From the NCBI RefSeq assembly GCF_900107485.1, contig NZ_FNQE01000010.1, forward strand, positions 1-64,000: a stretch of DNA of 64,000 nucleotides, given 5' to 3'. This DNA comes from Proteiniborus ethanoligenes. GTDB lineage: Bacteria > Bacillota > Clostridia > Tissierellales > Proteiniboraceae. The position numbers were made by a program, and so were the translations under genes. A model generated the notes under the pieces. That model did not search any database and was not told where the DNA came from. It saw only the letters and a list, made by a program, of their open reading frames with translations. Of this stretch, positions 1-64,000 are shown one piece after another (position 1 is the stretch's first letter; each line of letters begins with the position of its first letter).

Positions 1-237
1 GGTATGATACAAAGCATGTCCAGAGTGTCAAGATGCATTGATAATGGACCTATGGAAGCATTCTGGGGCATGTTAAAATCTGAAATGTATTACCTTAGAA
101 GATTCAATTCATACTCCGAATTAGAAACTGCTATTGTTGATTATATAGAGTATTACAATAATCATAGGTATCAAAGGCGATTAAAGTGTATGACACCAAT
201 AGAGTACAGAAATTACTTGCAGAATAAAGTTGCATAG
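1..237 (+). CDS. IS3-family transposase OrfB, C-terminal fragment (5' end off window)
   Basis: The frame is open from the first base, so this is the last ~78 residues of a longer protein. It carries the C-terminal hallmarks of the IS3 OrfB DDE integrase: the SxxSRxxxCIDNGPMEAF segment, the catalytic-Glu helix of the FWGMLKSE region, and the tail YNNHRYQRRLKCMTPIEYR. The Glu that completes the DDE triad lies in this fragment; the two Asp residues would be upstream. It catalyses transposition of its own element. Whether the full gene is intact cannot be judged here. Confidence 0.9.
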   Translation, partial: GMIQSMSRVSRCIDNGPMEAFWGMLKSEMYYLRRFNSYSELETAIVDYIEYYNNHRYQRRLKCMTPIEYRNYLQNKVA

Positions 238-243
238 AATGAG

Positions 244-290
244 TCTACGCCAACCATTGTTCAACGATTGGCGTAGAAAGATTTTTATTT
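244..290 (+). terminator. Hairpin plus T-rich tract after the IS transposase
   Basis: The arms TCTACGCCAA (244-253) and TTGGCGTAGA (268-277) pair perfectly over 10 bp and are followed by a T-rich run. The position right after the transposase stop fits a rho-independent terminator carried by the element. Confidence 0.6.
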
Positions 291-346
291 TTACCACTGT
301 CTACTTGACAGGGGCATGTTCATTCTTAGGGGTTGTTTCTATTACT

Positions 347-1570
347 CTATTGTTTTTCCCTTTTGCTACTATTTTTATGTATTAGAAATATGAAAAAAGC
401 ACTTATAAATAAGCATATTGGGATTGTATAGTAGGCATATCTAACTCCCATGGCATCGTTTAACCATCCCATAAAAAAGTTCATAGCCATACTAATTGCC
501 GATGTAGCCATGGTTATTATTCCAACTGCATATGCACTATTTTTTCTAAACACGTTGCTTACAGTTAATATCAATGTAGGGAATGTAATTGCAAAAAATA
601 GTCCCGATAAAGCGATGACAAAGAGTCCCTTTTCTCCTAGTATAATTCCAAGGGCATAAAAGAAAAATGCTAATACAGATGATATTAGTACACTTTTAGT
701 GGTTCCAAGCTTTTCTACTATAAATCCTCCAAAAAGCCTTCCTAGGGCAAATATGCCAAAAAACACAGTGGTATAATAGGTCCCTACATTTTCACTAATA
801 TTATATGCTTCCTTCATGTAATTAACAAACCAATTGCTTGTTGCCATTTCCGATGACACATATAGACCAAGACCAATCATGTAAAAATATAAAACCTTGT
901 TTTTAAATATATATCCATAATCAATTTTACTGTCTTTTTGAGCTTTTCTAATAAAGGGTGTCTTGACAGGAATAAATGTAATAAATACTATTCCAAATAA
1001 TATGGCTATATAGAGATAAATACTTCTCCAGTCTATGCCCTTATACAATAAGGTTCCTGTTGCTTTTTGAGTTATAGTGGCCCCTATTCCATAGCTAAAA
1101 TGTATTAGGTTCATAAGAATAGCATTAAATCCAGCTGCCAATAATGGTACCATAGTATTTATAGATATCCCTATGAGAGACCAGCCTGCATTTAAGAGAA
1201 ACATACCTATTAATAAAATAATAAAATTTGGACTCTGAGATAATGTAATTAAGGAAAGCGTCATAAATCCCGTTCCTATGAGTAAAACCTTTTTGTGTCC
1301 AATAATTTCACATAGTATCCCACCTAAATAAGAAAAAATAATATAACCTATGGAACCTATGACTATTATGGTGCCTATCTGAGTGTTGCTTACAGAGAAA
1401 TCCGACTTAAAAGAAGGAACAAAAATTCCCCTGACATTATCACTTATTGCAGACAAAATCATAATGATAAAAATAAATGCTATTAACAGCCTGTTGTTTT
1501 TTTCTTTTGCATTATTCATCATATCTCTCTTATTTGCCCCTTTATCAGAATATTTGCTTAAAGCAAGCAT
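347..1570 (-). CDS. MFS transporter
   Basis: This is a protein of about 390-407 residues with roughly 12 hydrophobic segments. It has the cytoplasmic loop motif of the major facilitator superfamily after TM2 (GGILCEIIGHKK) and its pseudo-repeat in the second half (GGFIVEKLGTTK). It resembles sugar/anion-type MFS permeases of the FucP/YbjJ kind, but no substrate can be read from the sequence. The longest reading frame starts at 1570 without a visible ribosome-binding site. The paired ATGs at 1520-1522 and 1517-1519, preceded by a purine-rich stretch, may be the real start. It is monocistronic and flanked by IS debris. Confidence 0.8.
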   Translation of the reverse strand: MLALSKYSDKGANKRDMMNNAKEKNNRLLIAFIFIIMILSAISDNVRGIFVPSFKSDFSVSNTQIGTIIVIGSIGYIIFSYLGGILCEIIGHKKVLLIGTGFMTLSLITLSQSPNFIILLIGMFLLNAGWSLIGISINTMVPLLAAGFNAILMNLIHFSYGIGATITQKATGTLLYKGIDWRSIYLYIAILFGIVFITFIPVKTPFIRKAQKDSKIDYGYIFKNKVLYFYMIGLGLYVSSEMATSNWFVNYMKEAYNISENVGTYYTTVFFGIFALGRLFGGFIVEKLGTTKSVLISSVLAFFFYALGIILGEKGLFVIALSGLFFAITFPTLILTVSNVFRKNSAYAVGIITMATSAISMAMNFFMGWLNDAMGVRYAYYTIPICLFISAFFIFLIHKNSSKREKQ

Positions 1571-1627
1571 TGTAACAATTACTATATTATCAGATAATCT
1601 ACCATCTTTGTACTAATAAAAGATTGT

Positions 1628-2077
1628 TTACTTCTCTCTTAGCTTTTTAAAAAACTCTTTCATTATTCTAGAGCATTCATTTTCCATTACACCTAAAGTT
1701 ATATCTGCCCTATGATTTAACTGCGGATTTTGCACTATATTCATTACAGAGCCACAAGCCCCCATTTTAGGGTCTCTTGCTCCTATGACTATTCTTTCTA
1801 TTCTAGAGTTTACAATAGCTCCTGCACACATGGCACAAGGCTCTATGGTTACATACATAGTGCATCCCATTAATCTCCAGGCCCCTAAAGCTTCACTTGC
1901 TTTTTTTATTGCTATAATTTCTGCATGGGCAGTGGGATCATTTAGTGTTTCTCTCATATTGTAGCCTGTTCCTATTATCTTTTGGTCTTTTACAATAATA
2001 GCACCGACTGGTACCTCGTCGATGCTATAAGCTTTGTTTGCCTGATTTAATGCTATGTTCATGAAATACTCATCCAT
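1628..2077 (-). CDS. tadA: tRNA-specific adenosine-34 deaminase TadA
   Basis: This 149-residue cytidine-deaminase-fold enzyme converts wobble adenosine 34 of tRNA-Arg(ACG) to inosine. The zinc site is complete: His51 and the catalytic Glu53 in HAE, and Cys81/Cys84 in PCAMC. The MDEYFMNIALNQA start and the length are typical of the family. It lies just downstream of a tRNA-Arg(CCU) gene on the same strand. That tRNA has C34 and is not its substrate. Confidence 0.95.
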   Translation of the reverse strand: MDEYFMNIALNQANKAYSIDEVPVGAIIVKDQKIIGTGYNMRETLNDPTAHAEIIAIKKASEALGAWRLMGCTMYVTIEPCAMCAGAIVNSRIERIVIGARDPKMGACGSVMNIVQNPQLNHRADITLGVMENECSRIMKEFFKKLREK

Positions 2078-2101
2078 GTTTTCACCTTCAAAAAATAATT
2101 G

Positions 2102-2178
2102 TGGCGCACCCGAGAGGAGTCGAACCTCCGACCTACGCCTTAGGAGGGCGTCGCTCTATCCTGCTGAGCTACGGGAGC
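2102..2178 (-). tRNA. tRNA-Arg (anticodon CCU)
   Basis: The minus strand folds into a complete 77-nt cloverleaf: D stem GCTC/GAGC, anticodon stem ACGCC/GGCGT enclosing loop CTCCTAA (anticodon CCT, reading AGG), a 5-nt variable loop, a T arm with TTCGACT, and an encoded CCA end. The acceptor stem GCTCCCG/CGGGTGC contains a U3-U70 mismatch but otherwise pairs. Confidence 0.93.
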
Positions 2179-2238
2179 ACCTTATATAACAACTATATAT
2201 TTTACACTAATCTCATGTTATTGTCAATGCTCCATGAT

Positions 2239-3399
2239 TTAGGATTCCTTTTTGCTTTGAAAATAATTGTAAATTCTATCAAATAAACTGATTTTTTGAA
2301 CTGATACTTTAGTATGTAAATCTATAATATAGCTTTCTCCTCCTTTGTCCAGCACATGAACCTGTCCTACTTTGTCTCCGGCCTTTAAAGGGGCCTTTAA
2401 AAATTTTTCTAGCTTTATTTCTTGCTTTATTATTTCCCCTTTTTTCACCAGTAAGTTCAAATCTTTTTGAGGATAAATATCTACCTTTGAAATTTTAGCA
2501 TTTAATATATCTATCTTTTTTATAGAAGTATCTTTATTTAAAATCTGTTTATAGCTGTAGTTTTCTAAGCCATATTCTAACAGCTCCTTGCTTACATTTT
2601 TTCTTATTTCTTCAGTTTTTGTCCCCATAACTATTCCTATAAGCCTAAAGGGTTTTGTATTATTTTCATCTTCCTTTATTTCTACTGTAGATATTAGACA
2701 ATATCCTGCCTCATCCGTAAACCCTGTTTTTAACCCATCTACATTACTTATTAAGCTGAGTAATGGATTAGTATTATCTCTATCATAACCTCTTGAAGGC
2801 ATAAGCATTTTATTTATTTTAGTTGTTTCTAATATTTGTGGATACTTTGATATTACATATCTAGAGAGTTCAAATAATTCTCTAGTAGTCATCATATTTT
2901 GAACTCCATTTTTCAATGGGTACCCATTAGGATTTAGGTATACTGTATTTGCTAATCCTATTTCCTGAGCCTTATCATTCATTAATTTAGTAAATGCATC
3001 TGCACTTCCAGATATATGCTCTGCTATTGCTATACAAGAATCATTAGCTGAAACTATCATTATAGAATCTAACAGTGTTCTAAGAGTTAGCTCCTCCCCT
3101 TCCCTAAGCTTTAATGAGGAGCCTGGTGTTCTTGATGCTGTATGGCTTATGGTTACTATGTCGTCTAAGCTTACCTTGCCACTATCCACATGTTCCATTG
3201 CCAATAAATAGGTCATTAGCTTAGTTAAGCTAGCTATTTCTATTTGAGCATCTATATTATATTCATAAAAAATCTCTCCACTTTCAAAATCGCCTAGAAG
3301 TACAGCTCTCGTTTCTTGAGAAAAGTCTTCAGCCCCATATGTAGTACTAGATAATAAAATTATCATTATAATTAAAACGCATATGAATTTTTTCTTCAT
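2239..3399 (-). CDS. D-alanyl-D-alanine carboxypeptidase (DacF/DacA type)
   Basis: This secreted penicillin-binding protein trims the terminal D-Ala from peptidoglycan pentapeptides. A signal peptide (MKKKFICVLIIMIILLSS) is followed by the S11 peptidase domain with SLTK (Ser57, Lys60), SAN (Ser117, Asn119) and KTG (from Lys224), then a C-terminal beta-rich PBP5_C-like domain and a basic tail. I place the start at 3399 because a GGGGGG Shine-Dalgarno sits 4 nt before that ATG. The ATG at 3411 overlaps it. DacF is linked to sporulation in Bacillus, but DacA and DacF cannot be told apart here. Confidence 0.92.
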   Translation of the reverse strand: MKKKFICVLIIMIILLSSTTYGAEDFSQETRAVLLGDFESGEIFYEYNIDAQIEIASLTKLMTYLLAMEHVDSGKVSLDDIVTISHTASRTPGSSLKLREGEELTLRTLLDSIMIVSANDSCIAIAEHISGSADAFTKLMNDKAQEIGLANTVYLNPNGYPLKNGVQNMMTTRELFELSRYVISKYPQILETTKINKMLMPSRGYDRDNTNPLLSLISNVDGLKTGFTDEAGYCLISTVEIKEDENNTKPFRLIGIVMGTKTEEIRKNVSKELLEYGLENYSYKQILNKDTSIKKIDILNAKISKVDIYPQKDLNLLVKKGEIIKQEIKLEKFLKAPLKAGDKVGQVHVLDKGGESYIIDLHTKVSVQKISLFDRIYNYFQSKKES

Positions 3400-3733
3400 T
3401 TTGCCCCCCATAGTTAGAATTAAGTAATTTGAATATGCTTATCTCTATTTAAATATTATATCAGAAGTTTCATTAATTTTAAATTAGCCTCTCTTGGAAT
3501 TATTTTAAATATAAATCAATAGAATATATTATCATAGTTTAATCTTTTAAAAGGAATGTTTATTATTCACTTTGCTTTATTGATTTTACCTTAATTTTAG
3601 TTATTAAGGCTTTTTCTGAATATTGTTAATATTCAAAATATTTGTTGCTTTATAGCAACTTTTATTTTAAAATATTTATAATAAATCTGTTCAAAATTTA
3701 GAGCATAAATTTAAAATTAAAGGGGGAAAAAAA
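3400..3733. other. AT-rich divergent intergenic region
   Basis: This stretch has no coding potential and separates the divergent carboxypeptidase and ABC-importer genes, so it should hold both promoters. A small hairpin GTTGC/GCAAC (3644-3659) followed by a T-rich tract lies about 75 nt before the lipoprotein start and could be a leader attenuator. No purine-riboswitch core was recognised. A strong Shine-Dalgarno (AAAGGGGG) precedes the plus-strand gene. Confidence 0.4.
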
Positions 3734-4858
3734 ATGTATAAGAAGGTAATTGCTTTACTGTTAGCCACTTTAATGGTTCTTACATTAGCTAGCTGTGGTA
3801 CAAAGCAGACTGCTAGTGACAAAGGCCTAGACTTTAAAATCGGTCTTGTGACTGGTACTGTTTCTCAGGGTGAGGAGGAATTCAGAGCTGGCGAGGATAT
3901 GGTAAAGAAATATGGGGCAGATGTAATTAAGCACGTTACATATCCAGACAAGTTTGCACAGGAGCAGGAAACAACCATTGCTCAAATAACAAGCTTAGCA
4001 GCAGATCCAAAGGTTAAAGCAATAGTAATAGTTCAAGCAGTACCTGGAAGTGCTGCAGCAATAGACAAGGTTAAAGAAACTAGAGATGATATTCTGTTCA
4101 TAGGTGGAGTGCCTCATGAGGACCCAGGAACTATTTCTTCTAGAATGGATATTTTACTTGAAACTGATAATATTAAACGTGGAGAAACTATAATTCAGCT
4201 TGCTAAAGATATGGGGGCAGACACATTTGTTCACTATTCCTTCCCAAGACATATGTCAATGGAGCTTTTATCTCGTAGAAGAGACGTAATGAAAGAAACT
4301 GCTTCTAAGCTAGGTATTAAATTCCTTGAAGTTGATGCGCCAGATCCGTTAGGTGATGCCGGAATTCCTGGAGCTCAACAGTTTATACTTGAGGATGTGC
4401 CTAGACAGGTAGATGCTCTTGGAGAAAAAACTGCTTTCTTTAGCACTAACTGTGCTATGCAAGAGCCTCTAATTAAGTCTATCTTAAACGAAGGTGGTCT
4501 ATATCCTGAGCAATGCTGTCCAAGTCCATACCATGCATATCCAGGTGCTATGGGAATTGAAATTCCACAAGAAAAAGCTGGGGACGTTCAGTTTATGCTA
4601 GATCAAATCAATGCTAAGGTTGTAGAATCTAACCGAAGTGGCAATTTTGCTACATGGAAGGCTCCTGCCAATATGGCAATGGTAAATGCAGCTGTAGAAT
4701 ATGCTATAGAATATGGAAAAGGCAATGTTGGAAAATTCAATAGAGATAAAATGGTTGAATTGCTAGAAAAAGCAGCAAAAGGAAAGGTTCAGGTAAGTGA
4801 GCTAGATGGCCATCCAAACTTCTTAATGTTCGTTACTGAGTCTCAAGTGTTTAAATAA
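3734..4858 (+). CDS. DUF3798 solute-binding lipoprotein of an ABC importer
   Basis: This 374-residue lipoprotein has a signal peptide and the lipobox LTLASC, so it is probably anchored to the outer face of the membrane. The mature part has a two-lobed periplasmic-binding fold and matches what I know as the DUF3798 family, found with sugar/nucleoside-type ABC importers. It heads the operon with a tandem ATPase and two permeases. A hairpin after its stop probably keeps its mRNA more abundant than the rest. The substrate is not established. Given the purine genes further on, a nucleoside, base or ureide is possible, but that is inference from context only. Confidence 0.8.
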   Translation: MYKKVIALLLATLMVLTLASCGTKQTASDKGLDFKIGLVTGTVSQGEEEFRAGEDMVKKYGADVIKHVTYPDKFAQEQETTIAQITSLAADPKVKAIVIVQAVPGSAAAIDKVKETRDDILFIGGVPHEDPGTISSRMDILLETDNIKRGETIIQLAKDMGADTFVHYSFPRHMSMELLSRRRDVMKETASKLGIKFLEVDAPDPLGDAGIPGAQQFILEDVPRQVDALGEKTAFFSTNCAMQEPLIKSILNEGGLYPEQCCPSPYHAYPGAMGIEIPQEKAGDVQFMLDQINAKVVESNRSGNFATWKAPANMAMVNAAVEYAIEYGKGNVGKFNRDKMVELLEKAAKGKVQVSELDGHPNFLMFVTESQVFK

Positions 4859-4864
4859 AATATA

Positions 4865-4884
4865 GGGTTGCCTTAGGGCAACCC
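4865..4884 (+). terminator. Intercistronic hairpin after the binding-protein gene
   Basis: GGGTTGCC (4865-4872) and GGCAACCC (4877-4884) form a perfect 8-bp stem with a 4-nt loop immediately after the lipoprotein stop. There is no strong U-tract. This is the usual arrangement for partial termination or 3'-end protection that raises binding protein over membrane components. Confidence 0.6.
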
Positions 4885-4926
4885 TTATATTTAAATCTAC
4901 CTTTGCAAAAAAAGGGGGAAACTTAA

Positions 4927-6528
4927 TTGACAGAAACCTATGTATTAGAAATGAAAAATATAAGTAAGGATTATTCAGGAAACAAAGTATTGAAAAATAT
5001 AAATATTAAAATAAAATCTGGAGAAATACATGGTCTTGTTGGAGAAAATGGTGCAGGAAAATCTACCCTGATGAATGTTTTGTTTGGAATGCCTGTTATT
5101 CATTCAACAGGAGGCTATGAAGGAGACATCTTAATAGGTGGACAAATATGTAATCCTAAAACTCCTAGAGAAGCTATGGACTTGGGCATTGGTATGGTAC
5201 ATCAAGAATTCATGCTTATACCAGGTTTTACTATAACTGAAAATATAAAGCTTAATAGAGAAACTACTAAAAAAAGCTTATTAAGCTTAGCTTTTGGACA
5301 AAAACTTAAAAACTTAGATTATAGTTCTATGAGGAATGATAGTAAAAAATCCTTGAACACTCTTGGAATAAACATTGATGAATGGTTGCCCGTTGCAGGA
5401 TTACCTGTTGGATATATGCAGTTTGTTGAAATAGCTAGAGAAATAGATAAAAGCAATTTAAAGCTTTTGGTATTTGATGAACCTACTGCCGTCCTTACAG
5501 AATCTGAAGCAGAAATCTTTTTAAATGCTGTTAAAAAGCTAGCGAACATGGGCATAGCTATACTTTTTATTTCTCATAGATTAGATGAAGTATTGAGTGT
5601 TACTGATAACATTACTGTTTTAAGGGATGGAGAGGTAATTAAAACTTTACCTACAAAGGACACTAATATTAGATATATAGCAGAGTTAATGGTTGGGCGT
5701 AAAATAGAGAGAAGCTATACTTCAGTTTCAGAGAATAGTATTGATGATAATAGTGAAGATTATGCCTTAGAAATAAATAATCTATTTGTCAACATGCCAG
5801 GTGAAATGGTAAAGGGTCTTCATCTTAAGATAAAAAAAGGAGAAATACTTGGAATAGGAGGATTAGCAGGACAGGGTAAAATAGGAATTGCCAATGGGAT
5901 AATGGGACTTTACCCTACAAAGGGAGAAATATTAAAAGACGGAAAACCTATACCTTTAAATAATCCTAAGGAAACACTTAACCGGAATATTGCCTTTGTA
6001 TCTGAGGACAGAAGAGGTATCGGTCTTTTGTTAGATGATTCCATTGAATACAATATAGCCATATCTGCTATACAAACTAAAAATAGATTTATAAGAAAAA
6101 TAGGTCCTTTTAAAATGATTAACTTTAAAGAAGCAAAAAAACACTCCTTAAGTATGGTTAAGGAATTAGATATTAGATGTACTAGTATAAAGCAGCTTAC
6201 TCAAAAATTAAGTGGTGGAAATCAGCAAAAGGTATGTATTGCTAGAGCATTAACATTAGAGCCTGATATCCTTCTTGTTTCAGAGCCTACTCGAGGTATA
6301 GATATCGGTGCTAAAAGTATTATATTAGATTTATTAGTCAGGCTTAACAGAGAGTTGGGCATGACTATAATCATAACCTCAAGTGAACTGGCAGAGCTTC
6401 GTTCAATCTCAAATAGAATTGCAATTATCTTTAATGGCAGGTTAGAAGGAATCTTCCCTCCTGATGCAAGTGATGCAGATTTTGGCTTGATGATGGCTGG
6501 AGAATATAATAAGAAGGAGGCTCTGTAA
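4927..6528 (+). CDS. ABC importer tandem ATPase (RbsA/NupA-like)
   Basis: This 533-residue protein carries two ABC ATPase domains in tandem. The first has an intact Walker A (GENGAGKST, residues 39-47) and Walker B (LLVFDEPTAVL), but an unusual signature region (LPVGYMQFVEIAR) in place of LSGGQ. The second has a degenerate Walker A (GGLAGQGKIGI) and a canonical signature (LSGGNQQKVCIARAL). Asymmetric sites are normal in ribose/nucleoside-class importers. Translation starts at a TTG, chosen because GGGGG lies 8 nt upstream and the N-terminus then fits the family. It energises uptake with the following two permeases. Confidence 0.9.
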   Translation: MTETYVLEMKNISKDYSGNKVLKNINIKIKSGEIHGLVGENGAGKSTLMNVLFGMPVIHSTGGYEGDILIGGQICNPKTPREAMDLGIGMVHQEFMLIPGFTITENIKLNRETTKKSLLSLAFGQKLKNLDYSSMRNDSKKSLNTLGINIDEWLPVAGLPVGYMQFVEIAREIDKSNLKLLVFDEPTAVLTESEAEIFLNAVKKLANMGIAILFISHRLDEVLSVTDNITVLRDGEVIKTLPTKDTNIRYIAELMVGRKIERSYTSVSENSIDDNSEDYALEINNLFVNMPGEMVKGLHLKIKKGEILGIGGLAGQGKIGIANGIMGLYPTKGEILKDGKPIPLNNPKETLNRNIAFVSEDRRGIGLLLDDSIEYNIAISAIQTKNRFIRKIGPFKMINFKEAKKHSLSMVKELDIRCTSIKQLTQKLSGGNQQKVCIARALTLEPDILLVSEPTRGIDIGAKSIILDLLVRLNRELGMTIIITSSELAELRSISNRIAIIFNGRLEGIFPPDASDADFGLMMAGEYNKKEAL

Positions 6529-6529
6529 T

Positions 6530-7573
6530 ATGGAACAAGTTAAAAAGTATATTAAGAGCATTGGATTACCTCGTCTGATAATATTTTCCTTTTTGTTGAT
6601 TTTAATGATTATTGCTGTCTTTCTTGATATTCCTCTGTCTAGCCTAATTAGCGATATGCTAGTTCGTTTTGGTATGAATAGTGTACTGGTGCTAGCAATG
6701 GTTCCTGCCATACAATCGGGCATAGGTTTAAACTTTGCCTTGCCAATAGGCATTGTCTGTGGTCTCATAGGTGCTTTGGTAAGTATAGAATTTAAGCTTT
6801 CAGGATTTACAGGCTTATGGGTTTCATTTATCGTTGCCATACCTTTAGCTATAATTGCAGGCTATGTATACGGAGTAATGTTGAACAAGGTAAAAGGACA
6901 AGAAATGACTGTTGGTACATATGTGGGCTTTTCCATAGTATCTGCCATGTGCATATTCTGGCTTATAGCCCCCTTTAAAAGTCCTGAGCTTATATGGGCA
7001 TATGGTGGTAATGGTCTTAGAGTAACTGTGTCTTTAGAATCTTCTATTGACAAGCTATTAAATAATTTTCTTTCCTTCTCAATTGGAGGAGTTAAAATTC
7101 CTACAGGGCTTATTGGTTTCTTTCTATTATGTGCTTTTATGTATTTGCTTTTCAGTAAAAGCAAAAAGGGTGCTGCAATGAAAGTAGCTGGTAGTAATGA
7201 AGGCTTTGCTATTTCTAACGGGATAAACGTCAATGAGGAAAGAATATTAGGAACAATATTATCAACTGTATTAGCCTCTATAGGGATTATTTTATATAGT
7301 CAGTCCTTTGGATTTTTGCAGCTATATAATGCTCCCCTTTATTCTGCCTTTCCTGCTGTAGCAGCCATACTCATAGGAGGAGCCACATTAAAACAGGCAA
7401 ATATTGTTCATGTAATTATTGGAACTCTATTGTTTCAGTCCCTACTAGTAGTTTCTCTTCCTGTAATCAATATATTGTCTGAAGGAAGTATGTCTGAAAT
7501 AGTCAGGATAATAGTAAGTAATGGTATTATTCTATACGCTCTAACTAGAAATACAGGAGGTGAGCAGGTATAA
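6530..7573 (+). CDS. ABC importer permease 1 (BPD_transp_2 family)
   Basis: This 347-residue integral membrane protein of the branched-chain-amino-acid/sugar permease class (BPD_transp_2) has about 8-10 hydrophobic helices. It carries the family's conserved stretch AAMKVAGSNEGFAISNGINV, the coupling region to the ATPase. It starts one base after the ATPase stop and its own stop overlaps the next permease start (TAATG at 7571-7575), so translation is coupled. It forms half of the membrane channel. Confidence 0.88.
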   Translation: MEQVKKYIKSIGLPRLIIFSFLLILMIIAVFLDIPLSSLISDMLVRFGMNSVLVLAMVPAIQSGIGLNFALPIGIVCGLIGALVSIEFKLSGFTGLWVSFIVAIPLAIIAGYVYGVMLNKVKGQEMTVGTYVGFSIVSAMCIFWLIAPFKSPELIWAYGGNGLRVTVSLESSIDKLLNNFLSFSIGGVKIPTGLIGFFLLCAFMYLLFSKSKKGAAMKVAGSNEGFAISNGINVNEERILGTILSTVLASIGIILYSQSFGFLQLYNAPLYSAFPAVAAILIGGATLKQANIVHVIIGTLLFQSLLVVSLPVINILSEGSMSEIVRIIVSNGIILYALTRNTGGEQV

Positions 7574-8676
7574 TGGGTACTAATATAAGACTTGAAGATT
7601 TAGATATGGAGAAAAAAAACATAGGCAAGACTTTAGGGAAATTTTTCAAAAAATATGCTGTTCCTATAATTTTTCTAGTTCTCTGTTTAGTAGGCTATGT
7701 TTTTGCAGAAATACCTTTTATATTTCTGCTAAATGAGATAATAATAAGACTAGCAAGAAACTCCTTTTTAGTCTTATCCTTAATTATACCTGTCATAGCA
7801 GGAATGGGACTGAATTTTGGGATAGTTCTTGGAGCCATGGCTGGGCAAGTAGCCCTAATAATAATTGCCAACCTCCCCATTGAAGGAATATGGGCATTTT
7901 TATTAGCAATAGGAATATCTACTCCTATAGCTATTGTTTTTGGATATCTTACTGGAATTGTCCTAAATAAAGCAATAGGAAAAGAAATGATTACTAGTAT
8001 GATTCTAGGTTATTTTGCAAATGGATTGTACCAGCTTGCATTTTTAGTTCTGGCAGGCCCAATTATACCTATAATAAATGAAAGCCTTTTATTATCTACT
8101 GGAATAGGTATAAAAAATACAATTGATTTGTCCAATATTAGATATGCATTAGACGATGTGATAAAGATAAAGCCTTATCCTGGCCTTTCTATTCCAATAT
8201 TCACTATGGTTATGGTAGGGATATTATGCATACTACTGACCTTCTTCTTTAGGACAAAGTTAGGTCAAGATATGCGAGCAACTGGACAAAACCTTCATAT
8301 TGCAAAGGTTTCAGGCATCAATGTTGGAAGAACTAGAATTATTGCTACAATAATATCCACGATATTAGCCGCTTGGGGTCAGCTTATTTTCCTTCAAAAT
8401 ATAGGAACTCTGAATACTTATGGAAGCCATGAGCAGGTAGGCCTTTTTGCCGTAGCATCTCTTTTAGTAGGTGGTGCTTCTGTAACCAAAGCCACCTTTA
8501 GTCAAGCACTGCTAGGTACCTTCCTCTTCCATATGCTGTTTATAATATCTCCTTTTGCTGGGCAAAATTTAATGAATAATAGTCAGATTGGTGAATTCTT
8601 TAGGGTATTTGTAGCCTATGGTGTCATAGGTATTGCCCTTGCACTCCATGCTTGGCAAAGAAAGGGAGAATTATAA
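7573..8676 (+). CDS. ABC importer permease 2 (BPD_transp_2 family)
   Basis: This 367-residue second permease has the same fold and the conserved coupling motif MRATGQNLHIAKVSGINV. Its hydrophilic N-terminus of about 35 residues is longer than that of permease 1. The last gene of the importer operon, it overlaps its predecessor by one base and is followed by a bidirectional terminator. The pair of non-identical permeases fits a heterodimeric channel. Confidence 0.88.
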   Translation: MGTNIRLEDLDMEKKNIGKTLGKFFKKYAVPIIFLVLCLVGYVFAEIPFIFLLNEIIIRLARNSFLVLSLIIPVIAGMGLNFGIVLGAMAGQVALIIIANLPIEGIWAFLLAIGISTPIAIVFGYLTGIVLNKAIGKEMITSMILGYFANGLYQLAFLVLAGPIIPIINESLLLSTGIGIKNTIDLSNIRYALDDVIKIKPYPGLSIPIFTMVMVGILCILLTFFFRTKLGQDMRATGQNLHIAKVSGINVGRTRIIATIISTILAAWGQLIFLQNIGTLNTYGSHEQVGLFAVASLLVGGASVTKATFSQALLGTFLFHMLFIISPFAGQNLMNNSQIGEFFRVFVAYGVIGIALALHAWQRKGEL

Positions 8677-8743
8677 AACAATTGAGAATTAAAAATTAAA
8701 AGACAAAATGAGTTATAAAAAGCACGAGAAGATGATTAAAAAA

Positions 8744-8775
8744 AGACCTAGATATGTTTTCTAGGTCTCTTTTAA
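8744..8775. terminator. Bidirectional terminator between convergent operons
   Basis: AGACCTAG (8744-8751) and CTAGGTCT (8761-8768) form a hairpin with an A-run on the left and a T-run on the right. It can end both the importer operon (plus) and the serS/DUF6199 transcript (minus). Confidence 0.75.
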
Positions 8776-8788
8776 TATCTATTTTAAT

Positions 8789-8962
8789 TTATTCTACAAA
8801 AAGCCACACTATAATTAAGACTATTACAGAAACTATTCTAGACATTATTAAATATGCTTCACTAGGCTCGGCATCTTTAAACTTCCATCCCTCTGATACT
8901 TTCCATGTCAATCTAGGATTTATAATTCCTATGATTAAAATTATGCTAGCGATAATTTTCAT
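8789..8962 (-). CDS. Small membrane protein, DUF6199-like (57 aa)
   Basis: This 57-residue peptide has two hydrophobic segments (residues 3-14 and 42-56) flanking a conserved-looking middle, NPRLTWKVSEGWKFKDAEPS. That pattern is typical of small DUF6199 proteins in Firmicutes. Its function is unknown. A GGGGG tract lies 14 nt upstream, a loose spacing, so the exact start is uncertain. It sits just downstream of serS on the same strand, before the shared terminator. Confidence 0.7.
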   Translation of the reverse strand: MKIIASIILIIGIINPRLTWKVSEGWKFKDAEPSEAYLIMSRIVSVIVLIIVWLFVE

Positions 8963-9013
8963 GAGTATCTTAATTTCCCCCTTTTTCCGCTTTAGGCACC
9001 TCTCTTATTTTTA

Positions 9014-10560
<1,547 letters not shown>

Positions 10561-10632
10561 TTAATGAATATTCTAACATATACAAAACTTTCTTGCAATA
10601 GTTATTTGCTAAATTCTCTAACTTTATGCATA

Positions 10633-13440
10633 TTATTGTTCTTCTTCTACTTCCTCTGGCACAAGCACACTTTCTAGCCTTACTAATACTTCCTCTAGTT
10701 GCTTAATATACTCTCCATATTTTGCCCAATCTCCATTTTGTGATGCTTCCTTTGCATTTATAAATAATTCATTGGCTCTTTTTACAAGCTCTTCTACATC
10801 TTTATCCTCTATGTCTATATCTACTACAGCACCAGGTTTTTTATTATCCTCTTCTACAGTTAGCTGTCCAAATACTTTAGATAGTGCTAAATCAAGAGTT
10901 TCTTCCATGACTATTTTGTTTTTATATGCTACTATTACTCTCTTCATTTCTGGAAGACTGTTTTCATTATCTGCTTGTAAATATACTGGCTCTACATAAA
11001 GGAGGGAATCCTCTATTGGAATTATAAGTAGGTTTCCTCTTAATACGTTTGAGCCTTTTTGACTCCATAAAGTAAGCTGCGGGGATATTTCAGAATCCTG
11101 GTCTATTCTAGATTCAATCAGCATAGGTCCATCTATAGTTTCGCTCTTAGGAAACTTATATATTATAAGCTGTCCAAAGTTATCCCCATCATTTCTCCCT
11201 ACTAATAAGGATATCATGTTAGATCTATTGGCTGGAGTATATGGAACTGTTATTAAAAATTCTGCTTTTTCTTCTCCTGGAAGCTTAAACATAAGATAGT
11301 TTGACTCTACCTCTAATATTTCCGTCATGTATTTTTCCTTAGCTATATCCCAAATATCCTCTCTGTTATAAAGAACCCTAGGATTATCTATATGATAAGT
11401 TCTATATATCTCTGCTTGTATATCAAACATATCTTGAGAATATCTTATATGCTCTTTTATGCCCTTTGGCATCTTATCTATGCTTGTAAACAAATCTTTA
11501 AATATCTTACCATAAGTCATCACTATAGGATCATTTTCATCTACTACATAAAATTTTACATCTCCATTGTAAGCATCTATTACCACTTTAACTGAGTTTC
11601 TCACATAATTAGTTCCTGAATCATTTATAGGCTGGGAATATGGATATCTGTCTGTAGTTGAATATGCGTCTAGTATCCAATATAGCTTACCATCTTCTTG
11701 ATTTATAACTATATAAGCATCCTCATCATAATGTAAAAACGGTGCTAGCTTTCTTACCCTTTCATTTATATTTCTATACATTATTATTCTACTGTCTGAA
11801 TTAATGTTTCTAGAAATAAGAAGCTTAAAATCGCTTTGTTTAATTGCATATAATAATTTATTTAATCCTTTTAATTCAATGCCTGCATTTCCTTCATAAA
11901 TCGTTTCTTGATTATCATCTCCCATTGGATAATCAAATTCCTTTTCATCTGTGTTTACTATTATATATTCGTTCGTTATTTCTCCAAAGTATATTTCTGG
12001 TCTTTCAATTCTTAAATCAGTTTCTGTAACAGGTGGTATATTTTTTATTAAAAGCTTTGGCTGTCCTTCAGGTGTTGTTTCATTTACCTGTGATGCAGTA
12101 ACCCCATAACCATGGGTATATTTAAGACGCTTGTTAATCCAGGTTTGAGCTTGGCCACTTAGTCTTTCTTGGTCTAGCTCCCTAGCAGATAGAAATACTT
12201 GTGTATATTTGCCCTCAATATAATATCTATCTATATCTACATCTGTAAATCTATAGTATGGTCTTATACCTTGAAGCTGGTTATAGACTTGATTGACAGG
12301 TAAATAATCGTTTATTCTTATGTTTTTTATAGTCTCTTCATTGTCTAGTATATCTTCCTTAGTTAGGTTTTGACTTACAGGAAATATTCTTTCTTCAACA
12401 TTGTCTATTCCATAGGCTTTTTGTGTAAGTTCTATCCCATATTTTAAATATTGCTCTTCTTTAGATATTTCATCAGGCTCAACTATATATTTCTGTATTG
12501 CAATACTGGCTAAATTACCAACTAAAGATACTACTATAAGAAGTATTGGACCTGCTAATGCTATTTTTAATCTTTTCTTGAGAGCGCCGTATATAAACCC
12601 AAATGCAGATATTACTGCTAATACCGCCATTATTCTATAAACCCAGAGAGTAATTTTGATGTCTGTATAGCCTGCACCATATACTACTCCTCTAGGAGAA
12701 TATAGAAGATAGTATGATTTTAATATATAGTTAGCTCCTAATAATAAAAACATAATAAGCCCTATTACACTTATTTGAATCAACGCTACATTTAATATCC
12801 TTTTAGTAATATCTTTATATAAATTTTTTACATTAACAAAGTTTTGTTCTTCAAATACATTAGATTCTTCTGTAGCTGGTCTTTTTACTGTCAGCATCAC
12901 TAGATAAAGGACTACTGTTATTACTATAAGCATAAAAAGCAAGAGATTTAATAAGCTAATAATTTCACCTAATAAGGGTAGCTTAAATACATAAAATGAA
13001 ATCTCTTTATTGAAAATAGGATCATTTACATTAAATTCTGTAGCATTTTTAAACTGAAGTATTTCAAGCCATAATCTGTTGGACACTACTGATGCCATGA
13101 AAATCGAAATAGCTGCAGAAATTAGGCTTAAAAACATATTAAATTTTTTCTCTTCCTTCTTATCTACAATGATATTTCCCAGTTTATAATAGTTCTTCTT
13201 GACTGATAAAATATAAATCATAATTATTATAAACACAGCAAAAAAAGTTGGTATACCTATTAAGAACTGGTTTTCTAGCTTAGTGAAGAAGGTTTTTGTG
13301 TAACCTAATTCATTAAACCATTGATAGTCTGTTATAAAATCGACTACTTCTGTAAAAGAACTAATAAAAACAATTATTATAAATATAGCAATTCCTAATC
13401 CAAATCTTTTCCCTTTTTTCAAATCATCAACTCCCATCAT
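10633..13440 (-). CDS. UPF0182 family membrane protein
   Basis: This 935-residue protein starts with about seven transmembrane helices in its first ~330 residues, followed by a large extracytoplasmic domain of ~500 residues and an acidic Glu-rich tail (EEVEEEQ). Architecture and length match the UPF0182 (COG1615) family. The molecular role of the family is not established. It is a single gene with its own intergenic regions on both sides. Confidence 0.9.
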   Translation of the reverse strand: MMGVDDLKKGKRFGLGIAIFIIIVFISSFTEVVDFITDYQWFNELGYTKTFFTKLENQFLIGIPTFFAVFIIIMIYILSVKKNYYKLGNIIVDKKEEKKFNMFLSLISAAISIFMASVVSNRLWLEILQFKNATEFNVNDPIFNKEISFYVFKLPLLGEIISLLNLLLFMLIVITVVLYLVMLTVKRPATEESNVFEEQNFVNVKNLYKDITKRILNVALIQISVIGLIMFLLLGANYILKSYYLLYSPRGVVYGAGYTDIKITLWVYRIMAVLAVISAFGFIYGALKKRLKIALAGPILLIVVSLVGNLASIAIQKYIVEPDEISKEEQYLKYGIELTQKAYGIDNVEERIFPVSQNLTKEDILDNEETIKNIRINDYLPVNQVYNQLQGIRPYYRFTDVDIDRYYIEGKYTQVFLSARELDQERLSGQAQTWINKRLKYTHGYGVTASQVNETTPEGQPKLLIKNIPPVTETDLRIERPEIYFGEITNEYIIVNTDEKEFDYPMGDDNQETIYEGNAGIELKGLNKLLYAIKQSDFKLLISRNINSDSRIIMYRNINERVRKLAPFLHYDEDAYIVINQEDGKLYWILDAYSTTDRYPYSQPINDSGTNYVRNSVKVVIDAYNGDVKFYVVDENDPIVMTYGKIFKDLFTSIDKMPKGIKEHIRYSQDMFDIQAEIYRTYHIDNPRVLYNREDIWDIAKEKYMTEILEVESNYLMFKLPGEEKAEFLITVPYTPANRSNMISLLVGRNDGDNFGQLIIYKFPKSETIDGPMLIESRIDQDSEISPQLTLWSQKGSNVLRGNLLIIPIEDSLLYVEPVYLQADNENSLPEMKRVIVAYKNKIVMEETLDLALSKVFGQLTVEEDNKKPGAVVDIDIEDKDVEELVKRANELFINAKEASQNGDWAKYGEYIKQLEEVLVRLESVLVPEEVEEEQ

Positions 13441-13705
13441 ATGAAGAATGTGTATAAGTTAATTATACTATCTATACACACCATATTCAAATCATCATAT
13501 ATTATATTTATGTTATATTAGCTTTACGCATTTTTATCATAAATCCAGTATCCTACACATATCTATTATGTATTAGATAATTATATCTAACACAATCAAG
13601 GTTTATTATAAAAAGCTTTTCATTTTTTATTTAATTATCTGTATCAACCATATCTCTTTTGGAAAAACTCTATTTAGCACTACTAGTTATTTGGAGGATA
13701 GATAT

Positions 13706-14305
13706 ATGACTATATTGTTGAATACTGAAAAAAGCTCAGTAGATTCCAATTCACCTTTTGCAAGATCAATGCTCAGCGATATTATCTATAATTACATGGA
13801 AAAATATTATAATGATGCTTATGAGGATATTATAATATTATGTGTTGGAACTGATAGGTCTACAGGAGATTCGTTAGGTCCTTTAACTGGTTACAAGCTT
13901 ACACACCTTCCAAGGCTATATCCTAATGTTTATGTTTTAGGTACACTAGATGACCCCGTACACGCAAAAAATCTAGTAGAGAAGATTAACCATATATACT
14001 CTATTTATAATAATCCTTTTGTCATAGCTATAGATGCTTGTCTGGGTAGATTAGAACGTGTAGGGTATATTACCGTTGCTAAAGGTGCTTTAAAGCCTGG
14101 TGCAGGAGTAAATAAAGACCTGCCTCATATTGGTGATATACATATAACTGGGGTAGTGAATCTAGGTGGTTTTATGGAATACATTATATTGCAAAACACA
14201 AGATTAAGTACAATCATGAGAATGGCAGATATTATTTCCGCCGGGTTTATTACTTCCTTTTGGAAATTATTTAAGGAAAAAGAATATGAGAGTTTAAACA
14301 ATTAG
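13706..14305 (+). CDS. yyaC: Putative sporulation protein YyaC (germination-protease-like)
   Basis: This protein of about 199 residues belongs to the YyaC/DUF1256 family, related in fold to the germination protease GPR. It shows the conserved ILCVGTDRSTGDSLGPLTG segment and the AIDACLGR and KPGAGVNKDLPHIGD blocks. YyaC is expressed in sporulating Bacillus and Clostridium, so its presence suggests a spore former. I use the ATG at 13706 because GGAGG lies 8 nt upstream; an upstream in-frame TTG at 13691 overlaps that site. Confidence 0.88.
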   Translation: MTILLNTEKSSVDSNSPFARSMLSDIIYNYMEKYYNDAYEDIIILCVGTDRSTGDSLGPLTGYKLTHLPRLYPNVYVLGTLDDPVHAKNLVEKINHIYSIYNNPFVIAIDACLGRLERVGYITVAKGALKPGAGVNKDLPHIGDIHITGVVNLGGFMEYIILQNTRLSTIMRMADIISAGFITSFWKLFKEKEYESLNN

Positions 14306-14347
14306 CATAAAAAAAGTAGAAGAGGCTAGACTTCTACTTTTTTATGC
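14305..14347. terminator. Bidirectional terminator (yyaC / UPF0180)
   Basis: GTAGAAG (14316-14322) pairs with CTTCTAC (14331-14337), flanked by an A7 run and a T6 run that also pair. It can serve both convergent genes. Confidence 0.8.
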
Positions 14348-14626
14348 TTATTCAAATAAGGGACTATAGATTCTATTAGAAATTATTCTATCTATTTCAT
14401 CTGCAGTTTTTCCTGCTGCATTAATTAATATGATGCCTTTATTCATGTCAGCACCACTGTTCATGCTAACTAAATTACTGTGATATCCTATGTCATATCC
14501 ATCAGCCATATAGATTACTGCTTCCACAGCCTTTCCTTCATTTATGTTAACTATTTCATAGCCAAGCTTACTTAAGTCTTTTCTTATATGGCTTAAACCT
14601 TTCTGTACTGCAATTTTTTTCCCCAT
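14348..14626 (-). CDS. UPF0180 family protein (YkuS-like)
   Basis: This 92-residue protein starts with the family pattern IAVQKGLSHIRKDLSKLGYE and contains YHSNLVSMNSGADMNKGIILINAAGKTADEI, matching UPF0180 (B. subtilis YkuS). The function is unknown. It may share a transcript with the lipid kinase upstream. Confidence 0.85.
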   Translation of the reverse strand: MGKKIAVQKGLSHIRKDLSKLGYEIVNINEGKAVEAVIYMADGYDIGYHSNLVSMNSGADMNKGIILINAAGKTADEIDRIISNRIYSPLFE

Positions 14627-14690
14627 AAAAACACCCCTTGAAGCTACTATATATACTTATTGTTAGCATCAAAGGGTTTTTTATTCTTGT

Positions 14691-15572
14691 TTATTTTGCA
14701 TATACCTTTATTTTTTGACTATGGGTTATGAAACTTACGCTGTCTTTTACTGTAAGAACCTCACCATCTATATTTAATATTAATTCATTATCAAATTTTA
14801 AATTTACGTTTTTGGATTTGTATACACTAACATAGTCTGTTATGTTTATATGCTCGCCTTTAAACACCAACGGAAACAAGGTAAAAAGCTTAAGCTTGCT
14901 CATTTTCTTTATGATAACCACATGAAAATAACCATCATCTATTGAAGCCATAGGGCATATTTTTATACCGCCACCATAGTATTTCCCATTTGAAACAGCT
15001 GCTAAAAGTACATCTGTTTCAATACTATCTTTATCAAGCTCTATTGTAAGTCTTTTGCTTTTATATAATGCTAAGGTCATAATCATGCTAATAGTGTATG
15101 AAATACTACTTTTTATTATTTTTTTTATCTTTTCATTTCTTTTTACGATTTCAGCATCCATTCCCATACTAGCTACATTTAAGAAAATCTTTCCATTTAT
15201 TCTGCCAAAATCAATATCTTTTGTTACACCGCTTAGCAAGGAGTATAAGGCTTCCTCTGGATCTTGGGGTATGTCAAGACTTCTAGCTAAATCGTTACCA
15301 GTACCTCCTGGTATAATACCTAATGTTCCATAGCCTTTTTGGACTATTCCCATAGCAACCTCATTTATAGTTCCATCTCCACCTACTGCTACGATACTAT
15401 TGAAGCCTTCTTCCAGTCCTTTTATAGTAATATCTGTGGCTTCCTTCGGCTTACTAGTTAAAGTTATCTTATATATAATATGAGTCTTGTCCATTTTTTC
15501 CTTAATAAGGGGTACTAGCTTTTTGGCTTTATCTGTCCCTGCAACAGGATTCACAACAAATAAAATTTTCAA
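14691..15572 (-). CDS. Diacylglycerol/lipid kinase (YegS/BmrU type)
   Basis: This 293-residue soluble lipid kinase of the DAGK catalytic family phosphorylates diacylglycerol or a related lipid. It shows the nucleotide loop VAVGGDGTINEV (residues ~61-72), the second loop GIIPGGTGNDLARSL, and the DDGYFHVVII strand of the C-terminal beta sandwich. The length is typical. It lies 27 bp downstream of the DUF4446 gene. Confidence 0.92.
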   Translation of the reverse strand: MKILFVVNPVAGTDKAKKLVPLIKEKMDKTHIIYKITLTSKPKEATDITIKGLEEGFNSIVAVGGDGTINEVAMGIVQKGYGTLGIIPGGTGNDLARSLDIPQDPEEALYSLLSGVTKDIDFGRINGKIFLNVASMGMDAEIVKRNEKIKKIIKSSISYTISMIMTLALYKSKRLTIELDKDSIETDVLLAAVSNGKYYGGGIKICPMASIDDGYFHVVIIKKMSKLKLFTLFPLVFKGEHINITDYVSVYKSKNVNLKFDNELILNIDGEVLTVKDSVSFITHSQKIKVYAK

Positions 15573-15599
15573 GTAATATCACCATACCTATTCCATATT

Positions 15600-16109
15600 T
15601 TATCTTGATAAGGATTGTCTCTTTGCTCTATCTAAAGCCTGCATTTCTTCAACAGATAATGGATAGGTAGACTCACCCTTAAGTATAGGCTTTGCATAAG
15701 TGTTGCTTTCATCTCTTCCATATATGCTAGTTATTACAAATCCATCCAGTTTATCATCTAATAACGCTATTGAAAAGCTTAAATCACTTCCCATATCATT
15801 AAATGCATTATATCTTATAAATCCAATTCTCTGGAGGCAAAGTTCTAATCTGTCATTGAGATTTTCAATATATTTTTTTAGCTCTAGCATTTCTCCCTTT
15901 GCATCTTTAATTTCATCAATATAATTTAAGAGTATGGTCTCTAATGAATTGGTGTCTGAATCTCCTACTAAACGATTATACTTTTTAGTGATGCTAGAAA
16001 TTCTTATTCCTCTGATTATGTATAATAACAATAACAAAACATTAAATAAAGACATTACTATGACTATTTCTACAATATGTTCAGTAAAAAAATTAAATAT
16101 AAATTCCAT
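15600..16109 (-). CDS. DUF4446 family membrane-anchored protein
   Basis: This 169-residue protein has one N-terminal transmembrane helix (residues ~10-35), a predicted coiled coil (~60-90), and the C-terminal signature IGFIRYNAFNDMGSDLSFSIALLDDKLDGFVITSI of the DUF4446 family. Its function is unknown; relatives occur near chromosome-partitioning genes in Clostridia. Confidence 0.85.
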   Translation of the reverse strand: MEFIFNFFTEHIVEIVIVMSLFNVLLLLLYIIRGIRISSITKKYNRLVGDSDTNSLETILLNYIDEIKDAKGEMLELKKYIENLNDRLELCLQRIGFIRYNAFNDMGSDLSFSIALLDDKLDGFVITSIYGRDESNTYAKPILKGESTYPLSVEEMQALDRAKRQSLSR

Positions 16110-16236
16110 AATTTCTCCTTTCTCTAATTACAACTATGTTCTGTTTCATGTATTCTATTATAATACGGAAATTCCTGCTTATAAATTAATTTTTGATTAA
16201 AATAAATTAAAAGAAGGACTTGATTTCCTTCTTTCA

Positions 16237-17379
16237 TTAGATTTCCCTTGAAATACTATTTACTGCCTCTAGAGCAGTTTCTATATCCTTAACAGTATTA
16301 AATGGTCCTATACTAAATCTAACACAGCCTTGTTCATAGCAGCCTATGGTTTTATGTGCAAGAGGTGCACAATGTAGACCTGGTCTGACTGCAATATCAA
16401 AAACCTGATCTAATATATAGCTTACCTCTGAGGAATCCTCTTCTCCAATATTAATAGATACTACTGGTGCCTGTTTATCTACATCACAAGGTCCATAAAT
16501 TTTTACATCCTTAATTTCCTTAAGCCCATCTATGAAAATTTTTGTTAATTTCCTTTCATGCTCCCTAATATCTTCTATTCCTCTATCTACAATGTATTTT
16601 AAGCCTGCACCTAATCCCACTATTCCAGGCATATTTGGTGTTCCACTTTCAAGCTTATCTGGATAGATTTCGGGCTGTATTAAAGAGTCAGATTTGCTAC
16701 CTGTTCCACCTTCTTTTATATTTCCTATTTCAATACCTTCTCTTATATATATTCCACCAGTTCCTTGAGGACCTAGTAAGCTTTTATGTCCAGGAAAGGC
16801 TAATATATCTATATTCATATTTGCTACATCAATAGGATATACTCCTGCAGTTTGAGCTGCATCTACCATATAAACTAATTTATGTTTTTTTGCAATATCC
16901 CCAATTGCCTTTATGGGAAATATTGTTCCCGTCACATTAGATGCATGTGTTGTCAGGATTAATTTTGTATTTTGATTAATGGCTTCTTCAATATCTCTAG
17001 TGTCAACGCTTCCTTCTTCATCGCATTGTACTATTGTAGTCTTTACACCTATTTTTTCTAAGGCTTTTAATGGACGTAGCACTGAATTATGCTCCATAGA
17101 TGTGGTTATTACATGATCTCCTGGCTTTAGCAGTCCTTTAATTCCAAGATTTAGTCCATCAGTAGCATTGGGAGTAAATATTATTCTCATAGGGTCTTCT
17201 ATATTAAAAAATGCAGCTAGAAGCTCCCTTGTTTCATAAATAGCTCTGCCTGCTTTTAAGGCTAATTTATGACCTGATCTACCAGGGTTTGCCCCGTATT
17301 CTCTCATTGCATCCATTATGGCTTCATACACTATATCTGGCTTTGGAAAAGATGTTGCTGCGTTATCTAAATATATCAA
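16237..17379 (-). CDS. Cysteine desulfurase-like class V aminotransferase (EF2568 family)
   Basis: This 380-residue PLP enzyme has the Schiff-base lysine in FPGHKSLLGPQG and a candidate catalytic Cys in RPGLHCAPLAHK. It belongs to the cysteine desulfurase/selenocysteine lyase subfamily that I know as a regular member of selenium-dependent molybdenum hydroxylase clusters, so it could mobilise S or Se for the cofactor. The start is a TTG at 17379: GGAGG lies 8 nt upstream and the protein then begins MIYLDNAATSFPKP, the family's usual N-terminus. The longer frame to 17484 lacks a binding site. It is the last gene of the accessory run. Confidence 0.85.
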   Translation of the reverse strand: MIYLDNAATSFPKPDIVYEAIMDAMREYGANPGRSGHKLALKAGRAIYETRELLAAFFNIEDPMRIIFTPNATDGLNLGIKGLLKPGDHVITTSMEHNSVLRPLKALEKIGVKTTIVQCDEEGSVDTRDIEEAINQNTKLILTTHASNVTGTIFPIKAIGDIAKKHKLVYMVDAAQTAGVYPIDVANMNIDILAFPGHKSLLGPQGTGGIYIREGIEIGNIKEGGTGSKSDSLIQPEIYPDKLESGTPNMPGIVGLGAGLKYIVDRGIEDIREHERKLTKIFIDGLKEIKDVKIYGPCDVDKQAPVVSINIGEEDSSEVSYILDQVFDIAVRPGLHCAPLAHKTIGCYEQGCVRFSIGPFNTVKDIETALEAVNSISREI

Positions 17380-17517
17380 GGTTAACACCTCCAAGGTGAT
17401 TCTTTTTATAACGAACAGAAAAGCTTCCTTAATCCCTAATGCTTTCATAGAGGCTTTTATATACTTATAATATATTATATTCATCCCCTATTACAATACT
17501 CATAAAAAAACCTCAGT

Positions 17518-18333
17518 TTACACAATATCTACTTTCCTAGTATTCTTTGTATGTTCTAGCCTTCCGTTGTTTTTAACGAGAATAATTTCAGCCATTATAC
17601 CTAATGCAATATCTTGAGGAGATTGACCACCTAAATCTATGCCTACTGGAGAATATACCGTTTCTAAGGTTTCCTTAGGTATACCTAAGCTTCTCATAAC
17701 ATCCATAATGTGTTTTGTCTTCTTTACACTCCCTACCATTCCAATATATTTTGCTCCTCTATCCAGAACGGCTTTTAAAGCCAATTCGTCATACTTATGA
17801 CCATGTGTAACTATTATAATATAGCAATTTTCATCTATATTATAATTTTTAAGACCTTCTTCGATATTTCCAGGATAAAGCTCATCTGCGTCTGGAAATC
17901 TTTCTACGCAACAATATTCTTCTCTTTCATCAAAGATTACGGTATGAAAGTTCAAAAACTTTCCTAGCTTGTATAGACTATGTCCTAAATGACCCCCACC
18001 TACAATAATAAGTCTATGCTCTGGAATAAATACTTTAATAAATACTTCTACTCTTCCTCCACATTGCATCTGTATTCCACCTGGTTCATCATTTAGCCCA
18101 AATGAAAACAGCTTGCTTTCTCCTGATTCTATGCATGCTTTAGCAGAGTTTATTGTCAGTAGCTCAACCTTTCCTCCCCCCACTGTTCCAAAGGTAGTTC
18201 CATCTTTGAATACTGCCATCATGCCCCCCTTTTTACCTGGAATAGAGCCTTCTACATTGATGATGGTAGCAAGTGCTACAGACTTATTTTCTTTTATTTG
18301 CTCTGTTATCTTCTCTAAAACCTTTTGTTCCAT
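17518..18333 (-). CDS. XdhC family molybdenum hydroxylase accessory protein
   Basis: This 271-residue protein has an N-terminal XdhC/CoxI domain (VALATIINVEGSIPGKKGGMM) and a C-terminal Rossmann domain (IIVGGGHLGHSLYKLGKFL). XdhC proteins bind Mo-cofactor and help its sulfuration and insertion into xanthine-dehydrogenase-type enzymes. Its position next to YqeB, MocA and YqeC suggests service to the selenium-dependent enzyme encoded at 25225-28857. Confidence 0.88.
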   Translation of the reverse strand: MEQKVLEKITEQIKENKSVALATIINVEGSIPGKKGGMMAVFKDGTTFGTVGGGKVELLTINSAKACIESGESKLFSFGLNDEPGGIQMQCGGRVEVFIKVFIPEHRLIIVGGGHLGHSLYKLGKFLNFHTVIFDEREEYCCVERFPDADELYPGNIEEGLKNYNIDENCYIIIVTHGHKYDELALKAVLDRGAKYIGMVGSVKKTKHIMDVMRSLGIPKETLETVYSPVGIDLGGQSPQDIALGIMAEIILVKNNGRLEHTKNTRKVDIV

Positions 18334-18374
18334 ACTATGCCTCCTGTGTTTTTATAGTGTACAGTAGGTTCTCA

Positions 18375-19181
18375 TTATTTGTTTCTTTCTCTGTTTAAAT
18401 ATAATATTGCTTCAAGTACTCCTCCACCTACAGCTCTAGCTTTTTCCGATATTGAATAGCAATATTCTTTAATTCCCCTAGGATCTACATCTGCTATTTT
18501 AAAGCCTTTTACCACTTCTAAGCCTTCCATTATAAGGCCTCTTAAGACTCCATCTATAGTAGCCCTTACAGGTACATCTCCTGTATATGCAATTATATCA
18601 TCTTTTTTAACTATATCTCCTATTTTTGATGCATGTTTTATAATTCCGCAAGCGGGGGCCTTTATTACTCTCTCTTTTCCATACCCATTTATAATACCTG
18701 GTATCCCAGAGTCTGGCTCAGCAAACCCTTCAAATATCAAGGAGCCTAAATAGTGTCCTCTATTAGTTTCAATTACAGCATCTACATCTACACCTGCCTC
18801 AAAGCCAGGGCCTGCAGCAATAGTAATTGGAGCTAGACTTTTATTTATCCCTAAGTTTTTCTTAGCAATTGTTGCATCTACAAATACATCTGCTTTTATA
18901 TCTTGTAATATTTTCATTTCCTCATCTATTAGAACAGGTATAATTCCTTTCTCCCAGCATGTTAATATTTCTTCTTTCTCATTAACTTTTTTTGCTTTTA
19001 CTCCTTCAACTATATACTCCTCTTCAAATATGGCTTGGGCAAAAGATACTGTTCTTCTTATAACCGTAGGCTTAGATATTTCCATGATCAATACTCTGAG
19101 CCCACTTCTATAGAGCTTGTGTGCTATTCCTGTTGCAATATCTCCTCCGCCTTTTATTGCTACTACTATATCTTCATTCAT
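18375..19181 (-). CDS. yqeB: Selenium-dependent molybdenum hydroxylase system protein YqeB
   Basis: This 268-residue protein starts with a Rossmann-like loop (VAIKGGGDIATGIAHKLYRSG) and carries GPGFEAGVDVDAVIETNRGH, both features of the YqeB/EF2570 family. The family co-occurs with enzymes carrying a labile selenium cofactor. The exact reaction is not known. Its start overlaps the end of mocA (ATGA-type, 19178-19181), so the two are translationally coupled. Confidence 0.87.
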   Translation of the reverse strand: MNEDIVVAIKGGGDIATGIAHKLYRSGLRVLIMEISKPTVIRRTVSFAQAIFEEEYIVEGVKAKKVNEKEEILTCWEKGIIPVLIDEEMKILQDIKADVFVDATIAKKNLGINKSLAPITIAAGPGFEAGVDVDAVIETNRGHYLGSLIFEGFAEPDSGIPGIINGYGKERVIKAPACGIIKHASKIGDIVKKDDIIAYTGDVPVRATIDGVLRGLIMEGLEVVKGFKIADVDPRGIKEYCYSISEKARAVGGGVLEAILYLNRERNK

Positions 19182-19765
19182 TTCTTCATCCCCATTCTGT
19201 TAATTTGTTCATATTCTTCCCAAGTGTCCATGTCCAGTCCAGCCTTATAGTCTTTTATATGGATAAACTCTACCTTGTTCTTCATCTCCTCAATTATTTC
19301 CCTTCCACCTTTATCTCCTTCTACTCTTAGGAGCTTGTTTCTCAGCTTTGAAGAAAATATAGTTGGACTGCCATTTTTCTTATTGTATATTGGGACTACT
19401 ATTTCTTTATCATTATGATTAAATGCATCTATTAAAATATCTATTGTTTGAGAGTTTAACAGCGGCTGATCTCCAACAATAAACATATACCCTTTTGCTT
19501 CCGGGGCAGAAGCTTTTATTCCTAGCTTCATAGACTGACTTTGCCCCTTCTCTGGGTTTTGATTTAAAATTGTTTTGATTCCATGCTTTAACCCTATGTC
19601 CTTGACTTCATCTTTTTGATAAACTAATAATATCTCACCTAGCTTAGAAGCCTTTGCAGCCTTTATCACTCTTTCTATAACAGGCTCTCCATCAATAGTA
19701 AGAGTTAGCTTATCTCTATTCATTCTTGTAGAAAATCCTGAAGCCATTATTATGCCAATTATCAT
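19178..19765 (-). CDS. mocA: Molybdenum cofactor cytidylyltransferase MocA
   Basis: This 195-residue nucleotidyltransferase of the MobA/MocA fold has the loop MASGFSTRMNRDKLTL near the N-terminus and GDQPLLNS in the middle. MocA-type enzymes attach CMP to molybdopterin to give MCD, the cofactor form used by xanthine-dehydrogenase-family hydroxylases. The residue pattern and neighbours favour MocA (YgfJ group) over MobA; a separate MobA lies at 58000. Confidence 0.86.
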   Translation of the reverse strand: MIIGIIMASGFSTRMNRDKLTLTIDGEPVIERVIKAAKASKLGEILLVYQKDEVKDIGLKHGIKTILNQNPEKGQSQSMKLGIKASAPEAKGYMFIVGDQPLLNSQTIDILIDAFNHNDKEIVVPIYNKKNGSPTIFSSKLRNKLLRVEGDKGGREIIEEMKNKVEFIHIKDYKAGLDMDTWEEYEQINRMGMKK

Positions 19766-19777
19766 TTTAACACCTTC

Positions 19778-20527
19778 TTAAACCATATTAAGCCTCTCGT
19801 TTTTCATACTTCCTGCTATGATTCCATCTATAATAATATTAGCTTTTCTAATCATATAAGCTATGCTCTTAGCTTGTTCAATTTGTTCTTCCCTATCTGC
19901 TTTATTTAATAGTAAATATTTCTTGCTATTTAAAGGCAAGCCTTTAAATAATCCATCCTTAGATATAACCAATCTACATATTATATCCTTTGTTATTAAG
20001 TCTCCTATTCTGCTATTAGTTATTTGAGAAAATAGCTCTGCTCTATGAACATTATTTTCATCAATGCTTTTTTCAAGAGAATCCATTCCTATTACACCTA
20101 TGGTTTTACTAGTTTGGCTAGGTATAACAGGCTCATGACTTCCAGGAGCCTTTATAGGCTTTTTTTTAGAACCATCAGCCTCTACTAAAATATAGTCAAA
20201 TAATTTTTCATTATATAACTCATCAAGAACATTACTGTCTACTCCCAAAAGCTTATTCTCTACTGAAATGCATCTACCTAATACAATAATAGTTCCCTTG
20301 CTCCAGTCCTTATATATTTTCTGGTGCTTGTCTAATAAGACTAAGCTATTATATAGCTCTTTACTTGGATTGTACATAGCTGTTGTGGTAGTAACTAAGA
20401 CCCTTTTATCTAAAGCCCTAAGCTCGTTAGCTAGTTTGAAAACAGTTGTAGTTTTTCCCCCGCCACCAACAATAGATATCATTTCTCTTTTATTTTCTTT
20501 TATGTCAAAAAGTTTAATAATTCGCAT
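19778..20527 (-). CDS. yqeC: Selenium-dependent hydroxylase accessory protein YqeC
   Basis: This protein of about 249 residues has a P-loop near the N-terminus (SIVGGGGKTTTVFKLA) and VEADGSKKKPIKAPGSHEPVIP in the middle, the signature of YqeC proteins. It is a presumed nucleotide-dependent factor of the selenium hydroxylase system with undefined activity. I place the start at 20527 (MRIIKLFD), where AGGT lies 7 nt upstream and the overlap with the upstream gene disappears. Confidence 0.85.
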   Translation of the reverse strand: MRIIKLFDIKENKREMISIVGGGGKTTTVFKLANELRALDKRVLVTTTTAMYNPSKELYNSLVLLDKHQKIYKDWSKGTIIVLGRCISVENKLLGVDSNVLDELYNEKLFDYILVEADGSKKKPIKAPGSHEPVIPSQTSKTIGVIGMDSLEKSIDENNVHRAELFSQITNSRIGDLITKDIICRLVISKDGLFKGLPLNSKKYLLLNKADREEQIEQAKSIAYMIRKANIIIDGIIAGSMKNERLNMV

Positions 20528-20535
20528 GCTTTTAC

Positions 20536-21555
20536 CTATTTCCCAAATGGGCACACTGGATATTGGCATACTGGACAGTTTAAGCAAAGGCCTCCATGTC
20601 CAAGGCTAGTTATATCCTTTCTATTAAGCACTTCTCCAGCCATTATCCTTGGCAAAACTAGGTCTAAAACTGTTGTTTTATGATACATTCCACATGCTGG
20701 TACTCCAAGTATGGGAGTGTCTCCTTTGTATGCTAGCATGAACATTGAGCCTGGCAATACTGGAGCACCGTAGGTTATTACTCTATCTGATATGTTTTTT
20801 ATAGCTGTAGGAGTTACATCATCTGCATCCACAGACATTCCACCAGATGTTAGTATTACATCTGCACCCTCCTCTATAAAAGCCTTTATAGTATCCTCTA
20901 TCATTTGACTATTATCTGATGCATATTTAACGCCTATAGACAAGCCTCCATAGTGCTTTACTTTTTCTTCAAGCACTGGCCCAAATTTATCCTTTATTCT
21001 TCCATCATATACTTCGGACCCTGTAACTACGATGCCTGCCTTTAGTGGTTTTAGTTCTTTTACAGAAACTATACTTCCTAGTTCCTTGCAAATTTCCTCT
21101 ATCTTTTCTATTCTTTCTTTCTCTATAGTAAGGGGTATAATCCTTGTTCCTACAACTGCTTGGTCCTTTTCAACTACAGTATTATTATGAAGAGCTGCAA
21201 TTATAATAAATTCAATATCATTAACTAATTCTAATGCCTTTACATTAATCTTTAATAGACCTCTTTCCTCAGCTTTAACAGTTACTTTTCCTTCAGAGGG
21301 CTGAGTATTATATACCTTATAGCCTGATATAGCTTTTCCTATTCTTATGGCCGCATCATCTTCATGGATATCATTATCTGTAAGCTCTATTACATTTATA
21401 TGGTTTTTGCCCATGTCCTTTAGCTTGTCTATATCCTCTAGCTGTATTATATGTCCTTTTTTATATGCTGCTCCCTTGAATTGTCCTGGAACTATTTTTG
21501 TTAAATCGTGTGCTAATACCATTCCTACCGCATCTTCTACCTTAACCTTTTTCAT
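20536..21555 (-). CDS. MoeA-like molybdopterin-binding protein with C-terminal Cys motif
   Basis: This 339-residue protein contains a MoCF-biosynthesis (MogA/MoeA) domain, with VVTGSEVYDGRIKD and ILTSGGMSVDADDVTPTAI around residues 195-270. Its N-terminal part is not typical of full MoeA. The extreme C-terminus is cysteine-rich (LCLNCPVCQYPVCPFGK), with four Cys that could bind a metal or carry S/Se. It heads the accessory operon running down to 16237. It probably handles the Mo-cofactor for selenium-dependent hydroxylases rather than general molybdate insertion. Confidence 0.8.
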   Translation of the reverse strand: MKKVKVEDAVGMVLAHDLTKIVPGQFKGAAYKKGHIIQLEDIDKLKDMGKNHINVIELTDNDIHEDDAAIRIGKAISGYKVYNTQPSEGKVTVKAEERGLLKINVKALELVNDIEFIIIAALHNNTVVEKDQAVVGTRIIPLTIEKERIEKIEEICKELGSIVSVKELKPLKAGIVVTGSEVYDGRIKDKFGPVLEEKVKHYGGLSIGVKYASDNSQMIEDTIKAFIEEGADVILTSGGMSVDADDVTPTAIKNISDRVITYGAPVLPGSMFMLAYKGDTPILGVPACGMYHKTTVLDLVLPRIMAGEVLNRKDITSLGHGGLCLNCPVCQYPVCPFGK

Positions 21556-21666
21556 ATTTATCCTCCTCGTTTTAAAAATGTCATTTTTATATTTTATATA
21601 TTTTTTTAATCTACATGCAAGCTCTAAATAGCGGTGTCTATTTGAATGTATAACGCCGTTGATTAC

Positions 21667-21690
21667 AAAGCGTACATATTGTACGCTTTT
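21667..21690. terminator. Hairpin after the chemoreceptor gene
   Basis: AAAGCGTAC (21667-21675) and GTACGCTTT (21681-21689) form a perfect 9-bp stem. It lies about 15 bp past the chemoreceptor stop. The short T-run is on the plus side, so its direction of action is unclear. Confidence 0.5.
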
Positions 21691-21704
21691 ATGTGCATTC
21701 CATG

Positions 21705-23285
21705 CTAAAACTTTAATAGGGAATCGATAGATAACCCTACTTGATATATTATACCACTTTCATCAATCATGGCAAGAAATTTAAATAGCTGATTATCCTC
21801 TACTCTTCTCTTAATAGGTGTTGTAATATAGGGCTTTGCTCTAGTTCTTAAATAATCATAGGTTGAGTCTATTTTATAAAGATTTAGTCCAATAGATTCC
21901 TTTTCATTACAGTATCTAATTTCGCCCTTATTGTCTGTAATATATATGACATCTACTCCTGTTTCTTTAAGCATAGTACTCATTAGGCTGTTATCTACAT
22001 CCTTACCTTTAGCAGTATTTAATATGTACTCTACATCCTTTAGCATTTTGCCTTCCATTACTCTGCTTGTTACATATTGCTGCATTTCATCTGCAGTGTT
22101 TTTCAGGTCCTCAATAATTTTGTTTAAGGATATCATTTTTTCATTTTGTAAAATAGTCTGAGCAGAGGTTTCTTGCATCTCTGAATTTATTTCCTTTGAA
22201 AATTCCGTTACCTCACATACACTTTCTTCTACCTCATTGCTTTTTATGCTAATATTATTTATGTTCTTGCTCATAGTATTAATTTTTTTAACGCTTTCTT
22301 CTAGGGAGTTTTGTATTTTGCTGAAGTTATTTATAGCCTTTTCTATAGCATTATACTCCTCTTCAACATGGATGGTTTCCTCTTCCATAGATTTTGAAAT
22401 GTTTAATATTTCTTCTTTCAATGTAGATATTACTTCTTCTATCTTTGCTGAAGCTTCGCTGGTTTCTTTTGATAGCTTACTTACTTCTGTAGCTACTACT
22501 GCAAAGCCCTTGCCATGCTCGCCAGCTCTTGCTGCTTCTATAGAAGCATTTAATGCTAGCATATTTGTTTGCTCTGCAATTGTGTTGATTAAGTCGATCA
22601 TCTTAACTACATCTTCTGAATAAATTCTTAATTTATCCACATTAGTTGCAGTGCTTTTTACTGAATCTCTTGTAATCATTACCCTTTCTTTAACTCCATT
22701 AATATCCTGTATCCCTAATTGAACTCCTTTAATGGATTCTGTAGTAAATACTGCAGTTCCTTCCATTTCCACATTTATTTCATTTAATGTATTAACTATG
22801 TCTCTGGTTTTTTCAGATACATTATTCAACATAACAAATTGCCTTTCACTGCTTTGACTTGTAGTTTCAGCAGATGCAGCAACTATTTCCATTGCTGATT
22901 GTGTTTCATCTGAAATGCTTCCTATTTGTTCAGATACTGCAAGTATTTTAGTTGCTATGTTTACCTGTCGCTTGAAATTTGACTTTGTCTCTTCAAACAT
23001 AGTATTGATTTCTTTTAATATCTCATTATCTGAGTTCTTAAGCCTTTCATCTATTTTTATCATTAGGTCATTTTTATTCATGCTTTTAATAAAATAAAGT
23101 ATCTGCTCTAAAGTCTTATTTAAAAGCTTATTAATAATTAATGTAGCTATTAGTGAAACAATTAAAGTAGATAAAATGCTAAATACCCAGCTATTTAGAA
23201 TTGTAGCCAAAAATACTATTGGCCCTAAGCATATTAACAATATGATGAATATTTTAATACTTCCTATACTGTTTTTATTCTTCAA
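21705..23285 (-). CDS. Methyl-accepting chemotaxis protein with C-terminal sensor region
   Basis: This 526-residue chemoreceptor has two adjacent N-terminal transmembrane helices (residues ~9-50) with almost no extracellular loop. A long helical signalling region carries the conserved hairpin tip ([30 protein letters not shown], cited as position ~240-270). About 95 C-terminal residues look like a PAS/Cache-type sensor ([25 protein letters not shown]). Sensing is therefore probably cytoplasmic. Its place between the hydroxylase maturation genes and adenine deaminase suggests a purine-related cue, which is inference. Confidence 0.88.
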
Positions 23286-23332
23286 AATAGTCCCCCCTTG
23301 TGTAAGAACAAGTTTCTCCCTATTCTATATCC

Positions 23333-23362
23333 ATAAAAGGGAATGACGGCATTCCCTTTTAT
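23333..23362. terminator. Symmetric hairpin after adenine deaminase
   Basis: ATAAAAGGGAATG (23333-23345) and CATTCCCTTTTAT (23350-23362) pair perfectly over 13 bp with loop ACGG. A/T tails on both sides allow termination in either direction. It separates ade from the chemoreceptor gene. Confidence 0.7.
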
Positions 23363-23367
23363 AAAGA

Positions 23368-25098
23368 TTATTCTTTAACTTCTAAATCCATAAAATCAAA
23401 TCTTGAAACATCAAACAAGCCTAAATCCGTTACTTTAATTTCAGGTATAACTGGTAAAGCTAAAAAGGATAATGTCATAAATGGATCTATATCTTTGTTT
23501 ACGTTAAGATGTTCATATGCTATCTTAAGCATTTCTTTAAGCTTTTCATTTACTACTTCCATAGGCTCATCTGATATAATCCCAGCTATTGGAAGCTCTA
23601 AGGTCTTAAGGATTTCTCCTTTAGATGCTATGGTAATACCTCCACCAACTTTAGCAACCTTATCTATAGCTAATAGCATATCTTCATCATTGTCTCCAAT
23701 TACTATTAGATTATGAGAATCATGAGCTATTGTAAGTGCTATTGCTCCATTTTTCAGCCTGAAATCTTCAACTAACCCTAATCCAATATTACCAGTAGCA
23801 TTATGTCTTTCGATAACAGCCAACTTTAATATATCTAATTTTTCGTTATTCACGAACTCCCCATCTTTAGTGCTTATTTTTCTGACCACTCTTTGGGTAA
23901 ATAAGCTATGTGATGATAATCTCATAACATTTGCTATATCTGTGTGGTTTTTTATCCTTAAATCATCCTTGGTTACAGGTTTTATTCTCACTGTATCAAC
24001 AACATTTGAATTGTCAAAATCCTTTACATTAAATAAGGGCTCTTTATTTTCTGCTACAAGCCTACCATTTTTAAAGACTTGAAGCACATTAAAATCCTTT
24101 AGATCATCTATTATTATAATATCTGCAATATATCCTGGTGCTATGGCTCCTAGCTTTTTAAGACCATAGCATTCAGCAGCATTTATTGTAGCCATTTGGA
24201 TAGCTGATATTGGGTCTATACCATTTTTAATAGCAAGCCTCACATTATTATCTATATGTCCTGTTAAGAGTATATCCTCAGGATGCTTATCATCTGTACA
24301 AAATAAACATCTTCTCATATTCTCTCTTTTTAAGCCCCTAACCAATTCCTTTAGGTTTCTTGCAGCAGACCCCTGTCTGACTAAAATGTACATTCCAAGT
24401 CTAAGCCTGTTCATCATTTCTTCTACTGTAGAGCATTCATGCTCTGTAAGAACTCCTGCTGCTACATAAGCATTTAATTCCTTGTTTTTTATTTCTGGTC
24501 CATGACCATCTATTATCTTACTATGTTCTTTTGACAATTGAATCTTGTCGACAATATCATCATCTCCTGCAATGACACCAGGATAGTTCATTAGCTCCCC
24601 TAAACCTAGTATTCTCTCATTTCCAATTAGCTCTTTTAAATCTTCTGCTAATAGCTCTGCTCCTGAGGTTTCAAAGGATGTGGCAGGAACACAGGAGGGC
24701 AGCATAAAATATGCATTTAAAGGTAATCCTTCACTTGCCTCCATCATGTATTTGATACCCTCTAATCCTTTTACATTAGCTATTTCATGTGGGTCTGCTA
24801 TAATTGTTGTAGTACCCCTTGGTACTACTGCTCTAGCAAACTGTGGTGGTGATACCATTGCAGATTCTATGTGAACATGTCCATCAATAAGTCCTGGAGC
24901 AACAAACCTTCCCTCTACATCTATTTCTTTTTCCCCAAAATAATTACCTATACCTACGATTTCTCCTTCGTGTATGGCTATATCTCCATCTACTATTTCG
25001 TGTGAAAATACGTTTACGATTCTTGCATTTTTAAGAACTAATTCTGGTTTCATTCTGCCATATGCTAGGTCTATTTTCTTTTTTATTTCTCCCTTCAT
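23368..25098 (-). CDS. ade: Adenine deaminase
   Basis: This 576-residue amidohydrolase-superfamily enzyme converts adenine to hypoxanthine and ammonia. Metal-site motifs are GHVHIES (from ~75), ADPHEIAN, and GHGPEIKNKELNAYVAAG in the middle; the C-terminal Ade domain contains AIALTIAHDSHNLIVIG. The start is the ATG at 25098, with GGAGG 7 nt upstream; the longer frame to 25116 begins inside the binding site. It lies directly downstream of the xanthine dehydrogenase genes, so adenine enters the same hypoxanthine/xanthine route. A paralogue sits in the BMC operon at 30745. Confidence 0.93.
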   Translation of the reverse strand: MKGEIKKKIDLAYGRMKPELVLKNARIVNVFSHEIVDGDIAIHEGEIVGIGNYFGEKEIDVEGRFVAPGLIDGHVHIESAMVSPPQFARAVVPRGTTTIIADPHEIANVKGLEGIKYMMEASEGLPLNAYFMLPSCVPATSFETSGAELLAEDLKELIGNERILGLGELMNYPGVIAGDDDIVDKIQLSKEHSKIIDGHGPEIKNKELNAYVAAGVLTEHECSTVEEMMNRLRLGMYILVRQGSAARNLKELVRGLKRENMRRCLFCTDDKHPEDILLTGHIDNNVRLAIKNGIDPISAIQMATINAAECYGLKKLGAIAPGYIADIIIIDDLKDFNVLQVFKNGRLVAENKEPLFNVKDFDNSNVVDTVRIKPVTKDDLRIKNHTDIANVMRLSSHSLFTQRVVRKISTKDGEFVNNEKLDILKLAVIERHNATGNIGLGLVEDFRLKNGAIALTIAHDSHNLIVIGDNDEDMLLAIDKVAKVGGGITIASKGEILKTLELPIAGIISDEPMEVVNEKLKEMLKIAYEHLNVNKDIDPFMTLSFLALPVIPEIKVTDLGLFDVSRFDFMDLEVKE

Positions 25099-25224
25099 TT
25101 TATTACCTCCTTCCAAAACATATATTTAACAAGGAGCTATATTAAAACCAATTACGTTACAACTAAGGATTTAAATACAGCTCCTTCATTCTATGTTCTC
25201 ATGTATTTATTTGCTTCTTAATAA

Positions 25225-26208
25225 TTATTTATTTTCATTTAAAGCTTTTATTAGCTTTTCTGGGGTAACAGGAATCTCAGTCATTCTAACTCCAACTGCA
25301 TTATATATTGCATTTAATATTGCAGGAGCTACATAGATTAGCACAGGCTCTCCTATTCCCTTTGCTCCATATGGAGCTGTAGATTCTGGATCCTCAACAA
25401 TAATCTTATCTACCTCTGGCATATCCATAGAGGTTGGTATTAAATAATTAGTAAATCTGTTGTTCTTTATTTGTCCTTTAACTACATTTAGATTTTCCAT
25501 TATTGCATAGCCATATCCCATGGCAAATCCACCATCTATTTGACCTTCAACTAATGTAGGATTAATAGCCTTGCCCACATCTTGAGCAACTGTAGCTTTT
25601 AATATTTCAACAACTCCAGTTTCCGTATCCACCTCTACCTCTACTCCACATGCTCCAAATGTATATGGCCAATATGGTGAGCCTTGGCCTGTTTCATCAT
25701 CCATTTGAGTAGAATGGGCTATAAAGGTAGCTTCTTTTCTTAATGGTTCATCACCAATTTTTTGAGCTATTTCTTTGAAGGTTACATTTTTGCTTGGGAA
25801 GGTTTTTATATATACACTTCCATTTTTCATAGCTAAGCCTGTATCACTATTTACTCCTAGTATTTCGACTGAAATCTTAATAATTTCTTCTTTTAGTGCT
25901 TCTGCAGCTTTTTTTATTGCATTTCCTGTATTATAGGTCTGTCTACTTGCGGCTGCAGTGCCTGCATCTGGTGTTATACTAGTATCCTCACATATAAACA
26001 CTATATTTTCTACTCCTATACCTAAAACCTCTGCTGGTATTTGACTCATTATTGTCTTAGCACCTTGCCCAACCTCTGTAGCTCCAACGTATATTGCTAT
26101 ATTACCATCATGTCTTAGCTCTGCAATAGCATTTGAAACGTCTGGAAATCCATTACCATATCCTGTTCCATAAAACATTGTCGCAAATCCTATTCCTCTT
26201 TTTTTCAT
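25225..26208 (-). CDS. Xanthine dehydrogenase/purine hydroxylase, C-terminal (medium) molybdopterin subunit
   Basis: This protein of about 327 residues corresponds to the C-terminal half of the usual single molybdopterin subunit. It holds the cofactor-contact segment GQGAKTIMSQIPAEVLG, the DTSITPDAGTAAASRQTYNTG block, and the catalytic-Glu region GAKGIGEPVLIYVAPAILNAIYNAV. The start ATG (26206-26208) overlaps the stop of the large subunit as ATGA, with AAAGGTGG upstream, so this is a coupled gene rather than a frameshift. The same split is known in nicotinate dehydrogenase of Eubacterium barkeri. Purine context favours hypoxanthine/xanthine/purine as substrate, but nicotinate is a possible alternative. 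Confidence 0.85.
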   Translation of the reverse strand: MKKRGIGFATMFYGTGYGNGFPDVSNAIAELRHDGNIAIYVGATEVGQGAKTIMSQIPAEVLGIGVENIVFICEDTSITPDAGTAAASRQTYNTGNAIKKAAEALKEEIIKISVEILGVNSDTGLAMKNGSVYIKTFPSKNVTFKEIAQKIGDEPLRKEATFIAHSTQMDDETGQGSPYWPYTFGACGVEVEVDTETGVVEILKATVAQDVGKAINPTLVEGQIDGGFAMGYGYAIMENLNVVKGQIKNNRFTNYLIPTSMDMPEVDKIIVEDPESTAPYGAKGIGEPVLIYVAPAILNAIYNAVGVRMTEIPVTPEKLIKALNENK

Positions 26209-27482
26209 TGGGCTACACCACCTTTGAATCTTTCTATAAAGTTCATTTTCTTTTCCACTTCTTCTATGCATTTATCTAATGGAACACTTTCGTCTAATAT
26301 TTGTCCAGTAGCCGTTTCTGAGCCTACCTTAAATATGTTCTTTAATCTAAAGGTGATAGGATCTATATTTAGCTTTTCTGCAAGCATATCCATTTGCTGC
26401 TCATGTGCTATAGGTACTTGAGTTGCTCCGAAACCTCTCATTGCTCCTGCAAATGGATTGTTTGTATATACTGAATAGCTATCAACCTTTATATTTGGTA
26501 TTTCATAAGGACCTGTGGCATGAACTCCAGCTTTTCTCATGACATTAATAGCCCAAGAAGCATAAGCCCCTGTATCTCCAATTAATATGGCTTCCATAGC
26601 TAATAGCTTTCCATCCTTGGTAGCACCAGTCTTATATTTCATCTTAACAGAATGTCTCTTACAATGAGCGTCAAAGGATTCTTCTCTCGAGTATATAGCT
26701 TTTACTGGCTTGCCTGTGATCTTCGCAGCCATTGCTAAGTGTATTTGCATAGTAATATCTTCTCTTCCACCAAAAGCTCCTCCAACTGCAGGATTAATTA
26801 TCTTTACCATATGGGGTGGCACTCCCATAGCTTCTGCTACTTCCAATTGGTCAAAATGTGGATATTGAGTTGCAACAGCTACTACTATAGTACCGTCCTC
26901 TTCCATATATGCTACTCCCGCTTCTGGCTGTAAAAATACATGGTCAACCATAGGCACAAAGTATTCATTTTCTACTATTACATCACACTTTTTAAATGCT
27001 TCTTCCATATTTCCTTTTCTAAGCTTGTAGTGATAAACTATGTTGCTATTTCCTTCATGTATCTGTGGTGCAGTTTCCTTCATTCCTTCTGAAGGGTCAA
27101 AAACTGCCTCCAACTCTTCATATTCTACTTTTATAGCCTTTAATGCCTTTTCTGCTATTTTTTCTGTATTAGCTACTACAAAAGCTATTGGGTCTCCTAT
27201 TCTTCTTACTTTTTTATTGCAGAGAACCTCATGGTCTTTAAATAAAACACCATGGCTATTTACCCCTGGCACATCCTTTGCAGTTAATATCTGAACTACT
27301 CCATCTATGCCTAAGGCCTCAGAAATATCTAGCTTAAAATACGCATGGGGCTTAGTAGATCTTAAGGTTTTTCCATAAAGCATTCCTTCTATATATATGT
27401 CTTGGGGATACACGGCTTTTCCTGTTACTTTAGAAAGGCCATCTACTCTTATTACACTTTTCCCTACAACATCTAGCTTCAC
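26205..27482 (-). CDS. Xanthine dehydrogenase/purine hydroxylase, N-terminal (large) molybdopterin subunit
   Basis: This 425-residue protein corresponds to the N-terminal half of a xanthine-dehydrogenase-type molybdopterin subunit. It has the Ald_Xan_dh_C domain first (RVDGLSKVTGKAVYPQDI), then the cofactor-binding motifs NPAVGGAFGGREDI and GAMRGFGATQVPIAHE. The start is a GTG at 27482 with GGGAGG 8 nt upstream; the frame to 27527 would overlap the FeS gene. It ends in GGVAQ at TGA, where the medium subunit starts. The enzyme hydroxylates purines next to N using water, in the cytoplasm, and should carry a cytidine-type Mo cofactor with labile selenium, given the accessory genes. Confidence 0.86.
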   Translation of the reverse strand: MKLDVVGKSVIRVDGLSKVTGKAVYPQDIYIEGMLYGKTLRSTKPHAYFKLDISEALGIDGVVQILTAKDVPGVNSHGVLFKDHEVLCNKKVRRIGDPIAFVVANTEKIAEKALKAIKVEYEELEAVFDPSEGMKETAPQIHEGNSNIVYHYKLRKGNMEEAFKKCDVIVENEYFVPMVDHVFLQPEAGVAYMEEDGTIVVAVATQYPHFDQLEVAEAMGVPPHMVKIINPAVGGAFGGREDITMQIHLAMAAKITGKPVKAIYSREESFDAHCKRHSVKMKYKTGATKDGKLLAMEAILIGDTGAYASWAINVMRKAGVHATGPYEIPNIKVDSYSVYTNNPFAGAMRGFGATQVPIAHEQQMDMLAEKLNIDPITFRLKNIFKVGSETATGQILDESVPLDKCIEEVEKKMNFIERFKGGVAQ

Positions 27483-27483
27483 C

Positions 27484-27957
27484 TTACTTCCCTCCCTGTA
27501 AATCTTTTGCAGCCTTTTCAACTGCATTTACAATTTTGTTATAGCCAGTACAACGACAGAGGTTTCCTGATATTGCTTCTCTAATATCTTTTCTTGTTGG
27601 AGAGGAGTTTTTGTCTAATAAGGATTTGGCAGATAGCACCATGCCCGGAATACAAAATCCACATTGAACAGCACCTTCATCTAAGAAGGCTTGTTGAATA
27701 GGATCTATGCCATTTTCGTCTCCTAAGCCTTCTATGGTAACGATTTCACTTCCCTCAGCTTGAAATCCCATTACTAAGCATGAGGCTACTGCTTCGCCAT
27801 CCATAATTACTGTACAGGCTCCGCATTCACCTTCTCCACATCCTTCCTTAGTACCTATAAGTCCAAGCTTATCTCTTAAAACATCTATAAGCCTCATATC
27901 CTCTTCAACTTCTACCCTATAGGTCTTTCTATTTACATTAAGTTCTATTGTTTTCAT
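27484..27957 (-). CDS. Xanthine dehydrogenase/purine hydroxylase [2Fe-2S] subunit
   Basis: This 157-residue two-cluster iron-sulfur subunit has the plant-ferredoxin-type site CGEGECGACTV with a later Cys, and the helical-domain site CGFCIPGM ... CRCTGYNKI. It passes electrons from the Mo site to FAD. I use the ATG at 27957, with AGAGGAAGG 8 nt upstream; a GTG at 27966 directly abuts that site. The gene abuts the large-subunit start by one base. Confidence 0.92.
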   Translation of the reverse strand: MKTIELNVNRKTYRVEVEEDMRLIDVLRDKLGLIGTKEGCGEGECGACTVIMDGEAVASCLVMGFQAEGSEIVTIEGLGDENGIDPIQQAFLDEGAVQCGFCIPGMVLSAKSLLDKNSSPTRKDIREAISGNLCRCTGYNKIVNAVEKAAKDLQGGK

Positions 27958-27987
27958 AGCTTTCACCTTCCTCTAAAAATAGAATTA

Positions 27988-28857
27988 TTAAGCTGGATTG
28001 TATATATTGACTACCCTGTTCAATGCATCTCTTAATACTCCTTTAACAGCTACGCTTTTAAAGCCAACAGTAGATCTACCAGCTAATCTTTGTGCTACTT
28101 GATTTTGCATGTGTTGTATTCCCTCTTGGATTACTTCCTCTGTCAGCTTTTTACCTTTAAAGAATTCTTCTACTTCTCTTTCTCTCATTCCGTATCTTCC
28201 TAGGGAGCCGTTAGCTATTTTAATTTCTTTTAGAGTTTCATCTTCATTAATTTCAGCAAATACACTAGTACATATTCTAGAGATAGCTAGGGCTTTTCTG
28301 AGGCCAAGCTTGCTAAAAGACAACATTTCATTCTTTTTTGGAGCCTTGAACTTTACAGATACTAGGATTTCATTGTCCTTAATATCTACTTGCCCTTTAT
28401 CTAAGAATAATTTCTCAACTAATACTTCCCGTTCCCCACTCTTGCTTTTTATTTTAGCAACTGCGTCTAGTGCAAGTAATGGTGGGACTATATCTGCTGC
28501 AGGAGAGCCATTACAAATATTGCCTCCAATAGTTCCTTTGTTTCTTATTTGAGGTGAGCCTACAGAATATGCTGCTTCTCTTAACCCTACAAGTCTGTCT
28601 TGAAATAAATCAGACTTAACTATCTCCGTAAAAGTTGTAGCTCCACCTATTTCAATCATGTCCTCTTCTGCCTTTATGAAAGACATTTCCTTTATATCAG
28701 AAATATCTATTAGGGCTTCAAAATTCACAGTTCCATTCTTAATTTCTATAACTAGGTCTGTTCCTCCCGCAATTAATTTCCCTTGTCCTTTATGCTTGTC
28801 TAGAAGCTCGACTGCTTCCCCTATGGTTTTTGGCTTATATGCATATTTGATTGACAT
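27988..28857 (-). CDS. Xanthine dehydrogenase/purine hydroxylase FAD subunit
   Basis: This 289-residue FAD-binding subunit of the CO-dehydrogenase/xanthine-dehydrogenase medium class has the PP-loop LIAGGTDLVIEIKNG near residue 33 and the second FAD motif SVGSPQIRNKGTIGGNICNGSPAADIVPP around residues 108-136, followed by the CO_deh_flav_C domain. It is the first gene of the hydroxylase operon, with GGAGG before the start. It passes electrons to NAD(P) or another acceptor. Confidence 0.92.
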   Translation of the reverse strand: MSIKYAYKPKTIGEAVELLDKHKGQGKLIAGGTDLVIEIKNGTVNFEALIDISDIKEMSFIKAEEDMIEIGGATTFTEIVKSDLFQDRLVGLREAAYSVGSPQIRNKGTIGGNICNGSPAADIVPPLLALDAVAKIKSKSGEREVLVEKLFLDKGQVDIKDNEILVSVKFKAPKKNEMLSFSKLGLRKALAISRICTSVFAEINEDETLKEIKIANGSLGRYGMREREVEEFFKGKKLTEEVIQEGIQHMQNQVAQRLAGRSTVGFKSVAVKGVLRDALNRVVNIYNPA

Positions 28858-29098
28858 GTCTATCCTCCTTAATAGGGTTTAATTTTTTTATAAAATCAAG
28901 TCCATACTGTAATCTCATCTTTTGTATCCTTGTATGATTTTCACTGGCCATGTTTGCGTATAAACACATTATTCATTGTAAAATCTATAATATGATTTTA
29001 TTCTTATACGGTCTCTGATTTTACAATAAAAGATAGGTTCAAAATGGAATTAGTTTAATTTGAGCCTATTTTTTATTGTAAATACATAGATTTAAAGC
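28858..29098 (-). promoter_or_regulatory. Leader of the purine hydroxylase operon with serial inverted repeats
   Basis: ATTGTAAAATC (28975-28985) has a perfect inverted copy GATTTTACAAT (29017-29027), and ATTGTAAA recurs at 29075. A separate hairpin pairs 29033-29043 with 29059-29069 (one G-U), with T-rich tails on both strands, and could terminate or attenuate in either direction. The promoter must lie here or upstream. I found no convincing purine- or xanthine-riboswitch core. Confidence 0.4.
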
Positions 29099-29132
29099 TC
29101 CGCTCCCTTTTAGGGAGCGGATTTGTTTTTTT
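29099..29132 (+). terminator. Strong hairpin/T-run pointing antisense to the permease
   Basis: TCCGCTCCCT (29099-29108) and AGGGAGCGGA (29112-29121) form a 10-bp stem with a TTT loop, followed on the plus strand by TTTGTTTTTTT that runs into the permease stop codon. On the permease's own transcript the U-tract is missing, so the structure favours termination of plus-strand (antisense) RNA. Confidence 0.65.
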
Positions 29133-30432
29133 ATAGGAATATATATTTAAGTACGAATAGTATTGATAATATATACATTACAATAGACACATCTTTGTAT
29201 TTTCCTGTTAATGTTTTAAGTAATGTATATGAAACCATACCAAACACTATACCTTCTGCAATACTATATGCAAGAGGCATCATAATAATAGTTAAGAATG
29301 CTGGTATTGCTTCTGTAAAGTCATCAAGATTAATTTTCATAATTGGAGACATCATGAATAGACCAACTATTATAAGGGCTGGAGCAGTAGCTGCGCCTGG
29401 GATAATACCAAATATTGGTGCAAAGAATAATGCTAATGCAAATAATACAGAAGTTGTTAATGCTGTAAGACCTGTTCTACCACCTTCTGCAACTCCAGCT
29501 GCACTTTCTACATAAGTAGTAACTGTACTTGTTCCTAGTAAAGCTCCTACAGATGTTCCTACAGCATCTGCAAATAAAGCTGGCTTAACTCTTGGTAGGT
29601 TTCCATCCTTGTCTAACATATCAGCCTTTGATGCAACCCCAATTAATGTCCCGATTGTATCAAATACGTCAACAAATAAGAATGTAAACAACACTACTAA
29701 CATATCAAGGCTAAATATTTCTGCTGCAGAAAATCTTAATTTAAAAGCTACTGGTGCTAATGATGGTGGAAGTGAAACGAAACCATTAAACTGTGTAACT
29801 CCTAAAGGTATACTGATAACTGTAGAAACTAAAATACCTATTAATATTGCTCCCTTGACTTTTTTGTATAAAAGAATTCCTGTAATAATAATTCCTAATA
29901 TGGCTACTATAGCTGTTGGCTGAGTAAGATCTCCAAGTGCAACTAATACAGCATCATCGTTAACTATTATTCCTGCACCCTGTAATCCAATAAAAGCTAT
30001 AAATAATCCAATACCTACTGAAACTGCATTTTTTAAATTCATAGGAATAGCATTGACAATAGCTTCACGTGCGTTAACAAATGATAGCAATATGAAAATA
30101 AGACCTTCTAAAAATACGGCTGTTAATGCGAATTCCCATGAATGCCCCATACCTAGAACAACTGAAAATGCAAAGAATGCATTTAGTCCCATACCAGGTG
30201 CTAGTGCAAAAGGATAGTTAGCATAAAAAGCCATAATTAGTGTAGCGATAACTGCTGATAATGCTGTAGCTGTAAATACTCCACCTGGATCCATACCAGT
30301 TGCTGAAAGAATCCCTGGGTTTACTGCTAATATGTAGCCCATTGTCATAAATGTAGTAATACCAGCAATAACTTCTGTTTTGACGTCAGTTTTGTGTTCA
30401 TTTAGCTTAAATATTCTTTCTAACGTACTCAT
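29131..30432 (-). CDS. NCS2 purine permease, AzgA/PbuG type
   Basis: This 433-residue membrane protein has about 12-14 helices and the AzgA-subgroup N-terminal pattern KTEVIAGITTFMTMGYILAVNPGIL, followed by ANYPFALAPGMGLNAFFAF and DVFDTIGTLIGVASK. Members import adenine, guanine or hypoxanthine with protons, so it should feed adenine deaminase and the hydroxylase. A second purine carrier, of the other NCS2 branch, is at 46527. Confidence 0.9.
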   Translation of the reverse strand: MSTLERIFKLNEHKTDVKTEVIAGITTFMTMGYILAVNPGILSATGMDPGGVFTATALSAVIATLIMAFYANYPFALAPGMGLNAFFAFSVVLGMGHSWEFALTAVFLEGLIFILLSFVNAREAIVNAIPMNLKNAVSVGIGLFIAFIGLQGAGIIVNDDAVLVALGDLTQPTAIVAILGIIITGILLYKKVKGAILIGILVSTVISIPLGVTQFNGFVSLPPSLAPVAFKLRFSAAEIFSLDMLVVLFTFLFVDVFDTIGTLIGVASKADMLDKDGNLPRVKPALFADAVGTSVGALLGTSTVTTYVESAAGVAEGGRTGLTALTTSVLFALALFFAPIFGIIPGAATAPALIIVGLFMMSPIMKINLDDFTEAIPAFLTIIMMPLAYSIAEGIVFGMVSYTLLKTLTGKYKDVSIVMYILSILFVLKYIFL

Positions 30433-30617
30433 TAATAGACCCCCTATTTTTTTTAATGTTTTTCCCCGTATATATAGTTTTTAATAAATACTACCCTCCT
30501 TTCTAGAGTTTATTTGCACATATCTAGCATTAGTAAAATCTAGATATATAGCTTAGTACCTACAAGAACACTGCTATTTTTTTACTAGAAATAGGCTTTG
30601 TGTTGTGTTAGGTCCGC
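30433..30617. promoter_or_regulatory. Upstream region of the AzgA-type permease
   Basis: This AT-rich stretch has no coding potential. It includes two tandem purine-rich blocks on the minus strand (AAAGGAGGG at ~30496-30504 and AGGGGG at 30441-30446), the second being the likely ribosome-binding site. The promoter for the permease is expected here, but no clear -35/-10 pair or riboswitch was identified. Confidence 0.3.
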
Positions 30618-30667
30618 TGTTATGATTAATAAATACATAAATATTTATGTATTTATTAATCATAACA
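30618..30667. repeat. 50-bp perfect palindrome
   Basis: Bases 30618-30642 are the exact reverse complement of 30643-30667, with no spacer, centred at 30642/30643. It is almost all A/T apart from two G-C pairs per arm. It lies between the BMC/adenine-deaminase operon and the permease gene. It could extrude a cruciform, end transcripts, or be a large operator. Confidence 0.9.
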
Positions 30668-30695
30668 TATGAAAAGGTTTTCAATAAATGTATTT

Positions 30696-30746
30696 CTTAG
30701 GCTTTTATACTTTTTTAAAGTATAAAAGCCTAAGAGTTTTTATTTT
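30696..30746 (+). terminator. 18-bp hairpin with T-run on the antisense side
   Basis: Bases 30696-30713 pair perfectly with 30717-30734 around a TTT loop and are followed on the plus strand by TTTTTATTTT, which runs into the stop of the minus-strand deaminase. The deaminase transcript itself sees the hairpin right after its stop but with only a weak U-tract. Confidence 0.65.
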
Positions 30747-32559
30747 ACTTAACTATTGGCTCAAGGATTTCAAAGTTATTTACGTCAATTAGACCTTGAT
30801 CCGTTAGCTTCCATTTCGGACTAGTAGATAATGCTAAGAAGGATAAATGCATAAATGGTGCATGTATGGTGCCACCAAGCTGTTCTTTTACTACTTTGTC
30901 AAGATTAGCTACCTTTGCACTTACCTCTGAGCCTGTAAGCTCATCTGTTATAAGTCCTCCCACAGGCAATCTTAGTTCTTCTAAAACTCTACCGTTGTTA
31001 ACTACTGATATGCCACCGCCCATTTCAATAACACGATTTACTGCAATGACCATGTCTTTTAAATTTGTGCCTGCAACCATAATATTATGAGTGTCATGGG
31101 CAACACTTTCTGCAATTGCTCCTTGTTTTAAGCCAAAGCCCTGAACAAAGCATTTTCCTATGCTACCATTGCGGCCATATCTCTCAACGCAGGCCATATA
31201 AATAACATCTTGTTTAAGGTCTGGTTCCACTATTCCTCTGTTTACTTTAAGCTCTACTTCAAGAGTTTCTGTTAGGTTTTGATCTGGAATAGCAATTATA
31301 CATCTACCTGTTACTTGGTTTCCTTCTGCTCTGATTTCTAAATCTGATTCTGTTATTGGTCCTCTCTTAACTGAATGTTTTACCACGTCTGGATAAGTAT
31401 ATTTTGGAAGATCTATTATTAGCTTTCCTTGTGAGGCAACTAGCTGGCCTTCAATAAATACAGCCTCAACTGTCATTTCCTTCAAATCGCTGATGATAGC
31501 TATGTCTGCCATTTTAGCTGGTGCTAATACTCCTCTATCTTCTAAGCCAAAATATGTGGCAGGGTTTATTGTTACCATTTGAATAGCTTCAACTGGATCT
31601 ACACCTTGTGCTATAGTTCTTCTCACTATTTCATTCATATGTCCTAGTTTTTCAAGATCTTCAGCTACCATATCATCAGTAGCTAATATACATCTTCTTG
31701 AATCAAAGCCTTCCTCTGTAACAGCTCTAATGCATTCGGCCATGTTCTTTTGAGTTGAACCCTCTCTCATAAATACATATACACCTTGTCTAAGCTTTTC
31801 AACACATTCTTCTTTAGTTGTAGTCTCATGACAAGAACATTTTCCGCCTGTAGATATTATGTGAGCAGCAAGTTCTGGACCAAAAAGCTCTGGTGCATTT
31901 CCATCTACTACTTTTCCTAAGCTTTTAGCATAAATAGTGGAAGCTAATAGATCTGTAATTACTTCGGGAGTATTTCTATATACATGTTTGGCATTACTAA
32001 AGCCTTGTAGCTCTCCAATACCTATAATATTTGGGTGACTTAACAAATCAGGAATGTCCTTTGATGAAACATCATGACCTGCAGTTTCAAGGCTTGGGCT
32101 ATCTGGCACAAGTGCTGGCACCACAAATCTAACGTGATTTGGAACAACACTAGCTTCATCTGCCATAGCCTTCATACCTACTGGCCCTAACGCGTTACCG
32201 ATTTCATGTGGATCTGCTACTAATGTAGTTGTACCAGATGGTATTGATAATCTAGAGAATTCTGTAACAGTAAGCATACTACTTTCAAAATGCATATGTG
32301 AATCAATAAATCCTGGAGATAAGTATTTGCCCTTGACATCAACTACTAATGTGTCAGGTCCTATTAAAGAAGCTGAATCTCCAACTAATAATATATACTT
32401 ACCTTTTATAGCTATGTCTGCAGTATAAACTTCTCTTGTCAATACGTTGATAACATTCCCATTATAAAGCACTATATCTGCAAAATGCTTATCTGACATA
32501 AGCACATCTATTAAATTTCGGTACTCCATTGCCTGTTTAATTCCTTGAACACCTAACAA
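30745..32559 (-). CDS. Adenine-deaminase-family amidohydrolase in the BMC operon
   Basis: This 604-residue member of the Ade family has DSHMHFES, VADPHEIGN, DGNAPELFGPELAAHI and the C-terminal GAIAESVAHDTHNIMVAG block. It starts at a TTG with GGAGG 7 nt upstream, 22 bp after the BMC-P stop, so it is part of the shell operon. It has an N-terminal extension relative to the Ade at 23368, beginning with a possible amphipathic helix (GIKQAMEYRNLIDVLM) that might act as an encapsulation peptide. It may deaminate adenine. In this context I suggest 4-aminoimidazole deaminase of the purine fermentation pathway, which is inference. Confidence 0.85.
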   Translation of the reverse strand: MLGVQGIKQAMEYRNLIDVLMSDKHFADIVLYNGNVINVLTREVYTADIAIKGKYILLVGDSASLIGPDTLVVDVKGKYLSPGFIDSHMHFESSMLTVTEFSRLSIPSGTTTLVADPHEIGNALGPVGMKAMADEASVVPNHVRFVVPALVPDSPSLETAGHDVSSKDIPDLLSHPNIIGIGELQGFSNAKHVYRNTPEVITDLLASTIYAKSLGKVVDGNAPELFGPELAAHIISTGGKCSCHETTTKEECVEKLRQGVYVFMREGSTQKNMAECIRAVTEEGFDSRRCILATDDMVAEDLEKLGHMNEIVRRTIAQGVDPVEAIQMVTINPATYFGLEDRGVLAPAKMADIAIISDLKEMTVEAVFIEGQLVASQGKLIIDLPKYTYPDVVKHSVKRGPITESDLEIRAEGNQVTGRCIIAIPDQNLTETLEVELKVNRGIVEPDLKQDVIYMACVERYGRNGSIGKCFVQGFGLKQGAIAESVAHDTHNIMVAGTNLKDMVIAVNRVIEMGGGISVVNNGRVLEELRLPVGGLITDELTGSEVSAKVANLDKVVKEQLGGTIHAPFMHLSFLALSTSPKWKLTDQGLIDVNNFEILEPIVK

Positions 32560-32580
32560 GCTTACGCCTCCTTTCTTTTG

Positions 32581-32865
32581 TTACTTATCTATGAATTCAT
32601 TGTACACATCCATATTGTCTACTATACCTACAATAGCAGCATCTATAGCAGAGGTTTTCTTTTCAGCAGCATTTCGTGATGCAGTCCCTGTTGCATATAT
32701 AACTATTTCTCCAATACCTGCACCCACTGTATCTACTGCTACTAAGGGCTTTCCTGTAGGCTTCATATCTATGTCTATAGGCTGTGTTAATAAAAGCTTG
32801 CTCCCTACTAAGCTATCACTTTTTCTTGTTGCAACTACCGTACCTATAATTCTACCTAATTGCAT
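32581..32865 (-). CDS. BMC pentameric vertex protein (EutN/CcmL family, BMC-P)
   Basis: This 94-residue protein begins MQLGRIIGTVVATRKSDSL and contains LVAVDTVGAGIGEIVIYATG, the hallmark of EutN/CcmL vertex pentamers that cap the twelve corners of a microcompartment shell. Length and motifs are canonical. It lies 15 bp after the flavoprotein-like gene and 22 bp before the amidohydrolase gene. Confidence 0.95.
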   Translation of the reverse strand: MQLGRIIGTVVATRKSDSLVGSKLLLTQPIDIDMKPTGKPLVAVDTVGAGIGEIVIYATGTASRNAAEKKTSAIDAAIVGIVDNMDVYNEFIDK

Positions 32866-32879
32866 TTTATCACTCCTTT

Positions 32880-33713
32880 TTAATGTCCTCTTATTATTCT
32901 TATACCTAATTCTTTTGCCTTGTCATATGCTAGAGGAGTTATAATTGCTCTCATAGGTACAGTCACTTCTTTGTTATTTGCCCTCATATTAACCAAATCA
33001 CTTTCCGTAATTACTTGCCTTGGGGCATGCTCTAATTCTGTAACTGCATTTTGAGAGTATTGATTGTTAGCTGTTGCTACATTAGAACCATCCTTAAAAG
33101 CATTGAGCATTTCTACAAGATAATTATTTTTATTAACACTTTTTACGCTCATTTTTTGAAGTTTCTCTACATAATCATTCATCATTTGTTGAAGCATTGG
33201 TAACTTAGATTTATTGCCTCTATAGGAGAGTACATTTTCAAAATCAATTAATACTTTTTTCCCGTGCCATAGTCCTTGCCATAAAAGTGTTGATATAAAA
33301 CAATCTTGTATACCTAAAGCTAGCTTTGTTGCAGTGTCCTGAGTAGTCATTGGTACTATTATGCCATCTACACTCTCTAGTATTTCTCCAAATATTAGCT
33401 TGTCTCTTTCAGTGTAAATTCGCTCTGCTTGTAGAGAAGATTTTATTGAAGCTATTCCTTGGCTTCCAATAATCTCTTCTCCATTCTCAGTTATGGCCAT
33501 GTCAAATGAAAACCCATATCTTCTAGCTTTTGACAGCTCTTTAAGGGCTTCATTAAGACCAAAATTAGTTCCTGTAAATACTGCTAAAATATGCTGATTT
33601 AAATGAGTATGTTGTTCATATGTCCTATCAGCTATTATAGTATTACTAGGTCTGTTATTTATTTTTTGAACCAATCCACTAACAATGTCATTTGTTAGAT
33701 TGTATTTATTCAT
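32880..33713 (-). CDS. BMC-associated flavoprotein-like (HFCD-fold) protein
   Basis: This protein of about 277 residues has an alpha/beta part (residues ~45-180) resembling HFCD flavoproteins: an early ILAVFTGTNFGLNEAL strand-loop and DGIIVPMTTQDTATKLALGIQD, comparable to the PxSxNT...ANGIxD region of UbiX/Dfp proteins. A linker rich in Asn/Val leads to a C-terminal TPLAYDKAKELGIRII segment seen in other BMC-associated proteins. The start at 33713 has GGGGTG upstream. It could bind FMN or prenylated FMN or tether cargo to the shell; no activity can be assigned. Confidence 0.6.
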   Translation of the reverse strand: MNKYNLTNDIVSGLVQKINNRPSNTIIADRTYEQHTHLNQHILAVFTGTNFGLNEALKELSKARRYGFSFDMAITENGEEIIGSQGIASIKSSLQAERIYTERDKLIFGEILESVDGIIVPMTTQDTATKLALGIQDCFISTLLWQGLWHGKKVLIDFENVLSYRGNKSKLPMLQQMMNDYVEKLQKMSVKSVNKNNYLVEMLNAFKDGSNVATANNQYSQNAVTELEHAPRQVITESDLVNMRANNKEVTVPMRAIITPLAYDKAKELGIRIIRGH

Positions 33714-33776
33714 ATTCAAACACCCCATAAGGATTTGGCTACTATAAAAATGTTATAGTAGCATTAATAAACATTA

Positions 33777-34055
33777 TTATTCATATTTGTTTAGTATTAC
33801 TCTTTCAACTTCTGAATGTGGTCTTGGGATTACATGAACTGAGTGTAATTCTCCAACTGATCTTGCAGCTTCTGCGCCAGCGTCTGTAGCAGCCTTTACT
33901 GCTCCAACATCACCTCTAACCATTACAGTTACAAGACCAAAACCTATTTTTTCATATCCTACTAAAGTAACATTAGCAGCTTTAACCATTGCGTCTGCTG
34001 CTTCAACTGCACCTACTAATCCTTTAGTTTCTACCATACCTAATGCTTGACTCAT
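33777..34055 (-). CDS. BMC hexameric shell protein (BMC-H)
   Basis: This 92-residue single-domain BMC protein has [26 protein letters not shown] at the start, [21 protein letters not shown] in the middle and [10 protein letters not shown] at the end, the pattern of PduA/CcmK/EutM hexamers that tile shell facets. A strong GGAGG precedes the ATG. It is one of three BMC-H genes in the operon. Confidence 0.97.
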
Positions 34056-34076
34056 TATTATTCCTCCTTTAATTCA

Positions 34077-34472
34077 TTACTTTGCACTTGTTTTCTTTTT
34101 ATTTGCTTCTGAATTAGATGTTTTTTCTTCATTTCCTGTTTTTTTCTCTACTGGTTTCTCTTTTTCCTTCTTTTCTTTTAGGTTTTTTTCAAACTCCTTT
34201 ATGAGTTTGTCAACCTCTTCATGTGGTCTAGGTATTACATGACCTGAAACTACAGTTCCAACTCGGCTAGCTGCAGCTACTCCAGCATCTACAGCAGCTT
34301 TTACAGCTGCAACCTCTCCTGCAATATTTATAGTCACACTGACAACCTTTTCAACACCTATTACTTTGTCATAACCTACAAGCTTAACATCTGCTGCTTT
34401 ACTTGCAGCATCTAATGCAGTAATAGCTGTAGTTAAGCCTATTGTTTCAATTAGTCCAAGAGCTGCTTTCAC
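34077..34472 (-). CDS. BMC-H shell protein with charged C-terminal extension
   Basis: This 131-residue protein has a normal BMC domain (residues 1-~90, ALGLIETIGLTTAITALDAASK ... VIPRPHEEVD) followed by about 40 residues rich in Lys and Glu. The extension (KEKPVEKKTGNEEKTSN) is probably disordered and could project into the lumen or cytosol as a scaffold. The start is a GTG with GGAGG 7 nt upstream. The extension is unusual relative to its two siblings. Confidence 0.93.
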   Translation of the reverse strand: MKAALGLIETIGLTTAITALDAASKAADVKLVGYDKVIGVEKVVSVTINIAGEVAAVKAAVDAGVAAASRVGTVVSGHVIPRPHEEVDKLIKEFEKNLKEKKEKEKPVEKKTGNEEKTSNSEANKKKTSAK

Positions 34473-34497
34473 AAGTACACCTCCTTATTTCCTACCA

Positions 34498-34956
34498 CTA
34501 TAGTAAGGAGCCTTTTTTTCCTATTGAGTCTAATGATACTTTAGGAATATAAGCCTCTAATTTGTTTATTACTCCAGTTTTTACATAAACCGGTTCTTTA
34601 CTTGAATCCTTTTCTTTTACATTGTCTTCTTCTTGAGTTTTTTTAACTTTTCCTGCCAGCTCATCTAAGGTCATCATTGTATTTGACTTTTTAAAATCCT
34701 CAGTGCTTTTGCTAGGCCTTAAACCGCCCTTTACTAAATCCTCTAGCTTAACTTTTTCAAAATAATTAGAGCTATTATTAAACTCTGTTGGTTTATGAGT
34801 TGCTTTCTTATTCATAACATTAAGCAATATTTGCTCTTCATTTTTATCTAAACCTGAAATTTTATAGGTGCTATTTGAATAGCCACTTTTCCCATGAACC
34901 TTGTTACTATTTTGGGCTATATTGTTCATGATTACTCTTGCTAATGGGTTAGCCAT
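34498..34956 (-). CDS. Unknown BMC-operon protein (152 aa), possible scaffold or cargo adaptor
   Basis: I do not recognise this protein. It starts with a short, possibly amphipathic helix (ANPLARVIMNNIAQN), has a helical stretch around DKNEEQILLNVMNKK, a Lys/Glu/Ser-rich low-complexity middle, and ends in VINKLEAYIPKVSLDSIG. It has no signal peptide and no Cys. It sits between two BMC-H genes with tight spacing, so it is very likely a BMC component. Helical ends around a disordered centre resemble scaffold proteins that link cargo to shells, which is inference. The start at 34956 follows GGTGGTG; an ATG at 34971 is possible. Confidence 0.7.
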   Translation of the reverse strand: MANPLARVIMNNIAQNSNKVHGKSGYSNSTYKISGLDKNEEQILLNVMNKKATHKPTEFNNSSNYFEKVKLEDLVKGGLRPSKSTEDFKKSNTMMTLDELAGKVKKTQEEDNVKEKDSSKEPVYVKTGVINKLEAYIPKVSLDSIGKKGSLL

Positions 34957-34975
34957 TTTTTTCACCACCATTTAG

Positions 34976-35242
34976 CTATTCTAATATTTTATCTACTTCG
35001 TCATGAGGTCTAGCTATAACGTTTGTAGATACTATTTCTGATATTTGACCTGCTATTTCTGTTGCATTATCTACGGCTGCCTGTACAGCGGCTACTTCTC
35101 CTGATACTATTACAGCAACGACTCCAGAGCCGACAAAATTCATATCAACTATGCGTACATCAGCTGACTTAACCATAGTATCTGCCGCCTGTATAGCAGC
35201 TACTAAACTTCTGGTTTCTACCATACCTATGGCCTGTCTCAT
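34976..35242 (-). CDS. BMC hexameric shell protein (BMC-H)
   Basis: This 88-residue single BMC domain (AIGMVETRSLVAAIQAADTMVKSADV ... VIARPHDEVDKIL) is the most upstream shell gene of the operon, 15 bp after ubiD. Between residues ~33 and 45 its loop differs from the other two BMC-H proteins (MNFVGSGVVAVIVSG), so pore properties may differ. Confidence 0.96.
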   Translation of the reverse strand: MRQAIGMVETRSLVAAIQAADTMVKSADVRIVDMNFVGSGVVAVIVSGEVAAVQAAVDNATEIAGQISEIVSTNVIARPHDEVDKILE

Positions 35243-35257
35243 ACTCTATAACCACCT

Positions 35258-36622
35258 TTATTTATTTTTTATCCCTGGAAGATATTTGTTAATGTCTATT
35301 TTTTCAAATCCAGGAATTTCAGCTCTTTCAAACAACACTGATTTTTCGCCTAAAGGTTTTGTAGCATCTATTCCCATTTTATCTGTAAGGCCTCTGGCAA
35401 CATGAGATGCTTCTAAGCCTGAGCCTAATGCATTAGGAATAATAACAACATCCTCTGATGCTTGAACTCTAGAGGCAATTGCTAGCTCTATGTCTTTGTA
35501 GTCGTAAATATCTATATCATCGTCTACAATAAGTACATGCTTTATGTCTTTGCTGCTTCCTAAGGCTGAAATAATAGCACTTTTCCCATCACCTTCATTT
35601 TTCTTGTTAATAGATACAATTGCATGTAGCCTACAGCCACCTGCTACGGTTACATTTACATCCTTTACATCTACTACAGCCTTGACAGAATTATATATTT
35701 CTATTTCTCTAATAAGGCCATTTGCCAAATGTTCCTCTCTGCAAGGGAATGCATGCTGGAATATTGGATCATTTCTATGCATAATAGTCCTCACTTCCAT
35801 AATAGGTACAGGAGCCACCTCTCCATAGTATCCCATTAGTTCTCCAAAAGGTCCTTCTACTATAGTTTTGTTTGGAAGGATAACACCCTCTAGTACAATC
35901 TCAGCATAAGCTGGAACCTCTAAGTCTACAGAATGGCATTTTACTAGTTCAAGTGGTTCTCCTCTTAGAGCACTATCGACCATATGTTTATCTATGCCAT
36001 ATTTAGTTGAACTGATTTGAGATGCTAAAAGATAAGGGGCGTCATAGCCAAGCACTACAGCACACTCTAATGGCTTATTCATTGCATTATATCTCTCCAT
36101 CTGAGCTCTTAAATGAGGTGAAGCTCCTGAAACTAATGCATTTATTATATTGCCGCCATTTATCTGAAATCTCCTAACTGCCATATGTGTTTCACCTGTT
36201 ATATCGTCTTTTACTATAAGCATACCGGCAGTTATGTAGCTTGAGGAATCCTTTCCGTGTGATGTAGGTACTGGAAGCATTTTAGGAATGTCAATATTTC
36301 TAGTTATGATATTTTCCTTTACAGGACCATTACTTAAAAGCTTAGCTGGTTGTGGGTTAGCTATAGCATCCATGAATTTAAACAGTCTTTCCTCTTTGTT
36401 TGTTCCCATTAAATCATAATAAAGCTGTCTATTTCCATACAACCCGCCTAGGACTTTCATATTGTAGCCTTTTACCTTGTTAAATAATATAGGTTTTTCA
36501 TTTTGGAAGTATCTTAGGACTGCTCCCAATTCAAATTTAGGATCTACTGTAACATTACAAACTTCAAATTCTCCGAGCTGTTCTAGCTTATTTATAGTAG
36601 CCCTTAGCATCTGTTTTTCCAT
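35258..36622 (-). CDS. UbiD-family decarboxylase
   Basis: This 454-residue UbiD-family enzyme uses prenylated FMN to decarboxylate aromatic or heteroaromatic acids. Family features visible are MAVRRFQINGGN (a prFMN/metal contact region), EIVLEGVILPNKTIVEGPFGELMGYYG, and the middle block CREEHLANGL. The start at 36622 has GGAGG 6 nt upstream; a longer frame runs into ubiX. Paired with ubiX 20 bp upstream and a BMC-H gene 15 bp downstream, it is the best candidate here for 4-amino-5-imidazolecarboxylate decarboxylase. That substrate is inferred from the neighbours. Confidence 0.88.
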   Translation of the reverse strand: MEKQMLRATINKLEQLGEFEVCNVTVDPKFELGAVLRYFQNEKPILFNKVKGYNMKVLGGLYGNRQLYYDLMGTNKEERLFKFMDAIANPQPAKLLSNGPVKENIITRNIDIPKMLPVPTSHGKDSSSYITAGMLIVKDDITGETHMAVRRFQINGGNIINALVSGASPHLRAQMERYNAMNKPLECAVVLGYDAPYLLASQISSTKYGIDKHMVDSALRGEPLELVKCHSVDLEVPAYAEIVLEGVILPNKTIVEGPFGELMGYYGEVAPVPIMEVRTIMHRNDPIFQHAFPCREEHLANGLIREIEIYNSVKAVVDVKDVNVTVAGGCRLHAIVSINKKNEGDGKSAIISALGSSKDIKHVLIVDDDIDIYDYKDIELAIASRVQASEDVVIIPNALGSGLEASHVARGLTDKMGIDATKPLGEKSVLFERAEIPGFEKIDINKYLPGIKNK

Positions 36623-36642
36623 ACTCTCCCTCCCTTCAAGTT

Positions 36643-37197
36643 TTATTCTCCCCATCTTTTAAAGAGATTATGTTCAATATGGAGCTGGTCTAATACTTTA
36701 CCAACAATTATACTCACAATGTCACCAAGATTTTCAGGATGATTATAAAACCCTGGAGAAGCAGGTAACACCGTAACTCCCATTTTTGCAAGCTTTAACA
36801 TATTCTCTAAATGAATTACGCTGAGAGGAGTTTCCCTAGGAACCATTATTAGCTTCCTATTCTCTTTTATTATAACATCTGCAGCTCTTGTCAACAAATT
36901 ATCTGATATACCATTTGCAACAGAAGCTATAGTTTTCATGGAGGAGGGAATTATCACCATTGCATCCGTTTTAAAAGACCCACTAGATATGGGTGCGGCT
37001 AAGTCTTTATTTTCATGGAAATAGGTTGCTAATCCTTTTAATTCTTCAAGTTTTATCCCACACTCATGCTCTGTCACATATTCGCCCATTGTGCTAACTA
37101 CAAGATGGGTTTCTATATTTAACTCTTGAAGTACTTTTAAAAGTGCCACTCCATAAATAGCCCCACTTCCTCCGGAGATCCCAACTACTACCTTCAT
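36643..37197 (-). CDS. ubiX: UbiX-type flavin prenyltransferase
   Basis: This protein of about 184 residues starts MKVVVGISGGSGAIYG, has PSSMKTIASVANGISDNLLTRAADV and the VPRETPLSVIHLENMLKLAKMG block, and ends in a conserved Gly/Pro loop (PASPGFYNHP). UbiX joins dimethylallyl phosphate and FMN to make prFMN for UbiD enzymes. I use the ATG at 37197, with GAGGG 8 nt upstream. It is next to its presumed client ubiD. Confidence 0.93.
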   Translation of the reverse strand: MKVVVGISGGSGAIYGVALLKVLQELNIETHLVVSTMGEYVTEHECGIKLEELKGLATYFHENKDLAAPISSGSFKTDAMVIIPSSMKTIASVANGISDNLLTRAADVIIKENRKLIMVPRETPLSVIHLENMLKLAKMGVTVLPASPGFYNHPENLGDIVSIIVGKVLDQLHIEHNLFKRWGE

Positions 37198-37340
37198 ATG
37201 TTTTACCCTCACTTTCTTATGTTGAATTATCCTAGTTGAAATAAGCAAAGAACCATTTCTCTTTTAGGCACAAAAAGTCGTCTCTATATATTTAGTTGGC
37301 GACTTTCTCATATGCTAATTATGTGCTTAAATATTCATTA

Positions 37341-37364
37341 GACTGTCCTCTTTAGAGGACAGTC
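37341..37364. terminator. Perfect hairpin after the cysteine hydrolase gene
   Basis: GACTGTCCTC (37341-37350) and GAGGACAGTC (37355-37364) form a 10-bp stem with loop TTTA, 9 bp past the hydrolase stop. Neither side has a strong U-tract, so RNA processing or stabilisation is as likely as termination. Confidence 0.5.
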
Positions 37365-37373
37365 TTGGTAGTA

Positions 37374-37985
37374 TTATTTTACTTTGTTTTCCGGGTCTCC
37401 TGCTCCTACCCATGGATCTAATCCTTTTTCAAATGCATCAGTATATTCATCTATTGTCATAACTTTTGTAAATATACTAAGGTCTACTAATCCATGCTCA
37501 TGTTGCTCATCAGTTTTTGAATGAACTCCGTCACTTAATGTAATTACCTTATAAGCGTTAGCTAAAGCATCAGCAGCAGTAGATCTAACACATACGTTAG
37601 TCCATACTCCAGTAACAACAACAGTTTCTATAGCTTCTTCTCTTAAGAATAAATCTAAGTCAGTATGCCAGAAAGCACTATGTCTTCTCTTTTGAACTAT
37701 ATATTCACCTTGCTCTGGATATAATTCTTTAATAAAATCTGATCCCCATGTTCCTTTTATAGCATGAACTGGTCTCACTCTAAAATCTGCATCCTTTTCT
37801 CTATGAGCTTCTTGGATATGAACCAGTTGAACATCATCTTTTCCTTGAGCATTTCTTTCTCTTACCCATTTAAATAATTTTTGAAGATTTGGAGTTATTT
37901 TTGCTGTACCTTCACAGTATAGTGCCCCTTTTTCGTTTGCAAAGTCATTTAACATGTCTATAATTAATATTGCATGTCTTGCCAT
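37374..37985 (-). CDS. Isochorismatase-fold cysteine hydrolase (amidohydrolase)
   Basis: This protein of about 203 residues has the catalytic triad of the family: Asp in LIIDMLNDF, a Lys around VQKRRHSAFWHTDL, and the nucleophile Cys in VVTGVWTNVCVRSTAADA. Relatives hydrolyse N-carbamoyl and other amides (N-carbamoylsarcosine amidase, nicotinamidase, ureidoacrylate hydrolase). That makes it a good candidate for removing the ureido group from 4-ureido-5-imidazolecarboxylate, which is inference. The ATG at 37985 has GGGAG 8 nt upstream. Confidence 0.87.
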   Translation of the reverse strand: MARHAILIIDMLNDFANEKGALYCEGTAKITPNLQKLFKWVRERNAQGKDDVQLVHIQEAHREKDADFRVRPVHAIKGTWGSDFIKELYPEQGEYIVQKRRHSAFWHTDLDLFLREEAIETVVVTGVWTNVCVRSTAADALANAYKVITLSDGVHSKTDEQHEHGLVDLSIFTKVMTIDEYTDAFEKGLDPWVGAGDPENKVK

Positions 37986-38036
37986 TTTCATCTCTCCCTT
38001 TATTTAAATTTAAAATTTGTTTTTTGTATTTTTTTC

Positions 38037-38077
38037 TAAGTGTGGCCTATGTTTTTACATAAGCCACACTTATTTTT
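38037..38077 (+). terminator. Hairpin with antisense-side T-run after the hydantoinase-like gene
   Basis: TAAGTGTGGC (38037-38046) pairs with GCCACACTTA (38063-38072), with a further inner stem and one mismatch, followed on the plus strand by TTTTT. On the minus-strand mRNA the hairpin is followed by an A-rich stretch, not U. Confidence 0.6.
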
Positions 38078-38090
38078 AGTTCAATATGGT

Positions 38091-39686
38091 TTAGTAAGTT
38101 ATTGTTCTAGGTAAAACCTGAATGCTTTGTCTCTTAACGAATCTACCAAATCCAGGCTTTACTTGAATTCCTCTAATGCCTCTTACATGCTTATCTATTA
38201 CTTCTGGATGTTCCTTTCTATAGCTTCTTTCGTATTCAGCGCTATATAAGTTAGGGAAGTTTTTAAATATTTCTGGATATCTTTCTCTAACTCCTTCTGG
38301 ATATTCATGAACTATAGTCTTTAGTTCTTCATCAGTTAGTGATGCTAATGTGCTTTCATCTACGTCTTTATATACTAAATGTCCACGAACTATTGTTTTC
38401 TCTACTCTTCCTTGTAGCTCCATGCCTTCAAGTGGAGTATACCCACACATTGAAGCTTGTTTCTTAGGCTCTATAACCCATCTTTTATCTAGGTCAATTA
38501 TAGTAAAGTCAGCATCTGAGCCTATGTGTAATGCACCTTTTTTAGGATATAATCCATAATGTTTAGCAGCATTAGTTGATAGGATATCTACTAGCTTGCT
38601 TAGTGAAATTCTTCCTTTATTGTATCCTTCGCTAACTATAACAGGCACCATAGTTTCAACTCCAGGTATTCCTGGGAATGCTGTCCATATATTTAAGCCT
38701 TCTTTTATCTTTTCACTTTCTAATTCATAAGGAGCATGGTCAGTAGCTATGAAATCAATACTTCCATTTCTAATTCCTTCCCACTGCTCTTCATTATCTC
38801 GTTTAGTTCTTAACGGTGGAGCTATCTTAGCATTTGCACCATGTATTGTCATAGACTCTTGATAGTTTAAGGTTAAATAGTGAGGACAAGATTCTGAAGT
38901 TACGTTTAAGCCCCTCTTCTTTGCTTCTCCTACTAATTTTGCACCTATACCAGTACTCATGTGAACTATGTGTAGTCTAGCACCTGATGCTTCTGCAAAG
39001 CTAATGCCTAGTTCTATAGCAACTTTTTCAGCTAATTCCATTCTAGCTTCTGCCCAAGCTGGTCCGTCCATACGTCCTTCTTTTTGGAACTCTTTTACAT
39101 AATAGTCACACATAGCAAAGTTTTCAGCATGAATTCCTATTGGAAGACCTGTTTTTGCAACCGCTCTAAATGCTTCATACATTTCAGGGTCAGTAACTCT
39201 TGGATAGGTTGGAACTGATGGAGTCATATAAACCTTAAATGCAACTACTCCATAATCAGCTTGTTCTTGAACATTGTGTAGCCAGCCTTCTCTTACATCT
39301 TCTCCAGTGACTCCACCCCACATAGCAAAGTCAACTAATGCTTGTGGCTGACATACGTCTATTTTAAGCTTTAATTCATCAACACTTCTTGCTGATGGAA
39401 CAGAACAACATGGCATATCTATAATTGTTGTAATTCCACCTGCTGCTGCTGCTGTTCCTGTTAAGAAATTCTCTCTATGAGGAAAGCCTTGATACATAAA
39501 GTGAGTATGTGAATCAATACATCCCGGTAAAGTAAGATGACCTCCAGCGTCTATAACGTTTTTAGCCTCTATTCCGTCAACACAGTCTGTAAATCCTGCT
39601 ATTTTTTCATCTTTTACTAGAATATTAGTTAAAACAGTATTGTCCCCTTGAGGTATTCTAGCATTTTTAAGAATCATATCATACAT
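38091..39686 (-). CDS. Hydantoinase/allantoinase-like cyclic amidohydrolase
   Basis: This 531-residue binuclear-metal amidohydrolase opens cyclic amides. Metal ligands are visible: DSHTHF, the carboxylated Lys in AFKVYMT, His in IHAEN and LHIVHMST, and Asp in ATDHAPY. The core ends near residue 450. A C-terminal extension of ~80 residues (YPE-rich, with many Arg/Tyr and ending in a Lys/Arg tail) is not usual in dihydropyrimidinases and may interact with the shell. In this operon it is the best candidate for xanthine amidohydrolase, the ring-opening first step of purine fermentation. Allantoinase or dihydropyrimidinase activity is the alternative. GGAGG precedes the ATG. Confidence 0.88.
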   Translation of the reverse strand: MYDMILKNARIPQGDNTVLTNILVKDEKIAGFTDCVDGIEAKNVIDAGGHLTLPGCIDSHTHFMYQGFPHRENFLTGTAAAAGGITTIIDMPCCSVPSARSVDELKLKIDVCQPQALVDFAMWGGVTGEDVREGWLHNVQEQADYGVVAFKVYMTPSVPTYPRVTDPEMYEAFRAVAKTGLPIGIHAENFAMCDYYVKEFQKEGRMDGPAWAEARMELAEKVAIELGISFAEASGARLHIVHMSTGIGAKLVGEAKKRGLNVTSESCPHYLTLNYQESMTIHGANAKIAPPLRTKRDNEEQWEGIRNGSIDFIATDHAPYELESEKIKEGLNIWTAFPGIPGVETMVPVIVSEGYNKGRISLSKLVDILSTNAAKHYGLYPKKGALHIGSDADFTIIDLDKRWVIEPKKQASMCGYTPLEGMELQGRVEKTIVRGHLVYKDVDESTLASLTDEELKTIVHEYPEGVRERYPEIFKNFPNLYSAEYERSYRKEHPEVIDKHVRGIRGIQVKPGFGRFVKRQSIQVLPRTITY

Positions 39687-39743
39687 CTTTTTTTCCTCCT
39701 TTTTATTGTAATTTACAGCTTGATATCGTTTTCACGTTTTTTA

Positions 39744-39786
39744 ACAAACTGGAGAGTCTAACTCTCCTAGTTTGTCAATATTTTTT
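39744..39786 (+). terminator. Hairpin with antisense-side T-run after fhs
   Basis: ACAAACT/AGTTTGT (39744-39750 / 39769-39775) and GGAGAGT/ACTCTCC (39751-39757 / 39761-39767) stack into one stem with a single bulge. T6 follows on the plus strand and overlaps the fhs stop; the coding strand has an A-run after it. Confidence 0.6.
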
Positions 39787-41455
39787 AGAACAATCCAACT
39801 ATGGTACCATCTGGAAGAATATCCATTTTATTTGCTGCTGGTACTTTTGGTAATCCTGGCATTGTCATAACTTCTCCTGTAAGTGCTACTATAAATCCTG
39901 CACCTGCTGACAATCTTAATTCTCTTACAGTTATATTAAATCCTGATGGTCTTCCTAACAATGATGCATCATCTGATAAAGAGTATTGAGTTTTTGCCAT
40001 ACATATAGGCATCTTGTCTAATCCTAGTCCCTCTAGTGTCTTTATCATTTTTTCTGCACCTTTTGTAAATGTAACTCCGTCAGCACCATATACTTCTTTT
40101 GCTATTTTCTCAATTTTTTCTTTTATTGGTAGCTCAACATCGTATAATGTTTTGAAGTTTGATTCTTTACTTTCTACTACTTCTATTACCTTTTTAGCTA
40201 GTTCAACTCCACCTTCTCCACCATTTGCCCACACATCTGATATTGCTACCTCTGCTCCTAGAGCTTTTACCTTTTGGAATACTAGGTCCAGCTCTGCCTG
40301 TGTATCTGTCGGGAATTTGTTTATTGCTACTACTGATGGAACTCCAAACTTCCCTACGTTTTCTATGTGTTTTTCTAGGTTTTCTAATCCTTTCTCTAAT
40401 GCATTTAGATTTTCTGTACCTAGGTCAGCTTTTGCTACTCCTCCATGCATCTTTAATGCTCTTACTGTAGCTACTATTACTGCTGCCGCTGGTTTTAAGC
40501 CTGCAAATCTACATTTTATATCGAAGAACTTTTCTGCACCTAGGTCAGCACCAAATCCTGCTTCTGTAACTGCATAGTCTCCTAGCTTTAATGCCATTTT
40601 AGTTGCTAATATGCTGTTACATCCATGAGCAATATTGGCAAATGGACCTCCGTGAATTAATGCTGGTGTATTCTCAAGAGTTTGCACTAGGTTTGGTTTT
40701 ATTGCATCTTTTAATATTAGTGCCAAAGCTCCAGTTGCTTCTAAGTCTTTTGCTCTTACTGGCTCTCCCTCTAGATTGTATGCTACCACCATGTTACCTA
40801 ATCTTTCTTTTAAATCGTCTAAATCATTAGCTAAACATAAGATAGCCATTATCTCTGATGCTACTGTTATGTCAAATCCATCCTGCCTTGGAACGCCTTC
40901 TGTTCTTCCGCCCAAGCCAATAACTATATTTCTTAGTGCACGGTCGTTCATATCAACTACTCTTTTCCATGCAATTCTTCTTGTGTCTATGTTAAGTGCG
41001 TTTCCTTGATGTATATGGTTATCTAGTAATGCAGCTAGTAAGCTATGTGCTGATGTAATTGCATGGAAGTCTCCTGTAAAGTGTAGGTTTATGTCCTCCA
41101 TTGGAACTACTTGTGCATATCCTCCACCTGCTGCTCCACCCTTTACTCCAAAAGATGGTCCTAAAGATGGTTCTCTTAATGCTGTTATAGTTTTTTTACC
41201 TAATTTGTTAAGACCCATGCTTAAGCCTATGTTTGTTGTTGTCTTACCTTCTCCCGCTGGAGTAGGATTTATCGCTGTTACTAATATTAATTTTCCATCT
41301 GGTTTGTCCTTTAGTCTGTCAAATACCCCTAATGATACTTTTGCTTTATACTTTCCATATAACTCTAACTCATCTTCTAATAGTCCTATGCTTTCTGCCA
41401 CTTCTGATATAGGCTTCATTGTAGCTTCTTGTGCTATTTGAACATCTGTTTTCAC
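39785..41455 (-). CDS. fhs: Formate--tetrahydrofolate ligase
   Basis: This 556-residue formyl-THF synthetase interconverts formate + THF + ATP with 10-formyl-THF + ADP + Pi. It has the P-loop [18 protein letters not shown] near residue 67, [35 protein letters not shown] (stated by region ~95-130), and the usual C-terminus. In purine fermentation it runs in the ATP-forming direction, using formyl groups released from purine carbon. The start is a GTG with GGAGGAG 8 nt upstream. It lies between the amidohydrolase and formiminotransferase genes. Confidence 0.97.
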
Positions 41456-41554
41456 TAAGCTTTCTCCTCCTCAGGTTTATTTTCTATATTTACTATATTT
41501 CTTTTTATATTATCCTATGGAACCGAGATTGTACCCTTAACTAAAGGAGTTTAA

Positions 41555-42499
41555 TTACTCCATTAAATGTGTTTCTAATATTTGGTCTCTTCTAAATCCT
41601 TCTAATCCTAAGTAGTATTCTAATGAATTTATAATATATTCAAGCTTTATTGGCCCTACTACCTCTGAGCCTGTTACTGGTATTCCATATCTTGCTGCTT
41701 CTTGTTTTACTAACTCAAACACTCTATACATTGGAGTGTTTTGGCAATCAAACATATTTACCGATACTACTACTCCTTCTCTTTCTGGGAACTTGATTCC
41801 GACTGCTCTTGTTGTTGAGAATCCACCACTTGGTCCTCTAACTGCTTTAGCTATTTTCTTTGCTATTTCTAGATTTTCTGTTGCTAAAAACACATTATAT
41901 GCTGTCAGCCCTTCAGCTTCTGCACTTACTATTGTAGCTCCTGCTTTGTCACTTAGTAAGCCATCCTTGCTTAGGTCTGGTTTTCTTGATTCATATTCTA
42001 CTTTTCTTGATTCATCATCTTTTATTTCTTTTAATAAAGCATTTAATCCTTCATATTGTCCTTTTCTAATAAAAGCTAAGGCTTTTCTTTCTTCTGTTCT
42101 CGCATTTTCAGCTGCAAAGAATACAGGTACTCCTGTTTTTTCATGTAACTCATGTCCTATTTCTTCTGCTAGCTTTACACATTCTTCTACTGTAATATTT
42201 TTGAATGGGAATAGAGGTATAGTGTCTTGTGAGCCTATTCTTGGATGTGTTCCTTTTTGCTCTTCCATATTGATTAGTTCTATGGATTTTGCAGCCATAT
42301 TAAGAAGTGCTACTTTTAGCGGTGCTGGTTCTCCTATAATTGTAACAACTGTTCTGTTAAAGTCATGCTCTGGTTCATAGCTTACTAGCTTTACACCTTC
42401 TACCTTTCTAACTTCTTCTACAACTGCTTCAATTACTTCTTTTCTTCTTCCGTCACTAAAATTAGGTACTGCTAAGATATACTGTTTTTCTGCAGACAT
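41555..42499 (-). CDS. Formiminotransferase (FTCD N-terminal family), probably glycine formiminotransferase
   Basis: This 314-residue protein has both formiminotransferase subdomains: YILAVPNFSDGRRKEVIEA at the start, ENARTEERKALAFIRKGQYEG in the middle, and ARYGIPVTGSEVVGPI. It moves a formimino group from an amino acid to THF. Annotation pipelines would call it glutamate formiminotransferase. With no histidine-degradation genes nearby and a purine-fermentation context, formiminoglycine is the more likely donor (inference). GGAGG precedes the ATG; it is the first gene of the long minus-strand run towards the BMC genes. Confidence 0.9.
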   Translation of the reverse strand: MSAEKQYILAVPNFSDGRRKEVIEAVVEEVRKVEGVKLVSYEPEHDFNRTVVTIIGEPAPLKVALLNMAAKSIELINMEEQKGTHPRIGSQDTIPLFPFKNITVEECVKLAEEIGHELHEKTGVPVFFAAENARTEERKALAFIRKGQYEGLNALLKEIKDDESRKVEYESRKPDLSKDGLLSDKAGATIVSAEAEGLTAYNVFLATENLEIAKKIAKAVRGPSGGFSTTRAVGIKFPEREGVVVSVNMFDCQNTPMYRVFELVKQEAARYGIPVTGSEVVGPIKLEYIINSLEYYLGLEGFRRDQILETHLME

Positions 42500-43103
42500 T
42501 TACATTCCTCCTTATTTATTTAAACAACATTTTAATAATTATTAATTTTAATAGTTGTTTTTTATCCAAATGCTGTAATCTTATCTCCTTTAAATTTATA
42601 ATACCATAAACATTAGTCATTTACCTTTGTTGGTTTTATATAAATCATTAGTATTTTTAAACAAATTTTTGCAAGGAATTTTGTATAACATTGACAACCT
42701 GAATCTGGCCTTAAACTAAGGTTTTTCTTCTATGCGTTTATCCTTCTAAATTTTTTGATTTTTTTCGTTGTTTTCTGCACCATCAATCCTTAATTAATTT
42801 ATCTGTTCTATTTTTTTGTTAATAATCAATGAACCATTATTATATATTTAAATGTATAATAGGATTGAATGGTAAAATATAAGTATCTTATCTAAAAGAG
42901 AGTAAAATAACGTAATTATGTTATAATAAAAAAAAGATTAATATCTCTCAAAATATTATGTGCTATTTCCTAATATTAGATACAAATGATCTGCTATATT
43001 TTTTACCCATTATTTAGTTAAAATAACTGTTGGATTTTTATTTCTATGGGTAGTTAATAAAATAAGTACAAGTAAATTATAATTAAAGGAAGGAGTGTTA
43101 ATA
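42500..43103. other. 604-bp divergent intergenic region, catabolic promoter region
   Basis: This very AT-rich stretch holds no convincing ORF. It lies between the divergent formiminotransferase run (minus) and the cyclase gene (plus) and should carry both promoters. Weak candidates are TTGGAT near 43032 with an A/T -10 about 18 nt later for the plus gene. No riboswitch or long inverted repeat was recognised. It is a plausible PucR-regulated region, since pucR lies just past the cyclase gene. Confidence 0.35.
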
Positions 43104-43799
43104 ATGAGTTTAAAGCTTATTGATTTGACCCAAGATATTTATGAGGGAATGCCTTTATATGGTATCCATCAAAAAACCTTTATTATGACAAATCAAACAC
43201 ATGAGCAAAATCAAAAAGCCACAGGAAGCCCAACTTTAGGTTTTTATGCTAGAAACATTCTTATGAGTGAGCATTGCGGTACTCATAGTGATGCTGTTTT
43301 AGAATTCAAGCCAGGTGGTGCTGATATTATCGAAATGCCAATAGAGTGCTTTTATGGAAGTGCTATATGTGTAGATTTAACTCACATAAGATATCCTGAT
43401 TACATAGAGGTTAAAGACTTAAAGCAAGCTTTGGCTAAATCTGGACAGGAAATTAGAAAAGGAGATATATTCCTTATGTATACTGGCTTATATAACAGAA
43501 GCTATGGTACGCCAGCGTATGAAAACTACTATACTGGATTAAGCTATGATGCTGCAAAGTGGCTTGCTGAGCAAGGAGTTGTAAATATAGGTGTGGATGC
43601 ACCTGCTATAGATCAAACTCCTGATGATTTGAATTTTTCTGGGCACTTGGTTTGTGGTGAATATAATATTACTAACACAGAAAATCTTTGCAATTTAGAT
43701 AAGGTTGTTAATAAGCGTTTCTTGTACTTTGGACTTCCTTTAAGAATACGTGGAGGTACTGGCTCCCCAATTCGTGCAGTTGCGTTGTTAGAAGAGTAA
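43104..43799 (+). CDS. Cyclase-family (kynurenine formamidase/isatin hydrolase fold) metal hydrolase
   Basis: This 231-residue member of the PF04199 'cyclase' family has the metal-binding motif SEHCGTHSDAV (HxGTHxD) around residues 55-65 and a GVDAPAID block near residue 170. The family hydrolyses amides, including ring opening of the lactam isatin. It is therefore a sensible candidate for 4-imidazolonase, which opens 4-imidazolone to formiminoglycine; this is inference. The start at 43104 has AAGGAAGGAG 8 nt upstream; an earlier GTG lies inside that site. A terminator follows. Confidence 0.85.
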   Translation: MSLKLIDLTQDIYEGMPLYGIHQKTFIMTNQTHEQNQKATGSPTLGFYARNILMSEHCGTHSDAVLEFKPGGADIIEMPIECFYGSAICVDLTHIRYPDYIEVKDLKQALAKSGQEIRKGDIFLMYTGLYNRSYGTPAYENYYTGLSYDAAKWLAEQGVVNIGVDAPAIDQTPDDLNFSGHLVCGEYNITNTENLCNLDKVVNKRFLYFGLPLRIRGGTGSPIRAVALLEE

Positions 43800-43800
43800 T

Positions 43801-43831
43801 AGCGGCCACTATTTGGCCGCTTTATTTTTTT
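43801..43831 (+). terminator. Terminator after the cyclase gene
   Basis: AGCGGCC (43801-43807) pairs with GGCCGCT (43815-43821), followed by TTATTTTTTT. The T-run overlaps the stop of the convergent pucR gene. Confidence 0.85.
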
Positions 43832-45495
43832 AGTAGCTGTTTAATTTTCAGAGCAATTTCTAGGTTTAATCTATCACTAGGATTTTCTAGGCTCATTTTA
43901 GTTATTTCATTTATCCTTTGTATTCTATATAGTACTGTATTGTAATGTGTATATAGAAAGTCTGACATTTTCTTTAAATTCCCATTGTTTTCAAAAAAGG
44001 CTTCTAGAGTTTTAACTAGCTCTGTTGACTTTTTTTCGTCATACTCAACTAGTGGCTTTAGTGTTGTGTTATAGAATTTTATCAATTCATCTTCTATATT
44101 ATCTTGACATAATATTTTAAATATTCCTAAATGCTCAAAGCTTGTAATAGCATTTTGATTCAATATCTTTCCAGTACTTATGGCTTTTACCGAATCAAGA
44201 TAGCTGTTATTAAAGTTCTCTAAGCCTTCATAAGGTCTTCCGATACCTATTCTAAAATCCAAATTGTTGAATTTTTCAATTATCTCTTGAAACTTCTTAT
44301 TTATTTCTTCTATTAAAATATCTAGCTTTGTATCTTTTTTTAATGATAATAGGATTTGTATCCGTTCAGTTTTACTTACTACTATACCATTAATTCCAAA
44401 TTGTTTAATTATGTTTCTATCTATTAAATCATGAATTTTTGTTATGTAATGCTGCATTTCTCCCGAAGTAATATCTACTTTACTTAAATTCTCTTCTTTG
44501 CTCTTTATCTTTAGTGTTATGCTTAAAAACCTATCTTTTTTGTTTATATTGAAAAAAGAAGCTCTCTCTATGGCCTTTTCCACTCTTCTATCCTCAAGAG
44601 ATATTAAATCCTCTAAAAATTCAGATTTGTATCTATTCTCTACTTCTCTAACAGAAAGAGCTTTAAGTATTTCAAGTGCCATAGTAGTTGAGGCAATTTC
44701 AAGAACAGATAAATCATAGCCACCTAAAGGTGTATTAATAGACCATGCAACTATATGCCCATATATACTATCCTTAGCAACTATAGGCAAAATCATTCTT
44801 TTTATGTATTTACCACCTATTAGCTCATTACTTTCTTCTAATTTTTTTTCCTTTGACCTATCTATATTAGGATCAAAAAACTTAGTCGCATTCTCTAATA
44901 GAAGCTCTTTTATTGAGTCATCTACATAATCAAACTGTACTATAGTTTCTTCTGGAAATTCAAACTTCACATAAACAGGATTTTTTACGCTATCACTTAT
45001 TAGCTTAGTAATTTGATTTGAGTTTGCCCCTTTAAGCATAGCATCCATAAATTGTTCATAGATTTTTTCTATTTTCTTTAATAGATAGGATTGTCTATTA
45101 AATATTTCATTAAATAAAGGAGTCATTATATCAGAAAGTGGTATTGAGTAGTGTAAATCTATGATTGGAAAATTTAAATCATCTGCTAATTTAATTACTT
45201 CCTCTGGAAGTTCATTTAAATATGGATAAATTTTTATACCTATGCCTGCCAGCTTTTTTTTAGAGCATTCTCTAATAAGATTCTTTTGTTCTTCTATATT
45301 ATCTTTCTTAAATGAATATGCAGTAGTTAAAAGCAATTCACCTTCATCTACCCAGCTTAGTATATCAGGGTCAGCCATAACATTAACCTTTGATATAGTA
45401 TTTCTAATGCCTTTAAACCCTGCTACCAGCTTGCAGTTTTTCATATATTCCATGTTTAAAGCATCTTCTATAGTAATTCCATTTTGTCTACCCAT
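43822..45495 (-). CDS. PucR-family transcriptional regulator
   Basis: This 557-residue regulator has an N-terminal purine-catabolism-regulator domain (TIEDALNMEYMKNCKLVAGFKG), a central CdaR/GGDEF-like region (~290-430), and a C-terminal PucR helix-turn-helix with NLKKMSDFLYTHYNTVLYRIQRI. PucR proteins control purine degradation in Bacillus. Its position inside the catabolic cluster, between the cyclase and cyclodeaminase genes, suggests it responds to a purine intermediate and acts on the 42500-43103 or 46228-46526 promoters. That is inference. Confidence 0.9.
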   Translation of the reverse strand: MGRQNGITIEDALNMEYMKNCKLVAGFKGIRNTISKVNVMADPDILSWVDEGELLLTTAYSFKKDNIEEQKNLIRECSKKKLAGIGIKIYPYLNELPEEVIKLADDLNFPIIDLHYSIPLSDIMTPLFNEIFNRQSYLLKKIEKIYEQFMDAMLKGANSNQITKLISDSVKNPVYVKFEFPEETIVQFDYVDDSIKELLLENATKFFDPNIDRSKEKKLEESNELIGGKYIKRMILPIVAKDSIYGHIVAWSINTPLGGYDLSVLEIASTTMALEILKALSVREVENRYKSEFLEDLISLEDRRVEKAIERASFFNINKKDRFLSITLKIKSKEENLSKVDITSGEMQHYITKIHDLIDRNIIKQFGINGIVVSKTERIQILLSLKKDTKLDILIEEINKKFQEIIEKFNNLDFRIGIGRPYEGLENFNNSYLDSVKAISTGKILNQNAITSFEHLGIFKILCQDNIEDELIKFYNTTLKPLVEYDEKKSTELVKTLEAFFENNGNLKKMSDFLYTHYNTVLYRIQRINEITKMSLENPSDRLNLEIALKIKQLLKK

Positions 45496-45588
45496 TTTTA
45501 TCCTCTCCTAAATAAAGGTTAGGTTATTTTAAATAAATACAAGATAAGGAGGTCAATAAATAACCCCCCTACCTAAAAGCCCTAATAA

Positions 45589-46227
45589 TTATTGTAATTT
45601 TTCGTACACTATTTTTAATGTTTCTTCTTTAAGCTCTTTACCTTCTTTAAGTAATGCTTCACATTCTTTTTTAATTTCGGCAACAAAGGCTTGGTCGCTT
45701 ATTCCACCTAGATTGATTAATACATTAAACAATGCCCCTTCTAACCCTGCACATGCAAGTAATGCACCTACGCCAACGTCTGTTATGGCATTTGGATTGC
45801 CATATAAGCCAAATGCTTTTTGAAGCTTTAGTACTTCAAGAGATTCTTTAGCTGCATCTAGAGGAACTTCCATAGCTTTTTTTAGTGCTTCTTCCATAGC
45901 AGCTTTTCTAGTAGCCTTTTCTTCATCTGTTTCTTTTGGAAGCTTCATTGCGTCCATGTAATCGTTAAATGCGGTTGTGTCTTCATCGATTAACTCGTTT
46001 AATCTTTGAATATGTCTTCCAACTTTTTCGAAGTTTCTGTCAATTATAGCCTTTTGATCTTCTTCTAAGGCATTATAAGCTTTTCTTCCTATTGTCAAGT
46101 TACCAACCATTGAAGTCAATGCAGCTCCTAAGCCACTTGCTAAAGCAGATACACTTCCGCCACCTGGAGCTGGATCTTTACTAGCTACAGCAGCAACAAA
46201 ATCCTTAACAGTCTTTTCAACTAACAT
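45589..46227 (-). CDS. FTCD_C family formimino-THF cyclodeaminase / methenyl-THF cyclohydrolase
   Basis: This 212-residue all-helical protein starts with the family motif KDFVAAVASKDPAPGGGSVSALASGLGAALTSMVGNLT. Two activities occur in this family: formimino-THF cyclodeaminase (releasing ammonia and methenyl-THF) and FchA methenyl-THF cyclohydrolase of acetogens. The pathway here needs both, and the sequence alone does not decide. Cyclodeaminase is favoured by the formiminotransferase gene nearby. GGAGG precedes the ATG. Confidence 0.88.
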   Translation of the reverse strand: MLVEKTVKDFVAAVASKDPAPGGGSVSALASGLGAALTSMVGNLTIGRKAYNALEEDQKAIIDRNFEKVGRHIQRLNELIDEDTTAFNDYMDAMKLPKETDEEKATRKAAMEEALKKAMEVPLDAAKESLEVLKLQKAFGLYGNPNAITDVGVGALLACAGLEGALFNVLINLGGISDQAFVAEIKKECEALLKEGKELKEETLKIVYEKLQ

Positions 46228-46389
46228 CTTATTCCTCCTTAGATATTATGTATTTATTTTATATTGTTTATTAGATTACTACAATTTATTCATAGTTTAT
46301 CATAACTCATAATCAAAGTCTATGTATAATTTTCATAACTAATTTCTTTAAAATACTCTCTTTTTCCAAAAAATTAATCACTATAAGCA

Positions 46390-46526
46390 TTGACTTGACT
46401 AGCTTGAAGCTAATACTCCTTAATAATATTGTCTTTCCTTGCTTTAGTAAAAGAAGGTAAGCGTTTTCTTTTTATAAATATTTCAAATACTAATAAATAT
46501 ATATATTAAAGGAGGATTGCTTACAG
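46390..46526 (+). promoter_or_regulatory. Putative promoter with palindromic operator before the permease
   Basis: TTGACTTGACT (46390-46400) provides overlapping -35-like hexamers, and TAATACT/TTAATAAT downstream are possible -10 sites. The palindrome TAGCTT-G-AAGCTA (46400-46412) lies in the spacer, a classic repressor or activator position. The ribosome site AAAGGAGGA lies just before the ATG at 46527. The rest of 46228-46389 is plain AT-rich DNA between divergent genes. No purine riboswitch was seen. Confidence 0.4.
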
Positions 46527-47849
46527 ATGAGCTCAAGAAAAGATAATCAAAGGCAGGATATGAAAAGTACATCTGGATTGCTTTACAGAATTGATGATAA
46601 ACCACCTATTTCAGTATCTATTCTTCTTGGTTTTCAAAATATTATAGCCGCTTTTGGAGGAATAGTTGCAGTTCCTTTAGTTATAGCTGGTGCATTGAAG
46701 CTTCCAATCCAAGATACTGCTTTCCTTGTAAGTGCAGCTATTTTTGTTGCTAGTATTGCTACTTTTATACAAGCACGAGGTTTTTGGAAAATCGGAGCAA
46801 GAGTTCCATGTATAATGGGAACTGATTTTACTTTTGTTGGTCCTTCTATCGCAGTAGGATCTATAGCTGGACTGCCAGGGATTTTTGGTGCTACAATATT
46901 AGGGTCTTTTATTGAAATGATTATTAGCCGCTTCTTAAAACCACTAATGAAATACTTCCCTCCAGTTGTTACTGGAACAGTAGTTACTTTAATTGGTTTA
47001 ACTTTATTACCAGTTTCAATGGATTGGGCTGCAGGTGGAGTTGGCTCTGCTGACTATGGTAGTCTTGCAAATATTGGAGTAGCTATTATTGTATTGCTAG
47101 TAATTGTTTTATTGAATAGATATGGAAAAGGTCTCATAAGCAGCGCTTCAATATTAATTGGTATAATAGTAGGGTATATAATCAGCTATCCTTTAGGAAT
47201 GCTTGATTTTACTCCTGTAGTTGAAGCTGGCTGGATAGAGCTTCCTACCTTATTCAAGTATGGAATTGACTTTAATCCCACTTACGTTATTCCTTTTATA
47301 GCTGCATATTTAGTTACATCTATTGAAACTGTGGGATGTCTAATAGCTATAGGAGAAGCTTCTGAAGTAGAGCTTACTAGTGACCAGCTTAGTGCGGGAC
47401 TGCTAGCAGACGGCTTAGGAAGCTTTATAGCAGGCTTTTTCGGTGCTGGTGCCAATACATCCTTTAGCCAGAATGTAGGACTTATTCCTTTAACCAGAGT
47501 TGCAAGTAGATTTGTAATTGTAATAGCGGGTATACTTTTAATGCTACTTGGTCTATTTCCTAAATTTAGTACCTTAATAGCAATAATGCCTAATCCTGTA
47601 TTAGGAGGAGCTGGTATTGTAATGTTTGGTGTAGTAGCTGCTTCTGGTATAAAGACTTTAGGTAGAGTTAAAGCAAACAACCGTAACCTGTTAATCATTG
47701 CAATTTCTGTTGCATTAGGTCTTGGAACAACTGTAAGACCTGATTTTTTAGGAAATTTACCTAGTATTCTAAAAAGCCTATTTTCTTCTGGAATTAGTAC
47801 AGGAACTATAGTTGCTCTCCTTTTAAACATCATACTGAAAGAAGAATAA
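46527..47849 (+). CDS. NCS2 nucleobase permease, xanthine/uric acid type
   Basis: This 440-residue membrane protein of the uracil-xanthine permease branch has about 14 helices, the ILLGFQNIIAAFGGIVAVPLVIAGA start, VPCIMGTDFTFVGPSIAVGS and the family segment GLLADGLGSFIAGFFGAGANTSFSQNVGLI. The QNVG motif and the context point to xanthine or uric acid rather than uracil. It should import the entry substrate of the pathway. It is transcribed with the formate channel. Confidence 0.9.
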   Translation: MSSRKDNQRQDMKSTSGLLYRIDDKPPISVSILLGFQNIIAAFGGIVAVPLVIAGALKLPIQDTAFLVSAAIFVASIATFIQARGFWKIGARVPCIMGTDFTFVGPSIAVGSIAGLPGIFGATILGSFIEMIISRFLKPLMKYFPPVVTGTVVTLIGLTLLPVSMDWAAGGVGSADYGSLANIGVAIIVLLVIVLLNRYGKGLISSASILIGIIVGYIISYPLGMLDFTPVVEAGWIELPTLFKYGIDFNPTYVIPFIAAYLVTSIETVGCLIAIGEASEVELTSDQLSAGLLADGLGSFIAGFFGAGANTSFSQNVGLIPLTRVASRFVIVIAGILLMLLGLFPKFSTLIAIMPNPVLGGAGIVMFGVVAASGIKTLGRVKANNRNLLIIAISVALGLGTTVRPDFLGNLPSILKSLFSSGISTGTIVALLLNIILKEE

Positions 47850-47997
47850 AGATTAGATTATTATTTAGATTTTATTAAGCATTTTACTTATATAAATAAT
47901 TTAGATTCTTTATTTATTTTGCTTGTTTATAGATTAGTTATATGCTATATTCTCATATAGTGATAGTTAAATAATTAACTTTTCAGGAGGATATTTT

Positions 47998-48792
47998 ATG
48001 AATAAGAGATTTCTATCAGCAGGAGAAATTGCTGAGACTACTCTTGTTACAGGGGTTAAAAAAGCCAATAATTCTACTATCAACACTATTATATTAGGCC
48101 TACTTGCTGGAATGTATATTAGTATTGGCGCACATGCTGATATAACTATAATGCAAACCTTTTCAAGCATCGATATAGGTCTAACCAAATTTCTAGGTGG
48201 TGCTGTTTTCCCAATTGGTCTTTTTTTAGTAGTCTTAGCAGGAGGAGAGCTGTTTACAGGTAACTGCCTAATGACTATGGCTCTTGTTGATAGACAAATA
48301 ACATTTAAGCAATTATTTAGAAATTGGGGCCTTGTATATTTTTCTAATTTTATTGGTGCCCTTATATTTGCTGCTTCATTAGTTTATTGTGGTGCATATA
48401 AGCCTGGAACTCCAATGGTTGAAACAGCCTTTAGTATTGCTGCAGGAAAAATGTCAGCATCTGTACTTCAAATAGTTGTTAAAGGTATATATGCAAATAT
48501 TTTAGTTTGTCTTGCTGTATGGCTCGCATATGGAGCACAGGATTTTGCTTCTAAGATAATAGCAATGTGGTTTCCTGTAATGATTTTTGTTATGCTAGGC
48601 TTCGAACACAGTATTGCAAATATGTATTTTTTACCCCTCGCGAAATTTTTAGGCTATGATTTGTCCTGGGGGCAAATGTGGCTTCACAATATAATACCTG
48701 CTACAATTGGAAATATCATAGGTGGTGCAATAATAATTCCTTTGTTATATTATGTAGTTTATATACAGCCTCAGCGGATAGTTAATAAATAG
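47998..48792 (+). CDS. Formate/nitrite transporter family channel
   Basis: This 264-residue protein of the FNT family has six hydrophobic helices and the conserved GGELFTGNCLMTMAL and LVCLAVWLAYGAQDFASKIIAMWFPVMIFVMLGFEHSIANMYF regions. In a cluster that makes formate through formyl-THF synthetase, formate export (or uptake for the dehydrogenase) is its likely job; nitrite is unlikely. It is 148 bp after the permease with its own AGGAGG. No terminator was identified in the gap. Confidence 0.92.
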   Translation: MNKRFLSAGEIAETTLVTGVKKANNSTINTIILGLLAGMYISIGAHADITIMQTFSSIDIGLTKFLGGAVFPIGLFLVVLAGGELFTGNCLMTMALVDRQITFKQLFRNWGLVYFSNFIGALIFAASLVYCGAYKPGTPMVETAFSIAAGKMSASVLQIVVKGIYANILVCLAVWLAYGAQDFASKIIAMWFPVMIFVMLGFEHSIANMYFLPLAKFLGYDLSWGQMWLHNIIPATIGNIIGGAIIIPLLYYVVYIQPQRIVNK

Positions 48793-48815
48793 AAATTAAC
48801 AGAGAAAGAAGTAGC

Positions 48816-49289
48816 TTAATATGCTACTTCTTTTTTGTAGACAATATCTCCTTTTTTTACTACTCCGCCTTTTATTACTTTTGTAAAGACCACCTCTCTA
48901 GATAAAGGACATGTCTCTCCGTTTTTCACAATATTACATTCAGAAAAGCATTTCTTACCTATTTGAGTAATTTCGTGAACAGTCTCACCTAAGCAAATCC
49001 TTTGGCCTGTATATAAATTGCATAAATCAATATTTTCAACAGTAATATTTTCATGAAATCTATCTGTACAAAGGCCCTTGAGATTTAGTTTTTTTACTTT
49101 TTCTCTGCATTCCTTTGTAAGCAGGGTGACCTGTCGGTCATTATCTCCTGAGTTTACGTCTCCTACTATGCCGTGATTTTCTTTTAGTAATGCTTCTCTA
49201 ACCCCTACTCTAGGAGTTCCCTTTTCTTTACTAATCCATATATCTACTACTTGTCCATTTAAATTATATTTGCCTTGAGCTTCCTCCAT
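48816..49289 (-). CDS. MOSC domain protein
   Basis: This protein of about 157 residues is a compact MOSC domain (from molybdenum cofactor sulfurase C-termini), with GDVNSGDNDRQVTLLTKE, a conserved Cys in CSECNIVKNGETCPLSRE and the closing TKVIKGGVVKKGDIV. MOSC proteins are thought to carry or transfer sulfur for metal cofactors. The start at 49289 follows AGAGGT. It is a tandem paralogue of the next gene and last in the cofactor run. Confidence 0.85.
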   Translation of the reverse strand: MEEAQGKYNLNGQVVDIWISKEKGTPRVGVREALLKENHGIVGDVNSGDNDRQVTLLTKECREKVKKLNLKGLCTDRFHENITVENIDLCNLYTGQRICLGETVHEITQIGKKCFSECNIVKNGETCPLSREVVFTKVIKGGVVKKGDIVYKKEVAY

Positions 49290-49291
49290 TT

Positions 49292-49732
49292 TTACAGTAC
49301 CTCTATAATATCTCCAGGTCTTACTACTCCACCCTTTATGACCCTTGTAAATATGCCTTCCTTTGGCATAACACATTTACCTACCTGCTTTGATATTGCA
49401 CAGCCTGAGTGACATTCTTTTCCTATTTGAGTTACCTCTTGAAGAGTCTCTCCTATTTTAAGCTTTGTTCCTACAGGCAGCTCATATAATATTATTCCTT
49501 CTGTTGTTATATTCTCTGCAAAGTTTCCATGCTCTAATCCCTCTATGCCTAGCTCTTCCATTTTGTTAAAGCTTTCAATGCCAAGAAGACTTACTTGCCT
49601 ATGCCATTTTCCTGCATGAGCATCTCCTGCAAGTCCAAATTCTTCTATAAATATTCCTTCCTCAATAGGCTTTTTAATAACACCCTTGGTTTCACTAATG
49701 TTTATATCTAAAACCTTTCCTATTTTATTCAT
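49292..49732 (-). CDS. MOSC domain protein
   Basis: This 146-residue MOSC protein has EFGLAGDAHAGKWHRQVSLL, the Cys-bearing GKECHSGCAISKQVGKC, and TRVIKGGVVRPGDII. It probably acts in Mo/W cofactor sulfur handling, next to moaC. A tandem paralogue starts 2 bp after its stop. Confidence 0.88.
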   Translation of the reverse strand: MNKIGKVLDINISETKGVIKKPIEEGIFIEEFGLAGDAHAGKWHRQVSLLGIESFNKMEELGIEGLEHGNFAENITTEGIILYELPVGTKLKIGETLQEVTQIGKECHSGCAISKQVGKCVMPKEGIFTRVIKGGVVRPGDIIEVL

Positions 49733-49750
49733 GATTATATCCCCTTTGCT

Positions 49751-50224
49751 TTAATCTTCTTTTCTAATATATTCTCCTGATTTGCCACCCATTTTTTTAA
49801 TAAGCTTTATACCACTTATCACCATATCCTTGTCAACCGCTTTACACATATCGTATATAGTAAGAGCAGCTATAGATACTGCAGTTAATGCTTCCATTTC
49901 TACACCGGTTTTCCCTATGGTTTTCACTTCTGATTCTATCTCTATACAATCATCAAGTATATTAAATCTTATGTCTGCTCCTGTTAAAAATATATTGTGA
50001 CACATAGGTATTAAATCGCTAGTTTTTTTTCCACCCATTATGCCTCCTATTTGAGCGACGGAAAGTACATCACCTTTTTTTATGAGACCTTCCTTTATCA
50101 TGCTGATAGTTTCTTTCTTCATTTTTATAAATCCTGTGGCCACTGCAACTCGTTTGGTATCTTCTTTTTCGCTAACCTCTACCATGTGAGCCCTGCCGCT
50201 TTCATTAAAATGAGTAAACTTCAT
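49751..50224 (-). CDS. moaC: Cyclic pyranopterin monophosphate synthase MoaC
   Basis: This 157-residue enzyme completes the MoaA reaction to cyclic pyranopterin monophosphate, the first molybdopterin intermediate. Conserved segments visible are [41 protein letters not shown] and the KKMGGKSG end. It lies 3 bp after moaA, so the two are co-translated. Confidence 0.95.
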
Positions 50225-50227
50225 TTT

Positions 50228-51184
50228 CTAGCCTCCTATTTGGTACATATTGTCATTTATATATTGTCCATTCTCTAGATAATGTGATTCTGGCTTTTGT
50301 TTTATTGCATCTAATATAGTTTTACCTATATCTTCGCCTTTCCTAAGCTTGTCTTTTATATCTATCTCTTCATTTGAATGTAAGCATAGTTTTAGCTTTC
50401 CTTGAGAAGTAAGCCTTACCCTATTGCAGTAGTCACAGAATTTGCATGATATAGGGTTTATTATACCTACTCTCCCCTTAGCATTTGGAAGTCTATAGTA
50501 AATAGCTGGTGATGATAAATCCGTATTTTCAGCCTTGGTTAACTCCTTTACGCTGTTTAATATTATCTCATTAGATATGAAGTTTTCTTCAGCCCATTTT
50601 GATGCTTCCCCTAAAGGCATTAGCTCTATAAATCTTACATCTATTTCTTCTGTTTTAGTCAGGTTAACAAAGTCCTCTATTTCATCTACATTAAATCCGC
50701 CTATTAAAACAACGTTTAGCTTAATAGGAAATAAGCCTACAGCCTTTGCCTCTTCAATACCATCTAAAACATCTTTTAGCTTCCCACCTCTAGTTATTTG
50801 CGCATACTTTTTTTCGTCTAATGTATCTAGGCTAATATTAAGTCTTTGCAGCCCTGCTGCCTTTAAATCCCTTGCGTATTTTTTTAAGAGAACAGCATTG
50901 GTGGTCATAGCTAAGTCTTTTACGCCTTCTAGCCCCGCTATTTTTTGGATTAATTCTATTATTCCTTTTCTCGTTAAAGGCTCTCCTCCTGTTAACCTAA
51001 TTTTATTCACACCTAGTGAAACAAATGTTTTTGCGACTTGGTATATTTCTTCTAGAGATAATATATCCTTATGCTCAACCTTACATATTCCTTCTTCCGG
51101 CATACAATATCTACATCTGAGATTGCATAAGTCTGTTATGGATATACGAAGATAATTAATATTTCTACCGTATGCATCCTTCAT
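50228..51184 (-). CDS. moaA: GTP 3',8-cyclase MoaA
   Basis: This 318-residue radical-SAM enzyme starts molybdopterin synthesis from GTP. The SAM cluster motif is CNLRCRYC near residue 20, followed by KIRLTGGEPLTRKG; the C-terminal second cluster has CKFCDYCNRVRLTSQGKLKLC (Cys spacing CxxCx13C). The usual GG C-terminus (YQIGG) is present. Confidence 0.97.
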   Translation of the reverse strand: MKDAYGRNINYLRISITDLCNLRCRYCMPEEGICKVEHKDILSLEEIYQVAKTFVSLGVNKIRLTGGEPLTRKGIIELIQKIAGLEGVKDLAMTTNAVLLKKYARDLKAAGLQRLNISLDTLDEKKYAQITRGGKLKDVLDGIEEAKAVGLFPIKLNVVLIGGFNVDEIEDFVNLTKTEEIDVRFIELMPLGEASKWAEENFISNEIILNSVKELTKAENTDLSSPAIYYRLPNAKGRVGIINPISCKFCDYCNRVRLTSQGKLKLCLHSNEEIDIKDKLRKGEDIGKTILDAIKQKPESHYLENGQYINDNMYQIGG

Positions 51185-51232
51185 TTCATCACCTACTTTA
51201 TATAGTCTTTCGTTGAATTACCTTTTATATAT

Positions 51233-53125
51233 TTAAACTAGAATCACTTCTCCTATTCCCTCTAGTTCATATCCTCCAAGAGATAAGATTCTTTCTTTAA
51301 ATCTATGGGATTTAATGATTTCAATAAATTCTTTTACTCTATCATCCTCTAAAGATTCTTGTGTGACTAAAAAGTCATAATCCTCATAGCCTACACTTAC
51401 AAATTCAAGTTCAAGGGCCTTTGCTGCAGAGTATATTCCTAGGCCTGTTGTAGCAGAGCCTGTTTTTACAGCTGTGGCCACAGCCATATGAGTAGTCATC
51501 TCTCTGTTATAGCCTTTAATATCTCCGCTGTCTATATTGTTTTTATTAAGGTAATAGTCTAGTAATATCCTTGTACCTGAACCTCTTTGTCTATTTACAA
51601 AGACTATATCCTTTCTTTTTAAATCTACAAAGTCCTTTACAGCTTTTTTATTTTCTTTTTCAACTATAAAGCCTTGAAGCCTCTTTACCCCTTTTATTAT
51701 AGCCATTTTATTTCCCGGGAAATATTTTTTTATATAGCTTATATTGTATTCTCCCGTTTCTGTATCTAGCAAATGAATAGGTGATACTAGGCAATCTCCT
51801 CTTTTCATTGCCAATATTCCCCCCATACTGCCTACATGACCTGAGGTTAGCGGCATCATATCTCCTACTATATCCATAATAAGATCATGGCTGCCTATAG
51901 ATACTAAAGTATCCTTAACATTATCTAAGGGCTTTAGAAGCTTTACGTCAACTGTTTCTCCCGCTTCTACACCTTCTATATTTTGTGGTATAATTGCTAT
52001 GCCATCAGCCTTGACTAAGCTCATGATTACTCCAGCACCTCCTGGAATTGGAGTAGCAATCAGTCTGTTATTTACATATCCTAGGCTTACTCTAACTAGC
52101 TCCTTGTTTTTTAATGATGAAACTATTCTTTTTGAAACAAAAGCCTTAACAATAGGGTCCTTTTCCTCAGGCATACCTGCATATTTTAATATCAATGGCT
52201 TAACAAAAGTATCGAAAACTAAGTATGAGGATACGGGATATCCTGGTATTCCTATAACGGGCTTGCCTTCTATTATTCCTAAAATTGTAGGCTTACCTGG
52301 CTTTAATGCAACGCCATGAACTACTACCTCTCCAAGCTCCTTGATTATCCTCATAGTAAAATCTTTTGTACCTGCCGATGAGCCTGCATTTACTAATAAG
52401 ATTTCATTTTCATTTATTCCTTTTAATATTGCGGATTTAAGTAGGTCATATTCATCTTCAATCGGGTTATATCTATTTGGCAGTCCACCATATTCAGTTA
52501 TTAATCCTTCAAACACTCTTGAGTTTGAATCGAGTATTTTTCCTACAGTTAAGCTATTTATATCGTCTATTATTTCAGTTCCAGTTGGGATTATACCAAC
52601 TCTTGGCTTTTTATATACTTTTATCTCTTGTATTCCACCTGTAATTAGTGCTCCTATATCTATGGGCCTTATTTTATGTCTTGATGGAATTATCATTTCT
52701 GTAGCAACTATGTCTTCTCCTATAGGCCTTATATGCTGCCAAGGATGAGTAGCATTTAATATCTTTACTTTACCTTCACCTATTTCTATTACATCCTCTA
52801 TCATTATAACAGAATCATAGGGTTCTGTTATAGGATTTCCTGTATTTATATAAATAAAATCCTTTCCTTGCTCCAATATTTTAGGATTAGCAACACTAGC
52901 ACCCTCTGTATCTTGAGATTTTACTAAAATTCCATCCATTGCCGCAGCATTATAATGAGGTGATGAAACCTTTGCATATATAGCTTCATATGTTACTCTT
53001 CCCAGACCTTGATCAATTGGTATCCTTTCGTATTCAAATTCATTATAAAGCTTTTCATAATACATTCTCTTTGCTTGATCTGCATCTGTATTGCCTATAT
53101 ATATGTTTCTATCCTCTTTTTTCAA
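51233..53125 (-). CDS. MoeA-like protein fused to a periplasmic-binding-type domain
   Basis: In this 630-residue protein the first ~410 residues are a full MoeA (SSPHYNAAAMDGILV, LVNAGSSAGTKDFT, HGVALKPGKPTILG), the enzyme that inserts molybdate or tungstate into adenylated molybdopterin. The last ~200 residues form a PBP_like domain (VNRQRGSGTRILLDYYLNK) related to MoaD/LysR-type ligand binding, perhaps sensing the oxyanion or cofactor. It starts at a TTG after AGAGGTAAGG. A stand-alone MoeA is the next gene upstream; the pair may split Mo from W. Confidence 0.9.
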   Translation of the reverse strand: MKKEDRNIYIGNTDADQAKRMYYEKLYNEFEYERIPIDQGLGRVTYEAIYAKVSSPHYNAAAMDGILVKSQDTEGASVANPKILEQGKDFIYINTGNPITEPYDSVIMIEDVIEIGEGKVKILNATHPWQHIRPIGEDIVATEMIIPSRHKIRPIDIGALITGGIQEIKVYKKPRVGIIPTGTEIIDDINSLTVGKILDSNSRVFEGLITEYGGLPNRYNPIEDEYDLLKSAILKGINENEILLVNAGSSAGTKDFTMRIIKELGEVVVHGVALKPGKPTILGIIEGKPVIGIPGYPVSSYLVFDTFVKPLILKYAGMPEEKDPIVKAFVSKRIVSSLKNKELVRVSLGYVNNRLIATPIPGGAGVIMSLVKADGIAIIPQNIEGVEAGETVDVKLLKPLDNVKDTLVSIGSHDLIMDIVGDMMPLTSGHVGSMGGILAMKRGDCLVSPIHLLDTETGEYNISYIKKYFPGNKMAIIKGVKRLQGFIVEKENKKAVKDFVDLKRKDIVFVNRQRGSGTRILLDYYLNKNNIDSGDIKGYNREMTTHMAVATAVKTGSATTGLGIYSAAKALELEFVSVGYEDYDFLVTQESLEDDRVKEFIEIIKSHRFKERILSLGGYELEGIGEVILV

Positions 53126-53247
53126 AAGCCTTACCTCTCTTTCTTTTCCTAAAGATATAGCCTTAGGATTATAATTTTAGATTTTAATAAGGTATCAAAA
53201 CTTGAAGGGAACCAGGTTCTTGAGACTTTGTCTACAATCTACAATAT

Positions 53248-54474
53248 TTATAATAAATATATGTCTCTTTCCTCACCTTTATATATACCTTCTTCCTGTG
53301 GTTCTATTATAATATAACCATCAGACTTTGATAATAATGATATCATGCCTGACTTCCCAAAGACAGGAGTTGCATAAGTCTTTCCTTCTCTTTCTATTAT
53401 TTTCACCATCTGATAAGTTTCTCTTCCTGGTGAAGAAGGAAAATTAAAATCCATTATTGCAGTTGTTTTATTCTGATTTTCTTTTATATCTATCAGCTTA
53501 TTAATAAAATGCTCTACAAAAACCTTAAATATAATTATTGAGGACACAGGATGACCCGGAAGCCCGAATATTGCCTTACCCTTTCCTTCACCTATGATTG
53601 TAGGCTTGCCTGGTTTTATAGAAACACCATGTACAAATACTCCCTTACCATTAAATGAATCTATTACCTTACTAGTATAATCTCTAGTACCTACTGAGCT
53701 GCCTCCAGAAATCAATACTATATCTGATATGTCTAGTGCCTTATCTACACAGTCTCTAAGTAATCCAAAATTATCTTGCACAATAGTTCTACCTACTACT
53801 TCTCCACCTAGATTTTGTATCAGAGAAAATAGTGAATAGCTGTTAATATCTCTAATCTTACCTAGGGCTGGCTCAACATCTATGTCTACGATTTCATCAC
53901 CAGTGGAGATAATAAAGAACCTAGGCTTTTTATAAACTTTAATACTTTGCAAACCAAGAGAAGCTAATACTCCTATATCCTGAGGAGTTAACCTTTTTCC
54001 CTTATCTATTATCTTTTCTCCTTCCTTTATGTCATCACCCTTAAGTATTATGTTTTCTCCATAAGAAAGAGGCTTATATATTAGTAAGGTAGAATCATCT
54101 AGCTTTTCAACATTTTCTATCATTATTACTGCATCTGCTCCAGCAGGTATCATTCCTCCTGTTGGAACGTATGTTGCTTCACCGCTAGATATTCTGGTTT
54201 CAGCATTTTCCCCCATTTTTACTTCTCCCATTAGGCTTAAAAAGGTTGGCATAGATTCACTAGCTCCGTGGCTGTCTGAGCTTTTAATTGCATATCCATC
54301 TACAGTGGAACGATTAAATTCTGGTACATTTTCTTTAGATATGATGGATGCAGAGAGTATTCTGTTTGTGCTATTTATTAAGCTTATTTCTTCTGTTCCA
54401 AAATTATAATCTTTGAATACCTGGAGCATTTTTGTCCTTCCTTCATCTACAGTAACTAAATTAAAAAAATCCAT
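53248..54474 (-). CDS. moeA: Molybdopterin molybdenumtransferase MoeA
   Basis: This 408-residue standard MoeA has NVPEFNRSTVDGYAI, the TGGMIPAGADAVIMIENV loop, LISGGSSVGTRDYT, HGVSIKPGKPTIIG and the C-terminal domain IV. It inserts the metal oxyanion into molybdopterin-AMP. It abuts the tungstate ATPase gene (start 2 bp after the stop), so metal import and insertion are co-expressed. Confidence 0.94.
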   Translation of the reverse strand: MDFFNLVTVDEGRTKMLQVFKDYNFGTEEISLINSTNRILSASIISKENVPEFNRSTVDGYAIKSSDSHGASESMPTFLSLMGEVKMGENAETRISSGEATYVPTGGMIPAGADAVIMIENVEKLDDSTLLIYKPLSYGENIILKGDDIKEGEKIIDKGKRLTPQDIGVLASLGLQSIKVYKKPRFFIISTGDEIVDIDVEPALGKIRDINSYSLFSLIQNLGGEVVGRTIVQDNFGLLRDCVDKALDISDIVLISGGSSVGTRDYTSKVIDSFNGKGVFVHGVSIKPGKPTIIGEGKGKAIFGLPGHPVSSIIIFKVFVEHFINKLIDIKENQNKTTAIMDFNFPSSPGRETYQMVKIIEREGKTYATPVFGKSGMISLLSKSDGYIIIEPQEEGIYKGEERDIYLL

Positions 54475-54475
54475 T

Positions 54476-55108
54476 TTAAAGCCCTACCTTTCCATTTTGA
54501 AGATATATAATTTTGTCACATATTCTATCTGACTGCTCTAAATTATGAGTTACTATAATAACAGTAGCTTCTGTTTCTTTATTAAATCTTACTATTTCTC
54601 TCTCTAATATTTTTATTGATTCTGGATCTATATTTGATGTAGGCTCATCTAACAATAATAGCTCTGGCTCAAACACTAAAGCTCTAGCTAATGAAACCTT
54701 TTGAGATTCTCCGCCTGAAAGCAAATGAGCTTTTTTTTCTCTCAGATCCTTAATCTCTAATCTATCTATAATTTTATCTACATTTTTTTTGATTTCTTCT
54801 TTTTGTATATTCCTTACCTTTAATGGATACCCAATATTGTCATAAACCCTTCTTTTAAAAAGATATGGCTTTTGAGATACTAGGGTCATCTTATTATAAA
54901 TATCTTTGTTTATGACCCCAAGGTCATAACAAATGGTTCCTTGATAATCTGTATCTAATCCTGAAATAATATTTAGAAGGGTGCTTTTTCCAGAGCCATT
55001 TGGTCCTATTATGCCAGTTATTTTGCCTTTCTCTATCTCTAGCTTTTCTATATCTAATACTAGTCTATCTCTATAATATTTCTTTACATTGTTTAAAGAA
55101 ATTTTCAA
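54476..55108 (-). CDS. tupC: Tungstate ABC importer ATPase TupC
   Basis: This 210-residue single-domain ABC ATPase has Walker A GPNGSGKSTLL (residue ~34), signature LLSGGESQKVSLARAL and Walker B LLLLDEPTSNIDPES. Its length and its place behind TupB/TupA identify it as the tungstate-importer ATPase. Confidence 0.9.
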   Translation of the reverse strand: MKISLNNVKKYYRDRLVLDIEKLEIEKGKITGIIGPNGSGKSTLLNIISGLDTDYQGTICYDLGVINKDIYNKMTLVSQKPYLFKRRVYDNIGYPLKVRNIQKEEIKKNVDKIIDRLEIKDLREKKAHLLSGGESQKVSLARALVFEPELLLLDEPTSNIDPESIKILEREIVRFNKETEATVIIVTHNLEQSDRICDKIIYLQNGKVGL

Positions 55109-55109
55109 G

Positions 55110-55799
55110 CTAATCCTCTCCTTGATAAGAGTATATTATACTATTTACTCCAAAGGAAATTGTTAATAAAACAATTCCTAATGCTATTGCCATTGGATAA
55201 TCTCCCATAGAATTCATCATTGATATAGTTGTTGTAATAACTCTAGTATGTCCCTTAATATTTCCTCCAACTATCATAACTGCTCCAACCTCTGATATGG
55301 CTCTAGAAAAAGCTGTGGCCACATCTACTAAAATTTCTGTCTTAAGCTCTCTAATAATAAGAACTATTATGTCCAGCTTGTCTCCTCCTAAGGTTTTTCC
55401 TATCTTCTCAATTGCTTTTCCTCTATTTTTAGAAAGACTATATGTAAGTCCTAGTATTAAAGGTGTTACTAAAATAGTTTGAGCAATTATCATAGCTGTA
55501 GGTGTATAAAGAATATCTAAAAATCCTAATGGTCCTCTTCTAGAAAGTATAATTGCAACTACTAATCCAACTATTACAGAGGGAGTACTCATTAAAGTGT
55601 AAAGCATTCTAGAAAAAGCATGCTTGCCTTTAAAATCTTTTATTCCTAAATATATGCCTAAAGGTATGGACACTATAGAGGATAAAACAGTTGAAGTGGT
55701 TGACACAAAAAGAGATAATATAATTATCCTATATACTTCTCTATCTAGGCTTATTAATAATTTTCCTGCTTCCTTGAAGCCATCTAGAATATATCCCAT
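55110..55799 (-). CDS. tupB: Tungstate ABC importer permease TupB
   Basis: This permease of about 229 residues has five or six helices and the EAA-like coupling loop AFSRAISEVGAVMIVGGNIKG. It is close in type to molybdate/tungstate permeases of the TupB class. The start at 55799 follows AAGGTGG. An internal hairpin (about 55888-55926) lies in the gap between tupA and tupB and could lower expression of the membrane part. Confidence 0.9.
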   Translation of the reverse strand: MGYILDGFKEAGKLLISLDREVYRIIILSLFVSTTSTVLSSIVSIPLGIYLGIKDFKGKHAFSRMLYTLMSTPSVIVGLVVAIILSRRGPLGFLDILYTPTAMIIAQTILVTPLILGLTYSLSKNRGKAIEKIGKTLGGDKLDIIVLIIRELKTEILVDVATAFSRAISEVGAVMIVGGNIKGHTRVITTTISMMNSMGDYPMAIALGIVLLTISFGVNSIIYSYQGED

Positions 55800-55964
55800 A
55801 AATACCACCTTGTCTATATATGAAGTAAATACAGCTTTCTATGTTTAAGAAAAGTTTAAGTAAAGCTTTCACATTCATTACAAAAATAGCTACATGCTGC
55901 CCACCAGGCTATGCATGCAGCTATTGTCAACAACAAAAATATTTACAAAATCTCCATATAATCT

Positions 55965-56783
55965 TTATTTAGCATTAGGCACAAACAATGGCATTCCAAA
56001 TTCCTCAACACCAAACTCGCTTATTAGCTTTTGTCCCTTCTCAGATAGAATCCAGCCCATAAAAGCTTTTGCTCCTGCTGAGTTAATTTTATCGTTTTTA
56101 TCTGGATTTACTGGTATTATACCATATTGATTAAATAGATTTTCATCTTTTTCTATAATAACATCAAGGTCTAGTGTTGTTCTTAGGCTTAAATATGTTG
56201 CTCTATCAGTAATTGTATATCCTTTTTTTTCATTTGCTATTTTTAATACGTCAGCCATACCACTTCCTGCTGATATGTACCAATCTCCCTCAGGTTCAAT
56301 GCTTGCTCTCTTCCATATTTCTAGCTCTTTTTTATGAGTTCCTGAATCATCACCCCTTGATACAAATCTAAATTGATTTTGGGCTATTGTTTTTAAGCCT
56401 AAAAGTATATCATTAGGTGAGCTTTCTTTAAGCTTCAAAGGATCTTCCTCTGGTCCTACTAAGATAAAATCATTATACATAACATCTTTTCTTTCTAAAC
56501 CATGTCCTTCGTTTACGAATTCTTCTTCTGAAGCTTTAGCGTGAACAAGTAGTACATCTGCTTCTCCATCCTTACCCATTTGAAGGGCTTTTCCTGTACC
56601 TACTGCAATGACCTTAACTTCTATTCCTGTATCTTTTGTAAACTTAGGAATCAGAAAGTCTAAAAGGCCACTGTCTTGTGTACTAGTTGTAGTTGAAAGA
56701 ATAATTTCTTTTTTTGAAGAACATCCAACTAGCAAGGTAAATACAAGTAATACACCTAAAGCAATTACTAAAAACCTTTTCAT
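55965..56783 (-). CDS. tupA: Tungstate-binding lipoprotein TupA
   Basis: This 272-residue lipoprotein has a signal peptide and lipobox (LLVGCSS). The oxyanion-site motif STTTSTQDSGLLDFL and RGDDSGTHKKELE are hallmarks of TupA proteins, which bind tungstate very tightly. This suggests the formate dehydrogenase downstream of the same cofactor genes may use W. The gene lies behind a probable Moco/Tuco riboswitch and a pair of repeats. Confidence 0.93.
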   Translation of the reverse strand: MKRFLVIALGVLLVFTLLVGCSSKKEIILSTTTSTQDSGLLDFLIPKFTKDTGIEVKVIAVGTGKALQMGKDGEADVLLVHAKASEEEFVNEGHGLERKDVMYNDFILVGPEEDPLKLKESSPNDILLGLKTIAQNQFRFVSRGDDSGTHKKELEIWKRASIEPEGDWYISAGSGMADVLKIANEKKGYTITDRATYLSLRTTLDLDVIIEKDENLFNQYGIIPVNPDKNDKINSAGAKAFMGWILSEKGQKLISEFGVEEFGMPLFVPNAK

Positions 56784-56827
56784 TTTAATACTCCTCCTTT
56801 TTAAGAGATCTGTTTTTGGATTATTTA

Positions 56828-57061
56828 GCAGTCTCGAAACACAAATTTATTTGCTCGCTATCGCTCACATAAATTTGGTTCTCGTTGCGTTTGACCTACC
56901 AACGATTTCCTGAAAAATACATTCAGGAAATCGGGTTAGGCATTTCCCGCAGTCTCGAAACACAAATTTATTTGCTCGCTATCGCTCACATAAATTTGGT
57001 TCTCGTTGCGTTTGACCTACCAACGATTTCCTGAAAAATACATTCAGGAAATCGGGTTAGG
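56828..57061. repeat. Two identical 113-bp direct repeats in the tupA leader
   Basis: Bases 56828-56940 and 56949-57061 are identical by eye over 113 bp, separated by catttccc. Each copy contains a 12-bp inverted repeat (CGATTTCCTGAA ... TTCAGGAAATCG) and a second, AAATTTAT/ATAAATTT, around GCTCGCTATCGCTC. The GC-richer patches differ from the surrounding AT-rich DNA. There is no ORF. They look like copies of a small dispersed or MITE-like element, inserted between the riboswitch terminator and tupA. Confidence 0.9.
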
Positions 57062-57065
57062 TCAT

Positions 57066-57211
57066 AAAAAAAACAGCCCAAAAGGACTGCTCTAAGCTGG
57101 AGACAGATATGTTTATATTGTCCACAGTTTAAAACTTTCCTTTCCAAATACGGGAGGCATAAGGATTTCTCCTTATACCCATAGGCTTGTCTTCATAGCC
57201 ATTGCTTTAGA
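57066..57211 (-). promoter_or_regulatory. Probable Moco/Tuco riboswitch with terminator, upstream of tupA
   Basis: On the minus strand, GCCTATGGG leads into the stem GGTATAAGGA/TCCTTATGCC capped by a GAAA tetraloop (57156-57179), then CCTCCCG, GGAAAGG and CTGTGGA, and an end segment CAGCTTAGAGCAGTCC. These blocks match my memory of the Moco RNA motif, which controls molybdenum/tungsten cofactor genes. TCTAAAGC (57204-57211) can close P1 with GCTTAGA. AGCAGTCC-TTTT-GGGCTGT plus U8 (57066-57091) is an intrinsic terminator sharing the aptamer's 3' strand, so ligand binding should set read-through. The 5' end overlaps the fdhD stop. Confidence 0.75.
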
Positions 57212-57989
57212 AGATTAAGCTCGGAAAATTTGAGTAGATATTCATTTTTTCGCCCCTAGCAAAACCAATAAGGGTGATATTAAGCTCTTTTGCCATATCA
57301 ACAGATAAGCTTGTAGGAGCAGATCTAGATACTAAAACAGGTATTCCTCTTTTTGCAGTTTTTATAAGAATTTCAGATGATACTCTTCCGCTTGTCAATA
57401 ATATTTTATCATTTAACTCAATGTTTTCAACTAATGCTTTTCCTAGTACCTTATCTAATGCATTATGTCTTCCTATGTCCTCTTCAAATATGATTATCTT
57501 TTTCGAGCTACATAATGCACAGCTGTGAACCCCACCAGTACTTAGAAAAAGCTCTGAGCTCTTATTGAAATCTTTAACAAGTACTTTTATATCCTTTAGC
57601 TTAATTGAGATGCTACTATCTACTTTTTTTGATTTAAAGGAATCTATTACATTATAAAATAAAGTACCTTTTCCACATCCTGAAGTTATAGTTCTTTTAC
57701 CATGTAGCTTATGACTTAATGTCTTCTTGTCCTTAGTATAAACATAAGAAAAGCCTTTTTTATCATCTATTCGCAGGCTAACTATGTCTTCTGTGGAATT
57801 AATGAAGCCCTCAGATTGTAGGAAGCCTAAAGTTAAGTATTCAAGTGACTTTGGACTACATAGAAGAGTTATAATCTCCTCATCATCTAAGAATATTGTA
57901 AAGGGATATTCAATAATTACTACATCTTCTTCCTCAGAAATATTGTCACCCTTTATTCTTAATATATCTACTCCCTTTATATCCTCCAT
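57207..57989 (-). CDS. fdhD: Formate dehydrogenase accessory sulfurtransferase FdhD
   Basis: This 260-residue protein transfers sulfur from a desulfurase to the bis-MGD cofactor of formate dehydrogenase. The catalytic CxxC is in GGVHSCALCSSK; other family segments are LTLGFLQSEGFI, DIGRHNALDKVLG and LTSGRVSSEILIKTAKRGIPVLVSRSAPT. It lies in the run downstream of the formate dehydrogenase gene it serves. Confidence 0.95.
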   Translation of the reverse strand: MEDIKGVDILRIKGDNISEEEDVVIIEYPFTIFLDDEEIITLLCSPKSLEYLTLGFLQSEGFINSTEDIVSLRIDDKKGFSYVYTKDKKTLSHKLHGKRTITSGCGKGTLFYNVIDSFKSKKVDSSISIKLKDIKVLVKDFNKSSELFLSTGGVHSCALCSSKKIIIFEEDIGRHNALDKVLGKALVENIELNDKILLTSGRVSSEILIKTAKRGIPVLVSRSAPTSLSVDMAKELNITLIGFARGEKMNIYSNFPSLIF

Positions 57990-57999
57990 TTTTTCTACC

Positions 58000-58605
58000 T
58001 CAATATTTATTAGCTATATTATTTATAAAATGGTTTAAGTCTTCTTTAGTATTAAGATTTAGAAACATATCCCAGCTTGGGCTAAAGCTTCTAGCCTCTG
58101 ACTCACTAATATAATGGACCTCTACCTTGCTTAGCAGTGAATTTATTGATATATTATGATTTTGTAAATGTTCTTCTATAGCACTAATCATATTCTTTGA
58201 ATAAAAAGCATTAAAGGACTCAATCCATTGACCAAATCTTGTAATACAAGCCATAGGCTCTGTATCTCTAACACTCTCCTTCATATATCTAATGTACTCA
58301 AGGTTAATATTAGGCATATCACAGGCAATAAAATATACAAGCTCACTAGAAGCTTCCATTAGTCCTGCATGTATTCCGCTTAAAGGACCTTTTCCTATTA
58401 TTATATCACTTGTTATTTTGTCGCTAAGTCCTATATAGTACTCTGGCTTATTAGTCACTATAATAATCTCATGAAATTCCTGCCTTAATTTATTGATTAG
58501 GCTATCCATAAGTCTTCTTTCATTGATTTTTATTAGCTGCTTGTCAAAGCCCATTCTGGCACTTTTTCCTCCTGCTAATATAACAGCAGCTCCATATCTT
58601 TTCAT
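58000..58605 (-). CDS. mobA: Molybdenum cofactor guanylyltransferase MobA
   Basis: This protein of about 201 residues has the nucleotide loop VILAGGKSARMGFDKQL and FIACDMPNINLEYI. It attaches GMP to the cofactor to give bis-MGD, the form needed by formate dehydrogenase, in contrast to MocA (19178), which serves the hydroxylase. The start at 58605 has AGGTG 6 nt upstream. Confidence 0.9.
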   Translation of the reverse strand: MKRYGAAVILAGGKSARMGFDKQLIKINERRLMDSLINKLRQEFHEIIIVTNKPEYYIGLSDKITSDIIIGKGPLSGIHAGLMEASSELVYFIACDMPNINLEYIRYMKESVRDTEPMACITRFGQWIESFNAFYSKNMISAIEEHLQNHNISINSLLSKVEVHYISESEARSFSPSWDMFLNLNTKEDLNHFINNIANKY

Positions 58606-58614
58606 ATACATCAC

Positions 58615-59103
58615 CTATCTAGCACATTCACCTGTTCTACCAGTTAGTATTTCAAGACCATGATGAATGCTACTGATTATATATTCTAGGGATTCTTTTA
58701 CGGCCTTTGGACTTCCTGGCAAATTTATTATGAGAGTATCTTTTCTTATGCCAGATACTGCTCTAGATAACATGGCTCTTGGCGTAATACTTAAACTATA
58801 GTATCTCATAGCCTCTGCAATTCCTGGTGCCATTCTGTCACATACCTTGATGGTTGATTCAGGAGTCACATCTCTCTTGCTAAAGCCTGTTCCTCCTGTT
58901 GTCAATATTAAGTCTACTTTTAATTCATCTGACATGTAAATCATTTCACTAGATAAGGAATCCTCGTCATCTGGTAAAACAATGTATTTCTCAATTGTAT
59001 AGCCTTTTCCTTCTAGTATGTCAATAATAGCCTTGCCACTTAAATCTTCTCTTTCTCCAGCTGAGCCCTTATCACTTGCTGTTATTACTCCAACCTTAAA
59101 CAT
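58615..59103 (-). CDS. Molybdopterin adenylyltransferase (MogA/MoaB family)
   Basis: This 162-residue MoCF-domain protein has GVITASDKGSAGEREDLSG, LILTTGGTGFSKRDVTPEST and LPGSPKAVKESLEYI. It activates molybdopterin with ATP before metal insertion by MoeA. It lies between mobA and the ferritin-like gene, with 1-10 bp spacing. Confidence 0.93.
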   Translation of the reverse strand: MFKVGVITASDKGSAGEREDLSGKAIIDILEGKGYTIEKYIVLPDDEDSLSSEMIYMSDELKVDLILTTGGTGFSKRDVTPESTIKVCDRMAPGIAEAMRYYSLSITPRAMLSRAVSGIRKDTLIINLPGSPKAVKESLEYIISSIHHGLEILTGRTGECAR

Positions 59104-59104
59104 C

Positions 59105-59605
59105 CTATCCTCCCCAAGGAAGATTCATGTATTCTTCCATTCTTCTTTCATATTCTGACTTGAAAAGTCTTTCGTGACCATCTTCCCATTCTGCTAGCTT
59201 TTCAAACATAGCCTTTGCAATTTCATCATCTGCTTTTTCCGCTGCTTTTCTATAAAACTCTGCATAATCTCTTTCAATTAAATACGCCATTCTAAGTATA
59301 GTTATGTCTGGTATATCGGATTCTTTTAAGGTTTCAGCTATATGCTCTGACTTTTCTCTAGATTCAAAGATACTGCTTTCATCCCTTTTAAAATGCTCAT
59401 GGTCTATTTTAAATGAATCTGTTTCCAAGTATTCATCAAGCTGGTCTTTTATAAAGTAAAAATGATCCATTTCTACTTCTGCCAAATCCAAGAAAAGCTT
59501 TCTTGTTGTTGGATTACTAAACTTCTCAGCTTTTTCTTTAAAAAAATTATATCCGTCCAGTTCCATCTGCATTGCGTATCTCATAATCTGTTCATACTTT
59601 TTCAC
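59105..59605 (-). CDS. Ferritin-like di-iron family protein
   Basis: This 166-residue four-helix protein of the rubrerythrin/ferritin-like superfamily has ligand-type residues in MELDGYNFFKEKA, DLAEVEMDHFYF (ExxH), RDYAEFYRKAAEKA and AEWEDGHERLF (ExxH). It lacks the rubredoxin domain of classical rubrerythrin. It sits 5 bp after the formate dehydrogenase gene and may protect the oxygen-sensitive enzyme or handle iron; that role is inference. Confidence 0.85.
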   Translation of the reverse strand: MKKYEQIMRYAMQMELDGYNFFKEKAEKFSNPTTRKLFLDLAEVEMDHFYFIKDQLDEYLETDSFKIDHEHFKRDESSIFESREKSEHIAETLKESDIPDITILRMAYLIERDYAEFYRKAAEKADDEIAKAMFEKLAEWEDGHERLFKSEYERRMEEYMNLPWGG

Positions 59606-59609
59606 AAAA

Positions 59610-62288
59610 TCAGCTCCCTAACTTTTGAATTTTTACAGCAGCTACCTTAAGCTCTGGAATCTTTGCTATTGAGTCTAATTGAGTATTTGTTAAATAATTA
59701 GCTGCACCTTCTGCAAAGTGGAAAGGCATAAACAATACTCCTTCTTCTATTATATCAGTAATTCTGGCAGTAGTAATTATTTCTCCTCTTCTTGAAGATA
59801 ATTTTATTTTTTCCCCATGAGCTATTCCTAATTTCATGGCTGTTATTTCATTTATTTCCACATAGGACTCAGAAGATATTTGGTTTAATCCCTCAACTCT
59901 TCCTGTCATAGTTCGAGTATGATAATGATATAGTATTCTTCCTGTTGTAAATATATATGGATACTCTGCATCTGTGGTTTCTGCGCTTATGGTATATTCT
60001 ATTGGCATAAACAAGCCTCTTCCTCTCGCTATTGAAGCCTTGTGAAGATATATAGTTCCTGGATGGTTTTCATCTAGGCAAGGCCATTGTATGCCTTCTT
60101 CCTCTAATCTTTCATACCTTATTCCTGCATATTGAGGAGTAACACCACTTATTTCCTCCATTATCTCTGATGGATGATTATACCTTTTAGTATATCCTAA
60201 TCTATTCATAAGCTCCATTATTATTTGCCAATCTGGCTTCGAATCTCCAACAGGCTTTATTGCTTTTCTAACTCTTTGCACTCTTCTCTCTGTATTAGAG
60301 AAGGTCCCATCCTTCTCTGCAAAAGATGCAGCAGGCAATACTACATCTGCAAGCTCTGCAGTTTCTGTTAAGAAAATATCCTGTACAACTAAAAAGTCTA
60401 AGCTTTTTAGAGATTTTCTAACATGGTTAATATCTGGATCGGATACCATTGGGTTTTCTCCCATTATATATAAAAATTTTATATTTCCTTTGTCCGCTTC
60501 ATCTAATATCTCTGGGATTGTTAAACCAATTTTAGTTGGTAGCTTTACATTCCAAGCTTTTTCAAACTTTTCCACTACCTCTGGCTTAAATACTTTTTGG
60601 TATCCTGGCAAATCTGCTGGTAAACCACCCATATCACAAGCACCTTGCACATTATTTTGTCCTCTAAGTGGATTTACTCCTGCAGATTCCTTTCCCACAT
60701 TTCCACAAAGTAATGCTAAATTTGATATGGACATTACAGCATGGGTTCCTGTAGTATGCTGAGTTACTCCCATAGCATAATATATTCCTGCTTTATCTGC
60801 TTCTCCATATATTAAGGCTGCTTTAATAATATCTTCTGCAGCTACACCACAAATCTCAGCTACTACCTCAGGTGTATAGTCTTTTACAGCCCTTTCTAGC
60901 TCTTCATAGTTTTCTGTTCTTTCTTCTATATAAGCCTTATCCTGCAATCCCCTTTCAATAATTACATTCATAATACCATTTAACAATGCTATATTGGTTC
61001 CTGGTTTAATTTGAAGAAACACATCTGCATAATTAGCTAGCTCTATTCTTCTAGGGTCTGCTACAATAAGCTTAGCTCCTTTTTTCTTTGCTCGCTTAAT
61101 CATTGTCCCTATTACAGGATGATTCTCAGTAGTATTAGACCCTATAACAAACATAGCGTCTGTGTTTAGTATTTCTTCTATGCTATTTGTCATAGCTCCG
61201 CTTCCTAGTGTAGTTGCAAGCCCTGCAACTGTTGAGGAGTGTCAGAGTCGAGCACAGTGATCTACATTATTTGTACCTATTACTGCTCTAAAAAGCTTTT
61301 GGAACAGATAATTTTCTTCATTAGTACATCTTGCAGACGTAAGACCTGCAAATGCGTCTGATCCATTTCCTTCTTTTATTTCCCTTACTTTGCTTACAAT
61401 TAAACTATATGCTTCTTCCCACGTTGCTTCTTCAAATACACCATATCTTTTTATGAGGGGAGTTTTCAATCTGTCAGGATGATTTATAAATGGGTATGCA
61501 AATTTTCCTTTAACGCACAGCAAACCATTGTTTGATGGTCCTTTTCCTGGCTCTACTCCTACTACCTTATCACCCTTTACTAATAAATCTATTTGGCAGC
61601 CAACACCACAATAAGAGCAGGTTGTTCTGACCTTTTTTGTTTCCCAAATTCTAAACTTTTCTTTTGATTTTGGCATTAATGCCCCGACGGGGCATACAGA
61701 AACACAGTTTCCACATGAAACACATACAGAATTAGATAGCCCTTCATCAAAGGGTGTTGCTACCTTTGTAATAAAGCCTCTATCGCTTAATCCAATAGCA
61801 TTAGTTCCCTGTAGCTCAGAACATACTCGTACACACTTACCACAAAGTATACATTTGTTTTGATCACTATAGTAAAAAGGATTAGAGCTATCTATAGGAT
61901 AACTTTTTTTAGCACCTCTAAAGCTACCTTCTGTTATGCCATATTCATAGCAATAATCTTGTAGGGCACAGTCTCCAGATTTTTCACAGGTTAAGCAATC
62001 AAGCGGATGATTTGAAACCATCAAATCTAGGACGTCTTTCCTTGCTCTTATAACTTTTTCGCTATGGGTGTTTATGACCATACCTTCCTCTGCTTTAGTA
62101 GAACAAGCCGTCATAAGGCTTCTTCTGCCTTCTATCTCTACTACGCATAATCTGCATGCAGCATGGGGCTCTAACCTTTCATCATGACAGAGGGTTGGTA
62201 TATTTATACCGACTTGGTTACAAATCTGAAGTATTGTCTGGTTTTCTGCTACCTTATGGCTTTTCCCGTTTATATTAATACTAACCAT
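59610..62288 (-). CDS. fdhF: Formate dehydrogenase catalytic subunit, selenocysteine-containing (UGA read as Sec)
   Basis: This is an 892-residue selenoprotein if the in-frame TGA at 61242-61244 is read as Sec. The N-terminal ~220 residues hold a [2Fe-2S] ferredoxin domain, a His-Cys cluster (HPLDCLTCEKSGDC) and two [4Fe-4S] sites (CILCGKCVRVC, CVSCGNCVSVC). The molybdopterin oxidoreductase begins at CSYCGVGCQIDLLVKG. The active-site context VDHCARL-Sec-HSSTVAG matches known FdhF, with His after Sec. It interconverts formate and CO2. The HylA/HylB genes next to it suggest NAD/ferredoxin-linked electron bifurcation. Confidence 0.95.
61212..61244 (-). promoter_or_regulatory. Selenocysteine codon and bacterial SECIS hairpin of fdhF
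   Basis: After the TGA (61244-61242), the mRNA forms AGUUGCA (61230-61224), loop GGGCU, UGCAACU (61218-61212), a perfect 7-bp stem 11 nt past the codon. Stem position and the G-rich loop resemble the SelB-binding hairpin of E. coli fdhF (loop GGUCU). Confidence 0.9.
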
Positions 62289-62299
62289 ATCCTATCCCC

Positions 62300-63238
62300 C
62301 TAAACTTTTTTTCTTTCGAATAAATCTATTTTTTCTATAATATCTGTCAGCTCTAATGCATCATTCCAGCTAGTCTCAATGAACCTTCCATCTTGTTTTT
62401 TATAAGGCTTATCTATATTATCGTTGTAAAGTAGCTCTGTAGTCAATCTACCTTTTAAGCATAAAGGTCTACCCTCTCCAGGTTTTTTAGCCCTAACACC
62501 AACACTTTTTTTGTCCCTTTTTATGACTTCAAAGTCACAACCATAATCACAGCTTTTGCATTTTACATCTTTTGCATCTAGCTCCCATACTCTTCCTTTA
62601 AAAGAAGCTCTTCTGTCTATTAGTGCCCCTGTAGGACATACTGCTACACATCTATTACATGAAACACATTTTGATTCCTCTAGGCTGAAGTCTGCATCTG
62701 CTACTATTCTTGTATCAAAGCCTCTCTCTGCAAATGACAGCACTTGCCTGTCAGATACTTCTGCACATGTTCTTACACATTTACCACAAAGTATACACTT
62801 GCTTCCATCCCTTAATATATAAGGACTTGAAGTGTCTATTATTTCTTTCCTTCTCTCTCCACTATGTTCTCTAAATTTTACATCATATCTATATGCATAC
62901 TTTTGTAATAAGCACTCGCCTGCTTTTTGACAGGTTAAGCAATCATTAGGATGATTGTCTAATAAAAGCTGAAGTATGGTTTTTCTCATCTTTATTACTT
63001 TTTCACTTTCTGTATATACTACCATGCCTTCAGATACAGGTGTAGAGCATGATGTTTGTAGCTTTGGATTTCCTTTTATATCTACAATGCACAGCCTACA
63101 TGATGAAACTATTTCAAGCTCTGGATCATAGCAAAGAGCTGGAATTTCAATGCCAAGCTTTTCAGCAGCTTGTAGGACAGTAAGGTTATCTGCAACCGTG
63201 ACCTTCTGGTCATCTATCATCAATGTAACATAGCCCAT
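62300..63238 (-). CDS. HylA-like iron-sulfur subunit of the formate dehydrogenase complex
   Basis: This 312-residue electron-transfer protein is built like the N-terminal part of FdhF and NuoG: a [2Fe-2S] domain (CYDPELEIVSSCRLC), a His-Cys cluster (HPNDCLTCQKAGEC), two [4Fe-4S] sites (CILCGKCVRTC, CVSCNRCVAVC), and a fifth Cys set CKSCDYGCDFEVI ... LCLKGR like the Mo-enzyme cluster. The catalytic domain is absent. In C. acidurici a HylABC module with FdhF2 performs electron bifurcation between formate, NAD and ferredoxin; this gene fits HylA. It lies 12 bp upstream of fdhF. Confidence 0.82.
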   Translation of the reverse strand: MGYVTLMIDDQKVTVADNLTVLQAAEKLGIEIPALCYDPELEIVSSCRLCIVDIKGNPKLQTSCSTPVSEGMVVYTESEKVIKMRKTILQLLLDNHPNDCLTCQKAGECLLQKYAYRYDVKFREHSGERRKEIIDTSSPYILRDGSKCILCGKCVRTCAEVSDRQVLSFAERGFDTRIVADADFSLEESKCVSCNRCVAVCPTGALIDRRASFKGRVWELDAKDVKCKSCDYGCDFEVIKRDKKSVGVRAKKPGEGRPLCLKGRLTTELLYNDNIDKPYKKQDGRFIETSWNDALELTDIIEKIDLFERKKV

Positions 63239-63256
63239 TTTTTATCCCCCTATTAT

Positions 63257-64000
63257 TTACTTCTTAATTATTGCATCTACAGGACATGCTGCTTGACAAG
63301 CTCCACATTTAATACATTTCTCTTGATCTATTACATGAAGCTCTTTAACTTTTCCAGAAATACATGATACAGGACAACTTCTAGCACATTTTGTACATCC
63401 AATACATTTATCTGTAATAAAGTATTGTAGTAATTCTTGACATGCCCCTGCTGGACATCTTTTTTCATAAACATGTGCTTCATACTCATCTCTAAAATAT
63501 CTAAGAGTAGATAATACTGGGTTAGGTGCAGTTTGACCTAAGCCACATAGAGACGCAGCCTTAATGGTTTCAGCTAAGCTTTCAAGTTTTTCTAAGTCTT
63601 CAGGCTCTCCTTCTCCTCTAGTTATTTTTTCTAATATTTCAAGCATTCTTTTTGTACCCTCTCTACATGGTGTACACTTGCCACAGGATTCATCTACTGT
63701 AAAATCAAGGAAGAACCTTGCAATGTCTACCATGCAGGTATCCTCATCCATTACTATCATACCACCTGAGCCCATCATAGAGCCAAGCGCAATAAGTGTC
63801 TCATATTCTATAGGTACATCTAAATGATCACTTGTAATACATCCACCTGATGGTCCTCCTGTTTGTACTGCTTTAAATTTCTTTTCATTAGGTATTCCGC
63901 CACCTATATCATAAATAACCTCTCTTAAGGTTGTTCCCATTGGAATCTCAACTAGCCCAGTATTATTTATTTTGCCACCTAATGCAAAAACCTTAGTTCC
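63257..64000 (-). CDS. HylB/NuoF-like NADH-binding subunit (5' end off window)
   Basis: The frame stays open to the window edge, so the ~248 residues here are the C-terminal part. The segment upstream of the internal Met at 63940 reads [20 protein letters not shown], typical of NuoF. The FeS site [16 protein letters not shown] and the later [10 protein letters not shown] are present, and the C-terminus adds two [4Fe-4S] motifs ([30 protein letters not shown]) as in HydB/HylB of bifurcating enzymes. The FMN/NADH domain and a NuoE-like HylC should lie beyond 64000. Confidence 0.9.

Follow-up and report, generated by a model that had tools for sequence, protein, structure and literature searches.

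Gene content of the locus

We analysed a window of 64,000 nucleotides of Proteiniborus ethanoligenes DNA, in which a gene of the adenine deaminase family, Ade2 (positions 30745 to 32559, minus strand), adjoins a set of microcompartment shell genes. Ade2 encodes 604 amino acids, has the adenine deaminase fold and is, on our reading, a putative 4-aminoimidazole deaminase of the XauE type, with N221 at the position of the beta-5 metal ligand. Its start codon is a TTG at 32559 on the minus strand, an assignment supported by a strong ribosome site, AAAGGAGG, 8 nt upstream. A sequence-only reading of this DNA had placed the gene 22 bp after that of the shell vertex protein BMC-P; the two genes are indeed adjacent, but the measured gap between the end of BMC-P at 32581 and the Ade2 start is 21 nt. 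A strong 20-bp hairpin (30694 to 30736) lies just 3' of the Ade2 stop codon, where it separates the shell operon from a permease gene.

In minus-strand order, the cluster opens with an FtcD-family formiminotransferase (41555 to 42499; proposed glycine formiminotransferase) and a formate-tetrahydrofolate ligase (39785 to 41455). These are followed by Hyu (38091 to 39686), a 531-residue allantoinase/hydantoinase-like amidohydrolase proposed to act on xanthine, by Iso (37374 to 37991), an isochorismatase-family hydrolase proposed to remove the carbamoyl group of 4-ureido-5-imidazolecarboxylate, and by the flavin prenyltransferase UbiX (36643 to 37248) and its partner, a UbiD-family enzyme (35258 to 36655) proposed to decarboxylate 4-amino-5-imidazolecarboxylate one step ahead of Ade2. 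The shell genes come next: an 88-residue BMC-H protein (PF00936; 34976 to 35242), a 157-residue protein without a Pfam family that may be scaffold-like (34498 to 34971), two further BMC-H proteins (PF00936), one with a Lys/Glu-rich C-terminal tail (34077 to 34472) and one at 33777 to 34055, then, between BMC-H and BMC-P, a 282-residue protein with a weak match to TIGR02536 (51.5 bits versus a cut-off of 152.6; 32880 to 33728), and, directly upstream of Ade2, BMC-P itself (EutN/CcmL, PF03319; 32581 to 32865). Downstream of Ade2 lie a permease of the xanthine/uracil family (PF00860; 29131 to 30432), xanthine-dehydrogenase-type (XDH) genes (25225 to 28857) for the FAD, FeS and molybdopterin subunits, the last split over two open reading frames, and Ade1 (23368 to 25116), a canonical adenine deaminase with all metal ligands, including H205 at beta 5. 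A cyclase-family hydrolase gene (PF04199; 43095 to 43799), proposed to encode the enzyme that opens the 4-imidazolone ring, stands on the plus strand, divergent from FtcD.

Typical catabolic microcompartments have an aldehyde dehydrogenase, whereas we found none among the scanned cluster genes from 23368 to 45495. Shell genes together with UbiD and UbiX, Iso-like, Hyu-like, formiminotransferase and XDH genes, but no aldehyde dehydrogenase, make up the gene set of the xanthine-utilisation (Xau) microcompartment, and we identify the cluster as this system by matching its gene order to the published locus. The Xau section of Ravcheev et al., 2019 (PMC6620236) predicts this microcompartment, named BUF1 in the text of PMC8156839, and assigns step 5, the deamination of 4-aminoimidazole, to XauE (Amet_4572) by prediction. 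The published Xau locus has the same gene order and places XauE, like Ade2 here, between the shell genes and those for XDH, and from gene order alone we infer that Amet_4572 is the Ade2 orthologue.

The sequence-only reading had counted two Ade-family genes, one of them after the hydroxylase genes. Ade1 does come after the XDH genes, and both family members are present, but they are not the total, as a third, more distant Ade-family gene lies on contig C4.

Fold, clade and active-site residues of Ade2

Ade2 and Ade1 both carry the amidohydrolase (PF01979) and Adenine_deam_C (PF13382) domains. Ade1 scores far above the cut-off of the NCBIfam model TIGR01178 (638.5 bits versus 472.5) and Ade2 narrowly above it (481.6 bits). 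A confident AlphaFold2 model of Ade2 (pLDDT 93.7; a poor 12-row model, pLDDT 64.7, was left out of all readings) matches the Agrobacterium adenine deaminase 3NQB over 577 residues at 2.5 Å with a Z score of 44.5, compared to 22.7 for the best different protein, and these domains and this match place Ade2 in the adenine deaminase fold of a barrel plus Adenine_deam_C.

For a wider comparison we collected 180 open frames whose match spanned at least 450 residues and dropped identical copies, which left 154: 86 sequences of the Ade2 type, defined as at least 50% identity to Ade2, and 68 others, which include E. coli AdeD. A tree was built by a quick method from 85 thinned rows, some of the outgroup rows being long; in it, the Ade2 type forms one side of a branch with an SH-aLRT support of 100 (43 versus 42 rows), and E. 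coli AdeD, the sole characterised row, lies on the opposite side; Ade2 thus occupies a separate clade and does not fall among characterised adenine deaminases. The six metal-ligand columns were transferred by motif and spacing from the published account of YerA (PMC12133300). Five of them (H88, H90, E183, H244 and D295) are invariant in the 86 Ade2-type and the 68 other sequences, but the full binuclear set of HxH, E, H (beta 5), H (beta 6) and D is incomplete in Ade2. The beta-5 ligand is Asn in 86 of 86 Ade2-type sequences (N221 in Ade2) versus His in 67 of the 68 others (H205 in Ade1), the sole exception being a Cys at locus L072 from genome G042. The spacing between the beta-5 and beta-6 ligands is likewise 23 in 86 of 86, compared to 21 (58 sequences) or 22 (10 sequences) among the 68 others, and N221 follows strand 217-220 in the AlphaFold2 model, as expected of a ligand. 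The missing beta-5 His hints that the second metal site of the Ade2 centre is weakened or absent.

The lid residues change together with the ligand. T579 and S580 are each present in 86 of 86 Ade2-type sequences, compared to Val in 62 and Ile in 58 of the 68 others, and they align with His554 and Leu555 of YerA, both of which touch the substrate in the model reported for YerA (PMC12133300; residue numbers counted from the construct start, Gly380). R265 occupies the column that we matched to Arg260 of Atu4426, a residue reported to bind adenine, and is conserved in all 86 Ade2-type sequences and in 65 of the 68 others. Compared to the adenine deaminases (Atu4426, 3NQB; E. coli AdeD; TIGR01178), then, Ade2 shares the full-length fold, the Adenine_deam_C domain, five of six ligands and Arg265, and differs by the beta-5 Asn, the spacing of 23, a lid of Thr-Ser for Val-Ile and a separate clade. 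YerA, the B. subtilis N6-methyladenosine deaminase (PDB 9JQL), is also an adenine deaminase relative reported to have a different substrate, which residues of its C-terminal domain are described as contacting, but in the published account it keeps all six ligands, including His210 and His231, the first of which Ade2 lacks (PMC12133300).

A longer N-terminus with a possible amphipathic helix had been proposed to target Ade2 to the shell. The N-terminus ahead of the conserved core is longer in Ade2 (26 residues) than in Ade1 (17 residues), but it is not distinctive: it measures 2 to 29 residues in the 68 other Ade proteins (median 18; 29 in E. coli AdeD), and the helical moment is 0.51 in shell-linked members of the Ade2 clade, 0.51 in members not shell-linked and 0.49 in other Ade proteins. 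Within the clade, the median length is 26 in the 7 members not shell-linked and 25 in the 79 counted as shell-linked, although single lengths may be wrong because start codons in this comparison were picked by a simple ribosome-site score (the 11 residues of L132 are doubtful). We rejected the helix as a shell-targeting signal because residues 4 to 21 form one ordered helix of the AlphaFold2 model, the structural alignment to 3NQB begins at residue 5 (the aligner reports first and last residues only), and the same N-terminus is present in members not shell-linked. No separable encapsulation peptide specific to shell-linked members was found, and in the model the N-terminus appears to be a regular element of the fold rather than an added tag.

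Linkage of Ade2 to shell and pathway genes

Out of 575 relatives found by scanning 84,980 species genomes, we kept the best 80, which comprise 65 Ade2-type loci (53-81% identity) and 15 loci at 37-42%. Among the 65 Ade2-type loci in these best 80 of 575, BMC-P lies immediately upstream of Ade2 in 60, with -4 to 122 nt between alignment edges, and the close BMC-H, UbiD, the cyclase, Hyu and Iso occur in 59, 58, 57, 52 and 52, respectively. We set the identity thresholds for neighbours ourselves (e.g. 38% for UbiD, 50% for Hyu and Iso), and the counts are lower bounds, as stretches end at contig ends or at 10 kb; L129 has no cyclase within its stretch, yet a cyclase lies elsewhere in its genome (G070). 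The Ade2-type loci among the best 80 that lack BMC-P at threshold are L111, L132, L134, L136 and L098, the last of which has a BMC-P fragment at its contig start. UbiD is less conserved than Ade2 in distant loci, at 40-48% identity in Bacilli-type loci.

Co-occurrence across genomes is equally tight. Counting the genome of the window itself, the Ade2 type, the BMC-H encoded at 33777 to 34055 (at least 89% identity; copies 89-100% identical) and the cyclase are found in the identical 23 of 60 related genomes and in 0 of the other 37. An Ade-family gene outside the Ade2 clade is present in 39 of the 60, 17 of them without Ade2, and 22 of the 23 Ade2 genomes have such an additional gene. A class sample of 391 genomes contained Ade2 in 13 and the cyclase in 12 of those, with the cyclase alone in none; the Ade2 genome without a cyclase (G425) is 77% complete. 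In 8 of 8 new loci from this sample, BMC-P lies beside Ade2 and the DGNA motif is present. Because the genomes are related to one another, these genome and locus counts are not independent events.

Proposed role in xanthine degradation

The separate clade, the changed metal ligand and lid residues, the strict co-occurrence with the microcompartment genes and the further Ade-family gene in 22 of 23 genomes together give good indirect support to a switch of substrate in Ade2, as the sequence-only reading had suggested. One genome (G051, discussed below) speaks against adenine having been given up entirely. From these sequence data we estimate a probability of roughly three in four that Ade2 deaminates 4-aminoimidazole in the xanthine pathway of clostridia. 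In that pathway, for which we infer the substrate of every step, the allantoinase-like Hyu would open xanthine and the isochorismatase-like Iso would then remove the carbamoyl group; UbiD, with UbiX, would decarboxylate 4-amino-5-imidazolecarboxylate to 4-aminoimidazole, which Ade2 would deaminate to 4-imidazolone; the cyclase-family protein would open this ring to give formiminoglycine, and FtcD would transfer the formimino group to tetrahydrofolate. UbiD and Ade2 would work inside the shell, which would thus hold reactive 4-aminoimidazole, and if this is true it explains the purpose of a shell without an aldehyde dehydrogenase.

Purinolytic clostridia have a 4-aminoimidazole deaminase activity (EC 3.5.4.8), an iron protein whose substrate, pathway and organism group are those proposed here for Ade2. 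Biochemical work of 1956 described the steps that lead from 4-ureidoimidazole carboxylate to formiminoglycine (cited in PMC3519856), and the main text of that 2012 report states that the enzymes are partly characterised in C. acidurici, that their sequences are unpublished and that their genes were not found (Hartwich 2012, PMC3519856); the word "microcompartment" is absent from that main text. Our search of titles and abstract openings in the open-licence literature found no experimental gene assignment for 4-aminoimidazole deaminase. The role is already predicted for XauE (Ravcheev et al., 2019); new here are the Asn signature, the link to the probable C. acidurici genome, relatives that have no shell, and a proposed reassignment of ring opening. 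The Xau section of PMC6620236 contains neither a residue analysis nor shell-free relatives. If true, the assignment supplies a gene for an enzyme activity known since the 1950s, and the clade, the putative C. acidurici gene and the single-residue signature make the aminoimidazole step directly testable. Such proteins are labelled adenine deaminase both by the NCBIfam model and in the 2012 C. acidurici annotation.

HutI, a member of the same superfamily as Ade2, opens imidazolonepropionate, and Ade2 could in principle open 4-imidazolone in a HutI-like manner, which would leave the deamination of 4-aminoimidazole to the cyclase-family protein or some other enzyme. The genes for Ade2 and the cyclase go together, so co-occurrence alone cannot assign which reaction belongs to which protein. 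We nonetheless consider this exchange of roles unlikely, since the nearest full-length family of Ade2 is adenine deaminase (TIGR01178, 481.6 bits), different families score below PRK10027, which is also an adenine deaminase, and the structural match to 3NQB has nearly twice the Z score of the best different protein (44.5 versus 22.7). The solved relatives of the cyclase point the same way, as kynurenine formamidase and isatin hydrolase are among its weak matches (E 5.5e-14 at best). These two enzymes are amide and lactam hydrolases, and isatin hydrolase opens a five-membered lactam.

Ade2 might instead be a second adenine deaminase, or act on both adenine and 4-aminoimidazole, and so feed purines into the compartment. 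Its score above the TIGR01178 cut-off is in keeping with this, but the invariant loss of the beta-5 His, the switched lid residues, the other Ade-family gene in 22 of 23 genomes and the strict linkage to UbiD and shell genes all argue against it, and we regard it as improbable. Evidence from organisms falls on both sides. C. acidurici ferments xanthine, does not use adenine and has three genes annotated as adenine deaminase, according to the main text of PMC3519856, and G042 is probably its strain 9a genome. At L052 in G042, Ade2 and the shell, UbiX, UbiD, Iso and Hyu genes keep their order (the permease and XDH genes had no match within this stretch), and the cyclase is at C2:3052470. The three Ade-family genes of G042, which we equated with the three annotated ones by number and order, comprise two with Asn at beta 5 (Ade2 type) and one with Cys (L072), the latter being the only one outside the Ade2 clade; none has His. 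The absence of a beta-5 His from all three is consistent with the lack of adenine growth, although we do not take it as proof, and two Ade2-type genes in a species that makes no use of adenine speak against an adenine deaminase.

G051, the probable genome of G. purinilytica, a species that grows on adenine, gives the opposite indication. The first three table columns of PMC5737214, which the species descriptions lead us to assign to C. acidurici, C. purinilyticum and E. angustum, give adenine use as minus, plus and minus, and our genome search of G051 found two Ade2-type genes but no other Ade-family gene and no PF00962 deaminase. An Ade2-type protein with adenine activity is therefore possible, although only 696 nt separate the G051 Ade2 from the end of its contig and the assembly may miss a gene. 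Growth on adenine is in any case a poor read-out, as the Andreesenia-like genomes G017 and G030 have a canonical Ade with a beta-5 His while A. angusta is recorded in PMC5737214 as not growing on adenine.

Very unlikely is a third possibility, that Ade2 acts on another amino-heterocycle, such as guanine, aminoimidazole carboxylate before its decarboxylation or some other compound: G061 and G062 keep Ade2 without UbiD, and in G063 to G066, which lack a close Hyu (best match at most 35%), the upstream substrate may vary, but UbiD is present in 58 of the 65 loci among the best 80 of 575, and FtcD and glycine hydroxymethyltransferase genes beside some loci fit formiminoglycine and glycine as products.

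With Ade2 as the deaminase, the two ring openings can be assigned in reverse of the published prediction, in which Amet_4587 is named for step 2 and Amet_4584 for step 6 (Xau section of PMC6620236); by gene order, these should be the cyclase and Hyu, respectively. We consider it likely, if a shade less so than the role of Ade2, that the cyclase opens 4-imidazolone (step 6) and that Hyu opens xanthine (step 2). Hyu and Iso are missing from the same 13 of the 65 loci (best 80 of 575) and remain neighbours even where they have been relocated (L122, L197), and since they are lost together and move together, they fit successive steps 2 and 3. All 13 genomes checked for the cyclase contain it, though G060 has just fragments of it at the ends of contigs, and it adjoins Ade2 in L111, L132, L134 and L136. 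Two of these 13, G061 and G062, have Ade2 and the cyclase, but a search at E 1e-50 gave no UbiD in either, and neither has a close Hyu. In L132, the pair lies beside FtcD and glycine hydroxymethyltransferase genes, and in L136 a formimidoylglutamate-deiminase-like gene adjoins the shell-free pair. Separately, G042 has a second cyclase gene next to a second Hyu gene, with no shell genes in the stretch (L194), an arrangement that the reassignment does not explain.

The enzymes also occur without a shell. In Thermosyntropha lipolytica (G060), Hyu, Iso and UbiD form one cluster (L196) and Ade2 and the cyclase lie in L111, and we found no EutN/CcmL gene in G060, G061 or G062. Since the enzymes can do without it, the shell was probably added to handle an intermediate. 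We tentatively combine these points into a single picture, whose odds as a whole fall somewhat short of even: the shell would hold 4-aminoimidazole; Ade2 would found a His-to-Asn deaminase subfamily; UbiD, shell, Ade2 and cyclase would form a core to which replaceable purine-opening enzymes are joined; the cyclase, not Hyu, would be the missing 4-imidazolone hydrolase; and the Ade2-cyclase pair would also serve shell-free, e.g. in Thermosyntropha and Mycolicibacterium. Loci L097, L100 and L114 to L117 keep UbiD, shell, Ade2 and cyclase with no close Hyu or Iso in the stretch, and it is the constancy of this core that points to 4-aminoimidazole as the compound held. G067 and G068 carry a close Hyu at another place in the genome (65%), and no Hyu above 35% was found in G063 to G066 at E 1e-50. 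In L114, a creatininase-family gene takes the place where Hyu and Iso would be.

Ade-family genes outside the shell cluster

In each of two Gottschalkia-like genomes, G051 and G042, there is a second gene of the Ade2 type, the clade with Asn at the beta-5 metal-ligand position (L042:9045-10865 and L043:8260-10077). These copies share 71-73% identity with the window's Ade2 and lie apart from any shell gene; by inspection, genes for a spermidine/putrescine-type ABC transporter lie in their vicinity. At Mycolicibacterium litorale L136:162-14123, an Ade2-type gene is followed by a cyclase (PF04199 hydrolase) gene and an NCS1-like permease gene, and members of the formimidoylglutamate-deiminase, adenosine-deaminase and allantoate-amidohydrolase families are encoded close by. 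This set represents an aerobic, shell-free version of the arrangement.

The window's genome has a third Ade-family gene (contig C4, 36790-38502; L039) that retains the beta-5 His and pairs in the tree with an Ade-family gene of G042 carrying Cys at that position.

Candidate scaffold or targeting proteins

Two proteins with no Pfam family are encoded between BMC-H shell genes, at window 34498-34971 and L106:6849-7802. Each starts with a short segment that may form an amphipathic helix, and they are better candidates than Ade2 for shell scaffolding or targeting.

Candidate ring-opening proteins, the molybdopterin subunit and RNA elements

The window's allantoinase-like protein (38091-39686, 531 aa) has ~90 additional residues at its C-terminal end, and the best matches to it, from G060 and G067-G070, end near residue 440. 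At L114:3956-4741, a creatininase-family gene occupies the usual allantoinase-like gene position and may stand in for it at the ring-opening step.

The xanthine dehydrogenase molybdopterin subunit (window 25225-27527) is split over two overlapping ORFs of 440 and 348 aa, with domains MoCoBD_1 and MoCoBD_2; L101 likewise has a separate second molybdopterin-subunit ORF (17077-18087).

A Moco/tungsten riboswitch (57121-57238) and a T-box leader (10348-10555), both on the window's minus strand, were detected at the Rfam gathering level.
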